A stretch of DNA of 38,679 nt from contig WHST01000059.1 in the NCBI GenBank assembly GCA_009379955.1, positions 1-38,679 on the forward strand, written 5' to 3'. The notes below the pieces were generated by a model, which ran no database searches, was not told the origin of the DNA, and saw only the letters and a program-made list of their open reading frames with translations. Source of the stretch: Streptosporangiales bacterium. GTDB lineage: Bacteria > Actinomycetota > Actinomycetes > Streptosporangiales > WHST01. The translations under genes were made by a program, and so were the position numbers. This document shows positions 1-38,679 of this stretch, in pieces (positions within the stretch are counted from its first letter, which is position 1; each line of letters begins with the position of its first letter).

Positions 1-46
1 GGCGACGGTCCCCACGAGACAGCCGGCGACTACTACCCTTGGACAA

Positions 47-105
47 GACATCCTCCTGATGAGTGGTTGGGACACCAAGCCCGTTTACCCCATCAGGGGG
101 ATGTC
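47..105. repeat. Inverted repeat downstream of the SDR remnant
   Basis: GACATCCTCCTGATG at 47-61 is matched 14 of 15 by the reverse complement of CATCAGGGGGATGTC at 91-105, with a 29-base spacer that also holds TTGGGACACCAA. It could be a terminator for the minus-strand SDR remnant, or an operator for a gene outside the window. No gene was recognised in 1-142. Confidence 0.4.
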
Positions 106-142
106 CTGATCTCCAACCATCCGTTCAGGTCTTTACTACGCG

Positions 143-607
143 TCACCGGGTGGGGTGGGCGCCGCCGTTGACGTTGACGACCTGGGCGGTGACGTGCCTG
201 GCCGCGGGCGAGGCGAGGAAGTGCACGACGCCGGCGACGTCGGCGGGTGTGCCCGCGCGCTTGACGAACGTGTTGTCGACGAGCCATGCGCGACGCTCGT
301 CGGTCAGCCGGTCGCGGAAGTACTCCGTGCCGGCGATGTAGCCGCACGACACGACGTTGGCGGTCACGTCGCGCGGGCCGAGCTCGCCGGCGAGGTCGAT
401 GTTCCATGACGCCAGACCCGCCTTCGCCGCGCCGTACGCCCCCACTCCGTTGTCGGCGGCGATCGAGCCGATGTGCACGACCGCGCCGCCCTCGGCCAGC
501 CGGTCGCTCACGGCCCGCGTGGTCATCGCGGCGCTGAGCAGGTTGGCGTCGAGGTTGGCGCGCCACGCCCTTGCGTACGACGCGAGGTCGTCAGGTGCGG
601 GCGCGTC
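143..607 (-). pseudogene. Short-chain dehydrogenase/reductase, N-terminally truncated remnant
   Basis: This is the C-terminal part of an SDR-family NAD(P)-dependent oxidoreductase. The frame shows the helix ANLLSAAMTTRAVSDRL, then a catalytic Ser-Tyr-Lys region (IGSIAADNGVGAYGAAKAG), and it ends with an SDR-type tail (VVHFLASPAARHVTAQVV, then NVNGG). The N-terminal Rossmann half with the TGxxxGxG dinucleotide motif is absent: SDR-like coding is traceable upstream only to about 600-607, where the sequence changes to an ABC permease on the opposite strand. The first in-frame ATG is at 526. About half the usual 250 residues remain, so the product cannot bind NAD(P) in the normal way. It is called a pseudogene created by a rearrangement, or an assembly chimera. 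The substrate is unknown. Confidence 0.75.
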
Positions 608-1394
608 CGGTGGCCTCTACGCGTTCACCGACTGGGCGGGCAGGCGCGGGGGAGCCGACGTCGTCGGACTCGCGAACTTCGCGGAGCTGCTCGCCAGCCC
701 GCCGGCGCTCACGGCTCTGGGCAACAGTCTGTTGATCGCCGGGGCGGCCACTGTCGTCCAGACGGTGGTCGGGCTTGCGCTCGCTCTCGCGCTCCACTCG
801 TCACTGGCGAGCCGGAACCTGTTGCGCACGCTGTTCTTCGCGCCCGCGTTGCTCCCACCGGTCGTCATCGGCCTGCTGTGGCAGTACATCCTGACGCCGG
901 CCGGTCCGTTCAACGACCTGCTCCGCGGCGTGGGGCTCGGGTCGCTGACGCAGAACTGGCTGGGTGATTCCGACCTCGCGCTCGGCAGCGTCATCGCCGT
1001 CATCGTCTGGCAGAACGCCGGCCTGACGATGGTGATCTACCTTGCGGGCCTGCAGAACGTCCCTGCCGAGCTGCTCGAGACGGCGCAGCTCGACGGCGCG
1101 TCATGGTGGCAGCGACTGCGCCACGTGACCATGCCGCTGCTCGTCCCCGCCACGAGGATCGCGTTGTCACTCACCCTGATCTCCAGCCTGAAGCTGTTCG
1201 ACCAGGTCTTCGTGATGACCGGAGGCGGACCGGGCCACGCCACCGAGACGCTGTCGCTGATCATGTACAAGGAGGCCTTCGTCTCGGGACGCTACGGCTA
1301 CGGCGCCGCGATCGCGTTGGTGCTGACGATGATCGTGTTCGCGTTCGCCCTGCTGCAACTGCGCGGGCTGCGCCGCTTCGAGGTGGAGCCGTGA
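597..1394 (+). pseudogene. Sugar ABC transporter permease (MalF/UgpA type), N-terminally truncated
   Basis: This is an inner-membrane permease of a carbohydrate-uptake ABC transporter. The recognisable protein begins at GLYAFTDW, a segment that normally follows the first membrane helix, and then has about five membrane helices. The cytoplasmic EAA loop that contacts the ATPase is present (ETAQLDGASWWQRLRHVTMP), as is the family motif MTGGGPGHATETL. The cytoplasmic N-terminus and first helix, roughly 40 residues, are missing. No start codon with a ribosome-binding site lies at the break; the frame stays open upstream only through antisense SDR sequence. The stop overlaps the GTG of the next permease (GTGA), which is the normal operon arrangement. 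No solute-binding protein gene is present, so the operon has lost its front part. Confidence 0.8.
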
Positions 1395-2224
1395 GCGGGT
1401 CGGGGGCACGGACCGCCCGGCGGGTCGGCGGCGAGATCGGCATGCTCGCCGTCGCGGGGCTGTTCCTCTTCCCGTTCTACGTCTTCCTCACCATGTCGCT
1501 GAAGACGCCTCAGGAGGTCGCCGGCAACCCGCTCGGGCTGCCGTCGGGCCTGAACCTGTCGAACTACGCGACCGCGTGGCAGCAGGGCGGCCTCGGCGAC
1601 GCTCTGGTGAACAGCGTCGTGGTCACCGCGCTCAGTGTGGCCCTGCTCGTCGGCTGCGGATCGCTCGCCGCGTACCTGCTCGCCCGGCGGATGAGCCGGC
1701 TGAGCCATGGCCTCTACCTGGTCTTCCTGCTCGGCCTGATGATCCCGTTGCAGCTCGGCATGGTGCCGCTCTACCAGTTCATGCACGACGCGAACCTGCT
1801 GCAGACCTACACGTCGCTCATCATCTTCGAGGTCGGCCACCACCTGCCGCTCGTCGTGTTCCTCTACGCCGGCTTCACGCGCGCGCTGCCGCGACAGTAC
1901 GAGGAGGCGGCGCACGTCGACGGTGCGAGCAGCTGGACGACGTTCCGCAAGGTCGTCTTCCCGTTGCTGCGCCCGGTGACCGGCACCGTGGTCATCCTGA
2001 GCGCGATCGGGATCTGGAACGACTTCCTCACCCCGCTGCTCTACGTCGGCGGCAGCGCCCAGCAGACGCTTCCCGTCGCGATCTTCGCGTTCCGCGGCGA
2101 GTTCACGTCGCAGTGGGAGGTCATCTTCGCGGGGATGGCGATGGCGATCCTGCCGATCCTCGTCGTCTACTTCCTGCTGCAGAAGTACATCATCAAGGGG
2201 TTCGCCAGCGGCATCAAGGGATGA
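1391..2224 (+). CDS. Sugar ABC transporter permease (MalG/UgpE type)
   Basis: This is the second permease of a carbohydrate ABC importer, 277 residues with about six membrane helices. It has the MalG-type opening (FLFPFYVFLTMSLKTPQEV), an EAA loop (YEEAAHVDGASSWTTF) and a GIWNDFLTPLLYV segment. The GTG start at 1391 overlaps the stop of the upstream permease, so the two are translationally coupled. The gene looks intact, but its partner is truncated and neither a solute-binding protein nor an ATPase lies nearby, so function in this strain is doubtful. Actinobacterial sugar importers often share one distant MsiK-type ATPase, so the missing ATPase alone is not informative. The sugar cannot be inferred. 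Confidence 0.9.
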   Translation: MSGSGARTARRVGGEIGMLAVAGLFLFPFYVFLTMSLKTPQEVAGNPLGLPSGLNLSNYATAWQQGGLGDALVNSVVVTALSVALLVGCGSLAAYLLARRMSRLSHGLYLVFLLGLMIPLQLGMVPLYQFMHDANLLQTYTSLIIFEVGHHLPLVVFLYAGFTRALPRQYEEAAHVDGASSWTTFRKVVFPLLRPVTGTVVILSAIGIWNDFLTPLLYVGGSAQQTLPVAIFAFRGEFTSQWEVIFAGMAMAILPILVVYFLLQKYIIKGFASGIKG

Positions 2225-2276
2225 CGGGGCGAAACGCCGTTGTGGTCGGCGCGGGCATCCATGATGATCTGGTGCC

Positions 2277-2873
2277 ATGTCCCACGACGCGAGCACCGAG
2301 AACTCATCCGACCGGACCCAGGCAGCGGACGGGGTCACGCGGCACTTCGCGTGGTCCAACGTGTTCGTCCATCCGGACGACGACCCCAGGTCCGGTGGCG
2401 GGTTCGCCGACGAGCGCACCGTCCTCGTCGAGTACCTGCGCGACCAGCGCCTGACACTCGAGCTCAAATGCACCGGCCTCGACGCCGCCGACCTGGCGCG
2501 CCGCTCGGTACCGCCGTCCACGATGTCGCTGCTGGGCCTGGTGCGCCACATGGCCGAGGTGGAGCGCACCTGGTTCCGTCGCCGGATGTCCGGTCAGGAC
2601 GTGCCGAAGATCTACTGCACCGACACCGATCGCGGCGGCGACTTCGACGGCGCCGTCGGCGATCCGACGGTCGTCGCGGAGGCATGGGCAACCTGGCGCA
2701 CCGAGTGCGCGTTCACGGACCAGTACGTGAACGACGCGGCCGACCTCGGCCTCGTCGGCGAGAACGGCAACGTGCTGCGCGAGATCCTCGTGCACATGAT
2801 CGAGGAGTACGCCAGGCACAACGGCCACGCCGACCTGCTGCGCGAACTGATCGACGGGAGGGTCGGCCAGTAG
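2277..2873 (+). CDS. DinB-fold protein (DUF664 family)
   Basis: This 198-residue protein belongs to the DinB/DUF664 four-helix-bundle superfamily, whose members usually bind a divalent metal through three histidines. Some relatives are mycothiol- or bacillithiol-dependent transferases or isomerases. Visible marks are LVRHMAEVERTWFRRR (His91) and HMIEEYARHNGHADLLRE (His173, His181, His184), with the conserved His and Asp near the C-terminus. An N-terminal extension of about 45 residues contains HFAWSNVF and DERTVLVEYL, typical of actinobacterial DUF664 proteins. No Shine-Dalgarno sequence is evident before the ATG. The gene stands alone and no substrate can be assigned. Confidence 0.85.
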   Translation: MSHDASTENSSDRTQAADGVTRHFAWSNVFVHPDDDPRSGGGFADERTVLVEYLRDQRLTLELKCTGLDAADLARRSVPPSTMSLLGLVRHMAEVERTWFRRRMSGQDVPKIYCTDTDRGGDFDGAVGDPTVVAEAWATWRTECAFTDQYVNDAADLGLVGENGNVLREILVHMIEEYARHNGHADLLRELIDGRVGQ

Positions 2874-2887
2874 CGACGAGCGATACG

Positions 2888-2939
2888 TGACAACATGTTG
2901 TCATCATGGAACAGTGGTCTTTGACAACATCCTGTCAAA
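2888..2939. promoter_or_regulatory. Twin operator palindromes upstream of the PfpI-MarR genes
   Basis: TGACAACATGTTGTCA at 2888-2903 is a perfect 16-bp palindrome. TGACAACATCCTGTCA at 2922-2937 is 14/16 identical to it and sits inside the larger repeat TTTGACA-N6-TGTCAAA (2920-2939). The two sites are 34 bp apart, about three helical turns, on the same DNA face. They lie just upstream of the pfpI start and are the obvious candidate operator for the MarR regulator encoded downstream, giving autoregulation. The assignment to MarR is inference. Confidence 0.7.
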
Positions 2940-2954
2940 TCTTTGGAGATGACG

Positions 2955-3578
2955 ATGACTCCTCGTCCGGTCTACCTGTACGTGTTCGACGAGCTCCCGG
3001 ACTGGGAGACCGGCCACGCGACCGCCCACATCAACGCGCCGATGTGGCAACGCGAGCCCGGCCGCTACGGGGTACGCACGGTCGGTGCGACCACGGACCC
3101 GGTCACGACGATGGGCGGCACGAGGATCGTCCCCGACATGACGCTCGATCAGGTGACGGCGGACGAGGCGGCCATGCTCATCCTGCCGGGTGGGTTCAGC
3201 TACGAGGCCGAGTCGACGCCGCACGACGCCGTCATGGCCAAGGTGGCCGAGCTGATGGCTGCGGGTACCCCGGTGGCGGCGATCTGCGGCGCCATCTTCG
3301 GTCTCGCGCGCGCCGGACTGCTCGACGAGGTCGACCACACCGGTGCCGCGAAGGAGTACCTCGCGATGACCGGCTACGTGGGCGGCGAGCACTACCGGGA
3401 CGAGCTCGCCGTCACCGACCGGGGCGTCATCACGGCGGGACCGACGGAGCCGGTCGCGTTCGCGCGGCACATCTTCGCCGCCCTCGATCTCTACGAGCCC
3501 GAGATCCTCGATGCATGGTACGGGCTCTACTCGACTGGCGACCCGGCGTACTTCGGCGTGCTCGACGCCGCCTCGTGA
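2955..3578 (+). CDS. DJ-1/PfpI family protein (glutamine amidotransferase-like)
   Basis: This 207-residue cytosolic protein has the DJ-1/PfpI fold. It opens with the strand RPVYLYVFDELPDWE, which supplies the conserved acidic residue (Glu13), and has the nucleophile elbow AAICGAIFGLARAGLL with Cys111. Family members include chaperones, deglycases/glyoxalases and proteases of disputed function, so no reaction is assigned. The ATG at 2955 is preferred because GGAG at 2945-2948 lies six bases before it. A TTG at 2943 and an ATG at 2949 are in frame but too close to that GGAG. A marR gene follows, and twin palindromes precede it, suggesting an inducible pair. The protein ends LDAAS, and the same GCCGCCTCGTGA sequence recurs at the marR start. 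Confidence 0.88.
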   Translation: MTPRPVYLYVFDELPDWETGHATAHINAPMWQREPGRYGVRTVGATTDPVTTMGGTRIVPDMTLDQVTADEAAMLILPGGFSYEAESTPHDAVMAKVAELMAAGTPVAAICGAIFGLARAGLLDEVDHTGAAKEYLAMTGYVGGEHYRDELAVTDRGVITAGPTEPVAFARHIFAALDLYEPEILDAWYGLYSTGDPAYFGVLDAAS

Positions 3579-3691
3579 CGGTGCTTCCCGGCGGCCTCCT
3601 CCGCTCCGCTCCTCGCTCACTTACGACGTGCGTGGATCGTCCAGCTCTCGTTCTCGCTGCGATGCTCACTGCGGAGGCCGCCTCGTGACGG
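3567..3691. repeat. 110-bp insertion-like segment bounded by a 15-bp direct repeat
   Basis: GCCGCCTCGTGACGG occurs at 3567-3581, spanning the pfpI stop, and again at 3677-3691, spanning the marR start. Inside, GGCGGCCTCC (3590-3599) and GGAGGCCGCC (3673-3682) form a 10-bp inverted repeat. Removing one repeat unit would restore a GTGA stop/start overlap between pfpI and marR. The segment has no convincing reading frame of its own. It looks like a duplication or a small non-coding insertion. Confidence 0.55.
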
Positions 3692-4179
3692 ACGCCGAAC
3701 CACATACCTCGGCGGGCCTCGCGCTCACCGACGCCATCATGCTCGTGTTCCGGCTCAACGGCCGGCTGCTCGAGGCGGCGGAGCGCATGGCGGAGACGGC
3801 CGGGCTGACCGCCGCGCGGTGGCAGGTGCTCGGCGGCGTGCTCGACGAACCGCGCCCCGTCGCGGAGATCGCGCGCAGGATGGGCATGACGCGCCAGGCG
3901 GTGCAGCGGCTGGCGAACGTCCTGGTCGACGAGGGCTTCGCGCGCTGGGAGCCCAACCCGGCACACCGGCGCGCGAAGCTGCTCCGTCCGACCCGGCGTG
4001 CGTACGACGCCGTCCGGCGCATCGCGGTGCTCCAGCACCCGTGGGCCAACGACATCGGCCGGGAGGTGGGCGTCCGCGACATCCGGCACCTGGTGACTGT
4101 CGGCGAACGCATCCTCGCGGCTCTCGACGACCACGACCCGGTGACCGGTCGAGGTCGTGCGGCCGACGACCCACCCTGA
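3685..4179 (+). CDS. MarR family transcriptional regulator
   Basis: This is a 164-residue winged-helix repressor or activator of the MarR family. It has a dimerisation helix (LALTDAIMLVFRLNGRLLEA), a recognition helix region (VAEIARRMGMTRQAVQRLAN) and a wing (GFARWEPNPAHRRAKLLRPT). The GTG at 3685 is chosen because GGAGG (3673-3677) sits seven bases upstream; the frame is open further upstream, but the extension is low-complexity Ser/Arg sequence. It follows the DJ-1/PfpI gene on the same strand, and the twin TGACAACAT palindromes in front of that gene are its likely target. The ligand is unknown. Confidence 0.88.
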   Translation: MTDAEPHTSAGLALTDAIMLVFRLNGRLLEAAERMAETAGLTAARWQVLGGVLDEPRPVAEIARRMGMTRQAVQRLANVLVDEGFARWEPNPAHRRAKLLRPTRRAYDAVRRIAVLQHPWANDIGREVGVRDIRHLVTVGERILAALDDHDPVTGRGRAADDPP

Positions 4180-4212
4180 CCATCGTCGGTACCGGGGGTG
4201 TTGCGTGGCGGG

Positions 4213-4228
4213 TACCGTTCCACCGGTG
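4213..4228 (+). promoter_or_regulatory. Predicted -10 box for a leaderless histidine-kinase mRNA
   Basis: TACCGT at 4213-4218 is followed by seven bases and then the GTG at 4226, the geometry expected when transcription starts at the first base of the start codon. GGTACCG also occurs at 4189-4195. No good -35 hexamer was seen. Confidence 0.4.
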
Positions 4229-5851
4229 ACGGGCAGGCTGGGAGGTGTGCTGGGGCTGTCGCGGACGGGGCTGCCGTGGCGCGACTGGCGCGTCCTGCTC
4301 AAGGACCTCGTGCTGTGGCTCGCCCTCGCCCTGCCGACGTCCGTCGCCCTGTTCCTGCCGCGCAACCTCATGTCGCTGTGGTGGACGCTCCCGGCCAACC
4401 TCCTCTTCGTGGCCGTGCTCGTCGCACTGAGCCGCCTCCGACCGTTGGTCGGTCTGTGCGTCGCCCTGCTCGCCGCGGTCGCCTGGGAACCCAACTACGT
4501 CTACGCGATGCCGGTCATGACGTTCCTCGCGGGTCGGTGGCAGCAACGGCCGCAGCCCGCGCTGGTGACGCTCTCCGCGATCGCGGTGGTGGGCACGGTC
4601 GTGACCCCGCTGCTCGGCTTCACCATGTCGGATTGGGCCAACGGCGTTCTCATCCTGCTGATCACCGGGGTGTTCCCTTGGCTCGTCGGCAGGAGCTGGC
4701 GGCAGTACCAGGAGCTCGTCCGCGCGGGGTGGGAGCGCGCCGAGCAGCTCGAACGCGAGCAGCGGATCGTCGGCGAGCAGGCCAGGCTGCGCGAACGCGC
4801 CCGCATCGCGCAGGACATGCACGACTCGCTCGGGCACGAGCTCAGCCTGCTCGGCCTGCGAGCGGGAGCGCTCGAGGTCGACCCCGACCTGGCCGAGCGC
4901 CACCAGGCGTCCGCGCGCGACATCCGGCAGGGCGCCGCGAGCGCGACGGAGCGGCTGCACGAGATCATCGGCGTGCTGCGCGACGAGGCCGAGCGCGCGC
5001 CGATCGAACCCGCCCACGAGAGCGTCGAGGAGCTCGTCGACCGGGCGGCGGCGTCCGGCCTGCCCGTCACGCTCCACCGCGACGGTGACGGGGTCGAGGT
5101 CCCCGTGCTGGTCGACCGCGCCGCCCACCGGGTCGTGCAGGAAGCGCTCACCAACGCGACGAAGCACGCTCCCGGCACGGCGGTGGACGTCCGCCTCGCG
5201 TCGACCGCGACCGAGACCGTCGTCACCGTCGTCAACGCGCTCGCCCCAGCCCGCGACGCGACGGCCGCGGCGACCACCGGGCAGCGCGGGCTGGTCGGGC
5301 TGCGGGAACGCGTCCGCCTGCTCGGCGGCACCCTGCGGGCCGGTGAACGGGACGCCGCCTTCGAGGTCGAGGCGCGACTGCCGCACGAGGGCGGCGCGGC
5401 GTCCGCTCCCGAACCGCTGGTCCGGGGCACCGGCGAGTCCGAGTCGACGCGGCACCTCGCGCGGGCACGGCGCCGCGTGCGGCGCAGCTTCGTCACGGTG
5501 GTGGTCGTCCCGGGCGCGATCCTGGTGATCCTCGGCGTCGTGACGGCGGCGCAGTACACGTACTCGGCCTACGCCAGCATGCTGCCCGCCGAGGACTACG
5601 CGGGCATCCGGGTGGGCCAGTCGCGCACCGCCCTCGAGTCCGTCCTGCCCGAGATCCAGTACACCGAGCGTCCCAGGGTCGTCGAGCCCGAGGTGCCCGC
5701 AGGGGCCGACTGCGAGTACTACCGGGTGACCCGCAACCCGTTCAACCTGCCGTCCGACGTCTACCGGCTGTGCTTCGTCGACGGCCGGCTGGCGTCGAAG
5801 GATCTCATCGACGGCGAGTCGCCGCGGCCGGTAACGTCCTCGACACCATGA
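4226..5851 (+). CDS. NarL-type sensor histidine kinase with an extra C-terminal membrane domain
   Basis: This 541-residue membrane kinase should phosphorylate the response regulator encoded next to it. Residues 25-155 contain about five membrane helices. A short coiled segment leads into a HisKA_3 dimerisation domain with the H-box RARIAQDMHDSLGHELSLLG (His199). The HATPase region shows VVQEALTNATKHAPG (Asn310) and a G-box GLVGLRERVRLLGG. Unusually, the protein does not end there: after an Arg-rich linker there is another membrane helix (421-443) and about 98 residues predicted outside the cell, with two cysteines (496, 516) that could form a disulfide. This tail may be the sensor. GTG 4226 has a leaderless-type -10 box. 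The stop overlaps the regulator start (ATGA). Confidence 0.9.
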   Translation: MTGRLGGVLGLSRTGLPWRDWRVLLKDLVLWLALALPTSVALFLPRNLMSLWWTLPANLLFVAVLVALSRLRPLVGLCVALLAAVAWEPNYVYAMPVMTFLAGRWQQRPQPALVTLSAIAVVGTVVTPLLGFTMSDWANGVLILLITGVFPWLVGRSWRQYQELVRAGWERAEQLEREQRIVGEQARLRERARIAQDMHDSLGHELSLLGLRAGALEVDPDLAERHQASARDIRQGAASATERLHEIIGVLRDEAERAPIEPAHESVEELVDRAAASGLPVTLHRDGDGVEVPVLVDRAAHRVVQEALTNATKHAPGTAVDVRLASTATETVVTVVNALAPARDATAAATTGQRGLVGLRERVRLLGGTLRAGERDAAFEVEARLPHEGGAASAPEPLVRGTGESESTRHLARARRRVRRSFVTVVVVPGAILVILGVVTAAQYTYSAYASMLPAEDYAGIRVGQSRTALESVLPEIQYTERPRVVEPEVPAGADCEYYRVTRNPFNLPSDVYRLCFVDGRLASKDLIDGESPRPVTSSTP

Positions 5852-6543
5852 CCGCCGACGCCGAGTCCGCCGCACGGATCAAGGTCCTGCTCGCAGACGA
5901 CGAGGCGATGGTCCGCGCCGGGGTGCGCGCCATCATCGAGACCGACACCGGCATCGAGGTCGTCGCCGAGGCGGCCGACGGGCGCGAGGCGGTCGAGCTC
6001 GTCCGCAGCCACCGTCCCGACGTCGCGCTGCTCGACATCAGGATGCCGAGGCTCGACGGCCTCGCCGCGGCGGCCGAGATCAGGACGGCCGCACCGGACA
6101 CCGCGGTCGTCATGCTCACGACCTTCTCCGAGGACGAGTACATCGCCAGGGCCCTGGGCGACGGAGCGAGCGGGTTCCTGCTCAAGTCGGGAGACCCGCG
6201 CGAGCTCATCGCCGGCGTCCACGCGGTCGCCGGTGGGGCCGCGTACCTCTCGCCACAGGTGGCGAAGCGGGTCATCGCCGAGCTCTCCGGTGGCACCGGC
6301 GGCGGCAGGATGTCGCGCGCCGCCGCGGCGAGGGGCCAGGTCGACGGGCTCACCCCGCGCGAACGCGAGGTGCTCGCGCTGATCGGGGCCGGCCTGTCCA
6401 ACGCCGAGATCGGCCGGCGGCTGTACCTCGTCGAGGGCACGGTGAAGGCGTACGTCAGCACGATCCTGACCAGGCTCGAGGTGAAGAACCGCGTGCAGGC
6501 GGCGATCGTCGCGTACGAGGCCGGTCTCGTCGACCGCTCCTAG
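5848..6543 (+). CDS. NarL/LuxR-type response regulator
   Basis: This 231-residue DNA-binding regulator is paired with the upstream kinase by an ATGA overlap. The receiver domain (about residues 11-127) has the acidic pair in LLADDEA, the phospho-acceptor Asp63 (LLDIRMP), the conserved Thr in MLTTFSEDEY and Lys in FLLKSGDP. A Gly/Ala-rich linker leads to a LuxR-type helix-turn-helix at about 164-225 (LTPREREVLALIGAGLSNAE and GTVKAYVSTILTRLEVKNR). Targets are not identifiable. The gene ends just before two strong terminator hairpins. Confidence 0.93.
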   Translation: MTADAESAARIKVLLADDEAMVRAGVRAIIETDTGIEVVAEAADGREAVELVRSHRPDVALLDIRMPRLDGLAAAAEIRTAAPDTAVVMLTTFSEDEYIARALGDGASGFLLKSGDPRELIAGVHAVAGGAAYLSPQVAKRVIAELSGGTGGGRMSRAAAARGQVDGLTPREREVLALIGAGLSNAEIGRRLYLVEGTVKAYVSTILTRLEVKNRVQAAIVAYEAGLVDRS

Positions 6544-6554
6544 TGTCCTGCGTC

Positions 6555-6598
6555 GCGTCCGAGGAACTGGTGGCCATAGCGACCACTTCCTCGGACGC
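6555..6598. terminator. Hairpin terminator after the two-component genes
   Basis: GCGTCCGAGGAA (6555-6566) pairs perfectly with TTCCTCGGACGC (6587-6598), and the loop can extend the stem through GGT/ACC pairing. It lies directly after the response-regulator stop. No U-tract follows, as is common in high-GC genomes. Confidence 0.7.
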
Positions 6599-6603
6599 AA
6601 CGA

Positions 6604-6633
6604 CGTAGGGCCCCGCCGGAGCGGGGCCCTACG
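6604..6633. terminator. Bidirectional terminator between the response regulator and rplI
   Basis: CGTAGGGCCCCGC (6604-6616) and GCGGGGCCCTACG (6621-6633) form a perfect 13-bp stem with a four-base CGGA loop, 12 bp beyond the rplI stop. It can terminate both the plus-strand two-component operon and the minus-strand ribosomal operon. Confidence 0.85.
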
Positions 6634-6645
6634 CGTGCGTGACGG

Positions 6646-7092
6646 TCAGTTGGCGACGACGTCGATGTCGACGGTCGCCCTGACCTCCGGGTGCAGCCGG
6701 ACCGCGACCGTGTGGGTGCCGACGGTCTTGACCGGCCCCGACAGCTCGATCCGCCGGCGGTCGAGCTGTGGGCCGCCGGCCTCCTTGACCGCCGACGCGA
6801 CGTCCGCGGCGGTGATCGACCCGAAGAGCCGGCCGCTGTCGCCGGCGCGTGCGCCGAGGCGGACCTTCAGCGTGCCGAGCTGGCTCGCGATGTCCTTGGC
6901 CTGGTCGAGGTCGCGGATCTCCCTGGCGTCGCGTGCCCGCCGGATCTGGGCGATCTGCCTCTCCTGGCCCTTGCTGGCGACGATCGCGTAGCCGCGGGGG
7001 ACGAGGTAGTTGCGGCCGTAGCCGTCCTTGACCTCGACGACGTCACCCGGAGCGCCGAGCCCGGAGACTTCCTGCACGAGGACGAGCCTCAT
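6646..7092 (-). CDS. rplI: 50S ribosomal protein L9
   Basis: This 148-residue bL9 bridges the base of the L1 stalk region of the 50S subunit. The N-terminal domain carries the family signature ([19 protein letters not shown], then [16 protein letters not shown]), followed by the long helix and a C-terminal domain with [20 protein letters not shown]. The length is normal. It is the last gene of the rpsF-ssb-rpsR-rplI cluster, 19 bases after rpsR, and is followed by a strong terminator. In many actinobacteria dnaB follows; here a two-component system sits convergently instead. Confidence 0.98.
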
Positions 7093-7111
7093 CGTCTGTT
7101 CTCCTCTCGGC

Positions 7112-7348
7112 TCAGCGTGCCTGCATGGTGTACGGGAGCAACGCGACCTCGCGGGCGTTCTTGACCGCCGTGGCGACGTCGCGCTGGTGCTGCCGGCAGT
7201 TGCCGGACACCCGCCGAGCGCGGATCTTGCCGCGGTCGGAGATGAACTTGCGCAGCAGCGCCGTGTCCTTGTAATCGACGTACTGCACCTTGTCGGTGCA
7301 GAACATGCAGACTTTCTTGCGCGGCTTGCGCACGATGTTCTTGGCCAT
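7112..7348 (-). CDS. rpsR: 30S ribosomal protein S18 (zinc-ribbon form)
   Basis: This 78-residue bS18 binds S6 on the 30S platform. The core [20 protein letters not shown] is present. Cysteines in KVCMFC and SGNCRQHQ indicate the zinc-binding C+ form; actinobacteria often carry a second cysteine-free S18 elsewhere for zinc limitation. Two ATGs are adjacent: 7351, four bases after AAGGAG, and 7348, seven bases after it. The second, giving MAKNIVRK, is preferred. It lies between ssb and rplI in the standard order. Confidence 0.97.
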
Positions 7349-7422
7349 CATGGAACTCCTTCGTCGAAGTCCGCCGGGTGGCGGGATTGGCCTTCGGGTT
7401 GGTTACTGAGGTGGGGGGATCG

Positions 7423-7953
7423 TCAGAACGGAGGCTCGTCGTACGAGCCCTGTCCGGACGGCTGGCCGGCGTTGCTGGGAGCCGAGCTCGCCCACGGGTC
7501 GTCGGCTGGTGCGCCGCCGCCCTGCTGGCCGCCGGCGAAACCGCCGCCGCCGCCTTCGCCGCCGCCGCCGAACCCGCCACCGGACCTGTTGGTCTTGGTG
7601 ACCTTGGCCGACGCGTAGCGCAGGGACGGGCCGACCTCGTCGACCTCGACCTCGTAGACGGTGCGCTTCTCGCCCTGCTGGGTCTCGTACGACCGCTGCC
7701 TGAGCCGGCCGTTGACGATGACCCGCATGCCGCGCTGGAGGGACTCGGCGACGTTCTCCGCCGCCTGCCGCCAGATGCTGCAGCTCATGAAGAGCGCTTC
7801 GCCGTCTTTCCACTCACCGGTCTGGTTGTCGCGGAACCGCGGGGTCGACGCGACCCGGAAGTTCGCCACGGCCTGGCCGGACTGGGTGAAGCGCAGCGCG
7901 GGGTCGTCGACCAGGTTGCCGACGATCGTGATCGGGGTGTCGCCTGCTGCCAT
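7423..7953 (-). CDS. ssb: Single-stranded DNA-binding protein
   Basis: This 176-residue SSB protects single-stranded DNA and recruits repair and replication proteins. The OB fold covers about residues 1-118 ([51 protein letters not shown]). A disordered Gly/Gln-rich linker is followed by the acidic C-terminal tip SYDEPPF, the docking motif for partner proteins. It lies between rpsF (18 bases upstream) and rpsR (74 bases downstream), as in most actinobacteria. Confidence 0.97.
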
Positions 7954-7971
7954 CGGGTCTCTCCCTCTCTC

Positions 7972-8268
7972 CTAGCGGAGCTCCGGTCGGATCACCTTCG
8001 TGCGGAGCACCGACTCCTGCAGGCCGAGCTGCCGGTCGAGCTCCTTGACCGCCTCTGGTTCTGCGGTGAGGTCGAGGACCGCGTAGATGCCCTCGGTCTT
8101 CTTGTTGATCTCGTAGGCGAGCTTGCGCCGGCCCCACACGTCGACCTTCTCCACACTGCCGCCGCTCTTCTTGACGACGGAGAGGAACTGGTCGAGTGAG
8201 GGAGCCACGGTGCGCTCCTCGACCTCGGGGTCGAGGATGACCATCACCTCGTACTGACGCGCGGACAA
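7972..8268 (-). CDS. rpsF: 30S ribosomal protein S6, TTG start
   Basis: This 98-residue bS6 partners S18 on the 30S platform. [20 protein letters not shown] and [20 protein letters not shown] are diagnostic. The start is taken as TTG at 8268 because AAGGAGG lies six bases upstream and the protein then opens with SARQYEVM, the normal N-terminus; the in-frame ATG further up (8409) would add an Arg-rich non-homologous extension. It is the first gene of the cluster and its leader contains a perfect hairpin. Confidence 0.95.
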
Positions 8269-8292
8269 CTGGTGCCTCCTTCGGACTCGGCG

Positions 8293-8311
8293 GCCACGGT
8301 CTCTCCGTGGC
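8293..8311 (-). promoter_or_regulatory. Leader hairpin in the rpsF mRNA
   Basis: In the minus-strand transcript GCCACGG-AGAGA-CCGTGGC forms a perfect 7-bp stem 24 bases before the rpsF start, just ahead of its ribosome-binding site. Bacterial rpsF leaders often carry an S6:S18-binding structure for autogenous control, and this hairpin is in the right place. Identity with that motif is inferred, not shown. Further upstream, TAGGCT (minus strand, 8425-8430) is a possible -10 box. Confidence 0.4.
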
Positions 8312-8513
8312 AGGAGGGTCTGCGTGTACTCCGTGCACAGGCGACGCCGACGTTCAGAAGACCTTGGGGAAGATCGACGCGTGTTCCGTGCCCGGAACGC
8401 CGCCCACATCGTGGCGGCTGCGCCAGCCTACCAGCGGCGGCTGACAGCCCGTTCGCCTGTCCACAGGGGGGGGTGCGGTAGAACCGGATCGTCGACGTCG
8501 AAGGGACGGGCCT

Positions 8514-9572
8514 GTGGTGACCGAGCGGAACCATCGTGTCGCAGTGATCGCGGGAGACGGGATCGGGCCCGAGGTGATGCCGCCCGCCCAGGCGTGCGTG
8601 GACGCTCTCGCGCGCCGCCATGGGTTCGCCGTCTCGTGGCACGAGCTCGACTGGGGCTCCGACCGCTACCGGCGCACCGGCGAGATGATGCCGGCGGATG
8701 GACTCGACCGGCTGGCCGAGCACGACGCGGTGCTGCTGGGCGCCGTGGGCGCGCCCGACATCCCCGACACGGTCACCCTCTGGGGCCTGCTGATCCCGAT
8801 CAGGAGGACGTTCCACCAGTACGTCAACCTGCGGCCGGTACGGACGCTGCCCGGCGTCCGCAGCCCGCTGCGCGAGTCCGCGGACATCGACCTCGTCGTC
8901 GTGCGGGAGAACGTCGAGGGCGAGTACTCCGAGGTCGGCGGGCGTCTCTACCGCGGTCGGCCCGAGGAGGCCGCGATCCAGGAGACCGTCTTCACCCGCG
9001 CCGGAGTCGCGCGGGTGACCAGGTTCGCCGCGGAGCTGGCCGAGACCAGGCGCGGCTTCCTCACGTCCGCGACGAAGTCGAACGGCATCGTCCACACCAT
9101 GCCGTTCTGGGACGAGGTCGTCGACGAGGTGGTCGCGGGTCACCCGGACGTCCGTACCGAACGGATGCTCATCGACGCGTTGGCGGCCCGGCTGGTGCAC
9201 GACCCGCAGCGGTTCGACGTGATCGTCGCCTCGAACCTCTTCGGCGACATCCTCTCCGACCTCACCGCGGCGCTCACCGGGTCGATCGGCATCGCGCCGA
9301 GCGCGAACCTCAACCCCGAGCGCGACCACCCCTCGATGTTCGAGCCGGTCCACGGGTCGGCGCCGGACATCGCCGGCCGCGGGCTCGCCAACCCGATCGG
9401 TCAGATCTGGTCGGCCGCCCTCATGCTCGACCACCTCGGCCAACCGGAGGCGGCCGGCGAGCTGTGCGGCGCCTTCGAGGATGCTCTCGCGAGCGGCGTC
9501 GCGACCGCCGACCTCGGCGGCTCCGCGTCCACCGCGGACTTCACCACGGCGGTCCTCGACCGGCTCGGCTGA
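8514..9572 (+). CDS. Tartrate dehydrogenase / D-malate dehydrogenase family
   Basis: This 352-residue enzyme belongs to the isocitrate/isopropylmalate dehydrogenase superfamily of NAD-dependent beta-decarboxylating dehydrogenases. The N-terminus AVIAGDGIGPEVM and the catalytic Lys region TSATKSNGIVHTMPFWDEV are present, as are the metal-binding DILSDL and the cofactor segment EPVHGSAPDIAGRGLANPIG. Substrate-loop features point to the TtuC/DmlA branch rather than LeuB: VTLWGLLIPIRRTFHQYVNL and VVRENVEGEYSEVGG. The likely product is pyruvate or oxaloglycolate from D-malate or tartrate. GTG 8514 follows GAAGGG by eight bases; GTG 8517 is an alternative. It is divergent from rpsF and alone, but its substrate class matches the carboxylate cluster at 12427-21838. 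Confidence 0.88.
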   Translation: MVTERNHRVAVIAGDGIGPEVMPPAQACVDALARRHGFAVSWHELDWGSDRYRRTGEMMPADGLDRLAEHDAVLLGAVGAPDIPDTVTLWGLLIPIRRTFHQYVNLRPVRTLPGVRSPLRESADIDLVVVRENVEGEYSEVGGRLYRGRPEEAAIQETVFTRAGVARVTRFAAELAETRRGFLTSATKSNGIVHTMPFWDEVVDEVVAGHPDVRTERMLIDALAARLVHDPQRFDVIVASNLFGDILSDLTAALTGSIGIAPSANLNPERDHPSMFEPVHGSAPDIAGRGLANPIGQIWSAALMLDHLGQPEAAGELCGAFEDALASGVATADLGGSASTADFTTAVLDRLG

Positions 9573-9581
9573 CCGACCGGA

Positions 9582-10043
9582 CTACGACTGGGCGGCGGCG
9601 CGCTCGGCGTTGCCGCGAATGGCGGAGGCCAGCCATTCCGCGGCGCCCGGCCGGGTGTTGTCCTCGATGCCGGCGCGGAACCTGGGGTCCTCGACGTAGA
9701 GGTAGCTCTTCTGGACGTGGAACTCGTGCGTCATGTCGTAGAACCAGTGGGCGATGTGTCGCCGCTGCGCCTCGGCGACGTCCATCGCCGCTTCGTCGCG
9801 GGGATCGACCCCCGCGTCCATCAGCTCGCGGATTCGCGTCTCTATCGCGGCGTTGTCGCGGTTGATCCGCTCCCACTCCGCCTTGCCGTATTTCGAGACC
9901 CGCTGGGCGGACTGGGCGTAGGCGTCGGTGTCGCCCCACCGCTCCTCGACCTCGCCGAGGTACTCGTCCTCCTTCTCGGCCCACTCGCCCCAGACCTCGC
10001 GCTTGTCGTCGTCGGACATCGGCGACTGCATTCGCTTCTCCAT
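9582..10043 (-). CDS. Stand-alone TipAS-domain protein
   Basis: This 153-residue protein matches the ligand-binding TipAS domain found at the C-terminus of the MerR-family regulator TipAL and made separately as TipAS, which binds thiostrepton-type thiopeptides. Diagnostic segments are EVEERWGDTDAYAQSAQRVS, LMDAGVDPRDEAAMDVAEAQ and HIAHWFYDMTHEFHVQ. There is no MerR DNA-binding domain: the reading frame upstream is the antisense shadow of the GNAT gene. The ATG at 10043 begins seven bases after a -10 box within a MerR-type promoter, so the mRNA is predicted leaderless. The likely role is drug sequestration or ligand sensing under a MerR regulator encoded elsewhere. The ligand is not known. Confidence 0.85.
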   Translation of the reverse strand: MEKRMQSPMSDDDKREVWGEWAEKEDEYLGEVEERWGDTDAYAQSAQRVSKYGKAEWERINRDNAAIETRIRELMDAGVDPRDEAAMDVAEAQRRHIAHWFYDMTHEFHVQKSYLYVEDPRFRAGIEDNTRPGAAEWLASAIRGNAERAAAQS

Positions 10044-10050
10044 GCCGAGT

Positions 10051-10081
10051 ACGGTACGAGTCTCCAGTCGCTGGAGGTCAA
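10051..10081 (-). promoter_or_regulatory. MerR-type promoter/operator of the TipAS gene
   Basis: On the minus strand TTGACC (10076-10081) and TACCGT (10051-10056) are separated by 19 bp. The spacer region holds the inverted repeat CTCCAG-CGA-CTGGAG (10062-10076). An over-long 19-bp spacer around a central palindrome is the hallmark of promoters activated by MerR-family proteins (MerR, SoxR, TipA). Seven bases follow the -10 box before the ATG. Confidence 0.8.
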
Positions 10082-10108
10082 GAGGCCGCCACCAGGCAGC
10101 GCGTTGTC

Positions 10109-10519
10109 CTACCGGCTGAGGTCGAGCAGGCCCGCGTCCGTCGGCCGGAACCCGCACCGGGCGTAGAAGCCCGTGAGGTGGGGCTCGTAGTCGACGTGCA
10201 GCCAGCCGGCCCCGGCCTTCGCCGCGGCCTCGGTAGCCGCCGTCACCAGGCGCACACCGAGACCGCGCCGCCGCTCGTCCGGGTGGACGGTGGTGTCGAG
10301 CAGGAACGCGTGCGCACCGCCGTCCGTGGCCACGTTGACGAAGCCGACGAGGCGGCCCGCCCGCCGCGCGCCGACCCAGGTCAGGCTGCGCCGCAGGATC
10401 GGCGCGAAGGAGCACGGCTGGTGATCCGGCCACGACACCGTGAACAGAGCGTTCATCTCGTCGTCGCGAAGGGCTGCACGGACCTCGATGGTCAGGTCGG
10501 TGTCAGGCATGGGCTCCAT
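10109..10519 (-). CDS. GNAT family N-acetyltransferase
   Basis: This 136-residue acetyl-CoA-dependent acyltransferase has the GNAT fold. The acetyl-CoA motif A appears as LLDTTVHPDERRRGLGVRLV (R-R-G-L-G loop), and motif B as HLTGFYARCGFRPTDAG with the tyrosine that often acts as general acid. The substrate cannot be inferred. ATG 10519 is listed; ATG 10510, behind GGAG, is also possible. It ends 27 bp before the -35 element of the TipAS promoter on the same strand, and a palindrome cluster lies upstream. Confidence 0.88.
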   Translation of the reverse strand: MEPMPDTDLTIEVRAALRDDEMNALFTVSWPDHQPCSFAPILRRSLTWVGARRAGRLVGFVNVATDGGAHAFLLDTTVHPDERRRGLGVRLVTAATEAAAKAGAGWLHVDYEPHLTGFYARCGFRPTDAGLLDLSR

Positions 10520-10528
10520 CCTGGCGTG

Positions 10529-10566
10529 TCAGAACGTGCGCGGGTCATGGCCCGCGCACGTTCTGA
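10529..10566. repeat. Perfect 16-bp inverted repeat
   Basis: TCAGAACGTGCGCGGG (10529-10544) and CCCGCGCACGTTCTGA (10551-10566) pair perfectly around a six-base loop, nine bases before the GNAT start on the transcribed strand. It is the first of four palindromes in 10520-10840, an interval without genes. Confidence 0.8.
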
Positions 10567-10589
10567 ATCGTCAATAGGCTCGCCGCCCG

Positions 10590-10619
10590 CACGTTGATCA
10601 CGTGCACGTGATCAACGTG
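10590..10619. repeat. Perfect 30-bp palindrome without spacer
   Basis: CACGTTGATCACGTG (10590-10604) is followed directly by its reverse complement CACGTGATCAACGTG (10605-10619). Its right arm shares AACGTG with the next hairpin, so the two structures are mutually exclusive. Confidence 0.85.
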
Positions 10620-10657
10620 GACTTCACCTCGTGCCGGGACGAGGTGAAGTCCACGTT
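10614..10657. repeat. Perfect 19-bp inverted repeat
   Basis: Bases 10614-10632 (AACGTGGACTTCACCTCGT) and 10639-10657 (ACGAGGTGAAGTCCACGTT) pair perfectly around a GCCGGG loop. It could act as the terminator of the tetR gene, which reads toward it, but overlap with the preceding palindrome is unusual for a terminator. Confidence 0.85.
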
Positions 10658-10694
10658 GGTGAGGTGAAGCTCCGCCGATGACCCTCGCAGCGCA

Positions 10695-10750
10695 CCCGTG
10701 AACGGCACCCTCACCATGCCCCGGCACGGTGAGGGTGCCCCTCACGGGTT
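10695..10750. repeat. Imperfect hairpin with a dispersed 28-bp motif, copy 1
   Basis: GGCACCCTCACC (10704-10715) pairs with GGTGAGGGTGCC (10728-10739), and CCCGTGA (10695-10701) with TCACGGG (10742-10748). Bases 10723-10750 are identical to 31925-31952. A motif shared at two unrelated intergenic sites suggests a REP-like palindromic element. The remaining gap to tetR, 10751-10840, shows no feature I can support. Confidence 0.75.
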
Positions 10751-10840
10751 GCGGCCGCGAAGCGACCGACACCACGACCGAGTCCACCCTTGTCACCCGC
10801 CCCGGGGTCGCCGTACCAGCGGCGATGGATGACTGACAAC

Positions 10841-11446
10841 TCACCCGGCGCGGGCGGCTGCCGCCACCAGTGCGCTCGCCGCGTTCCTCGCGTGCGCCGC
10901 CGCGTCGGGGTCGAGGCCGAGACCATGCGCCACGCACGCCCCCTCGTGCAGCAGGAGGAGCTGGTCGGCGAGGGCTCCGGGGTGCGCCAGGCCGGCCGCC
11001 TCGGCCAGCTCGGTGAGGTACTCGCGCACCCAGCGCTTCTGGTCGAGCACCGCAGCCCGGCCGGGATGGGCGGGGTCGGTGATCTCGGCGGCGGCGTTGA
11101 CGAAGCCGCAGCCGCGCGGGTCGGTGTTCTCCGCGCGCTGCCAGGCGCCGAGGCCGTCGAAGACCGTGAGCAGCCGCTCGACCGGGTCGGATCCGCCGTG
11201 CTCGTCGACGTGCCGGACGAGGTGCGTGCGCCACCTCTCGTCCCGTGCGCGCAGGTATGCCTCGACCAGCCGGGCCTTCGAGCCGAACCGGTCGTAGAGC
11301 GTCTTCTTGGTGACGCCCGCGGTCTCGGCCACGAGGTCGACGCCCACGGAGCCGATGCCGCGGGTGTAGAACAGCTCGCTCGCCGCCGCCAGCACCCGCT
11401 CGCCTGCCGGGGTCAGCCGCGGCGCGGCCACCGGTTCGCTCGTCAT
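10841..11446 (-). CDS. TetR family transcriptional regulator
   Basis: This TetR repressor of about 201 residues is divergent from an EamA-type exporter gene. The N-terminal helix-turn-helix is clear (LAAASELFYTRGIGSVGVDL, then ETAGVTKKTLYDRFGSKARL). The remainder is a helical ligand-binding domain with GCGFVNAAAEITDP, as in actinobacterial regulators of exporters. ATG 11446 lies seven bases after GGAAGG; ATG 11449 is the alternative. A TetR-type operator at 11480-11493 lies in the shared promoter region, so it should repress the exporter and probably itself. Confidence 0.92.
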   Translation of the reverse strand: MTSEPVAAPRLTPAGERVLAAASELFYTRGIGSVGVDLVAETAGVTKKTLYDRFGSKARLVEAYLRARDERWRTHLVRHVDEHGGSDPVERLLTVFDGLGAWQRAENTDPRGCGFVNAAAEITDPAHPGRAAVLDQKRWVREYLTELAEAAGLAHPGALADQLLLLHEGACVAHGLGLDPDAAAHARNAASALVAAAARAG

Positions 11447-11471
11447 CATGTGACCTTCCGTCGTCCGTACA

Positions 11472-11508
11472 CTGACAGTATACCGACCGGTATGGTTACC
11501 TGCGAGGC
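11472..11508 (+). promoter_or_regulatory. TetR operator inside the eamA promoter
   Basis: ATACCG-AC-CGGTAT (11480-11493) is a perfect operator-like inverted repeat. It lies between a possible -35 (CTGACA, 11472-11477) and -10 (TTACCT, 11496-11501), and the ATG at 11509 follows the -10 by seven bases. A repressor bound here would block RNA polymerase. The -10 match is weak; the operator is clear. Confidence 0.7.
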
Positions 11509-12420
11509 ATGGATCTCGCCACCCCCGTCTCGCCCCGGGCAGGTACGCCCACGCGCTCGGCCAGGCTCACCGACCTCGCGCTGGCCGCCGGGTTCGTTCT
11601 CGCCTGGAGCTCCGGCTTCGTCGGCGCCGAGCTCGGCACGCTCGCCGCGGGCGCGGTGACCCTGCTCGCCTGGCGGGGGATCGTCGGCACGGCGGTCCTC
11701 CTCGTCCGGCAGGCCCGCCGCCGCGGCCGGTGGCTCGGCGTGCGGGAGCTCGTCACGCAGGCGGGGATCGGTGTGCTGTCCCAGGCCGGGTACCTGCTCG
11801 GCGTCGTGCTCGCCATCCAGCTCGGGGTGCCGGCGGGCACGGCCGCGCTGGTGGCCGCCCTGCAGCCGCTCGTGTCCGGCGTGCTCGCCGGCCCCGTGCT
11901 CGGCGAACGGGTCGTGCCGCGGCAGTGGGTCGGCCTGGTGATCGGACTCGGCGGGGTCGCTCTCGTGGTCGCCGGCGACCTCGCGGTGCCGGCTGGAACC
12001 CCGCCGTGGGCGTACGCCCTCCCGTTCGCCGCCATGGCCTCGCTCGTCGCCGCCACCCTGCTCGAGCGCCGGCTCGCGCCCCGCACAGGTGTGGCGGAGG
12101 GTCTCACGGTGCAGACCGGCGCGAGCACGGTCGTCTTCGTCGCGGTCGCCGCCGGCTCGGGATCGCTCGTCCCTCCCGCCGACCCGACGTTCTGGGCCGC
12201 CGTGGTCTGGACGGTCGTGCTCTCCCACCTCGGCGGGTACGCGCTGTACTGGCTGAACGTCCGGCGCGGTGGCGTGACGAGGGTCGGCGCGCTGCTCTAC
12301 CTGACGCCGCCCGCGACCGCGCTGTGGGCGTTCGCGATGTTCGACGAGCCGTTCGGCATCCTCGCCGTGGCGGGCATGGTGATCTGCGCCCTCTCGGTGC
12401 CGCTGGCGCTCAGGCGCTGA
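11509..12420 (+). CDS. EamA/DMT family exporter
   Basis: This 303-residue inner-membrane transporter of the drug/metabolite superfamily has ten predicted helices arranged as two EamA repeats. The first holds LAAGFVLAWSSGFVGAELG and the loop GVPAGTAALVAALQPLVSG; the second ends with GALLYLTPPATALWAFAMF and DEPFGILAVAGMVICALSV. Family members export amino acids, nucleosides or drugs. Control by the adjacent TetR protein suggests induction by a compound it exports. It is convergent with the enolase-superfamily gene, with only six bases between stops and no visible terminator. Confidence 0.92.
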   Translation: MDLATPVSPRAGTPTRSARLTDLALAAGFVLAWSSGFVGAELGTLAAGAVTLLAWRGIVGTAVLLVRQARRRGRWLGVRELVTQAGIGVLSQAGYLLGVVLAIQLGVPAGTAALVAALQPLVSGVLAGPVLGERVVPRQWVGLVIGLGGVALVVAGDLAVPAGTPPWAYALPFAAMASLVAATLLERRLAPRTGVAEGLTVQTGASTVVFVAVAAGSGSLVPPADPTFWAAVVWTVVLSHLGGYALYWLNVRRGGVTRVGALLYLTPPATALWAFAMFDEPFGILAVAGMVICALSVPLALRR

Positions 12421-12426
12421 GCCGAC

Positions 12427-13524
12427 TCAGGTCGTGAGCACGGTGGCGTCGAGGAAGTCGGTGTCGACGGTCATGCCGAGACCGGGGGCGTCGGGCAGCA
12501 CGATCTCGTCGTCCTTCGGCCGCGGCGCGTCGGGGAAGATCTGCTCGCCGACCTGTTGCATGCCCAGGTGGAACTCCACCCGCCAACCGCCGCGCAGCCC
12601 CGCGATCAGGTGCATGTTGAAGTGCGGCCAGCCACCGCCGTTCGCGATCGGCAGGCTGAAGGCCTGCGCGAGGTGACCCACCCTGCGCGCCTCGGTGTAG
12701 CCGCCGCAGTAGCAGACGTTGGGCTGGATGATGTCGACCGCCTGCGCGTCGACGAACTCGCGGAGCCGTAGCAGGTGTCCGTCCATCTGGCCCGCGGAGA
12801 GTGGGATGTTCGTCCGGCGGCGGAGGTCCGCCATGGCCCGGACGTCGTTGCCGTGCAGCGGTTCCTCGAACCAGACGATCCCGCAGTCCTCGACGGCGCG
12901 GCAGAGCAGCAGTGCCTCGGTGGGACTGAACAGGTAGTTGGCGTCGATGGCGAGCTCCACGTCGTCGCCGACCGCGGCGCGGACGGCCCTGATGCGGTTC
13001 GCGTCCTCCCGCCAACCGTCCGGATGGACGGCGACGACCATCTTCAGCCGTCCCACGCCCGAACGGACCTGCAGCCGTGCCGCCTCGACGAGCTGGTCCC
13101 TGTCGTACTGGGGGAAGCCGAACGTCACGTACGCCGCGGCGCGGTCGCGGTGCCCGCCGAGGAGCTGCGCTATCGTCCGGCCGGCGCCCTTGCCCGCGGC
13201 GTCCCACATCGCGATGTCGAGCGCCGACATGGCACTGGAGATGACCCCGGTCTGGTTGCGCTGGTTGAGCGCCTTCGCGACCCGTGCGTGCACGGCCTCG
13301 GTGTCCCTGATGTCGACGCCCCGCAGCAGCGGGGTGATGTGCTCCGTGAGCGCGGCGACGACCGCGTGGGGAAGGAACTGCCCGGTGAGACCGAACCCGG
13401 TGAGCCCGCCGTCCGTCTCGATCCGGCAGGTCACGAACGTGCGTTGCCCGATCGGCTCGTCGAGCAACGGCACCGTGAAGGGCGCCCGGTGGGCACGGGC
13501 TCGGACGTCGGTCAGTTCGTACAT
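12427..13524 (-). CDS. Enolase-superfamily enzyme (mandelate racemase/dehydratase-like)
   Basis: This 365-residue protein has an enolase-superfamily capping domain (about 1-125) and a TIM barrel. Proton abstraction next to a carboxylate, usually leading to dehydration or racemisation of an acid sugar or hydroxy-acid, is expected. Aligned by spacing with mandelate racemase, the metal-ligand positions hold Asp194 (AIDANY) and Glu220 (FEEP), but Gln246 (SAGQMDGH) replaces the usual Glu/Asp. The general-base Lys is probably Lys161 (GRLKMVVAV), without the second Lys of a KxK pair. The Asp of the His-Asp dyad is Asn269 (QPNVCYCGG), with a candidate His301 nearby. It is the last gene of the operon, overlaps the MmgE/PrpD gene by 13 bp and has its own GAGGAG. 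The substrate is unassigned. Confidence 0.85.
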   Translation of the reverse strand: MYELTDVRARAHRAPFTVPLLDEPIGQRTFVTCRIETDGGLTGFGLTGQFLPHAVVAALTEHITPLLRGVDIRDTEAVHARVAKALNQRNQTGVISSAMSALDIAMWDAAGKGAGRTIAQLLGGHRDRAAAYVTFGFPQYDRDQLVEAARLQVRSGVGRLKMVVAVHPDGWREDANRIRAVRAAVGDDVELAIDANYLFSPTEALLLCRAVEDCGIVWFEEPLHGNDVRAMADLRRRTNIPLSAGQMDGHLLRLREFVDAQAVDIIQPNVCYCGGYTEARRVGHLAQAFSLPIANGGGWPHFNMHLIAGLRGGWRVEFHLGMQQVGEQIFPDAPRPKDDEIVLPDAPGLGMTVDTDFLDATVLTT

Positions 13525-14891
13525 GGCGCTCCTCGGGTGTCAGCTGACGGTGCGGGTCGGTCGAGTACGTCGGTCCAGCCGTGGTCGGACATCCGTGCCA
13601 CGCCGCGCAGGGTCGTCACCAGCAGGTCGGCCTGGTCGGCGCCGAGCACGGGCGCGACCAGCTCGCGTGCCTTGCCGTCGACCTCCGCCGACGACATCGG
13701 GTCGCGTGGGCTGCCGTGGATCGCGGTGACCCGATGGGCGAGTGACCGGTCGCCGGCCCGGACGACGACATGTGCCTGGCGCAGCGGTTGCATCCCCGCG
13801 TCGGTGCGGATCGTGATGCGCGGGTCGCCGCCACCGCCGCGCCAGGACGAGAACCTACGCATGTCGTGCACCGCGGCGAAGGTCAGGCGCCCGTCGGTCA
13901 GGATCACCCCGAGCACGTACGCGAGATCGATGTCGGGCATGTCACGCGAGTCGACGACGTGGGCGAGTGAGCCCGGGAGCACGACCTCGACACCGGTGAC
14001 GTCGGTTCCGCTGAGGTGATGTGTGCGCATCACCTCCAGCAGGGCCTGCGCGGGCGCCTGGATCGGAGAGCCGACCGGCAGCCACTTGATGTTCGTCCGC
14101 GCGACGGCGTAGTCCGTGCCGAGGCCGGCCGTGAGCACGTCGGGGTCGGCGTCCTCGCCGATGACGTCGAGGAAGCCGGACTCCCCGGTGAACGGCTCGT
14201 CGATCCCCGGCCAGCCCGCCGCGACCAGCCGGGCGAGCTGCACGCCGTCGGACGCGGGCATGCCCGCGAAGACGTACGCCTTCTGCACGTGCTCGGCGTC
14301 GCGGAGCCATGCCGTCGTGCCACTCGCGCGCTGGCAGGCGTACGAGAAGAGATGTGCCAGTCGCGCCGGGCCCAGGTCGGCGAGTGCGCCGGCCGTGGCG
14401 GCGCTGCCGAACAGTCCGCCGATCGCGTGGGTGCTGTGCCGGGTGGCACGGAGTGCGGTGAAGTCGGGCCACAACGCCCGGGTCGTCCGCGCGCAGACGT
14501 CGTAGCCGAGTGCGACCGCACGCAGGAGCGACCGGCCAGGAGCCCCGGCGGACTCCGCCACGGCGAGGGCGGCCGGCACGATGGAGCAGCCCGGGTGCGT
14601 GCGTGACGGCTCGTGCGAGTCGTCGGTCTCGTCGGCGTGTGCGGCCATGCCGTTGGCCAGCGCCGCGTGCGCGGTGTCGGTGCGCAGGCCCGTACCGAGC
14701 ACGGTCGCCTGCGGGCTCCCCCCGTGGGCTCTCGCGAGAGCCTGTCCGTGCCTGCCGGCCGGCAGCACCGAGCCGGACACGATCGCCGCCACCGTGTCGA
14801 CGAGGTGGTCCGTCGCGCGCTCGGCCACGTCGTCGGGAAGCGGGCGATCGAGCGCGGTGGCCACGTACTCCGCCAGCACCCGCGTGGTCAC
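13512..14891 (-). CDS. MmgE/PrpD family protein (operon copy)
   Basis: This 459-residue protein belongs to the MmgE/PrpD family, which includes 2-methylcitrate dehydratase, cis-aconitate decarboxylase and iminodisuccinate epimerase. These enzymes act on tri- or dicarboxylates. The N-terminal helical domain holds the active-site stretch AAHADETDDSHEPSRTHPGC (His85, Asp87, Asp90, Asp91, His93). A later segment is TNIKWLPVGSPIQAPAQALL, and the C-terminal domain contains DPMSSAEVDGKARELVAPV. It differs clearly from the divergent copy at 20495, so the two probably catalyse different steps. The GTG overlaps the tctA stop (GTGA), making it part of the transporter operon. The exact reaction is not assignable from sequence. 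Confidence 0.88.
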   Translation of the reverse strand: MTTRVLAEYVATALDRPLPDDVAERATDHLVDTVAAIVSGSVLPAGRHGQALARAHGGSPQATVLGTGLRTDTAHAALANGMAAHADETDDSHEPSRTHPGCSIVPAALAVAESAGAPGRSLLRAVALGYDVCARTTRALWPDFTALRATRHSTHAIGGLFGSAATAGALADLGPARLAHLFSYACQRASGTTAWLRDAEHVQKAYVFAGMPASDGVQLARLVAAGWPGIDEPFTGESGFLDVIGEDADPDVLTAGLGTDYAVARTNIKWLPVGSPIQAPAQALLEVMRTHHLSGTDVTGVEVVLPGSLAHVVDSRDMPDIDLAYVLGVILTDGRLTFAAVHDMRRFSSWRGGGGDPRITIRTDAGMQPLRQAHVVVRAGDRSLAHRVTAIHGSPRDPMSSAEVDGKARELVAPVLGADQADLLVTTLRGVARMSDHGWTDVLDRPAPSADTRGAPCTN

Positions 14892-16441
14892 GGGTGGCGC
14901 TCCAGCTCTGCGGTCGACGCGTTCGTCGCCTCGCCGGGGACGGCGTCGTCGGACTTCGACAATAGTCGGCGCACCGGTCCGACCGCGCTCGCGAGGAGCA
15001 GCAGCACGGTGAGGCACAGGACGCCGAGCGAGATCGGCCGCTGGACGAAGACGCCCAGGTCGCCCTGCGAGATGGTGAGTGACTGGTTGAGGCTCCGCTC
15101 GAGCATCGGGCCGAGGACGACGGCCAGGACGAACGGCGCCGCCGGGTATCCCAGCCTGCGCATCCCGTATCCGAGCAGCGTGAAGAACGCCAGCAGGAGG
15201 ACGTCGACGACGTTGTTGCGCAGGCTGAACGCGCCGATCACGGCGACGAGGAAGACGAGCGTCGACAGGTAGTGGTACGGCATGCGGAGCACGGACGCGA
15301 AGAGCGGGACGAGCGGCAGGTTCAGCACGAGCAGGACGACGTTGGCCAGGTAGAGGCTCGCGATCACGCCCCAGACGAGCGCGGGCTGCTCCTGCATCAG
15401 CAGCGGCCCCGGCTGCACGCCGTAGAGCACGAGCCCGCCCAACATGACCGCGGTGGCACCCGAGCCGGGGATGCCGAGGGTCAGGAGCGGGACGAGCGCC
15501 CCCGCGGTGGCGGCGTTGTTGGCGCCCTCGGGAGCGACTACGCCGGCCATGGCGCCCTTGCCGAACGTCTCTGGCCGCTTGGAGAGCCGGCGTTCGACCC
15601 CGTAGCTGAACAGCGACGCGATGGTCGCGCCCGCGCCGGGGAGCACGCCGACGAAGAACCCGACCAGCCCGCCCCTCAGCATGCTCGGCCAGGTCTCCCG
15701 CAGGTCTGCGCGCTTCGGGTACACCGAACGCCACTTCGGCCGGCTCGCCTGCAGCGTGCCCATCCCCGTGCGGAGGTTGACGAGGATCTCGGCGAGCGCG
15801 AAGACACCCATCGCGACGATCACGAAGTCGACTCCGTCGATGAGATCCACGACGCCGAAGGTGAACCTGTTCTGCCCCGAGACCGGGTCGGCGCCGACCG
15901 TCGCGACGAGCAGGCCCGCGGCGAGGGAGACGAGGACCTTCGCCTTGGATCTGCCGCCCATGAACGCGAGCAGCGCGAAGCCCAGCAGCAGGATGGCGAA
16001 GTACTCCGGCGGGCCGAGCCGCAGCGCGAAGCTCGACAGCAGGGGCGCGCCGAACATCAGGAGCACGACGGCCAGGGTGCCCGCGGCGAACGAGCTGATG
16101 GCCGCCATCCCCAGGGCGGCGCCCGCCCGGCCCTGGCGGGCGAGCTGGTACCCGTCGAGTGCGGTGACGACAGAGGCGGACTCCCCGGGTGCGTTGACGA
16201 GGATCGTGGTGATCGAGCCGCCGTACATCGCGCCGGTGTAGATGCCCACGAACATGATGAGCGCGGAGACGGGTTCCAGGCCGATGGTGAGCGGCAGCAG
16301 GATCGCGATCGTCGCGGACGGGCCGAGACCGGGCAGCGCGCCGATGATCGTGCCGACGAGCGCGCCGATCAGAGCGAAGAGGATGTTCTGCGGCTCGAAG
16401 GCGACCGCGAACCCGTGCAGGATGTCGGAGAACGGGATCAT
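14888..16441 (-). CDS. tctA: Tripartite tricarboxylate transporter, large membrane subunit TctA
   Basis: This 517-residue subunit forms the transport channel of a TTT-family importer, which takes up di- and tricarboxylates using an ion gradient and a periplasmic binding protein. The family signatures are [20 protein letters not shown] near the start and [20 protein letters not shown] in the second half, each part of an inverted repeat of membrane helices. About 11-12 helices are visible. The ATG overlaps the tctB stop (ATGA) and its own stop overlaps the MmgE/PrpD gene. Known substrates of TTT systems include citrate, tartrate, tricarballylate and sulfolactate; this one is unknown. Confidence 0.96.
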
Positions 16442-16941
16442 GAGCGCAGGATCCCGATCGGCAGCGGCACCTCGAGGAGCCGGGCGAAGACCACCGACAG
16501 CGTGATCGCGGCGAGCACCGAGAAGATCGCGGACCGGATGACGCCCACGCGTTCGACCCCGACGAGCACGGCGAACGAGAAGAGCTTGGCCGTCACCACG
16601 AAGCCGACGGCTTCGAGGACCAGCGCGACCACCACGAGCAGGAGCAGCGCGAGTGCCGGCTTGGCACGAGCGTGCCATCCGGCGGGCTCGGGGACGGGTG
16701 CGTCACCGGTCACCCGGCCCGCCGGTCTCACCAGCACTGCCCGCAACAGCACCACCAGGCCGAAGACGCCGAGGGTGAGCGATGCCCACAGCGGGAGGAA
16801 CCCGGGGCCGGGGCGTCCGTACTCCACCCGGTACGCGAATTGAAGCGACAGCAGGAGGAACGCGCCGCTCGCCGCGACGATCACCAGGCCGGCGGCGACC
16901 TCGACCCCCCGCGAGGGTGAGTCAGGCACCGAGTCGGGCAT
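16438..16941 (-). CDS. tctB: Tripartite tricarboxylate transporter, small membrane subunit TctB
   Basis: This 167-residue hydrophobic protein has four predicted membrane helices (about 14-36, 50-72, 94-122 and 136-160) and the PGPGFLPLWASLTLG segment typical of TctB. It pairs with TctA in the membrane. It starts four bases after the tctC stop and overlaps tctA by four bases, so the three transporter genes are translationally coupled. Sequence conservation in this family is low; the call rests on size, topology and position. Confidence 0.9.
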   Translation of the reverse strand: MPDSVPDSPSRGVEVAAGLVIVAASGAFLLLSLQFAYRVEYGRPGPGFLPLWASLTLGVFGLVVLLRAVLVRPAGRVTGDAPVPEPAGWHARAKPALALLLLVVVALVLEAVGFVVTAKLFSFAVLVGVERVGVIRSAIFSVLAAITLSVVFARLLEVPLPIGILRS

Positions 16942-16945
16942 GACG

Positions 16946-17953
16946 TCACCTCCGCTTCAGGTCCATGTCCTCGATGAGCTCGGAGAGCCGGGGTGCCACC
17001 TCGTCGTCGAGGTAGGCGTCCAGCTGCGTGTGGTCCTGGTACGCCGCGAGCGCGCCGCTCTCCTTCACGTACTGCTTCCACTCGGGAGTGCCGGCGACCT
17101 TGCGCATGGCGGACTCGAGGAACGTCACCGCCTCCTCGCACATCTCCGGTGCGCCGAGCAGGATCCGCGGTGACTCCCCGGTCACGTCGATCCCGGCCTC
17201 CTTCGCCGTCGGGACGGTCGGCAGCGTGGACAGCCGTCGTTCGGTGGAGAACGCCACCAGACCGCGCGCCTTACCCGCCCTGATCTGCTCGAGTGCCTCG
17301 GACGGCTGGCCGGATGCCATGTCGACGTGCCCGCCGAGCATGTTCACCATCGCCGCGCCGCCGCTGTCGTGGTTGACGTAGCTGAACTTCGCCCCGGCGT
17401 CGCGCGCCACCTGGTAGAAGAGCAGGTGGTCGGAGGAGCCGATGGTGCCGAAGCCGACGGTGATCTTGCCCGGCCGTCGCTCGGCGTCGGTGAGCAGGTC
17501 GCCGACGTTCTTCCACGGCGCGTCATCGCGGACCAGCCACACGTTCGGGTCCAGGGTCATCCGTGCGATCGGCGTGACCTCGTCGAGGTTGACGCCGATC
17601 CCGCCGCGCATGATGTTGACGAGCACGGAGATCGGGGTCGAGATCGTGGTGTGGTCGTCGCCGCTCGCGAGCCGGCGGATCGCGCTCGCGCCGTCGCCGC
17701 CCTCGGCGTTCTCGACGACGAACGGCTGCGGTGAGATCTCGTGCTTCTTCACGATCTGCGCGATCTCACGGGCGATCAGGTCGGACCCGCCGCCGGGTCC
17801 GGTGTGCACGAGGATCGTGACCGGCTTGGTCGGATAGTCGGCACAGTCGGAGGATCCGCCGGACGACGAGTCCTGACCGGTGATCGCGCTGCAGGCGGAC
17901 AGGAGGAGGGAGAGGGCAACCACTGCGGGGAGCCAAGCGCTTCGTCGGGCCAT
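16946..17953 (-). CDS. tctC: Tripartite tricarboxylate transporter, substrate-binding lipoprotein TctC
   Basis: This 335-residue solute-binding protein captures the carboxylate outside the membrane and delivers it to TctAB. It has a lipoprotein signal with a lipobox (LLLSACSA), so it should be anchored by Cys21. The mature domain has the TctC/Bug-family hallmarks YPTKPVTILVHTGPGGGSD, IGSSDHLLFYQVAR, FSYVNHDSGGAAMVNMLGGH and LPTVPTAKEAGIDV. Bug-family proteins bind carboxylates through backbone contacts in two conserved loops, so the ligand cannot be read off. GAAGGTG lies seven bases before the ATG. The gene follows the second ComA-family gene by 26 bases. Confidence 0.95.
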   Translation of the reverse strand: MARRSAWLPAVVALSLLLSACSAITGQDSSSGGSSDCADYPTKPVTILVHTGPGGGSDLIAREIAQIVKKHEISPQPFVVENAEGGDGASAIRRLASGDDHTTISTPISVLVNIMRGGIGVNLDEVTPIARMTLDPNVWLVRDDAPWKNVGDLLTDAERRPGKITVGFGTIGSSDHLLFYQVARDAGAKFSYVNHDSGGAAMVNMLGGHVDMASGQPSEALEQIRAGKARGLVAFSTERRLSTLPTVPTAKEAGIDVTGESPRILLGAPEMCEEAVTFLESAMRKVAGTPEWKQYVKESGALAAYQDHTQLDAYLDDEVAPRLSELIEDMDLKRR

Positions 17954-17979
17954 GGCTGTTCACCTTCTGGGAGGGTTCG

Positions 17980-18798
17980 TTACGCGTCCTCGAGCGCGGC
18001 GGCCTTCGCCGCGCCGTCGTTCAGGAACCAGTAGCCGACGTCGCGAGTCATGCCGACACGCATGCTCTCCACGACGAGGGCGTCGTCGGGTAGCAGGTTC
18101 TCGAAGCTCACCTCGGGGCCGAAGCGGCCGAGCAGGTCGACCGTCAGGTGCGGCCAGCCGGCGGGGCGCACCTCGAAGACGAGCGAGGCGAGGCCGACCC
18201 GGTCGACGAGCCGGTCGAGCGCGGACGGCTCGTCCTCGCACCACACGAGGATGTCGGTGTTCTCCAGCGTGACGGACGAGGCGCCCGAGTCGAGGTCGGC
18301 ACGCACCCGCTCCACCGTCTCGTCGAGGTCCATCGGACCGGACGAGATCTTCTCGCCGAGCTCGGTGAACACCGCGAGGCCGTGGTCGCGTGCGCGACCG
18401 ATCAGCTCGTGCTTGCGGGACCGGCTGAGCCGTTCGATCGAGTCCTCGCTGATCTCGACGCCGTCGAAGCCGAGCTCGGCGAGCCGTTCGAGGTACGCCT
18501 CCTCCTTGCGCTGCAGGACGGCTATCTGGAACGGGATGCCGCCGGGACGTACGGGAAGCCCGGTCTCGTGGTAGAGCGCGATCCTCGCCGTGAGCCGGCC
18601 GAGGTCCAGGTCGCGGATCAGCCCGACATGGTCGGTGAGCTTGATCCAGTCGACGACGTCGGCCGCCGTCTCGCAGAGCCCGGCCGCGGCCGTGGTGGCG
18701 AGCCGGCGGTCCTTGACGACGGTGAGCCCGTGGCTACGCGGCTTCGCGCCACGTGCAGGCAGCCGGAGGAACGGCATGCCGCAGGAGTCCGGCGCCAT
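17980..18798 (-). CDS. Phosphosulfolactate synthase (ComA)-family protein, paralogue 2
   Basis: This 272-residue TIM-barrel protein belongs to the family of ComA, which adds sulfite to phosphoenolpyruvate in coenzyme M synthesis. Shared family segments are VVDWIKLTDHVGL, GLPVRPGGIPFQIAV, LGFDGVEISEDSIE, FTELGEKIS (Lys150, at the position of the ComA active-site lysine) and GASSVTLENTD. The loop after IKL lacks the archaeal GWGTS-like sequence, so phosphate or sulfonate handling may differ. The gene starts three bases after paralogue 1 and is the more divergent of the two. Synthesis of coenzyme M is unlikely here; a catabolic or lyase role with the neighbouring carboxylate transporter is inferred. 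No reaction is assigned. Confidence 0.8.
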   Translation of the reverse strand: MAPDSCGMPFLRLPARGAKPRSHGLTVVKDRRLATTAAAGLCETAADVVDWIKLTDHVGLIRDLDLGRLTARIALYHETGLPVRPGGIPFQIAVLQRKEEAYLERLAELGFDGVEISEDSIERLSRSRKHELIGRARDHGLAVFTELGEKISSGPMDLDETVERVRADLDSGASSVTLENTDILVWCEDEPSALDRLVDRVGLASLVFEVRPAGWPHLTVDLLGRFGPEVSFENLLPDDALVVESMRVGMTRDVGYWFLNDGAAKAAALEDA

Positions 18799-18801
18799 GG
18801 C

Positions 18802-19605
18802 TCATCCTCGATCCGTCGCCGGCTCGAGCTGCTGGAAGAGCGTGTAGCCCTCGTCGCGACCGATGCCGTACCTGGCCGGCTCGATCTTGAGCCCGACCTG
18901 CTCCGGCAGGATGTTGGGCCCGAGGTTCACGTCGGGTCCGAAGGTCTCGAGCAGCCACATCTGGTGCGCGGTCGTCTCCGCCTCGAAGATGAGCGGGTCG
19001 AGTCCGGTCTTCTCGACGAGCCGAACGAGCCGACCGGCCTCCTTGCCGTCGCACCGCGCACCCAGGGTCACGTCGAGCTGGCTGCGCTCGAGGATGACGC
19101 GCGAGGCGCCGGCGTCGAGCATCGCGTTGATCTCGTCGGCCGCGCCGTCGACGTCGAACGCCGCCGTCGGGTACTTCTTCCCGTACTCGAAGAGCACCTC
19201 GAGTCCGGCGGCGATGGCGCCTTCGACCGCTTGGCGCTTGTCGGCGAGCGCGATGTCGATGATGTTGTCGGAGATCTCGATCGCCTGGAACCCGAGGTCG
19301 CGCAGCCCGTCGAGGGTCTGCGGGAGCATGCCCCGGTGGTACGCGACCTCGAAGACGATGCCGCCGGGGAACGGGACGATGTCGTGCCGCCGGTAGATGG
19401 CGTTCTTCTCGCGGGTGATGTCGGCGGCCGTGTACCAGACGGCCCACTGACGGAGCTTGACGTAGTCGAGGTAGTCGCCGATGGCGCGCGCGACGTCGGT
19501 CGCCTCGCCGACGCCGAACCCCCAGTCCCTGACGATGGTGATGCCCTTGTCGCGCGGCTTGCGGCCGCGTCGGGGGAGATCGAGGAATTCCAGTCCGTAT
19601 TTCAT
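18802..19605 (-). CDS. Phosphosulfolactate synthase (ComA)-family protein, paralogue 1
   Basis: This 267-residue ComA-family TIM barrel shows LDYVKLRQWAVW, REKNAIYRRHDIVPFPGGIV, LGFQAIEISDNIIDIAL, LFEYGKKYP (Lys143-Lys144, matching the ComA GKK) and GASRVILERSQLDV. It ends VNLGPNILPEQVGLKIEPAR, like the C-terminal segment of ComA. The residues after VKL (RQWAVW) differ both from archaeal ComA and from paralogue 2. Tandem arrangement suggests a hetero-oligomer or two sequential steps. It is the first gene after gntR (29 bases) with only a weak ribosome-binding site. Known family members make phosphosulfolactate from sulfite and phosphoenolpyruvate; the reverse direction or a related conjugate addition/elimination is possible here. 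Confidence 0.82.
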   Translation of the reverse strand: MKYGLEFLDLPRRGRKPRDKGITIVRDWGFGVGEATDVARAIGDYLDYVKLRQWAVWYTAADITREKNAIYRRHDIVPFPGGIVFEVAYHRGMLPQTLDGLRDLGFQAIEISDNIIDIALADKRQAVEGAIAAGLEVLFEYGKKYPTAAFDVDGAADEINAMLDAGASRVILERSQLDVTLGARCDGKEAGRLVRLVEKTGLDPLIFEAETTAHQMWLLETFGPDVNLGPNILPEQVGLKIEPARYGIGRDEGYTLFQQLEPATDRG

Positions 19606-19634
19606 TGTGGGTACCTGCCCTACTGCTGCGCTGG

Positions 19635-20411
19635 TCAGGGAGAGGACACGAGGTCGATCCGCATCTGCATCCGGTAGCGGTCGTGGCGGTGGAAGATCCG
19701 GGAGAAGATCACGGGCGTGCCGGTCGTCACGTACCAGACCCGCTCGATGATGACGAGCGGTGCGCCGACGGCGATGCCGAGTGGCTCGGCGTGGTGCTGG
19801 TCGGCAGTGCCGACCTCGAGGGTGGCGTCGACGTGGGAGAACTCCAGCCCGTAGCGCGTGCCGAGGAGGTCACGCAGGGCGCTCGACGCGAAGTCGGCGG
19901 GCCCGAGGCCGGGGAAGAGCCGCTGCGACAGGTAGGTGACCTGCGTGGCGACGACCTCCCCGTCGGAGAGCCGCAGTCGGCGGATCTTGTAGACCAGCTC
20001 CTTGTCGGTGACGGCGAGCCGGTCCTTCAGCCGCACGTCGGGGGGGATGGTGTCGACACCCATCACCCGGATGGTCGGTGAACCGCCGCGCCGGGAGATG
20101 AGCTCACGCGTGGACACGAGCGACTGCAGGCCGGCGATCTCCTCGCCGAGCTTCGCCGGGGCGACGTAGGTGCCGCTGCCCTGGCGGCTGAAAAGGACGC
20201 CTTCGGCGACGAGGCTGTTGACGGCCTGGCGCACCGTCGTGCGGCTGACGCCGAACTGGGTGCAGAGCTCGCCCTCGGTGGGGAGACGGGAACCGGGTTG
20301 CTGCGAGCTCGCGAGGTCGCGAAGGGCTCGCTTGACCTGCCGCCAGAGTGACGTCGCGGACTGGTCGATCTCGCTGCGCGAGACGGCCAGCGGACTCCGG
20401 TCGGGCGGCAT
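19635..20411 (-). CDS. GntR family regulator, HutC/UTRA subfamily
   Basis: This 258-residue regulator has an N-terminal GntR winged helix (SRLPTEGELCTQFGVSRTTV, then VAEGVLFSRQGSGTYVAP) and a C-terminal UTRA ligand-binding domain (about 90-250; RLSDGEVVATQVTYLSQRLF and PLVIIERVWYVTTGTPVIFS). UTRA proteins sense small acidic or sugar-like metabolites. GGAGGGAG lies six bases before the ATG. It is the first gene of the carboxylate operon and divergent from an MmgE/PrpD gene, with a perfect palindrome overlapping both promoters. It is therefore the probable local repressor, relieved by the transported substrate or an intermediate. Confidence 0.93.
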   Translation of the reverse strand: MPPDRSPLAVSRSEIDQSATSLWRQVKRALRDLASSQQPGSRLPTEGELCTQFGVSRTTVRQAVNSLVAEGVLFSRQGSGTYVAPAKLGEEIAGLQSLVSTRELISRRGGSPTIRVMGVDTIPPDVRLKDRLAVTDKELVYKIRRLRLSDGEVVATQVTYLSQRLFPGLGPADFASSALRDLLGTRYGLEFSHVDATLEVGTADQHHAEPLGIAVGAPLVIIERVWYVTTGTPVIFSRIFHRHDRYRMQMRIDLVSSP

Positions 20412-20434
20412 CGTCCACTCCCTCCGGCGAGGAG

Positions 20435-20473
20435 ATTCATCATGTTGTCATGATGAATTTTGCGTGTCAACAT
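20435..20473. promoter_or_regulatory. Palindromic operator and overlapping divergent promoters of gntR and mmgE
   Basis: ATTCATCATG (20435-20444), TTGT, CATGATGAAT (20449-20458) is a perfect inverted repeat with 10-bp arms. A minus-strand promoter can be drawn as TTGACA (20465-20470), 17 bp, CAACAT (20442-20447). A plus-strand promoter can be drawn as TTGTCA (20445-20450), 17 bp, CAACAT (20468-20473). One bound GntR dimer could thus control both directions. The palindrome is certain; the promoter hexamers are predictions. Confidence 0.7.
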
Positions 20474-20494
20474 GGCCCCGTGGTGGAGCCGCTG

Positions 20495-21838
20495 ATGGAC
20501 ACCGTGAGTCGCTGGGTCGCCGCGACCACGCACCACGACCTCCCGGTGGAGGTGCGCGCGAAGGCGGCGCAGGGCGTCCTCGACGGGCTCGGGGTGGCGC
20601 TGGCCGGTTCACGGCACCCGGCGAGCCGTCCCGTCACGAGACTGGTGACCGATCTCGGCGGGCGTCCGGAGGCGAGCGTTCTCGGCTCCGGCCTGCGCAC
20701 GTCGAGTGTCGACGCCGCGCTGGCGAACGCCTACTACGCCCACGTGCTGGACTTCGACGACACGCACGTCGACGCGATCGTCCACGTCAACGCGCCCGTC
20801 CTGGCGGCGGCCCTGGCGACCGCGGAGGCGACCGGGGCCGCCGGTGCCGCCCTGCTCGCGGCGCAGGCCGTCGGCATGGAGGTCACCTCGCGGATGGCGG
20901 TGGCCATGGAGCAGCACCACGACCACGGCTGGCACCTCACCGGTGTCGCCGGCGCGTTCGGCGCCGCCGCTGCGGCCGCGAGCGTCCTGCGGCTCGACCC
21001 GGAGCGCACGGCCCATGCGCTCGGTGCCGCGAGCACGCTGGCGTCGGGGCTGCGCATCCATCGGGGCACGGGGACGAAGTCGCTGAACCCGGCCAACGCC
21101 GCGGCGAACGGCGTGCTCGCCGCGCTGGCGGCACGTGCCGGCATGACGAGCAACCCCGCCGTTCTCGACGACACTCGCCGCGGCGTCCTCGTCAGCCATG
21201 GCGTGTCGACCGATCCGGCGACGCTGGCCGCCGGGCTCGGCGAGTCGTACCGCATGCTCGGCGTGGAGCCCAAGCCCTACCCGTGCGGGGTCGTGGTGCA
21301 CGCGCCGGTCGACGCCGCACTCGACCTGCTCGCGGAGCACCGCGACCGGCTCGCCGCGGACCCGGTCGAGAGCGTGGCGCTCACGGTCCACCCGCTGGTG
21401 CTGGAGCTCACCGGCAACCCCAGGCCGCGCACCGGTCTGGAGACCAAGTTCAGCGTCCAGCACGCGGTCGCCGTCGCCCTGCTCGAGGGGCGGCTCCTGC
21501 CCGAGCACTTCGGCGAGGACTGGGCCGAACGTGCGGACGTCATGCGCCTACGGGACCGCGTGACCGCGCGGGTCGACCCGGAGTCGAGCCGGCACGAGGC
21601 GACGATCCGGGTGCACACCCGCTCCGGCCACGAACTCACCTCGACGTCCGCGGCCCGCGGCACGCCGTCCCGTCCGATGACGGCCGAGGACGTCGAGGCG
21701 AAGTTCCGCCACCTGGCCACGCCGGTCCTCGGCGACCTGCGGGCAGGGCAGGTCGTCGAACGCGTCCGCCGCCTGGCGGACGCCGGCCCGGTCGACGACC
21801 TGACCGCGCTCCTCCGCCCGTACCCCCCGGGCGAATGA
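20495..21838 (+). CDS. MmgE/PrpD family protein (divergent copy)
   Basis: This 447-residue protein is of the MmgE/PrpD type, related to 2-methylcitrate dehydratase and cis-aconitate decarboxylase. The active-site stretch is HVLDFDDTHVDAIVHVNAPV (Asp86, Asp88, Asp89, His91). Later come GLRIHRGTGTKSLNPANAAA, VEPKPYPCGVVVHAPVDAAL and the lysine-containing LETKFSVQHAVAVALLEG, which is closer to the classical family pattern than the operon copy. ATG 20495 is chosen because GGAG lies six bases upstream and the protein then opens at the normal place; the frame extends further upstream into the gntR promoter. It is transcribed away from gntR under the shared operator, so it belongs to the same pathway. 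Confidence 0.88.
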   Translation: MDTVSRWVAATTHHDLPVEVRAKAAQGVLDGLGVALAGSRHPASRPVTRLVTDLGGRPEASVLGSGLRTSSVDAALANAYYAHVLDFDDTHVDAIVHVNAPVLAAALATAEATGAAGAALLAAQAVGMEVTSRMAVAMEQHHDHGWHLTGVAGAFGAAAAAASVLRLDPERTAHALGAASTLASGLRIHRGTGTKSLNPANAAANGVLAALAARAGMTSNPAVLDDTRRGVLVSHGVSTDPATLAAGLGESYRMLGVEPKPYPCGVVVHAPVDAALDLLAEHRDRLAADPVESVALTVHPLVLELTGNPRPRTGLETKFSVQHAVAVALLEGRLLPEHFGEDWAERADVMRLRDRVTARVDPESSRHEATIRVHTRSGHELTSTSAARGTPSRPMTAEDVEAKFRHLATPVLGDLRAGQVVERVRRLADAGPVDDLTALLRPYPPGE

Positions 21839-21927
21839 TCAAGTTCAGTGGGTGAATGCGCGCTTCCCACGGCCCATGTGCCATGGTCAGTACGGCTTGA
21901 CCAACTGAACATGATCATTCGCCCGGG
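21826..21927. terminator. Long hairpin between mmgE and rraA
   Basis: CCCGGGCGAATGATCA (21826-21841) pairs perfectly with TGATCATTCGCCCGGG (21912-21927), and GTTCAG (21843-21848) with CTGAAC (21905-21910), leaving a 56-base loop. It lies between two convergent genes and overlaps the mmgE stop. The long loop is more than a simple terminator needs. Confidence 0.6.
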
Positions 21928-21964
21928 AGGGGGGCGGCGGGGTCAGAGCCAGGGGGTGGCGGGG

Positions 21965-22444
21965 TCAGGCCGGGGCTTGGGCGCGGACCACGATGCCGTC
22001 GTCGTCGGCGGCGAGCCAGGTGCCGGGGGTGAAGGTCGCCCCGCCGAACGACACCTCGACGTCGACCTCGCCCGTGCCGTCCTTCCCGCTCTTGCGCGGG
22101 TTGCTGCCGAGCGCCTTGACGCCGAACGGCAGGTCGCGCAGCGCCGCGACGTCGCGGACGGCGGCGTTGATCACCAGGCCCGACCAGCCGTGCGTCAGGC
22201 CGAGGCCGGCGACGATGTCGCCGACGAGCGCGCAACGCAACGAGCCGCCGCCGTCGATCACGAGGACGGCGCCGTCGCCCGGCGTCGAGAGCGTGGCCTT
22301 GACCAGCGCGTTGTCCTCGGAGCAGCGCACGGTGCGCACGGGTCCGTGGAATGCGCGTCGTCCGCCGTACTGGGTCAGCTGGAGCTCGCAGCTGCCCAGC
22401 TCGTCGCCGTACTCGTCCATCAGGTCCGCAGTCGCGAAGGTCAT
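21965..22444 (-). CDS. rraA: RraA family protein (RNase E regulator / aldolase fold)
   Basis: This 159-residue protein matches E. coli RraA in length and sequence pattern: [57 protein letters not shown] and [15 protein letters not shown]. RraA binds and inhibits RNase E in enterobacteria; relatives are class II aldolases and oxaloacetate decarboxylases. Arg97-Asp98 of the aldolase motif are present, but the following acidic pair is not (RDVAAL), which favours an RraA-like role over HMG aldolase. It is adjacent to the carboxylate cluster, so a decarboxylase role is possible but weakly supported. It is divergent from the endonuclease IV gene. Confidence 0.85.
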
Positions 22445-22536
22445 GCCGGTCAGCCTCGTCCCGCGGACGGGTGCGGGTCAACGTGCCGTTCGCCACTGGC
22501 ACGCCGGCCGCTCTGGTCGGTGTCGGTGCCGGACCG

Positions 22537-22552
22537 TAGGCTCGGGGCCGTG
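22537..22552 (+). promoter_or_regulatory. Predicted -10 box for a leaderless endonuclease mRNA
   Basis: TAGGCT (22537-22542) stands seven bases before the GTG at 22550, and no Shine-Dalgarno sequence is present. This fits a leaderless transcript. No clear -35 hexamer was seen. Confidence 0.45.
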
Positions 22553-23308
22553 GGACGCATCGGAGCACATGTCGAGCAGACGCAGACGCTAGAGCTGGCG
22601 AAGGCGGTCGACGCCGACGTCATCCAGACCTTCCTCGGTGACCCGCAGGGGTGGAAGGATCCGGTGATCCCGGACGGCATCGAGGATCTCGCCGGAGCCG
22701 GCGTCGAGTTCTTCATCCACGCGCCGTACCGGCTCAACGTCGCGACCACCAACAACCGCATCCGCATCCCGAGCCGCAAGTTGCTCGACAAGCAGGCGGC
22801 CGCGGCGGCGAAGATCGGCGCCAAGGGCCTGATCGTGCACGGTGGGCACCTGCAGGCCGACGAGGACCCGGCGATCGGGTACGCGAACTGGCGCAAGGTG
22901 TTCGAGCGCTCGTCGTTCGACCTGCCGATCCTGATCGAGAACACCGCCGGCGGCGACAACGCGATGACGCGCAGCCTCGACTCGCTCGCCCGGCTGTGGG
23001 ACACGCTCGACGGCATCGAGGTGGGCTTCTGCCTCGACACCTGCCACGCGTTCGCTGCGGGTGAGCCGCTCGAGGGACTGGTCGAACGGATCAGGGCGAT
23101 CACCGGGCGGATCGACCTGGTGCACGCCAACAACAGCCGCGACGAGTTCGGCTCGACCAGGGACCGGCACGCCAACCTCGAGTCCGGCGAGATCGATCCG
23201 CAGCAGATCGTGTCGGTCATCCGCGAGGCGGGCGCTCCGGCGATCGTCGAGACCCCCGAGGCGGGGCAGGAGGCCGACATCGCCTACCTCAGGCAGCACC
23301 TGAGCTGA
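22550..23308 (+). CDS. nfo: Deoxyribonuclease IV (AP endonuclease, family 2)
   Basis: This 252-residue enzyme would cut the DNA backbone 5' to abasic sites in base-excision repair. All nine ligands of the trinuclear zinc centre can be matched to E. coli Nfo: His57 (FIHAPY), His97 (IVHGGH), Glu130 (LIENTAGG), Asp163 and His166 (LDTCHAF), His192 (VHANNS), Asp205 and His207 (RDRHANL) and Glu234 (VETPE). It is somewhat shorter than the usual 270-300 residues. The GTG at 22550 gives the normal N-terminus (RIGAHVEQ). The gene is monocistronic and ends in a hairpin shared with the convergent glycosyltransferase. Confidence 0.93.
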   Translation: MGRIGAHVEQTQTLELAKAVDADVIQTFLGDPQGWKDPVIPDGIEDLAGAGVEFFIHAPYRLNVATTNNRIRIPSRKLLDKQAAAAAKIGAKGLIVHGGHLQADEDPAIGYANWRKVFERSSFDLPILIENTAGGDNAMTRSLDSLARLWDTLDGIEVGFCLDTCHAFAAGEPLEGLVERIRAITGRIDLVHANNSRDEFGSTRDRHANLESGEIDPQQIVSVIREAGAPAIVETPEAGQEADIAYLRQHLS

Positions 23309-23335
23309 GCCGGCTGAGCCGGCGGGTCAGCCGGC
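23309..23335. terminator. Bidirectional terminator between nfo and the PIG-V-type gene
   Basis: GCCGGCTGA (23309-23317) and TCAGCCGGC (23327-23335) form a perfect 9-bp stem with a nine-base loop, between the two convergent stop codons. Confidence 0.7.
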
Positions 23336-24544
23336 CCAGTCGCCGACGACGAAGCGCGCGGTCATGTAGCCCATCGCCGGCACCGAGACGACCAGGTACG
23401 CCATCAGCAGCCACCAGCGCCTCATGGCGAGCCGGCCGAGCAGCAGCCACAGCGGCCACCACAGCAGCGTCGCCCTGGTGACCGACAGGTAGTACGAGCT
23501 GGTGAGCAGGGCGCCGACCTGCAACCCGACGTACACGAGCTCGTCGAGCCGCCGCGTCAGCAACAGGTAGAGGCACAGCCCCACCCCGACGGGCGCCGCG
23601 ATCAGTTCGAAGATGAACGGGAGCTGGTTCTCCCCGGGGAGCATGGCGTTCTCCCAGGTCGTCGCGAGGCTCTCCCACGGCCAGGTGAACGTGCGTCCCC
23701 AGCCCTGCTCCTGGGCGGTCAGCCAGGCGGTCCAGTCGCCGGTCTTCGCCCAGAGGTAGACGGTGAACGCGGCGAGCGGCAGGAACGGCAGGACGAGCGC
23801 GAGGGCGCGCGCGGGTGACCGCCGTACCTCCGCGACGGCCGGTCTGTCGCCGGCGCGGTCCGGGATGAGCGCGTAGTCCTTGGGCGACGCGTGCCTGGTG
23901 GCGTGCCGGCCCCGCCGCCGCCGCGACCGCTGCCGGCGGCGTTCGCGCACGACCTGGGTCACGAACATGACGATGAGCGCGATCGCGAGGAACAGGCCGG
24001 TGATCCTGATGGTCGAGGCGCACATCGCCAGCAGACCGGCCCAGCCCCACCGGCCGCGGCGGGCGTGCAGCCAGGCGGGCAGCGCGAACGCGAGGAACGT
24101 CGCCTCGGTGTACCCGGCGGCGAGGAACACCGCCCACGGGGAGAACAGCAGGAACGTCGCCGCGCGCGGCCCGGTGCCGTGCGGGCCCTCGGCGTCGCCG
24201 AGGCGCACCAGCGAGAGGGTCGCGACGAGCGACGCGACGAGCGAGATGACCAGGCCCGCCAGGGTCCAGTTCGGGATCACGTAGTGCACGGCATGCAGCA
24301 GCAGCGGGAGCCCGGGGAGGAACCCCCGCAGGCCGGGATCGAAGCGCTGGTCCGGGTTGCCGTCGTAGCCGTACTGGGCGATCTCGACCAGGTGGGTCGC
24401 GTCCCACCGCTGCCAGGCGTCGAGTCCGCCGAGCAGCGCGGCGAGCCCGCCGAGCGCGACCGTGGCCGCGAAGATCACGAGCAGCCGCGAGCCCGTCCAC
24501 AGGCCCAGCGCCCACCACTCGACCGCCGCGGCCCGGCGCATCAC
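23327..24544 (-). CDS. Membrane mannosyltransferase-like protein (PIG-V type, GT-C fold)
   Basis: This 405-residue integral membrane protein has about ten helices and a long basic cytoplasmic loop (about 205-245; RERRRQRSRRRRGRHATRH). The extracytoplasmic loop RWDATHLVEIAQYGYDG carries the acidic residue typical of polyprenyl-phosphate-sugar-dependent GT-C enzymes. FSPWAVFLAAGYTEATF is a PIG-V-family segment. It probably transfers mannose or another hexose from a polyprenyl-phosphate donor to a lipid, glycan or protein outside the membrane. Its ATG overlaps the stop of the GT87 gene (TGATG), so the two membrane glycosyltransferases are coupled. The acceptor is unknown. Confidence 0.82.
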   Translation of the reverse strand: MMRRAAAVEWWALGLWTGSRLLVIFAATVALGGLAALLGGLDAWQRWDATHLVEIAQYGYDGNPDQRFDPGLRGFLPGLPLLLHAVHYVIPNWTLAGLVISLVASLVATLSLVRLGDAEGPHGTGPRAATFLLFSPWAVFLAAGYTEATFLAFALPAWLHARRGRWGWAGLLAMCASTIRITGLFLAIALIVMFVTQVVRERRRQRSRRRRGRHATRHASPKDYALIPDRAGDRPAVAEVRRSPARALALVLPFLPLAAFTVYLWAKTGDWTAWLTAQEQGWGRTFTWPWESLATTWENAMLPGENQLPFIFELIAAPVGVGLCLYLLLTRRLDELVYVGLQVGALLTSSYYLSVTRATLLWWPLWLLLGRLAMRRWWLLMAYLVVSVPAMGYMTARFVVGDWAG

Positions 24545-26079
24545 GGCGGGGCAGCGCGCGTCGACGAACCGAGAGGCAGCAGTGGACGCAGGTCGAACCG
24601 GTCGGACGCGCCGTCGAGCACGCCGCCCGCGGGGTCGTCGTCACCCCACCAGCGGACGGTGTCGTGTTCCGGGCGGAGGATGTCGCGGACGATCAGCCCG
24701 CACAGACCGGCGACCGCGCCGAGCCGCGCGACGAGCGTCACGAAGTACAGCTCTGGTGGCAGGCCCTCCTCGGGTTTGACGAGGTCGTAGAGGTACCACC
24801 AGATGCCGAGGAAGTACAGGATCTCAGCCGCCTGCCAGACGAGGAACGCGCGCCAGCGCGGGCGCGCCAGGACCAGCAGCGGCAGCAGCCAGAGGACGTA
24901 CTGCGGCGACCACACCTTGTTGGTCATGAGGAACGCCGCGAGTGTCAGGAACGCCAGTTGCGGCCAGCGCGGCCGTTCGGGCGCGAGCAGTGCGAGCAGC
25001 GCGATGCCCGTGCACAGGACGCCGAAGGCGATGGTGCCGACGGGGTTGAGCAGCGGCGGCGGCTCGCCGTCGGCGACCGGCGTGCCGAAGAACCCGGGCA
25101 TGATGTTCTGCAGCAGGTACCAGGTGGAGCCCCAGTCGGCGGGCCGGCTGCGGCTGAACTCGTAGAACCTGCTCCAGCCGTCGGTGGCGGTCAGCATGAT
25201 CGGGACGTTGAGCGCGAGCCAGGTGCCGGCCGTGGCCAGCAGCGTGGTGCCGAACTCCTTGAGCTTGCCCGCGCGCAGGCACAGCACGAAGAGCGGCCCG
25301 AGCAGCACGAACGGGTAGAACTTCGTCGCCACCGCGAGGCCGAGCAGCACGCCGGCCCAGCCGGGCCGCGACCGTGCCCAGGCGAGCATCGAGGCGGCGG
25401 TCAGGAAGACCGCGAGGAGGTCCCAGTTGATGTACGCGGCGATCACGACGCCGGGCGCGACGGCGAACATGACCGCGTCGTACGGCCGGCGCCGGCCGAG
25501 CGTGCGGACGAGCGCCCAGGCGGTGCCGAGCGCGCACGAGGCGAGGACGAGCACGTTGAGGATGTAGAAGAGGAACCCGCGGATCGCCGGGTCGGTGCTC
25601 AGCGGCCTGATGACGATCGCGATGACCTGCATGATGCCGCCGATGACGACCGGGTACTCGACCGGGTAGTCGAAGTACGGGACGTAGCCGTCGGACAGCC
25701 GCTCACCGAAGTACAGCGGGTAGATGTCGGTGTAGCAGACGTGTGTGTAATGGAAGTTCGCGACGTTCCAGCCGCCGCTGCTGCAGGGGTACTTCTGCAG
25801 GTAGGCGAGGACGCACGCCACCGCGGTCAGGCAGAGGACGATCATGAGCGGCGTCCAGAACGAGCGCCCGGTCGCCGCCCTGCGGCCGAGGGCGCCGCCC
25901 AGGATGCCGCTCACCCCGGAGACGACGGGGTCCTCGCGGCTCGGCGCCGCCTGATGGCTCGCAAGGGCGACGCGGCCGTCACGTGCCGGCCGCGTCAACC
26001 GCTCCTCGAGCTTCTCGTCCACCGCGGGTGTCTCGTCGTCGTCCCCCACGCCGCTGGCGTCGTCTCGACTGTCGGCCAC
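24541..26079 (-). CDS. Glycosyltransferase family 87 membrane protein (DUF2029)
   Basis: This 512-residue protein has a charged cytoplasmic N-terminus of about 70 residues and then 11-13 membrane helices. It carries the GT87 hallmarks: YFDYPVEYPVVIGGIMQV in the first extracytoplasmic loop, INWDLLAVFLTAASMLAWAR, GLAVATKFYPFVLLGPLFVL and NKVWSPQYVLWLLPLL. Mycobacterial relatives are mannosyltransferases or arabinosyltransferases of the cell envelope that use polyprenyl-phosphate sugars. It lies between the PBP gene (upstream) and a PIG-V-like gene (overlapping), the arrangement expected for cell-envelope synthesis. The exact sugar cannot be named. Confidence 0.9.
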   Translation of the reverse strand: MADSRDDASGVGDDDETPAVDEKLEERLTRPARDGRVALASHQAAPSREDPVVSGVSGILGGALGRRAATGRSFWTPLMIVLCLTAVACVLAYLQKYPCSSGGWNVANFHYTHVCYTDIYPLYFGERLSDGYVPYFDYPVEYPVVIGGIMQVIAIVIRPLSTDPAIRGFLFYILNVLVLASCALGTAWALVRTLGRRRPYDAVMFAVAPGVVIAAYINWDLLAVFLTAASMLAWARSRPGWAGVLLGLAVATKFYPFVLLGPLFVLCLRAGKLKEFGTTLLATAGTWLALNVPIMLTATDGWSRFYEFSRSRPADWGSTWYLLQNIMPGFFGTPVADGEPPPLLNPVGTIAFGVLCTGIALLALLAPERPRWPQLAFLTLAAFLMTNKVWSPQYVLWLLPLLVLARPRWRAFLVWQAAEILYFLGIWWYLYDLVKPEEGLPPELYFVTLVARLGAVAGLCGLIVRDILRPEHDTVRWWGDDDPAGGVLDGASDRFDLRPLLPLGSSTRAAPP

Positions 26080-26164
26080 CCGGCTCCCTGCGCAGATCGG
26101 TTCGGTCAGCGCCCGCCGTCGTACGTCTCGGCGGTCGGATCGAGGTTACAGGGGCGTCCCGCGA

Positions 26165-26195
26165 ACCGGCGCATCGGACATATCGCTGCGCCGGT
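26165..26195 (-). terminator. Possible terminator after the PBP gene
   Basis: ACCGGCGCA (26165-26173) and TGCGCCGGT (26187-26195) form a 9-bp stem with a 13-base loop, just beyond the PBP stop and before the GT87 gene. There is no U-tract, so read-through into the glycosyltransferases is possible. Confidence 0.4.
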
Positions 26196-26203
26196 CCGCC
26201 GCG

Positions 26204-28420
26204 TCACGCGTCGGGTTCTCGGCCCGCCGTCTCGGTGTCGTTGCCGCCACCGCCGCCGTTGCCGTTGCCGTCGCCCCCGCCACCGGTTTGGGTGGGGCAA
26301 ATCGGGAAGCCACAGGTGTCCGTCGGCTCCCCGGTCGGGTCGGTCGGCTCCTCCGTCGGGGTCTCGGTAGGCGTCTCCGTCGGCGTCTCGGACGGCTCAG
26401 GCGTCTTCGACGTCTCCGACTTCGTCGGTGTGCCGGTGGGCTCGCTGTGCTTGATCTCGCCGACGTTCGCGGGCTCGGGGAACTCCTCGGGCTCCATGTT
26501 CTTGGTTGCCCTGAGCATGTAGTTCTGCCAGACCTCCGCAGGGATGCTGCCGCCGCTGACCTCGTTGTAGCCGGCGACGGGCGGGATGGTGCCGCCCTCC
26601 GCCTTGTAGATCGCCACGGTGGTCGTGAGCTGCGGAATGGTGCCGGCGAACCACGCGGAGCGGTTCTGCGACGACGTGCCCGTCTTGCCCGCGATGTCGC
26701 GGTCGGGCAGCCGGGCGGTCTGGGCGGTGCCACCGGGGTCGGCGACCTTCGACATGCCGAAGAGCGTGTCGGCCGCAACGTCCTTCGAGAAGACCTTCTT
26801 CTCCTCGGGCGAGGCCTCGTAGACGGTCTCGCTGCCGTCGGCGTTGGTGACCTTCTCGATCGTCGTCGGCTCGACGAACGTGCCCTGGTTGGCGAACGTC
26901 GCGATGCCGCCGGCCTGCGCCAGCGGGCAGACGTCCATCGGGCCGAGCGGCAGCGACGACACCTCCGAGATGTGGGTGCCGTGCTTGCCGGGCTTGCACC
27001 ACGGGCTCGTGTCGTAGCCGACCGCCTTGGCGTTCTCGACGATGTTCGCCAGCCCGGCCTCCTGGCCGATCTGGACGTACGCGGTGTTGATCGACTTCTG
27101 GGTGGCCGTCTGCATGTCGACGTTGCCGTAGCTGTAGCCGCCCGAGTTGCGGAACTCGTGGCCCGCGATGGTCTCGGGGGAGTTGCCGGGGAAGGTGGTG
27201 CGGAGGCTGATGCCCTCCTTCAGCGCCGTCGCCAGCACGTACGGCTTGAACGACGAGCCCGGTTGCGTCAGCCCGCCCGTCGTCGCGTGGTTGAGCTGCT
27301 CCTTGAGGTAGCCGGGCCCGCCGTAGATGGCCACGACCTTGCCGGTGCCCGGCTGGACCGAGGCGATGCCGATGTCGACGCCCTCCTTCTTCAGGGCCGT
27401 CGGGTACGACTGCTTCACCGCGGTCGCCGCGTACTTCATCATCTTCGGGTTGAATGTCGTCTTCACCCGATAACCGCCGCGGAGCAGCTCGTCCTCGGAG
27501 ATGCCGCGGCGTTCGAGCTCCTCCTTGACCATCTGGATGAGGTAGCCGGCCTGGCCGCGGTACTGGTTCGTGCGCTTGACCTCGGTGATCTTCGGGAACT
27601 TCATGGCCGTGGCCTGCTCGGCCGTCAACCAGCCCTTGGCCTGCATGCCGCTGACGACGTAGTCGAACCGGTTGCGCAGGTTCTCCGGGTTGCGCTTCGG
27701 GTCGTACAGCGACGGGTTGCGGATCACCGACGCGAGCACCGCGCCCTCGCTCGCGGAGAGCGAGCTGACGTTCTTGTCGAAGTACGCCTTCGAGGCGGTC
27801 TGGACGCCGTACGCGCCGCGCCCGTAGTAGACCGTGTTGAGGTAGCGCTCCAGGATCTGCTGCTTGGAGAGCTGACGCTCGATCTTGATCGAGAGGATCA
27901 GCTCCTTGAACTTCCTGGTGAACGTGCGTTCGTCCGACAGGTACGACTTCTTGACCAGCTGTTGGGTGATCGTCGAGCCGCCCTGCAGCTGCTCCTCACC
28001 GCGGATCAGCGCCCAGGCCGCACGCATGTACCCGCTGAACGAGAACCCGGGGTCGGAGTAGAAGTCGCGGTTCTCGGCCGCGAGGACGGCCTCCTGGACG
28101 TCGCGCGGGACCTGCTCGAGCTTGACGTTCTCCCGGTTCTCCGAGGCGAGTCGGCCGAGCGCCTTGCCGTTGGAGTAGGTGATGATCGACGCCTGCGACG
28201 TCGCGATCTCGTTCTGGTCGGGGATCGGCGTCGTCTGGTACGCGTACACGAAGACGCCGACGCCGACGAGGATCAGGAACCCCACGCAGCCGAGGGACCA
28301 CAGCAGGAAGCGGCGCAGGCGGCGGCGCGGCTTCTTCTGCCGGGCACGGGACCCACGCGAGGACGAGGTCCTCGAACGGCGGAGCGGCTCGGAATCACGG
28401 GCGTGAGGTCGGTATGCCAT
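26204..28420 (-). CDS. Bifunctional penicillin-binding protein (class A, glycosyltransferase/transpeptidase)
   Basis: This 738-residue enzyme polymerises lipid II and cross-links peptidoglycan outside the membrane. It has a basic cytoplasmic tail and a membrane helix at 38-60. The GT51 domain shows Glu116 (AAENRDFYSDPG), GGSTITQQ (147-154) and YGRGAYGV. The transpeptidase motifs are SSFK (catalytic Ser389), SIN (443-445) and KTGTS (579-583). After the catalytic domain comes a Thr/Pro/Glu-rich tail with TPTETPTETPTEEPTD repeats and a Gly-rich end carrying two cysteines (703, 708), typical of actinobacterial extracellular tails. It lies next to envelope glycosyltransferases and DUF5318, a conserved actinobacterial neighbourhood. 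Confidence 0.97.
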   Translation of the reverse strand: MAYRPHARDSEPLRRSRTSSSRGSRARQKKPRRRLRRFLLWSLGCVGFLILVGVGVFVYAYQTTPIPDQNEIATSQASIITYSNGKALGRLASENRENVKLEQVPRDVQEAVLAAENRDFYSDPGFSFSGYMRAAWALIRGEEQLQGGSTITQQLVKKSYLSDERTFTRKFKELILSIKIERQLSKQQILERYLNTVYYGRGAYGVQTASKAYFDKNVSSLSASEGAVLASVIRNPSLYDPKRNPENLRNRFDYVVSGMQAKGWLTAEQATAMKFPKITEVKRTNQYRGQAGYLIQMVKEELERRGISEDELLRGGYRVKTTFNPKMMKYAATAVKQSYPTALKKEGVDIGIASVQPGTGKVVAIYGGPGYLKEQLNHATTGGLTQPGSSFKPYVLATALKEGISLRTTFPGNSPETIAGHEFRNSGGYSYGNVDMQTATQKSINTAYVQIGQEAGLANIVENAKAVGYDTSPWCKPGKHGTHISEVSSLPLGPMDVCPLAQAGGIATFANQGTFVEPTTIEKVTNADGSETVYEASPEEKKVFSKDVAADTLFGMSKVADPGGTAQTARLPDRDIAGKTGTSSQNRSAWFAGTIPQLTTTVAIYKAEGGTIPPVAGYNEVSGGSIPAEVWQNYMLRATKNMEPEEFPEPANVGEIKHSEPTGTPTKSETSKTPEPSETPTETPTETPTEEPTDPTGEPTDTCGFPICPTQTGGGGDGNGNGGGGGNDTETAGREPDA

Positions 28421-28505
28421 CGTCCTTCGTCCATCGGGGCGTAGCGCGGTCGGGGGCGTGGCGCGCGTGACACCACACTAATAGCCGCCGCGCCGTGGGT
28501 CATCG

Positions 28506-28907
28506 TCAGCGTTCGGCGGTACGACGCTTCCGTGGCTCGGGGGGTTTACCCGTACCCAACACGTACGAGGTCGTCAGGTAGTTCCATGCGCACGCCTGGC
28601 ACACCTCGACGACGTAGACCCGGAACTCGCCGTACTTCTGCGCCATGGTCGGCAGCTCGCGGGTCTGCCGCACCCGCCCGGTGTACTGGCCGAGCTCGTC
28701 GCCGTACACGTACGTGACGTGGGTGAGCTGCTGCCTGCGGCACACCGGGCACGGTTCGCCGGCGTCCTCGCCGTGGTACTTCGCGGCACGCAGGAGGTAC
28801 GGATGGGCGTCGCAGAGGTCGTCGCTGAACGCGTTGCCCTGGAACAGCGTGCGGAGGGCGGCTCGCCGCTGTAGCGAGTAATCGACCACCGATCGCCGGG
28901 ACCACAT
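28506..28907 (-). CDS. DUF5318 family protein with a zinc-ribbon-like motif
   Basis: This 133-residue protein is of unknown function and is conserved in actinobacteria next to the PBP and ino1 genes. It opens with SVVDYSLQRRAALRTLFQGN, then DDLCDAHPYLLRAAKYHGE. Two CxxC pairs (PCPVCRRQ and VCQACAWN) are placed like a zinc ribbon. The tail is basic (PPEPRKRRTAER). ATG 28907 is chosen because it gives the conserved start, although GGGAGG lies only one base upstream; the longer frame from 29003 adds a non-homologous Arg/Pro extension. It is divergent from the PadR gene. No function is assigned. Confidence 0.85.
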   Translation of the reverse strand: MWSRRSVVDYSLQRRAALRTLFQGNAFSDDLCDAHPYLLRAAKYHGEDAGEPCPVCRRQQLTHVTYVYGDELGQYTGRVRQTRELPTMAQKYGEFRVYVVEVCQACAWNYLTTSYVLGTGKPPEPRKRRTAER

Positions 28908-29050
28908 GCCTCCCAAGCGTACGTGCCCGTAGGGCGTTCGGCGACAGGTTGGAACGGTTTCCGTCCGGTCCGGACGAGGCGTAGCGGAACGTCCGTCCCG
29001 CACTCCGCGCGCTTGTGGGTCCGGCCGTGGCGCGTTAGGTTCGAACGAGT

Positions 29051-29073
29051 CGATGTATCGAGTCGATATATCG
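29051..29073. promoter_or_regulatory. Tandem PadR-type operator
   Basis: CGATGTATCG (29051-29060) and CGATATATCG (29064-29073) are near-identical palindromes with a 13-bp period. They are unusually AT-rich for this region and end 18 bases before the padR start. They probably form the autoregulatory site of the PadR protein. Confidence 0.65.
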
Positions 29074-29091
29074 CGCGACGAGAGGAAGTCC

Positions 29092-29682
29092 GTGGTCAGG
29101 CGAGCCGAGGTCCTCGAGTTGGCCGTGCTCGGCCAACTCGTCGACGCGCCGTTGCACGGCTACGAGCTGCGCAAACGCCTCTCGGCACTGCTCGGTCCCT
29201 TCCGCGCGATCTCGTACGGCTCGCTCTATCCGTGCCTGCGGCGGCTCGTCGTGCGCGGCTGGATCGAGACCGGTGACGACGTCGAGCGCGGCGTGCTCAC
29301 CGGCCGCCGCGCGCGGATCGTCTACGAGCTGACCGCGGCGGGCAAGGAGCGCCTGACCGAGATGCGTGACGAGTCCGGCCCCGCGAGCTGGGAGGACGAC
29401 TCGTTCGGCGTGCACTTCGCGCTGTTCGGGCAGACACCCGCCGAGGTCAGGCTGCGCATCCTCGAGGGCCGCCGTACCCGCATGCAGGAGCGGATGGCCG
29501 AGCTGCGCGAGTCGATGACGAGGCGGCGTGAACGTCTCGACCGCTACACCCTCGCGCTGCAAGAGCACGGGCTCGAGGCGGTCGAGCGCGAGGTGCGCTG
29601 GCTCACCGACCGCATCGAGATCGAACGGCACGAGCTCGACGGGCGCCCGCGCCGGTCGGCACGTAAGCCGCGTCACCATTGA
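29092..29682 (+). CDS. PadR family transcriptional regulator
   Basis: This 196-residue regulator has an N-terminal winged helix ([40 protein letters not shown], then [12 protein letters not shown]) and a long helical C-terminal domain of the Vir_act_alpha_C type ([20 protein letters not shown] and following) used for dimerisation. GTG 29092 follows AGAGGAAG by about four to six bases; the frame upstream passes through the operator and is not coding. It directly precedes ino1 with only 23 bases between them, so it may co-regulate inositol synthesis. This padR-ino1 arrangement is typical of actinobacteria. Confidence 0.92.
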
Positions 29683-29705
29683 TCGAGAGACAGGAGCAGG
29701 ACCAG

Positions 29706-30785
29706 ATGGGTTCGGTACGTGTCGCAATAGTAGGCGTCGGCAACTGCGCCGCCTCGCTGGTGCAAGGGGTCGAGTACTACAAGGATGCCGACCCGTCGCA
29801 GACCGTTCCAGGGCTGATGCACGTGCGGTTCGGGACGTACCACGTCCGCGACGTGGAGTTCGTCGCCGCGTTCGACGTCGACGCGAAGAAGGTCGGCCAG
29901 GACCTCGCGCATGCGATCGGGGCGAGCGAGAACAACACCGTCAAGCTCTGCGACGTGCCGCCTACCGGTGTCACCGTGCAGCGCGGTCACACCCACGACG
30001 GCCTCGGTCGCTACTACCGCGAGACGATCGCCGAGGCCGACGCGCCGCCGGTCGACGTCGTCGCCGCGCTGCGCGAGGCGCGGGCCGATGTGCTCGTCTC
30101 GTACCTCCCGGTGGGCTCGGAGGACGCCGGCAAGTTCTACGCGCAGTGCGCGATCGACGCCGGCGTCGCCTTCGTCAACGCGCTCCCCGTCTTCATCGCG
30201 TCCGACCCGGTGTGGGCGAAGAAGTTCGAGGACGCAGGCCTGCCGATCGTCGGCGACGACATCAAGAGCCAGGTCGGTGCGACGATCACGCATCGCGTGC
30301 TGACCGCGCTGTTCGAGGACCGCGGCGTCGAGCTGCAGCGCACCATGCAGCTCAACGTCGGCGGCAACATGGACTTCAAGAACATGCTCGAACGCGACCG
30401 GCTCGAGTCGAAGAAGGTCTCCAAGACCCAGTCGGTGACCTCACAGGTCGACCGCGACCTCGGCGACCGCAACGTGCACATCGGCCCGTCCGACTACGTC
30501 GCGTGGCTCGACGACCGCAAGTGGGCGTACGTCCGCATGGAGGGCAAGGCGTTCGGTGACGTGCCGCTCAACCTCGAGTACAAGCTCGAGGTCTGGGACT
30601 CGCCGAACTCCGCCGGCATCATCATCGACGCGATCCGCGCCGCGAAGATCGCGAAGGACCGCGGCATCGCCGGGCCCCTCCTGTCGGCGTCGTCGTACTT
30701 CATGAAGTCGCCGCCGGTGCAGCACCGCGACGACGAGGCCCGGGAGCTGGTGGAGAGGTTCATCCGCGGCGAGGTCGACCGGTAG
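29706..30785 (+). CDS. ino1: Myo-inositol-1-phosphate synthase
   Basis: This 359-residue NAD-dependent enzyme converts glucose 6-phosphate to 1L-myo-inositol 1-phosphate, the first step to phosphatidylinositol and mycothiol. The dinucleotide-binding motif is [16 protein letters not shown]. Catalytic-region sequences include [27 protein letters not shown] and SKTQSV, and the C-terminal half contains [20 protein letters not shown]. The length matches the actinobacterial form (about 360), which is shorter than the eukaryotic one. ATG 29706 follows GGAG by ten bases. It is probably co-transcribed with padR. Confidence 0.97.
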
Positions 30786-30819
30786 CCCTTCACCACATGC
30801 GCGTCGCCGGGGCGGCGGG

Positions 30820-30835
30820 TAGTGTCGTGTACGTG
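30820..30835 (+). promoter_or_regulatory. Predicted -10 box for a leaderless M48 peptidase mRNA
   Basis: TAGTGT (30820-30825) lies seven bases before GTG 30833, with no Shine-Dalgarno sequence. This supports the GTG over the upstream in-frame ATG at 30797. Confidence 0.45.
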
Positions 30836-31894
30836 ACAACCCCAGCAGGCGGCGCGAGTGGCGGCGACGGCAACGAGGTCGTCGAGCGACACCGGATCGA
30901 CTTCCCTGGACTCAGCTCGCGGGCGTACGAACACCCGGCCGACCGCTCGGCGCTGACCGCGCTGCGCAAGGTGCCGTACGCGGACTCCGTCCTCAAGCGG
31001 CTGGCCGGCCTGTTCAGCGAGCGCCGGTTGCGACTGCTCCACCTCGCGTCCGCGGTCCGGGTGGAGGAGGGGCAGCTGGCGTACCTGCACGAGCTGAGGC
31101 TCGACGCGGCGAAGACGCTCGACCTGCCCGAGATCCCCGAGCTGTACGTCACCGCCGATCCCACCGTCAACGCCGCCACCCTCGGCGTCGACCGGCCGTT
31201 CATCGTGATCAACAGCGCCACGCTCGATCTCTACGACGAGGACGAACTGCGGTTCGTCATCGGTCACGAGATGGGACACGTGCTGTCCGGGCACGCGCTG
31301 TACAGCTCGGTGCTCTTCTCGCTGATGCGGGTGTCCGGACTCGGCACCACGATCCCCCTCGGCGGGCTCGCGATCGCGGGCATCGTGCAGGCGCTCAAGG
31401 AGTGGTTCCGCAAGGCGGAGCTCTCCGCCGACCGTGCCGGGCTGCTGGTGGGCCAGGATGTCGCGGCCGCCACCCGCGCGCACATGAAGATGGCGGCCGG
31501 GGTCGACGTCGCCGACATGAGCTTCGGCGCCTTCCTGCGCCAGGGCGAGGAGTACGCGAGCACGGGCGATGCGCGCGACGGCGTCGCCCGGCTGATGAAC
31601 ATGCTGGCGACGACGCACCCGTTCGCCGCGGTCCGTGCCGTCGAGCTCGGCAGGTGGGTCGGCTCGGGCGACTACGACCGCATCAGGGGCGGCGACTACG
31701 CGCGTCGCGAGGACGACGCGGAGACCTCGTTCACCGACGAGGTCAAGCGGGCCGCGGCGTCGTACAAGGACTCCTGGGACAACTCCGAGGACGCCCTCGT
31801 CAAGACCCTGCGCGATCTCGGCGGCGGTGTCGCCGACGTCGGCGGACGCGTCTTCGAGAGGGTCCGCGACTACGTCCGCCCGCGCTCTGGCTGA
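30833..31894 (+). CDS. M48 family zinc metallopeptidase
   Basis: This 353-residue protein has a zinc peptidase motif HEMGH (145-149) and a third ligand in AELSADRAG (Glu196). The preceding VNAATLGVDRPFIVINSATL matches the M48 (HtpX/Ste24/Oma1-like) fold. A hydrophobic stretch around 155-187 may lie against or in the membrane. There is no signal peptide. The C-terminal part (about 290-353) is charged and helical (KRAAASYKDSWDNSEDALVK). A quality-control protease role for membrane proteins is the family norm; the substrate is unknown. GTG 30833 is supported by the leaderless-type -10 box. Confidence 0.88.
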   Translation: MTTPAGGASGGDGNEVVERHRIDFPGLSSRAYEHPADRSALTALRKVPYADSVLKRLAGLFSERRLRLLHLASAVRVEEGQLAYLHELRLDAAKTLDLPEIPELYVTADPTVNAATLGVDRPFIVINSATLDLYDEDELRFVIGHEMGHVLSGHALYSSVLFSLMRVSGLGTTIPLGGLAIAGIVQALKEWFRKAELSADRAGLLVGQDVAAATRAHMKMAAGVDVADMSFGAFLRQGEEYASTGDARDGVARLMNMLATTHPFAAVRAVELGRWVGSGDYDRIRGGDYARREDDAETSFTDEVKRAAASYKDSWDNSEDALVKTLRDLGGGVADVGGRVFERVRDYVRPRSG

Positions 31895-31898
31895 ACCT

Positions 31899-31952
31899 CG
31901 TGAGGGGCACCACCACCGCGTCATGGCACGGTGAGGGTGCCCCTCACGGGTT
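31899..31952. terminator. Bidirectional hairpin containing the dispersed 28-bp motif, copy 2
   Basis: CGTGAGGGGCACC (31899-31911) pairs perfectly with GGTGCCCCTCACG (31936-31948) around a 24-base loop, between convergent genes. Bases 31925-31952 are identical to 10723-10750. The left arms of the two copies differ, although each still pairs with the shared right arm. Confidence 0.7.
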
Positions 31953-31967
31953 AGGTCCAGGCAGCGG

Positions 31968-33167
31968 CTAGGACTGTTCGGCCGGCAAGGGGTCGGTGCC
32001 GCTGCCGTTCGTCCTCGGCACCCAGCGATGCAGCGCGGCGATCGCGAGCAGGGCGATGCCGCCCATCGCGAGCACGGCGGGGCCAAGCGCGACCGCGGCG
32101 CTCACGGCGCTGACCGCCATCGGCCCGACCGCGGTGCCCAGGTCAGGGGCGAGGCGCCAGGCGCCGAGGAACGCCGCGCGACCGATCGGCGGTGACAGGT
32201 CCGCGCCGATCGTCATGATCAGGCCGGCGCCCAGACCGTTGCCGAAGCCCATCAGGAGCGCGACGCCGAGCAGCGTGCCCGGGCCGTGGCTGAGTGGCAG
32301 CAGCAGGTGGGCGACGCCGAGGATGAACATCGACGGCACCGCGATCCACATCCGGCCGAAGTGGTCCATGACCTTGCCGGCCGGGTAGAAGAGCAGCATG
32401 TCGACGGCGCCCGAGACGCCGTAGATGAGGCTCGTGGTCGTCGGGCTCAGGTTGAGCTGGTCGGCCCACAGCGGCACGACGACCTGCCGCGACGCGCGCA
32501 CGGCGCCGAACAGCAGCGCGGTGAAGCCGAGGGTGCGGAGTACGGGCCAGTGCCGCCTGATCACGTGGAGCGTCGGCGTCGGCTCCGCGGCGACGCGGCT
32601 GCGGCGGCTGACATCGGCGACGAGCAGGAGCAGGACGCCGGCCGAGACGGCGGCCACGAGGTAGACCACGTACGCGCCCTTGGTGCCGAGCAGGTGCATC
32701 GCGCCCGCGCCGACGAACGGGCCGAGGAACATGCCGATGCGCTGCATGCCACCGAGCGTCGACAGGCCGCGTCCGCGCATCCGGAACGGCATGACCTCAG
32801 CGACGTACGACTGGCGCGCCAGCGACCACACCGAGGTGGCGAGTCCCGTACCGAAGATCCCGAGCGCCAGCGCCCACACCGACGGCGCGAGCAGGCAGCC
32901 GGTGATCCCGACGACGGCCACGCCGGACGCGATCACCATGGCGTTGCGCTCGCCCACCCGGCTCGCGAGCGCCCCGGCGGGGATGTCGCCGATGATCTGC
33001 CCGAGACCGATGAGCGCGACGACCAGGCCGGCGATGCCCACGGACGCGCCGAGCTCCCGTGCCGTCAGTGCGACCACGGGGATGATCGCGCCCTGCCCGA
33101 TGCTGTAGACGAGCGACGGACCGTACACCGAGGCCACCATGGTGCGCATGCGAGGCGTGTCGGGCAT
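31968..33167 (-). CDS. MFS transporter
   Basis: This 399-residue major-facilitator permease has 12 predicted helices. The motif-A-like loop GDIPAGALASRVGERNAMVI follows helix 2, and LARQSYVAEVMPFRMRGRGL lies between helices 4 and 5. The middle loop is basic. It resembles drug-efflux (DHA1) members, and no substrate can be named. GAGGAG precedes the ATG. It lies 92 bp downstream of the exonuclease gene on the same strand and could be read through from the Hsp70-FtsK operon. MFS genes are found near ino1 in other actinobacteria, so it is more likely part of the core neighbourhood. Confidence 0.9.
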   Translation of the reverse strand: MPDTPRMRTMVASVYGPSLVYSIGQGAIIPVVALTARELGASVGIAGLVVALIGLGQIIGDIPAGALASRVGERNAMVIASGVAVVGITGCLLAPSVWALALGIFGTGLATSVWSLARQSYVAEVMPFRMRGRGLSTLGGMQRIGMFLGPFVGAGAMHLLGTKGAYVVYLVAAVSAGVLLLLVADVSRRSRVAAEPTPTLHVIRRHWPVLRTLGFTALLFGAVRASRQVVVPLWADQLNLSPTTTSLIYGVSGAVDMLLFYPAGKVMDHFGRMWIAVPSMFILGVAHLLLPLSHGPGTLLGVALLMGFGNGLGAGLIMTIGADLSPPIGRAAFLGAWRLAPDLGTAVGPMAVSAVSAAVALGPAVLAMGGIALLAIAALHRWVPRTNGSGTDPLPAEQS

Positions 33168-33259
33168 CGGCTCCTCTGTCGGGCTCGGTTCGACGGTACT
33201 CCCGATCCAAAATACCTCGGTGACAGAGTGATCAAGGTCACCGTGTCCCGGGCGCCGGG

Positions 33260-33838
33260 TCAGCGCCAGCGCATGATGTTCGCGAGCAGGACGCCCTGCT
33301 CGACCGCGTCGTCGAGCGCGTTGTGCGTGTGCGGCAGGTCGGCGTGCAGGTGGCTCGGCATCTGCCGCTTCGTCGACCGGCTGATCGGGCGGGCGGCGCG
33401 CGCGGCGTACAGGGTCTTGATGTCGAGGGCGCGGCCGTGGCCGAACGGGGAGCGGCCGCCGAACGACATCAGGTACCAGTACGTGAACAGCCAGTCGAAG
33501 CCGAGCGGGTACGCGGCGAAGACCGCCGACGCCTCGAACCGCTCGGCCGTCTCGTCGACCCAGTCGGCGAACGAGGTCATCGCCTCCTCGGGCGTCCTCG
33601 CCGACCGCAGCAGCTCGTCACGGTCGAGACCCGACACCACGAGCGCCTCGGGAACGAACGCGTCGCTGATCGGCTTCAGCTCCGCGTACCAGGTGTCGGC
33701 GTGCGGGTCGCTCGGTGGCGCGAACCCGTCGGCGTCGTACGTGCCCGCGACGGACGCCCCGAGCGACAGCATCGAGTACGGGCCGGGGATCGGGCCGTCG
33801 GCCTCGATGTCCACGCTGAAGTACACGTCACGCTTCAT
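33260..33838 (-). CDS. 3'-5' exonuclease (DEDDh, DnaQ-like)
   Basis: This 192-residue RNase H-fold exonuclease has Asp10 and Glu12 in VYFSVDIEADG, a candidate third acid Asp115 (PLGFDWLF) and the His/Asp pair in PHTHNALDDAVEQG (His172, Asp177), giving the DEDDh order. No other domain is present, so it may act on DNA or RNA. GGAG lies five bases before the ATG. It starts nine bases after the stop of the tail-anchored protein gene, placing it in the Hsp70-FtsK operon. That context suggests nucleic-acid processing by the complex, but a housekeeping gene placed there by chance cannot be excluded. Confidence 0.82.
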   Translation of the reverse strand: MKRDVYFSVDIEADGPIPGPYSMLSLGASVAGTYDADGFAPPSDPHADTWYAELKPISDAFVPEALVVSGLDRDELLRSARTPEEAMTSFADWVDETAERFEASAVFAAYPLGFDWLFTYWYLMSFGGRSPFGHGRALDIKTLYAARAARPISRSTKRQMPSHLHADLPHTHNALDDAVEQGVLLANIMRWR

Positions 33839-33847
33839 CGACGCTCC

Positions 33848-34306
33848 TCACACGATGACGGCGATCAGCACCACGAGGACCAGCAGGGCGATCGCTGCGA
33901 CGATCCCGACCTTACGACGCCACTGCCGTGCGCGTTCCGCGGCGGCGGCCGCGTGCTCGCGCGCGGCCGCGAGCGCGGCGGTGTCGTCGGCGAGCTGTCG
34001 CTCGACGCGCGCCAGGCCGTTGCGCGCCGACGCGATCGACGTCGGCTCCGGCACGTCGACCTTCGTGGCCGGGCCGTCCGCGGCGATCGCGTGGTCGTGG
34101 AACGCCTGGTCGACCGCCGTACGCGTGCGGGCCAGGTGGTCCTCGAGCTCCTGCCGCGCCGCGACGGACCGGCGCAGCCGGTCGTCCGCCGCGCCCCTGG
34201 CCCCGTCGGCGTCGTCGTCGATCCGGCGGCGCCTGGTCGCGCCGGCCGCCGGCGCCCGCTCCAGGGTGCGCAGCGCCTCGACGTACTCGTCCCAGGCCGA
34301 GGTCAT
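33848..34306 (-). CDS. Tail-anchored coiled-coil protein
   Basis: This 152-residue protein has no recognised family. Residues 1-130 are charged and helical, with heptad-like Arg/Glu/Ala-rich segments (QELEDHLARTRTAVDQAFHD and ADDTAALAAAREHAAAAAER). A single hydrophobic segment at 133-152 ends at the C-terminus, giving a tail-anchored topology with the bulk in the cytoplasm. The ATG overlaps the FtsK-like gene stop by four bases. It may tether the soluble ATPase or Hsp70 to the membrane, an inference from topology and operon position. Confidence 0.75.
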   Translation of the reverse strand: MTSAWDEYVEALRTLERAPAAGATRRRRIDDDADGARGAADDRLRRSVAARQELEDHLARTRTAVDQAFHDHAIAADGPATKVDVPEPTSIASARNGLARVERQLADDTAALAAAREHAAAAAERARQWRRKVGIVAAIALLVLVVLIAVIV

Positions 34307-37011
34307 CGCCTCACGACCAACCGGTCGACGTCGCCGGCCGCGAGTGGGGCGAACGGCACGAGGGTCATGGGTTGGTCGCGCAGGCCGTCCCAGAACAGCG
34401 CGCGGTAGCGCTCCGACGACCACCGCGTCAGCGGGCCGCAGATCTTGCGCACGCCGTCGAGCGGGTGCCGCAGGAACAGGTAGGCGCCGAGGTTGGAGCG
34501 GCTCGGGCCGAGTTGGTCGACGCACGTCTGCAGGCGGTTCCACCAGGCGTACGTGACGATGCCGGCGGCCGGGCCGTCCTTGACGATTGCGCGGAACGTG
34601 TCGCGGTGCGCCGCAGGGAGGCGGTGCAGGCCGAGACCGACGACGTGCACTGGATCGTCGGCGGCGGTGCCCGTCGTGATCAGGTCATGCAGTGCGGCGA
34701 GACGTAGGCCCAGGTCGCCACCGGCGGCGACCTCGACCGTGCTGCCGAGCCGTCGCAGCGCATCCACCAGCGCCGCCCGGCCCTCGGCGAGCACGTCGTC
34801 GGCCGGCAGCAGGTCGAGCACGACGAACCGGCCGGGCCGCGTGCGGGCGAGCGAGACGGCGACGCCGGTGAGCACGCCGAGCGCGTCGGACGCCCCGTCG
34901 CCGAGCACGGCGAGTCCGGCACCCGGCTCGGCGCGGACGGTCATCGTCGCCGGCTCCTCCGCGACACTGATCGGCATGCCGAGCCAGACCTGGTACGACC
35001 CGGCGTCGCCGGCGTCGGCGATGCCGGGTGGGACGGTGACGAGCGACGCAGCCTCGCCGACCCGGAACACCCGCGGTGGTCGCCGGTCGCCGCTGCGCTC
35101 CCACAGCCGGCGGCGCAGGTCGTCGAGCACGGCGCGGTCGGCGTACGACACGAGGACGCGGCGGTTGGCCTCGACCGCGCCGTAGGTGTCGTTGAGCACG
35201 GCCTCGCCGCGGAACCGCAGCTCGGCGGCGGCGGTGTTCATCAGCTGCAGCATGTGCTGGGAGTCCGACGGCGTGGTCTTGAGCACGATGCGGTACGGCA
35301 CCTGCCCGAAGATCGACTCGCGCTTGGTCGCCAGCCGCTGGATGCCGGTGAGGCTCTGCGTGGCGAGCACGACATGGACGCCGTAGGCGCGGCCCTGGCG
35401 CACGAGGCGTTCGAGCAGCCGGATCGCCTCGTCGGCGACGCCGCCGTCGTCCTCGAAGAGCACCTGGAACTCGTCGAGCACGAGGAGGATCCGCGGCGGT
35501 CGGCCGGGACCGGGTGGCAGCTCGGCGATGTCGGCGACGCCGCGTTCCTTGAACAGGTCGCCGCGTCGCTCCAGCTCGGCGGACACGTGCTGCAGCACGG
35601 CGAGGCCGAACGGGCGGTCGCTGTGCACGCCGAGGACACGCACGTGGGGCAGCCAGTGCGGCCGGTCGGCGGACGGGCCGAGCGGGGCGAACTCGATGCC
35701 CTGCTTGAAGTCGAGCAGGTACATCTCGACGTCCGACGGCGCGTAGCGCACCGCGATGCCGTGCACGAGGGTGTGCAGGAGGTTGGACTTGCCGCTGCCG
35801 ACCGCGCCGCCGATCAGCACGTTGGGCAGCGGCGGGTTGCCGCTGCGCAGCCGCAGCGTCGCCGGCAGGTCGTCGTCGTACCCGACAACGGTCGCCAGCT
35901 CGTCGGTGACGGGCCGCCACCACTCGTCCTCGGGAGGCAGCGTGTCGGCGAAGTCGGCCGTGGGCAGCGTGGCGCGTCCGGCGAGGTCGGCGACGGCGTC
36001 GCACGCGGCGGTGACGACGGCGGGGTCGGGTGGCGGGTCGAGCCGGACGGGGAGGCGCTCCAGCCCGTCGAGCTCCAGCCGTCCACCCTCGATCGCCACC
36101 GGGTGCAGGAGGGTGAGCAGGTCCTCGACCGCCACGCCGCGCTCGGCGGCGAGGTCGGGGTCGTGGTGCACGAGCAGGCAGATGCCGCGCCGGTCCGCGG
36201 TCCTCGCGATCCTGACGAGCTCCCGCTGGGCGCGCGCGTCGACACCGGCCGGGTAGTCGAGGAGGACGAGTACCCGGTACGGCTCCGTCGACCTGGTCGC
36301 GGCGGCCGCGAGCTCGGCGAAGCTGCCGTGCCCGAACTGCGCGAGCCGCGCCGCGCGGCGCGACGACGTCGCCACGAGGTCGGCGAGCACGCCGCCGAGA
36401 GCGTCGGCGGCGTGGGTGGGCGGCGGCATGACGTCGGGCGCCCGCTGCTGCAGCCGGCCGAAGAGGCCCAGCGCGCCGGTGAGTCGCGGGTCGTACGCGT
36501 CGACGCGCAGCAGCGGCGGACGTGTGGACGCCACGAGCCGCAGGACGGCGTGCTGCAGCAGCTCGTACGCCGACTCCGCGCGGTCGCTCCACACCTGCCA
36601 GCCGCGCACGCTCGCCGTCGGCAGCACGATGGGCACATTCGTCCGGGAGTCGAGGCTGCCGACGCGGACGTACGAGGTCGTCGCGTCCGCGGTCGGGTGT
36701 GGCCTGGTCCAGCCGTCCGCGTCGTAGGGGAGTGAGGCGAGCCCCGGTGCCAGCTCGACGCCGCGCCGCGCCGCGACGGCTCCTGCCGCGGTCATGGCCT
36801 CGGACACGGCGCCGCCGACATCGTCGTGCGCCCGCTGCGAGGTGGTCGCGGCCTCGTCGTGCGCCTGCGTGCGGACCCGCTCCGCCTCCTGCTGCTCCGT
36901 ACGCGCCACCTGCTGCGCGGCGGGCACGAACGCGTCGAGCGCTGCGCGCAGCCCGCGCAGCCGTGCCTCCCACCCGGCGACGTCGCCGGCACCCGGCGAA
37001 CCGCCGGTCAC
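34303..37011 (-). CDS. Soluble FtsK/SpoIIIE-type ATPase with three ATPase-like modules
   Basis: This 902-residue cytoplasmic protein begins with a coiled coil (about 14-85) and has no N-terminal membrane helices, unlike FtsK or EccC. The middle module is canonical: Walker A GGAVGSGKS (ending Ser409), the segment YLLDFKQGIEFAPL, Walker B ILLVLDEF (Asp513, Glu514) and ATQSLTG. An earlier module (about 140-310) keeps a Walker-B-like YRVLVLLDY and GICLLVHHD but lacks a P-loop. A later one (about 690-860) has a degenerate loop (VLGDGASDALG) and VHVVGLGLHRL. EccC secretion ATPases also have three such modules. The GTG start overlaps the Hsp70 stop (GTGA). It may move DNA or protein; the substrate is unknown. 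Confidence 0.85.
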   Translation of the reverse strand: MTGGSPGAGDVAGWEARLRGLRAALDAFVPAAQQVARTEQQEAERVRTQAHDEAATTSQRAHDDVGGAVSEAMTAAGAVAARRGVELAPGLASLPYDADGWTRPHPTADATTSYVRVGSLDSRTNVPIVLPTASVRGWQVWSDRAESAYELLQHAVLRLVASTRPPLLRVDAYDPRLTGALGLFGRLQQRAPDVMPPPTHAADALGGVLADLVATSSRRAARLAQFGHGSFAELAAAATRSTEPYRVLVLLDYPAGVDARAQRELVRIARTADRRGICLLVHHDPDLAAERGVAVEDLLTLLHPVAIEGGRLELDGLERLPVRLDPPPDPAVVTAACDAVADLAGRATLPTADFADTLPPEDEWWRPVTDELATVVGYDDDLPATLRLRSGNPPLPNVLIGGAVGSGKSNLLHTLVHGIAVRYAPSDVEMYLLDFKQGIEFAPLGPSADRPHWLPHVRVLGVHSDRPFGLAVLQHVSAELERRGDLFKERGVADIAELPPGPGRPPRILLVLDEFQVLFEDDGGVADEAIRLLERLVRQGRAYGVHVVLATQSLTGIQRLATKRESIFGQVPYRIVLKTTPSDSQHMLQLMNTAAAELRFRGEAVLNDTYGAVEANRRVLVSYADRAVLDDLRRRLWERSGDRRPPRVFRVGEAASLVTVPPGIADAGDAGSYQVWLGMPISVAEEPATMTVRAEPGAGLAVLGDGASDALGVLTGVAVSLARTRPGRFVVLDLLPADDVLAEGRAALVDALRRLGSTVEVAAGGDLGLRLAALHDLITTGTAADDPVHVVGLGLHRLPAAHRDTFRAIVKDGPAAGIVTYAWWNRLQTCVDQLGPSRSNLGAYLFLRHPLDGVRKICGPLTRWSSERYRALFWDGLRDQPMTLVPFAPLAAGDVDRLVVRR

Positions 37012-38531
37012 TGGATCTCCAGACGGGCCATCGCCGACCGCATCTGCTCGATGTCGTCGCGCGCGATGTTGAGCGGGCGCTCCAGCTCGATCTCGCCGAG
37101 TGACCGGCCGCTCGTGCCGTCGGTGACCACGACGTGGACGACGCCGTCGGCGTCGTACGACATCGTGACCTTCATCGGCGCACCCTTGGGCAGCCCGGCG
37201 GGCAGCTCGACCGGCCTGCTGACGAGCTTGACGACGTAGTCGGGGTCGGGGTCGTCGCCCTCGGTGATCTCGACGAACCACTCGGTCTGGCCGTCGACGA
37301 GGGTGACGAACGTGTCCTCGTACTGGCACGGGATGGTGCTGTTCTTCGGGATGATCGGCGCATTGATCGGTTTGTCGGTGACGTCGTCGACGGCGATCAC
37401 GCCGATGCTCTGCGACGTGACGTCGCGGATGTCGACCTGCCCGATCGCCGGCGTCGCTGCGGGTGCGTCGTAGTGCTCCGCGGCGGCGAGGTCGGCGACG
37501 ATCGCGGCGCCGAACGCGACGACCTCGTCGGGGTTGAGGTGTGACTCCGGCGGCCGGCCCGACAGCCGTTCGAGCAGCGAGCGGACCATCGGCATCCGGG
37601 TCGAGCCGCCGACGAGCAGGACGTGGTCGATGCGGTCCCACGACGTGTCGGCCGCCTCGAGCACCGACTCCAGGATCGTCTCGGTGCGGTCGAGCAGCGG
37701 GCGGGTCAGCCGCTCGAAGGCGTCTCTGCTGACCTGCACGCGGTGGCTCCGGCCGTCCGCGGCCATGAAGACCGACGCCTGCGGGACGTTGGTCAGCGTG
37801 CGTTTCGCGAGCTCGCATTTCTCCCGCAGGTCGGACTCGATCGCGCCGCCGTCGAACAGGTCGGGCCCGCCGGCCGCGGTGATCTCGCGGTTGACGTGCA
37901 GCATCAGCTCGTTGTCGAAGTCGAAGCCGCCGAGGTTGCGGTCGCCGTCGGTGCCGAGCACGTCGAACCGGCCGCCGGCGATGTCCATCAACGTGACGTC
38001 GAACGTGCCGCCACCGAGGTCGTAGACCAGGCACACGCCGCGGTCGATCTCGTCGAGTCCGTACGCGACGGCCGCGGCGGTGGGCTCGTTGATCAGCCGC
38101 AGCGCACGCAGGCCCGCGATCTCCGCGGCGTCGAGCGTGGCCGTACGGCGCGCGTCGTCGAAGTACGCCGGGACGGTGATGACGACGTCGTCGACCCGGG
38201 TGCCCAGCATCATCTCGGCGTCGTCGGCGAGCCGGCGCAGGATGAACGCGGAGACCTCTTCTGGGCGGTACTGGGTGCCTGCGGCGTCGACGAACGACCA
38301 GTGCGGGTCGCCCATGAAGCGCTTGACGAACCGCACGCTCTCGTCCGGCATCGTCACGGCCGTACGACTGGCGGTCGAGCCGACGAGTACCTGGTCGCCG
38401 GTGAACAGCACGACGGACGGCGTGATGTTGTCACCCTCGCGGCTGCGCAGGATCTCCGGGCGACCGTCATCGCGGACCACGGCGACCGCGGAGTACGTCG
38501 TCCCGAGGTCGATGCCGAGTGCCCGAGCCAC
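37008..38531 (-). CDS. Hsp70-family protein lacking the lid domain
   Basis: This 507-residue protein has a complete actin-like ATPase domain: phosphate 1 IDLGTTYSAV (7-16), phosphate 2 VYDLGGGTFDVTLMD (169-183), the INEPTAAAVAYGLDE segment and the adenosine motif LLVGGSTRMPMV. A linker-like DVTSQSIGVIAVDD leads to a beta substrate-binding domain (about 390-490). The helical lid and C-terminal tail of DnaK (usually about 610-640 residues) are absent, so it cannot be the housekeeping DnaK. No grpE or dnaJ is adjacent. GTG 38531 has GGAG four bases upstream. It leads the operon and is coupled to the FtsK-like gene, suggesting it remodels or gates that ATPase or its substrate. Confidence 0.92.
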   Translation of the reverse strand: MARALGIDLGTTYSAVAVVRDDGRPEILRSREGDNITPSVVLFTGDQVLVGSTASRTAVTMPDESVRFVKRFMGDPHWSFVDAAGTQYRPEEVSAFILRRLADDAEMMLGTRVDDVVITVPAYFDDARRTATLDAAEIAGLRALRLINEPTAAAVAYGLDEIDRGVCLVYDLGGGTFDVTLMDIAGGRFDVLGTDGDRNLGGFDFDNELMLHVNREITAAGGPDLFDGGAIESDLREKCELAKRTLTNVPQASVFMAADGRSHRVQVSRDAFERLTRPLLDRTETILESVLEAADTSWDRIDHVLLVGGSTRMPMVRSLLERLSGRPPESHLNPDEVVAFGAAIVADLAAAEHYDAPAATPAIGQVDIRDVTSQSIGVIAVDDVTDKPINAPIIPKNSTIPCQYEDTFVTLVDGQTEWFVEITEGDDPDPDYVVKLVSRPVELPAGLPKGAPMKVTMSYDADGVVHVVVTDGTSGRSLGEIELERPLNIARDDIEQMRSAMARLEIQ

Positions 38532-38570
38532 GTTTCTCCCTCTAGATGAATGATTCCGTGAAGCTGCTGG

Positions 38571-38679
38571 TCAGTGGTCGTAGGCGGTGAGTGATCGTTT
38601 GCTGGTGACGCCGGTGGTCCAGTTGTGCCAGATCCCGGCGGCCATGGCCAGCAGGCGTTGGGCGACTCGGGTGAATACC
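38571..38679 (-). mobile_element. Transposase C-terminal fragment (insertion sequence entering from the right edge)
   Basis: The minus frame reading in from the window edge ends with QRLLAMAAGIWHNWTTGVTS, then KRSLTAYDH and a stop at 38571-38573. This is a familiar C-terminus of DDE transposases in actinobacterial insertion sequences; the IS family is not assigned with certainty. The gene continues beyond the window. Its stop lies 39 bp before the Hsp70 start, so the element end must fall in 38532-38570. No terminal repeat can be defined with only one end in view. Confidence 0.7.

Follow-up and report, generated by a model that had tools for sequence, protein, structure and literature searches.

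A putative carboxylate-catabolic operon in a Streptosporangiales bacterium links a tripartite tricarboxylate transporter to two ComA homologs of non-CoM type and to two other enzyme families

Introduction

Tripartite tricarboxylate transporters (TTT), with a solute-binding protein (TctC) and a small (TctB) and a large (TctA) membrane subunit, are described in one report as importers of sulfolactate (SlcHFG; PMC5812351), and in another as a family greatly expanded in some proteobacteria without a clear physiological explanation (PMC5994714). Three known or detected TTT clusters, TctCBA-TDH-PdxA of Pacificitalea pDY25-A and those of genomes G001 and G002, combine the transporter with a tartrate dehydrogenase (TDH) and an MmgE or enolase-superfamily enzyme. 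Characterised enzymes of the MmgE/PrpD family, which includes 2-methylcitrate dehydratase, cis-aconitate decarboxylase, iminodisuccinate (IDS) epimerase and methylsuccinate isomerase, have in common a C4 1,4-dicarboxylate unit, and an enolate mechanism has been proposed for them (PMC12290011). Among the papers searched, none combined 'phosphosulfolactate synthase', the name usually given to ComA homologs, with 'tripartite tricarboxylate'. Here we describe a locus that brings these families together, in a 38,679-nucleotide stretch of contig WHST01000059.1 (the window) from a Streptosporangiales bacterium.

Results

Eight closely packed genes on the minus strand encode a GntR-family regulator, ComA1, ComA2, TctC, TctB, TctA, an MmgE/PrpD protein (MMG1) and an enolase-superfamily protein (ENO), while a second MmgE/PrpD gene (MMG2) is divergent from them. 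The features are as follows.

8514-9572, plus strand: tartrate dehydrogenase TDH, possible accessory step, in a second nearby variable segment (TIGR02089, 513.9 bits, cut-off 470.4)
12427-13524, minus strand: ENO, enzyme from a TTT-linked clade of the enolase superfamily (MR/MLE) (PF13378, MR_MLE_C, E 3e-52; PF02746)
13512-14879, minus strand: MMG1, MmgE/PrpD-family enzyme (PF03972, MmgE_PrpD_N, E 6e-48; PF19305), GTG start at 14879 or 14891
14888-16441, minus strand: TctA, large membrane subunit of the TTT (PF01970, E 1e-159)
16438-16941, minus strand: TctB, small membrane subunit of the TTT (PF07331, E 6e-16)
16946-17953, minus strand: TctC, solute-binding protein of the TTT (PF03401, E 4e-30)
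17980-18798, minus strand: ComA2, PF02679 protein (E 3e-39) of a non-CoM clade (relatives L022, L023, L048)
18802-19605, minus strand: ComA1, PF02679 protein (E 3e-52) of a non-CoM clade (relatives L013, L020, L021, L044)
19635-20411, minus strand: GntR-family regulator with a UTRA ligand domain (PF00392, PF07702)
20435-20458, no strand: perfect inverted repeat with 10-bp arms and a 4-bp spacer, with no second site in the window or the genome; probable operator of the two divergent units
about 20480-21838, plus strand: MMG2, divergent MmgE/PrpD-family enzyme (PF03972, E 6e-58; PF19305), start uncertain (20450-20495)
21965-22444, minus strand: RraA-family protein inside the variable segment of the operon, putative pathway member (NF006875, 211.8 bits, cut-off 136)

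This arrangement agrees with a preliminary description of the DNA: every gene that it had listed lies where it had been placed and has a clear Pfam match, and the TDH and RraA-like genes that it had noticed nearby pass their models. The minus-strand genes overlap by 13 and 4 nt at two junctions and are elsewhere separated by 3-29 nt, so that a single transcription unit is plausible. The palindrome noticed earlier between the divergent genes, ATTCATCATG-TTGT-CATGATGAAT, is indeed perfect; shuffles of the window gave an expectation of 0, and its 22-nt core has one site in the 6.6-Mb genome with up to three mismatches allowed, the reversed control having none. It is probably the operator of both units. 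A scan limited to sigma-70-like promoters found none. Since the palindrome overlaps the first ATGs of the MMG2 reading frame (20450 and 20453), MMG2 probably starts at GTG 20480 or ATG 20495; for MMG1 the gene caller chose GTG 14879, and the in-frame GTG 14891 overlaps the TctA stop. The operon block is missing at the matching place of the congener G002, where the RraA gene is not found either, and this comparison with one congener supports a block that is gained or lost as a whole. In G001, G002 and G004 the best RraA match is 40%.

All three TTT subunits were detected together by Pfam and, as in known TTT systems including the sulfolactate importer SlcHFG, they are encoded alongside catabolic genes and a gene for a GntR regulator in one operon; the partner enzymes differ. 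The window also resembles the tartrate-dehydrogenase clusters cited above, in that TTT, TDH and MmgE or enolase-superfamily genes occur together, but no ComA match was found in those stretches of Pacificitalea pDY25-A, G001 and G002, and TDH of the window is set apart from the operon by four genes. This TDH narrowly misses a second tartrate-dehydrogenase model (NF006048, 495.9 vs 501 bits) and has homologs (64%) in the enolase-superfamily/TctC/TctA/TDH clusters of G002 and G001.

Both MMG1 and MMG2 possess the N- and C-terminal MmgE/PrpD domains and most of the active-site residues of the family, taken from PMC12290011 in IDS-epimerase numbering (H85, D/E88, H99, H150, K198 and K266). MMG2 keeps 6/6 (with D88) and MMG1 five of six by MAFFT (with E at 88), the equivalent of K198 being ambiguous in MMG1 (a one-residue shift in MAFFT, a Lys aligned there by phmmer). 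Neither has the second-base Tyr145, which sets them apart from the epimerases of the family. Several MmgE relatives linked to ComA genes have changes at family active-site positions, some of which may be misalignments. Against the equivalog models of 2-methylcitrate dehydratase (PrpD), both proteins scored far below the cut-offs (35 vs 950 bits for MMG1; 46 vs 575, 42 vs 458 and 32 vs 950 for MMG2).

ENO contains the N- and C-terminal MR_MLE domains and shares its fold domains and the first two metal-ligand motifs with mandelate-racemase-like acid-sugar dehydratases. The usual catalytic positions of such enzymes are a K-x-K motif, three acidic metal ligands and the Asp of an Asp-His dyad. The family assignment made in the preliminary description stands, but ENO is not a canonical member: it has K-M-V, Asp/Glu/Gln as metal ligands and Asn at the dyad Asp (K-M-V, Gln246 and Asn269, vs K-I-K, Glu and Asp in 4GGB), and the three usual catalytic positions are Val or Ile, Gln and Asn in all five aligned proteins. 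Relatives of 47-56% identity in Neorhizobium, Paracoccus pantotrophus and Halostagnicola adjoin TctA, TctC plus TctA or TctABC; a fourth (43%) has no such neighbour.

ComA1 and ComA2 share the Pfam family (178.1 and 135.3 bits, cut-off 25.2) and predicted fold of ComA from M. jannaschii (1QWG), B. subtilis (1U83) and the coenzyme M (CoM) operon of Xanthobacter Py2. They had been introduced as a pair, a description that does not fit their 35% identity and their placement in two separate non-CoM clades. The conserved core is kept at 14/14 positions in ComA1 and 13/14 in ComA2 (E79Q), and in full in 54 of the 62 tabulated PF02679 rows; it is not universal, with four changes in L048 and two or three in 6/7 further rows of the betaproteobacterial MAG G297. 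The CoM-type pocket signature, by contrast, is changed at 12/14 positions in ComA1 and at all 14 in ComA2, the GGTGGRESGGPQQR-type positions of the known enzymes becoming RWINRSQLDGEHQG and THIDNTDIL-RLTT, respectively. All 12 CoM-operon rows keep it with at most two changes relative to 1QWG, and 1U83 has two changes where covered; the positions were chosen from the very alignment that they describe, the independent sequences being seven hold-outs, all of CoM type, which retain the signature (7/7, at most two changes). These positions may well contact the substrate.

Since neither protein carries the signature of the coenzyme M enzymes, the joining of sulfite to phosphoenolpyruvate, known from ComA, is not the expected reaction, and ComA1 and ComA2 are probably not phosphosulfolactate synthases. 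That they might be true synthases for coenzyme M or sulfolactate is suggested by their PF02679 membership, above the Pfam cut-off in both cases, but we find this barely credible: besides the lost signature, they score 149.5 and 126.3 bits against the equivalog TIGR03849 (cut-off 280), within the 120-150 bits of five TTT-linked ComAs that include them, whereas four CoM-operon enzymes score 217.0, 224.9, 267.1 and 325.7. As only the last of these passes 280, a score below the cut-off says little by itself, and the score gap is the stronger test. The CoM-operon partners (two fumarate-lyase-family genes, a PALP enzyme and DUF7714 or an equivalent) are absent among the window genes by Pfam, compared with the annotation of L115 and L117 and the Pfam matches of cluster representatives; TTT and MmgE genes stand in their place.

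The ComA1 model (pLDDT 88) has ComA structures as its nearest solved folds (TM 0.81 by query to 1QWG). Next come class II aldolases and dehydroquinate dehydratases, with an oxaloacetate decarboxylase further down. Rather than addition/elimination enzymes, ComA1 and ComA2 could conceivably, though this is unlikely, be C-C lyases or aldolases, or jointly one heteromeric lyase, at the end of the pathway. The operon is otherwise without a dedicated lyase, and in a Rhodoglobus locus HpcH/HpaI and PrpF lie beside ComA. The fold matches beyond ComA, however, reflect general TIM-barrel similarity (TM about 0.5), the L021 and L042 loci already own a lyase-family gene, and the final step could come from the RraA-like protein or TDH.

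The association of ComA with TctC recurs beyond the operon. In its 6.61 Mb the genome itself holds 11 TctC genes, and its three ComA genes lie in two loci; about 3% of genome places lie within 10 kb of a TctC, yet both ComA loci, including that of the third ComA, directly adjoin TctC-TctA-TctB. In the order of G297, TctC is in the run of 14/19 ComA genes versus 34/323 control genes (p 1e-9; G297 alone 7/11 vs 13/99, other genomes of the order 7/8 vs 21/224), and MmgE in that of 3/19 versus 1/323. No TctC was found in the runs of ten CoM-clade ComAs (0/10). On Paracoccus plasmid pTAV3, two MmgE genes, TctABC and an SDR lie to one side and ComA-TcuA to the opposite side; in Bradyrhizobium, TctC is found together with MmgE-PrpF-ComA; at L045, aconitase, OCD, MmgE and TctC share one operon-like run with ComA; at L042, ComA is downstream of a PEP-mutase/PrpB-like gene; and TcuA-type dehydrogenases above the NF006130 cut-off adjoin ComA at L098, L046 and L113.

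The co-occurrence proposed for the whole set is therefore seen in part: ComA/TctC, ComA/MmgE, ENO with TctA or TctABC, and TDH/TctC/TctA with an enolase-superfamily gene recur, but no second occurrence of the full set turned up in the genomes searched. This, with ENO beside Tct genes and without ComA at L151, L152 and L155, and ComA with TctC and no ENO match in many loci, would suit a patchwork in which a TTT importer with ENO and MMG1 has been joined to a ComA/MmgE module unrelated to it, the two having regulation in common but no common pathway. We consider such a patchwork improbable, in view of the tight one-direction spacing, the single unique palindrome and the single presence/absence segment.

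Other ComA clades have varied neighbours (among them sulfatase, TauD and outer-membrane efflux genes), so that the substrate may differ from one clade to the next. These neighbours bear on a live, though rather unlikely, rival, namely that the compound broken down is an organosulfonate (sulfolactate- or sulfosuccinate-like), imported by TctABC as sulfolactate is by SlcHFG, with the ComA homologs reversing C-S chemistry and releasing sulfite. The family chemistry is C-S bond formation, TauD-type dioxygenases are adjacent or two genes away in two of the three ComA2 relatives (L048 and L022), sulfatases adjoin other ComA clades, and an NrtA/SsuA-type ABC transporter follows ComA-TcuA on pTAV3. 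Both TauD and sulfatase families, however, have many substrates other than sulfonates; the positions that mark the coenzyme M enzymes are gone from both proteins; a Pfam scan of 15 window genes found no sulfite-handling, SuyAB-like, SlcD- or ComC-like gene; and carboxylates are a better fit for MmgE/PrpD and TDH.

Discussion

On balance, we lean towards an accessory, self-regulated catabolic operon for an imported acid of 1,4-dicarboxylate type, handled by three unrelated enolate-forming families. The GntR/UTRA protein, sitting on the palindrome, would keep both divergent units repressed and release them once it binds the imported acid or a compound derived from that acid. TctABC would import a substituted 1,4-dicarboxylate, perhaps a tricarboxylate containing that unit (tartrate-, citrate- or methylcitrate-like). 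The MmgE/PrpD proteins could abstract the C2 proton, leading to dehydration, decarboxylation or epimerisation, ENO could carry out a metal-assisted proton abstraction, and ComA1 and ComA2 may catalyse addition across a carboxylate C=C bond, with water as the simplest nucleophile, or the reverse elimination. The last steps would fall to the nearby tartrate dehydrogenase or to central metabolism. What the sequences show is the gene content, its linkage, a mostly retained core and a missing CoM-type signature; the substrate class, the individual reactions with their order and the GntR repression, as well as one pathway for one acid, are inferred.

Two MmgE-like proteins, ENO and two ComAs amount to many steps for one small acid, which we counted against a single pathway.

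More widely, we see about an even chance that PF02679 is a superfamily whose members have diversified in function around enolate chemistry, in principle like the enolase superfamily, with a largely kept core and at least six clade-specific pockets, that many of its non-CoM members are TTT-linked catabolic enzymes misnamed by default, and that the operon in the window brings two of these clades into one pathway with two further enolate-forming families. All 20 plasmid PF02679 proteins among the matches listed (20 of 32) are named phosphosulfolactate synthase. If the non-CoM members are catabolic enzymes with other substrates, this name is misleading in their case, and a group of new enzyme activities could be tested directly. 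Our results hint at an unrecognised enzyme group behind the misleading ComA name, and the operon, with its importer, regulator, probable operator and five enzymes, offers a defined handle on TTT binding proteins.

Organisation and accessory nature of the locus

Our analysis confirmed the gene set, gene order and shared palindrome that the preliminary description had reported for this acid-utilisation locus, and the finding is real and beyond chance. The eight minus-strand genes running from GntR to the enolase-superfamily gene (ENO) follow one another with overlaps or with no more than 29 nt between them. Divergent from this unit, on the plus strand, lies a second MmgE/PrpD gene (MMG2). The palindrome between the two units is perfect and occurs only once in the genome (6.61 Mb in 225 contigs, of which the window is contig C59), even with three mismatches allowed. 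Judged by its gene content and GC, the genome is probably actinobacterial. Sigma-70 promoters were sought at the locus and none was found. The features discussed here are:

8514-9572, plus strand, tartrate dehydrogenase (TDH)
12427-20411, minus strand, operon of GntR, ComA1, ComA2, TctC, TctB, TctA, MMG1 (MmgE/PrpD) and ENO
12427-13524, minus strand, ENO within the operon
20435-20458, palindrome
21965-22444, minus strand, RraA-like gene

In the congener G002, listed as 100% complete, the rplI, ssb, rpsF, TetR, EamA transporter and endonuclease IV genes stand in the same order as in the window. Two segments are absent from this otherwise conserved order. In place of 8467-10897 (TDH, a TipAS-domain protein and a GNAT protein) G002 has 62 nt; in place of 12370-22518, which spans the operon in full together with MMG2 and RraA, it has a different sequence of about 1.2 kb. 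This makes the operon accessory, and from one congener both gain here and loss in G002 are possible; G004 (77% complete) gave only short matches. GC content was considered as a sign of recent transfer and set aside, as no contrast was seen. Two further features were noted near these segments. The TipAS protein (9582-10043, minus strand), a stand-alone antibiotic-recognition domain, adjoins TDH within the first of them. A third indel, at 23309-23322 against L167, puts about 11.6 kb between endonuclease IV and the next gene (23327-24544) in G002, whereas in the window these two genes are neighbours.

Distribution of ComA homologs and their association with TctC

The genome carrying the locus has 11 TctC, 24 MmgE/PrpD and three ComA (PF02679) genes, a large number for the first two families, and its third ComA gene (contig C33) also adjoins TctC, TctA and TctB. 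When one genome per species was scanned with a pattern-based search, nine relatives emerged, the closest (53%) in the betaproteobacterial MAG G297. This genome (loci L020, L041-L048) has 11 genes of PF02679, along with 89 MmgE/PrpD genes and at least 97 TctC genes; one of its loci, L042, holds three ComA genes inside about 10 kb. A relative was found at E 1e-15 in 29 of 399 genomes in an even sample of the G297 order (G297 included), and at E 1e-20 in 7 of 297 genomes of the window's own order, namely this genome and six others. In all six others, ComA lies beside the DUF7714-cluster and fumarate-lyase-cluster genes of the coenzyme-M (CoM) operon, and in none does the stretch around ComA contain a TctC match. 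Here and below, most neighbour families were assigned by scanning one or a few representatives of a BLAST cluster. A ComA2 relative was present in 8 of 396 genomes of a phylum sample (this one and seven others). Selenocysteine was considered for six G297-order matches with one in-frame TGA and ruled out: the alignments of L082 and L086 read through past a normal stop, and the other four end there.

Ten genomes of the G297 order contain from 33 to at least 97 TctC genes (at least 97 in seven of them) and from 3 to at least 106 MmgE/PrpD genes. Plain co-occurrence within 10 kb was dropped as evidence because of this crowding, and we therefore asked whether the genes share a run (same strand, gaps up to 200 nt), with 323 genes from 20 arbitrary stretches, mostly contig starts, of ten G297-order genomes as controls. 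In that order TctC was in the run of 14/19 ComA genes versus 34/323 controls (Fisher p 1.3e-9; rows are non-independent within a genome, and G297 alone supplies 11 of the 19). Over all called ComA genes, 24 of the 43 outside the CoM class, including the sulfatase-linked clade and the called members of the clade around L090-L099, have no TctC in their run. Split by genome, the proportions were 7/11 versus 13/99 in G297 and 7/8 versus 21/224 elsewhere; if the control genomes G541 and G359, which have no counted ComA (L103 and L108 were missed by the gene caller), are both entered as negatives, the total becomes 14/21. TctC was directly adjacent to 11/19 ComA genes versus 22/323 controls, and MmgE was in the run of 3/19 versus 1/323.

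Among all 53 ComA genes of this test, TctC was in the run of 19/43 outside the CoM class and 0/10 inside it, the class being set by locus and including L024-L026 and L100, which belong to the CoM clade of the tree but sit outside any recognised CoM operon; TctC genes occur within 10 kb of the L100 ComA, none of them in its run. These counts are of called genes: the caller missed the ComA of L015, L016, L017, L023, L103 and L108, plasmid loci L112-L119 stood outside the test, and L050 and L051 were dropped as copies of L021 and L023. On a 69-row tree the presence of TctC in the run changes at least nine times, and the ComA-TctC link is therefore spread over several clades.

Individual loci show varied partners. 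On Paracoccus versutus pTAV3, one strand carries MmgE, an FCD regulator, MmgE, TctA, TctB, TctC and an SDR, and the other ComA and then the tricarballylate dehydrogenase TcuA; Bradyrhizobium p53363 has TctC, then MmgE-PrpF-ComA; and a Rhodoglobus MAG has TctC, TctA, TctB and an SDR, with divergent ComA, PrpF, a transporter and an HpcH/HpaI lyase. TcuA-type dehydrogenases above their NF006130 cut-off adjoin ComA in L098, L046 and L113. Sulfatase-family genes adjoin it in the clade L082-L089/L091/L047 and in L049 and L104, and TauD-type dioxygenases are adjacent in L048 and two genes downstream in L022, so sulfur chemistry may still be possible for the PF02679 family at large. Divergent homologs beside ABC transporters (L114, L118 and L119, from Allorhizobium pAtS4c, Arthrobacter and Chelativorans) suggest still other substrates.

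Partner enzymes and a proposed pathway

The substrates of characterised MmgE/PrpD enzymes are acids with a four-carbon 1,4-dicarboxylate unit in common, and an enolate mechanism with a conserved residue set has been proposed for these enzymes, an extra Tyr being found in two members, an epimerase and an isomerase (PMC12290011). MMG2 has 6/6 of the conserved residues and MMG1 5/6, the sixth lying one residue off in the alignment, and the Tyr is missing from both. With the set mostly kept and the Tyr missing, the sequences lean to dehydration or decarboxylation, and away from two-base epimerisation of the Tyr type, on a substrate holding a 1,4-dicarboxylate.

Among the best four plasmid matches to ENO, the first (56%, Neorhizobium SOG26) lies beside TctA, the second (49%, Paracoccus pantotrophus pPAN3) before TctC and TctA, and the third (47%, the haloarchaeon Halostagnicola larsenii) after TctC-TctB-TctA; the fourth (43%, Burkholderia arboris) has no Tct neighbour. 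ENO and its relatives (5/5 aligned) have Val/Ile, Gln and Asn at positions which we take to be the second Lys of the K-x-K motif, the third metal ligand and the dyad Asp, respectively. This clade (ENO, L151, L152, L155 and L156) is both bacterial and haloarchaeal and mostly linked to tripartite tricarboxylate transporters (TTT), and its invariant Gln and Asn occupy two positions that are acidic in 4GGB. About 10 kb from the pPAN3 ENO-TctC-TctA set, a predicted aac(3)-Ih aminoglycoside acetyltransferase gene is annotated (L152:1-266).

The earlier suggestion that TDH could supply a further step is reasonable, since G002 and G001 both show the order enolase-superfamily gene, TctC, TctA, TDH homolog (64%), and TctCBA-TDH also occurs in Pacificitalea, but four genes separate TDH from the operon in the window.

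The locus is a variant of known TTT-linked acid-catabolism loci. It would import a 1,4-dicarboxylate-type acid, on which the MmgE/PrpD enzymes and ENO would perform enolate-forming steps; the ComA homologs would catalyse an addition to a carboxylate-conjugated double bond, or an elimination forming one, and TDH or RraA might provide the finishing step. ComA is known to add sulfite to the C=C of phosphoenolpyruvate. The role predicted for the ComA homologs is extrapolated from this reaction and from the nature of their partners, which produce or consume aconitate-like acids (TcuA, PrpF, aconitase and MmgE). Searches covering few subscription papers found no paper naming phosphosulfolactate synthase or MmgE/PrpD together with a tripartite tricarboxylate system, and, judged by titles and the opening of abstracts, none of the papers found on phosphosulfolactate synthase dealt with this subject.

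Probable departure from coenzyme-M function

In the 69-row tree, whose deeper joins are unsure and branches long, one clade (99/98) unites the CoM-operon enzymes with the two solved structures and four other rows, and ComA1 groups with L013, L020, L021 and L044 (96/94) and ComA2 with L022, L023 and L048 (100/99). Residues were tabulated for 62 of these rows (L024, L025, L026, L100, L114, L118 and L119 being outside). All 14 core positions are kept in 54/62; ComA1 has 14/14 and ComA2 13/14 (E79Q), while L048 and another six G297 rows have two to four changes. A second set of positions (45, 47, 76, 107, 169-173, 177, 207, 211-212 and 244 in the numbering of 1QWG, the M. jannaschii ComA structure), chosen on the same alignment that it describes, reads GGTGGRESGGPQQR in 1QWG and is within two changes of this in 12/12 CoM-operon enzymes. 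At these positions ComA1 has RWINRSQLDGEHQG and ComA2 THIDNTDIL-RLTT, and other clade-typical strings occur in the sulfatase-linked, TcuA-linked and further clades. The altered positions are predicted to line the substrate pocket. The AlphaFold model of ComA1 (pLDDT 88) is nearest to the solved ComA structures and places a helix in the segment following strand 6, where ComA has GRESG.

As an independent check of the CoM-type string, seven ComA proteins were fetched afterwards from the phylum sample. The string was within two changes in 7/7, and no Tct or MmgE match was found in the stretch around any of them (0/7); a recognisable CoM cluster was present at only 2/7, one had a weak TcuA-like match nearby and one a changed core residue. 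Against TIGR03849, the model for phosphosulfolactate synthase, four CoM-operon enzymes scored 217-326 bits (one of the four above the cut-off of 280) and five TTT-linked ComA proteins 120-150 bits. Coenzyme M biosynthesis was rejected for the window's two ComA proteins, which lack the CoM-type string and have TIGR03849 scores below those of CoM-operon enzymes. The TTT-linked PF02679 proteins, these two included, have probably left coenzyme-M function, and the evidence for this is a stronger point than the standing of the locus as a variant of TTT-linked acid catabolism.

Follow-up and report, generated by a model that had tools for sequence, protein, structure and literature searches.

ComA1 and ComA2, two adjacent genes of this Streptosporangiales bacterium, are predicted from their sequences and modeled folds to encode active, distinct enzymes other than phosphosulfolactate synthases, which would supply the central catalytic steps inside the cell for a catabolic operon under inducible control; we put the probability of this reading at about 0.5. 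That the two proteins are not phosphosulfolactate synthases, but catabolic enzymes linked to a tripartite tricarboxylate transporter (TTT), is by itself highly probable. Each represents its own old subfamily of the ComA fold, and the two are brought together in a TTT operon; it is this context, absent from the preliminary description of the window (the whole stretch of 38,679 nucleotides analyzed), that matters most for interpreting the pair.

Gene Organization

ComA1 and ComA2 belong to an apparent operon of eight minus-strand genes in the order GntR/UTRA regulator, ComA1, ComA2, TctC, TctB, TctA, MmgE/PrpD protein, and enolase-superfamily protein (Table 1); with TctA, TctB, and TctC all present, the transporter encoded next to the ComA pair was assigned to the TTT type. 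Both ComA-family reading frames lie exactly where the preliminary description had placed them and score well above the curated cut-off of PF02679 (Pfam ComA; 25.2 bits). The motifs it had listed were likewise found, namely VKLRQWAVW, PGG, EIS, and GKK in ComA1 and IKLTDHVGL, PGG, EIS, and GEK in ComA2, and the archaeal loop that it gave, FGWGTS, was correct, the archaeal sequence being VKFGWGTS. The ComA1 stop and the ComA2 start are separated by 3 nt, a Shine-Dalgarno-like AGGA was located by eye inside the 3' end of ComA1 ahead of ComA2, and the third-position G+C is 0.93 in both genes. The two proteins are approximately 33% identical; ComA1 is closer to the third ComA of the genome (44% identity), and ComA2 is the more divergent paralogue, as had been described.

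Table 1. Features of the operon and its flanks in the window.
Feature	Position	Strand	Evidence and remarks
Enolase-superfamily protein (mandelate racemase/acid-sugar dehydratase type, MR_MLE)	12427-13524	-	PF13378 + PF02746
MmgE/PrpD family protein	13512-14939 (start approximate)	-	PF03972 + PF19305
TctA, large membrane subunit	14888-16441	-	PF01970 531 bits
TctB, small membrane subunit	16438-16941	-	PF07331 59.4 bits
TctC, TTT substrate-binding protein	16946-17953	-	PF03401 105.9 bits
ComA2	17980-18798	-	272 aa; P2-type subfamily; PF02679 135.3 bits, model, tree, residues
ComA1	18802-19605	-	267 aa; P1-type subfamily; PF02679 178.1 bits, model, tree, residues
GntR/UTRA regulator, opening the operon	19635-20411	-	PF07702 + PF00392; 29 nt ahead of ComA1
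Second MmgE/PrpD gene, divergent	20348-21838	+	PF03972 196 bits, PF19305 126 bits
Perfect 10-bp inverted repeat ATTCATCATG-TTGT-CATGATGAAT	20435-20458	.	between gntR and divergent prpD
RraA / 4-hydroxy-4-methyl-2-oxoglutarate aldolase-like protein; cluster membership uncertain	21965-22444	-	PF03737 153.7 bits

The start of TctA was placed by eye at Met80 of its ORF and overlaps the tctB stop. For the MmgE/PrpD protein of the operon, the nearest solved relative is iminodisuccinate epimerase (2HP0, 112 bits), and the next family scores 62 bits. The enolase-superfamily protein has its nearest solved relatives among enzymes of the sugar-acid dehydratase/cycloisomerase kind, all below the NCBIfam equivalog cut-offs. 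The second MmgE/PrpD gene, whose true start is probably downstream of the listed GTG, has IRG1/IDS-epimerase as nearest solved relatives and is likely co-regulated with the operon. Neither MmgE/PrpD protein approaches the equivalog of PrpD proper, NF042438 (35.1 / 31.8 bits versus 950). The inverted repeat, which was the sole match in the window when up to 3 mismatches were allowed (0 expected), is likely an operator of the GntR protein, a putative function.

At locus L004 (contig C33), the third ComA gene of the genome is followed downstream by tctB-tctA-tctC, and all three ComA genes sit in 2 of the 13 TctA loci of the genome (rough chance ~2e-4). A gene resembling homogentisate dioxygenase (by eye; L004, 4519-5772) was also seen near this third ComA/TTT operon. 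Contamination as the source of the ComA1/ComA2 operon (the genome is 3.8% contaminated) was judged unlikely, because the third ComA sits on a different contig and is 68% identical to an actinobacterial orthologue whose TTT/SDR neighbors are the same. The absence of comB from the window, pointed out earlier, extends to the genome (97% complete): in searches made family by family, PF04029 (comB) gave no match in it with the controls detected, and sulfopyruvate decarboxylase alpha was not found anywhere in it.

Fold and Conserved Residues

Structure prediction had been proposed as a check; modeled alone, each protein gave a TIM barrel closest to Methanocaldococcus jannaschii ComA (1QWG), with Z values of 29.7 for ComA1 (AlphaFold pLDDT 83) and 29.4 for ComA2 (pLDDT 81). 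Bacillus subtilis 1U83 matched both models at Z ~25, and other, non-ComA TIM barrels gave Z ~15 or less. This (beta/alpha)8 barrel and the conserved core place both proteins in the ComA superfamily at the fold level. In M. jannaschii numbering, K43, G74-G75, E103, E133, K137, E168, E205, and R240 are invariant in 8/8 proteins of the subfamily containing ComA1 (P1-type) and 6/6 of that containing ComA2 (P2-type), and G135 is also conserved across ComA, P1-type, and P2-type. The core comprises K50, E86, E110, E140, K144, E173, E208, and R245 in ComA1 and K53, E115, E146, K150, E179, E209, and R247 in ComA2, in which Gln (Q91) takes the place of the conserved Glu found at M. jannaschii E79, a replacement shared by two other P2-type proteins.

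In contrast to ComA, both subfamilies have lost Arg170, Gly107, and Pro207 (M. jannaschii numbers). The Arg170-Glu-Ser-Gly (RESG) loop is replaced by RSQLD in ComA1 (S175/Q176/L177/D178 at its positions) and is shortened in ComA2 (T181/D182/I183/L184). P1-type proteins carry Arg or Lys after the K43 strand and, in most members, the loop ERxxLD, while P2-type proteins have an invariant Asp-His after K43 (D56-H57 in ComA2) and an invariant Glu-Asp after the EIS serine (E118-D119). That ComA2 might be a decayed pseudo-enzyme was ruled out by its conserved core residues and these subfamily-specific invariants.

Phylogeny of the ComA Family

Phylogenetic analysis of 84 ComA proteins, in which the midpoint root and some of the long branches (e.g., L106) are uncertain, recovered the P1-type (8) and P2-type (6) proteins each as one group with 100/100 support. 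Members of both come from Actinomycetota, Chloroflexota, and Pseudomonadota and are mostly encoded near TTT genes, and together with a Paracoccus/Bradyrhizobium/Burkholderiales group they constitute a 25-row set (96/86). M. jannaschii ComA, ComB-adjacent ComA, and other Arg170-type ComA constitute a distinct 36-row set (100/99) that excludes ComA1 and ComA2. The separation of ComA1 and ComA2 is independent of the midpoint root and the long branches. All 43 sequences assigned to the Arg170 group carry the residue, M. jannaschii and 5/5 ComB-adjacent ComA among them, a value of 100% by construction as the residue defines the group; independently of this grouping, the Arg170 set coincides with a supported clade and contains all five ComB-adjacent genes. 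The preliminary description called the two genes tandem paralogues, and paralogues they are, but a recent local tandem duplication was rejected since the tree puts them in separate 100/100 subfamilies. Its view that they are diverged ComA-family members unlikely to serve coenzyme M is upheld by the absence of comB, the loss of the Arg170 loop, and their position outside the ComA/ComB clade.

The non-canonical ComA of Paracoccus/Bradyrhizobium/Burkholderiales, annotated as 'phosphosulfolactate synthase' and located beside TcuA/PrpF/PrpD, share the absence of Arg170 and the acid-catabolism neighbors and group with P1-type proteins in the tree (96/83), but they form a separate 100/100 clade, are ~30% identical, and have other loop residues. 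SEGITE-type relatives, in a superfamily to which plant HSA32 also belongs, share PF02679 and the absence of Arg170 and differ in the loop ESEGITE, in GVQ/GIQ in place of GKK, and in their separate clade. In Paracoccus and several Burkholderiales, non-canonical ComA adjoins the FAD-dependent tricarballylate dehydrogenase TcuA (L021, 9777-11318; L147-L150), and an Arthrobacter plasmid carries a ComA relative beside genes for thioredoxin, thioredoxin reductase, and a UGSC (seleno)protein (L023, 8950-13094). Another divergent actinobacterial subfamily (L057-L060) adjoins ComB-like genes; these are probably true phosphosulfolactate synthases because the Arg170 loop is kept.

Relatives in Other Genomes and Linkage to TTT Genes

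The other ComA proteins in the sampled genomes of the order (297) and the phylum (396) are mostly of canonical type. Scanning of genome contigs with ComA1 as a single sequence detected no relative, whereas a two-sequence profile (ComA1 and the third ComA) found three, in a betaproteobacterial MAG (53%), Chloroflexi UBA6077 (51%), and a Rhodoglobus MAG (44%). In UBA6077 (L064/L107), the gene immediately after a ComA2-type gene (45.5% identical) encodes a TctC 47% identical to that of the window; genes for TctA, PrpD, and a protein like isocitrate/isopropylmalate dehydrogenase come next. In the Rhodoglobus locus, the third ComA has its 68%-identical orthologue, accompanied by TctC, TctA, TctB, SDR, PrpF, and CitE-like genes. 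Eleven ComA places were counted in each of the betaproteobacterium (G692, L098-L106), where they include several distinct subfamilies, and UBA6077 (G693, L064/L107-L115), whose 5.9 Mb also hold 41 full TctA genes, an unusual co-expansion. Of the eight non-canonical ComA genes of UBA6077, five are no more than 3 kb away from a TctA gene (chance ~3e-5); four of the five are ComA2-type, and three (L109, L110, L112) have no ComA1-type gene in the stretch examined. Conversely, P1-type genes occur without a P2-type gene at L004, L063, L065, and L108. At L099 of the betaproteobacterium, two ComA genes of different subfamilies flank one TctC gene, and thus unlike ComA pairs in one TTT-associated stretch recur.

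TTT genes were found within 1.5 kb for 16/65 sequences without Arg170 and 0/42 with it, a difference (Fisher 2e-4) to be taken as indicative, since the ComA sequences sampled are related and thus lack phylogenetic independence, and two genomes are over-represented. Linkage in Burkholderiales is weak evidence because TTT receptors are very abundant there, and some ComA relatives have no TTT gene alongside. Families neighboring P1/P2-type genes were TctC (9/57), TctA (7), and TctB (5), further GntR, SDR, MmgE/PrpD, MR_MLE, PEP-mutase/ICL, and IclR, and also CoA transferase, isocitrate/isopropylmalate dehydrogenase, aconitase, PrpF, and HMGL-like proteins. These neighbors, together with the MmgE/PrpD protein nearest to iminodisuccinate epimerase, point to carboxylic-acid catabolism. 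Known TTT catabolic operons with MmgE/PrpD share TctABC, PrpD, and a GntR-type regulator with the present one, which differs from them by two ComA-fold enzymes between the regulator and the transporter. A literature search found no paper pairing the name of the ComA enzyme with TTT, and none naming PF02679.

Proposed Function and Alternatives

The analysis establishes the fold, the residues, the subfamilies to which the proteins belong, the gene order, and the recurring link to the transporter. On these grounds, ComA1 and ComA2 are best read as two different lyase-type steps by which an imported polycarboxylate is catabolized; the reaction with its direction, the elimination chemistry with its leaving group, the substrate, and the regulation are what we infer from them. 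TctABC would import a non-phosphorylated (hydroxy-)polycarboxylate or a beta-substituted one, on which, or on successive intermediates of which, ComA1 and ComA2 would each act. The MmgE/PrpD and enolase-superfamily enzymes would then epimerize or (de)hydrate the remainder, and the GntR/UTRA protein may control the operon via the inverted repeat. ComA adds sulfite to PEP, forming a C-S bond. The simplest extension of this chemistry would be a lyase that uses it to break down an acid lacking phosphate: the conserved Lys/Glu set may abstract a proton next to a carboxylate, a substituent would be lost from the resulting enolate-like intermediate by beta-elimination (retro-Michael), and groups suited to another substrate may stand in for the Arg170 loop of ComA. 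This specific beta-elimination reading is held tentatively, at somewhat less than even odds.

An enolate-stabilizing site could instead perform 1,1-proton transfer or C-C cleavage without beta-elimination, making the enzymes isomerases, epimerases, or aldolases/decarboxylases. The conserved Lys/Glu core suits enolate chemistry of this kind, related chemistry is present in the neighboring MmgE/PrpD (nearest to an epimerase) and enolase-superfamily proteins, and other TIM-barrel lyases (PEP-mutase/ICL, HMGL, CitE, DHDPS) recur as neighbors; it is nevertheless unlikely, as we know of no ComA-family member acting in such a way. Desulfonating lyases, which would eliminate sulfite from an imported organosulfonate (e.g., a sulfo-di/tricarboxylate) in a true reversal of ComA chemistry, would accord with the C-S bond formed by ComA and with a Paracoccus versutus ComA relative that adjoins an SsuA-type ABC transporter and CHR transporters. 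This appears quite unlikely, however, as the Arg170 loop is lost and no sulfur-metabolism family was present among the most frequent neighbor families, of which 25 out of 50 were listed, or in the inspected loci.

The preliminary description had offered an active/structural pair or two steps as explanations. An obligate ComA1-ComA2 heteromer with a non-catalytic ComA2 might be suggested by the 3-nt spacing and by the greater divergence, shortened loop, and E79Q replacement of ComA2, but it is very unlikely, since each type occurs in other loci without the other and ComA2 keeps the Lys/Glu core and its own Asp-His and Glu-Asp. Two steps fit better because both proteins belong to their own three-phylum 100/100 subfamilies, the ComA2-type occurs alone in TTT operons, and each has its own invariant loop residues; the evidence does not require the two steps to have different leaving groups, as had been proposed with them. 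Ordinary phosphosulfolactate synthesis, for coenzyme M or sulfolactate, agrees with the Pfam ComA match and the ComA fold but is highly improbable in view of the missing genes, the different loop and clade, and scores of 149.5 / 126.3 bits against the 280 of TIGR03849, an archaeal ComA equivalog that is weak for bacterial enzymes. A low score against Pfam was not retained as a criterion in its own right, since ComB-adjacent ComA of actinobacteria likewise reach no more than 149-162 bits.

Implications for the ComA Family

Such genes are publicly annotated as 'phosphosulfolactate synthase', and P1/P2-type ComA are probably widely mis-annotated in this way, a label that wrongly implies the synthesis of coenzyme M or sulfolactate. 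It is possible, at somewhat less than even odds, that the ComA fold has diversified in bacteria into a broad class of lyases that catabolize non-phosphorylated (poly)carboxylates, consisting of several ancient subfamilies, reaching up to 11 copies per genome, and exchanged among phyla together with TTT; the tandem pair would then carry out two successive new reactions of this class, among which may be a new way of cleaving a C-S or C-N bond. If our main reading of the pair is right, the ComA fold would constitute a sizeable, so far unassigned enzyme class in carboxylic-acid degradation, and the neighboring TctC binding proteins would offer a ready route to the substrates of these ComA-fold enzymes.
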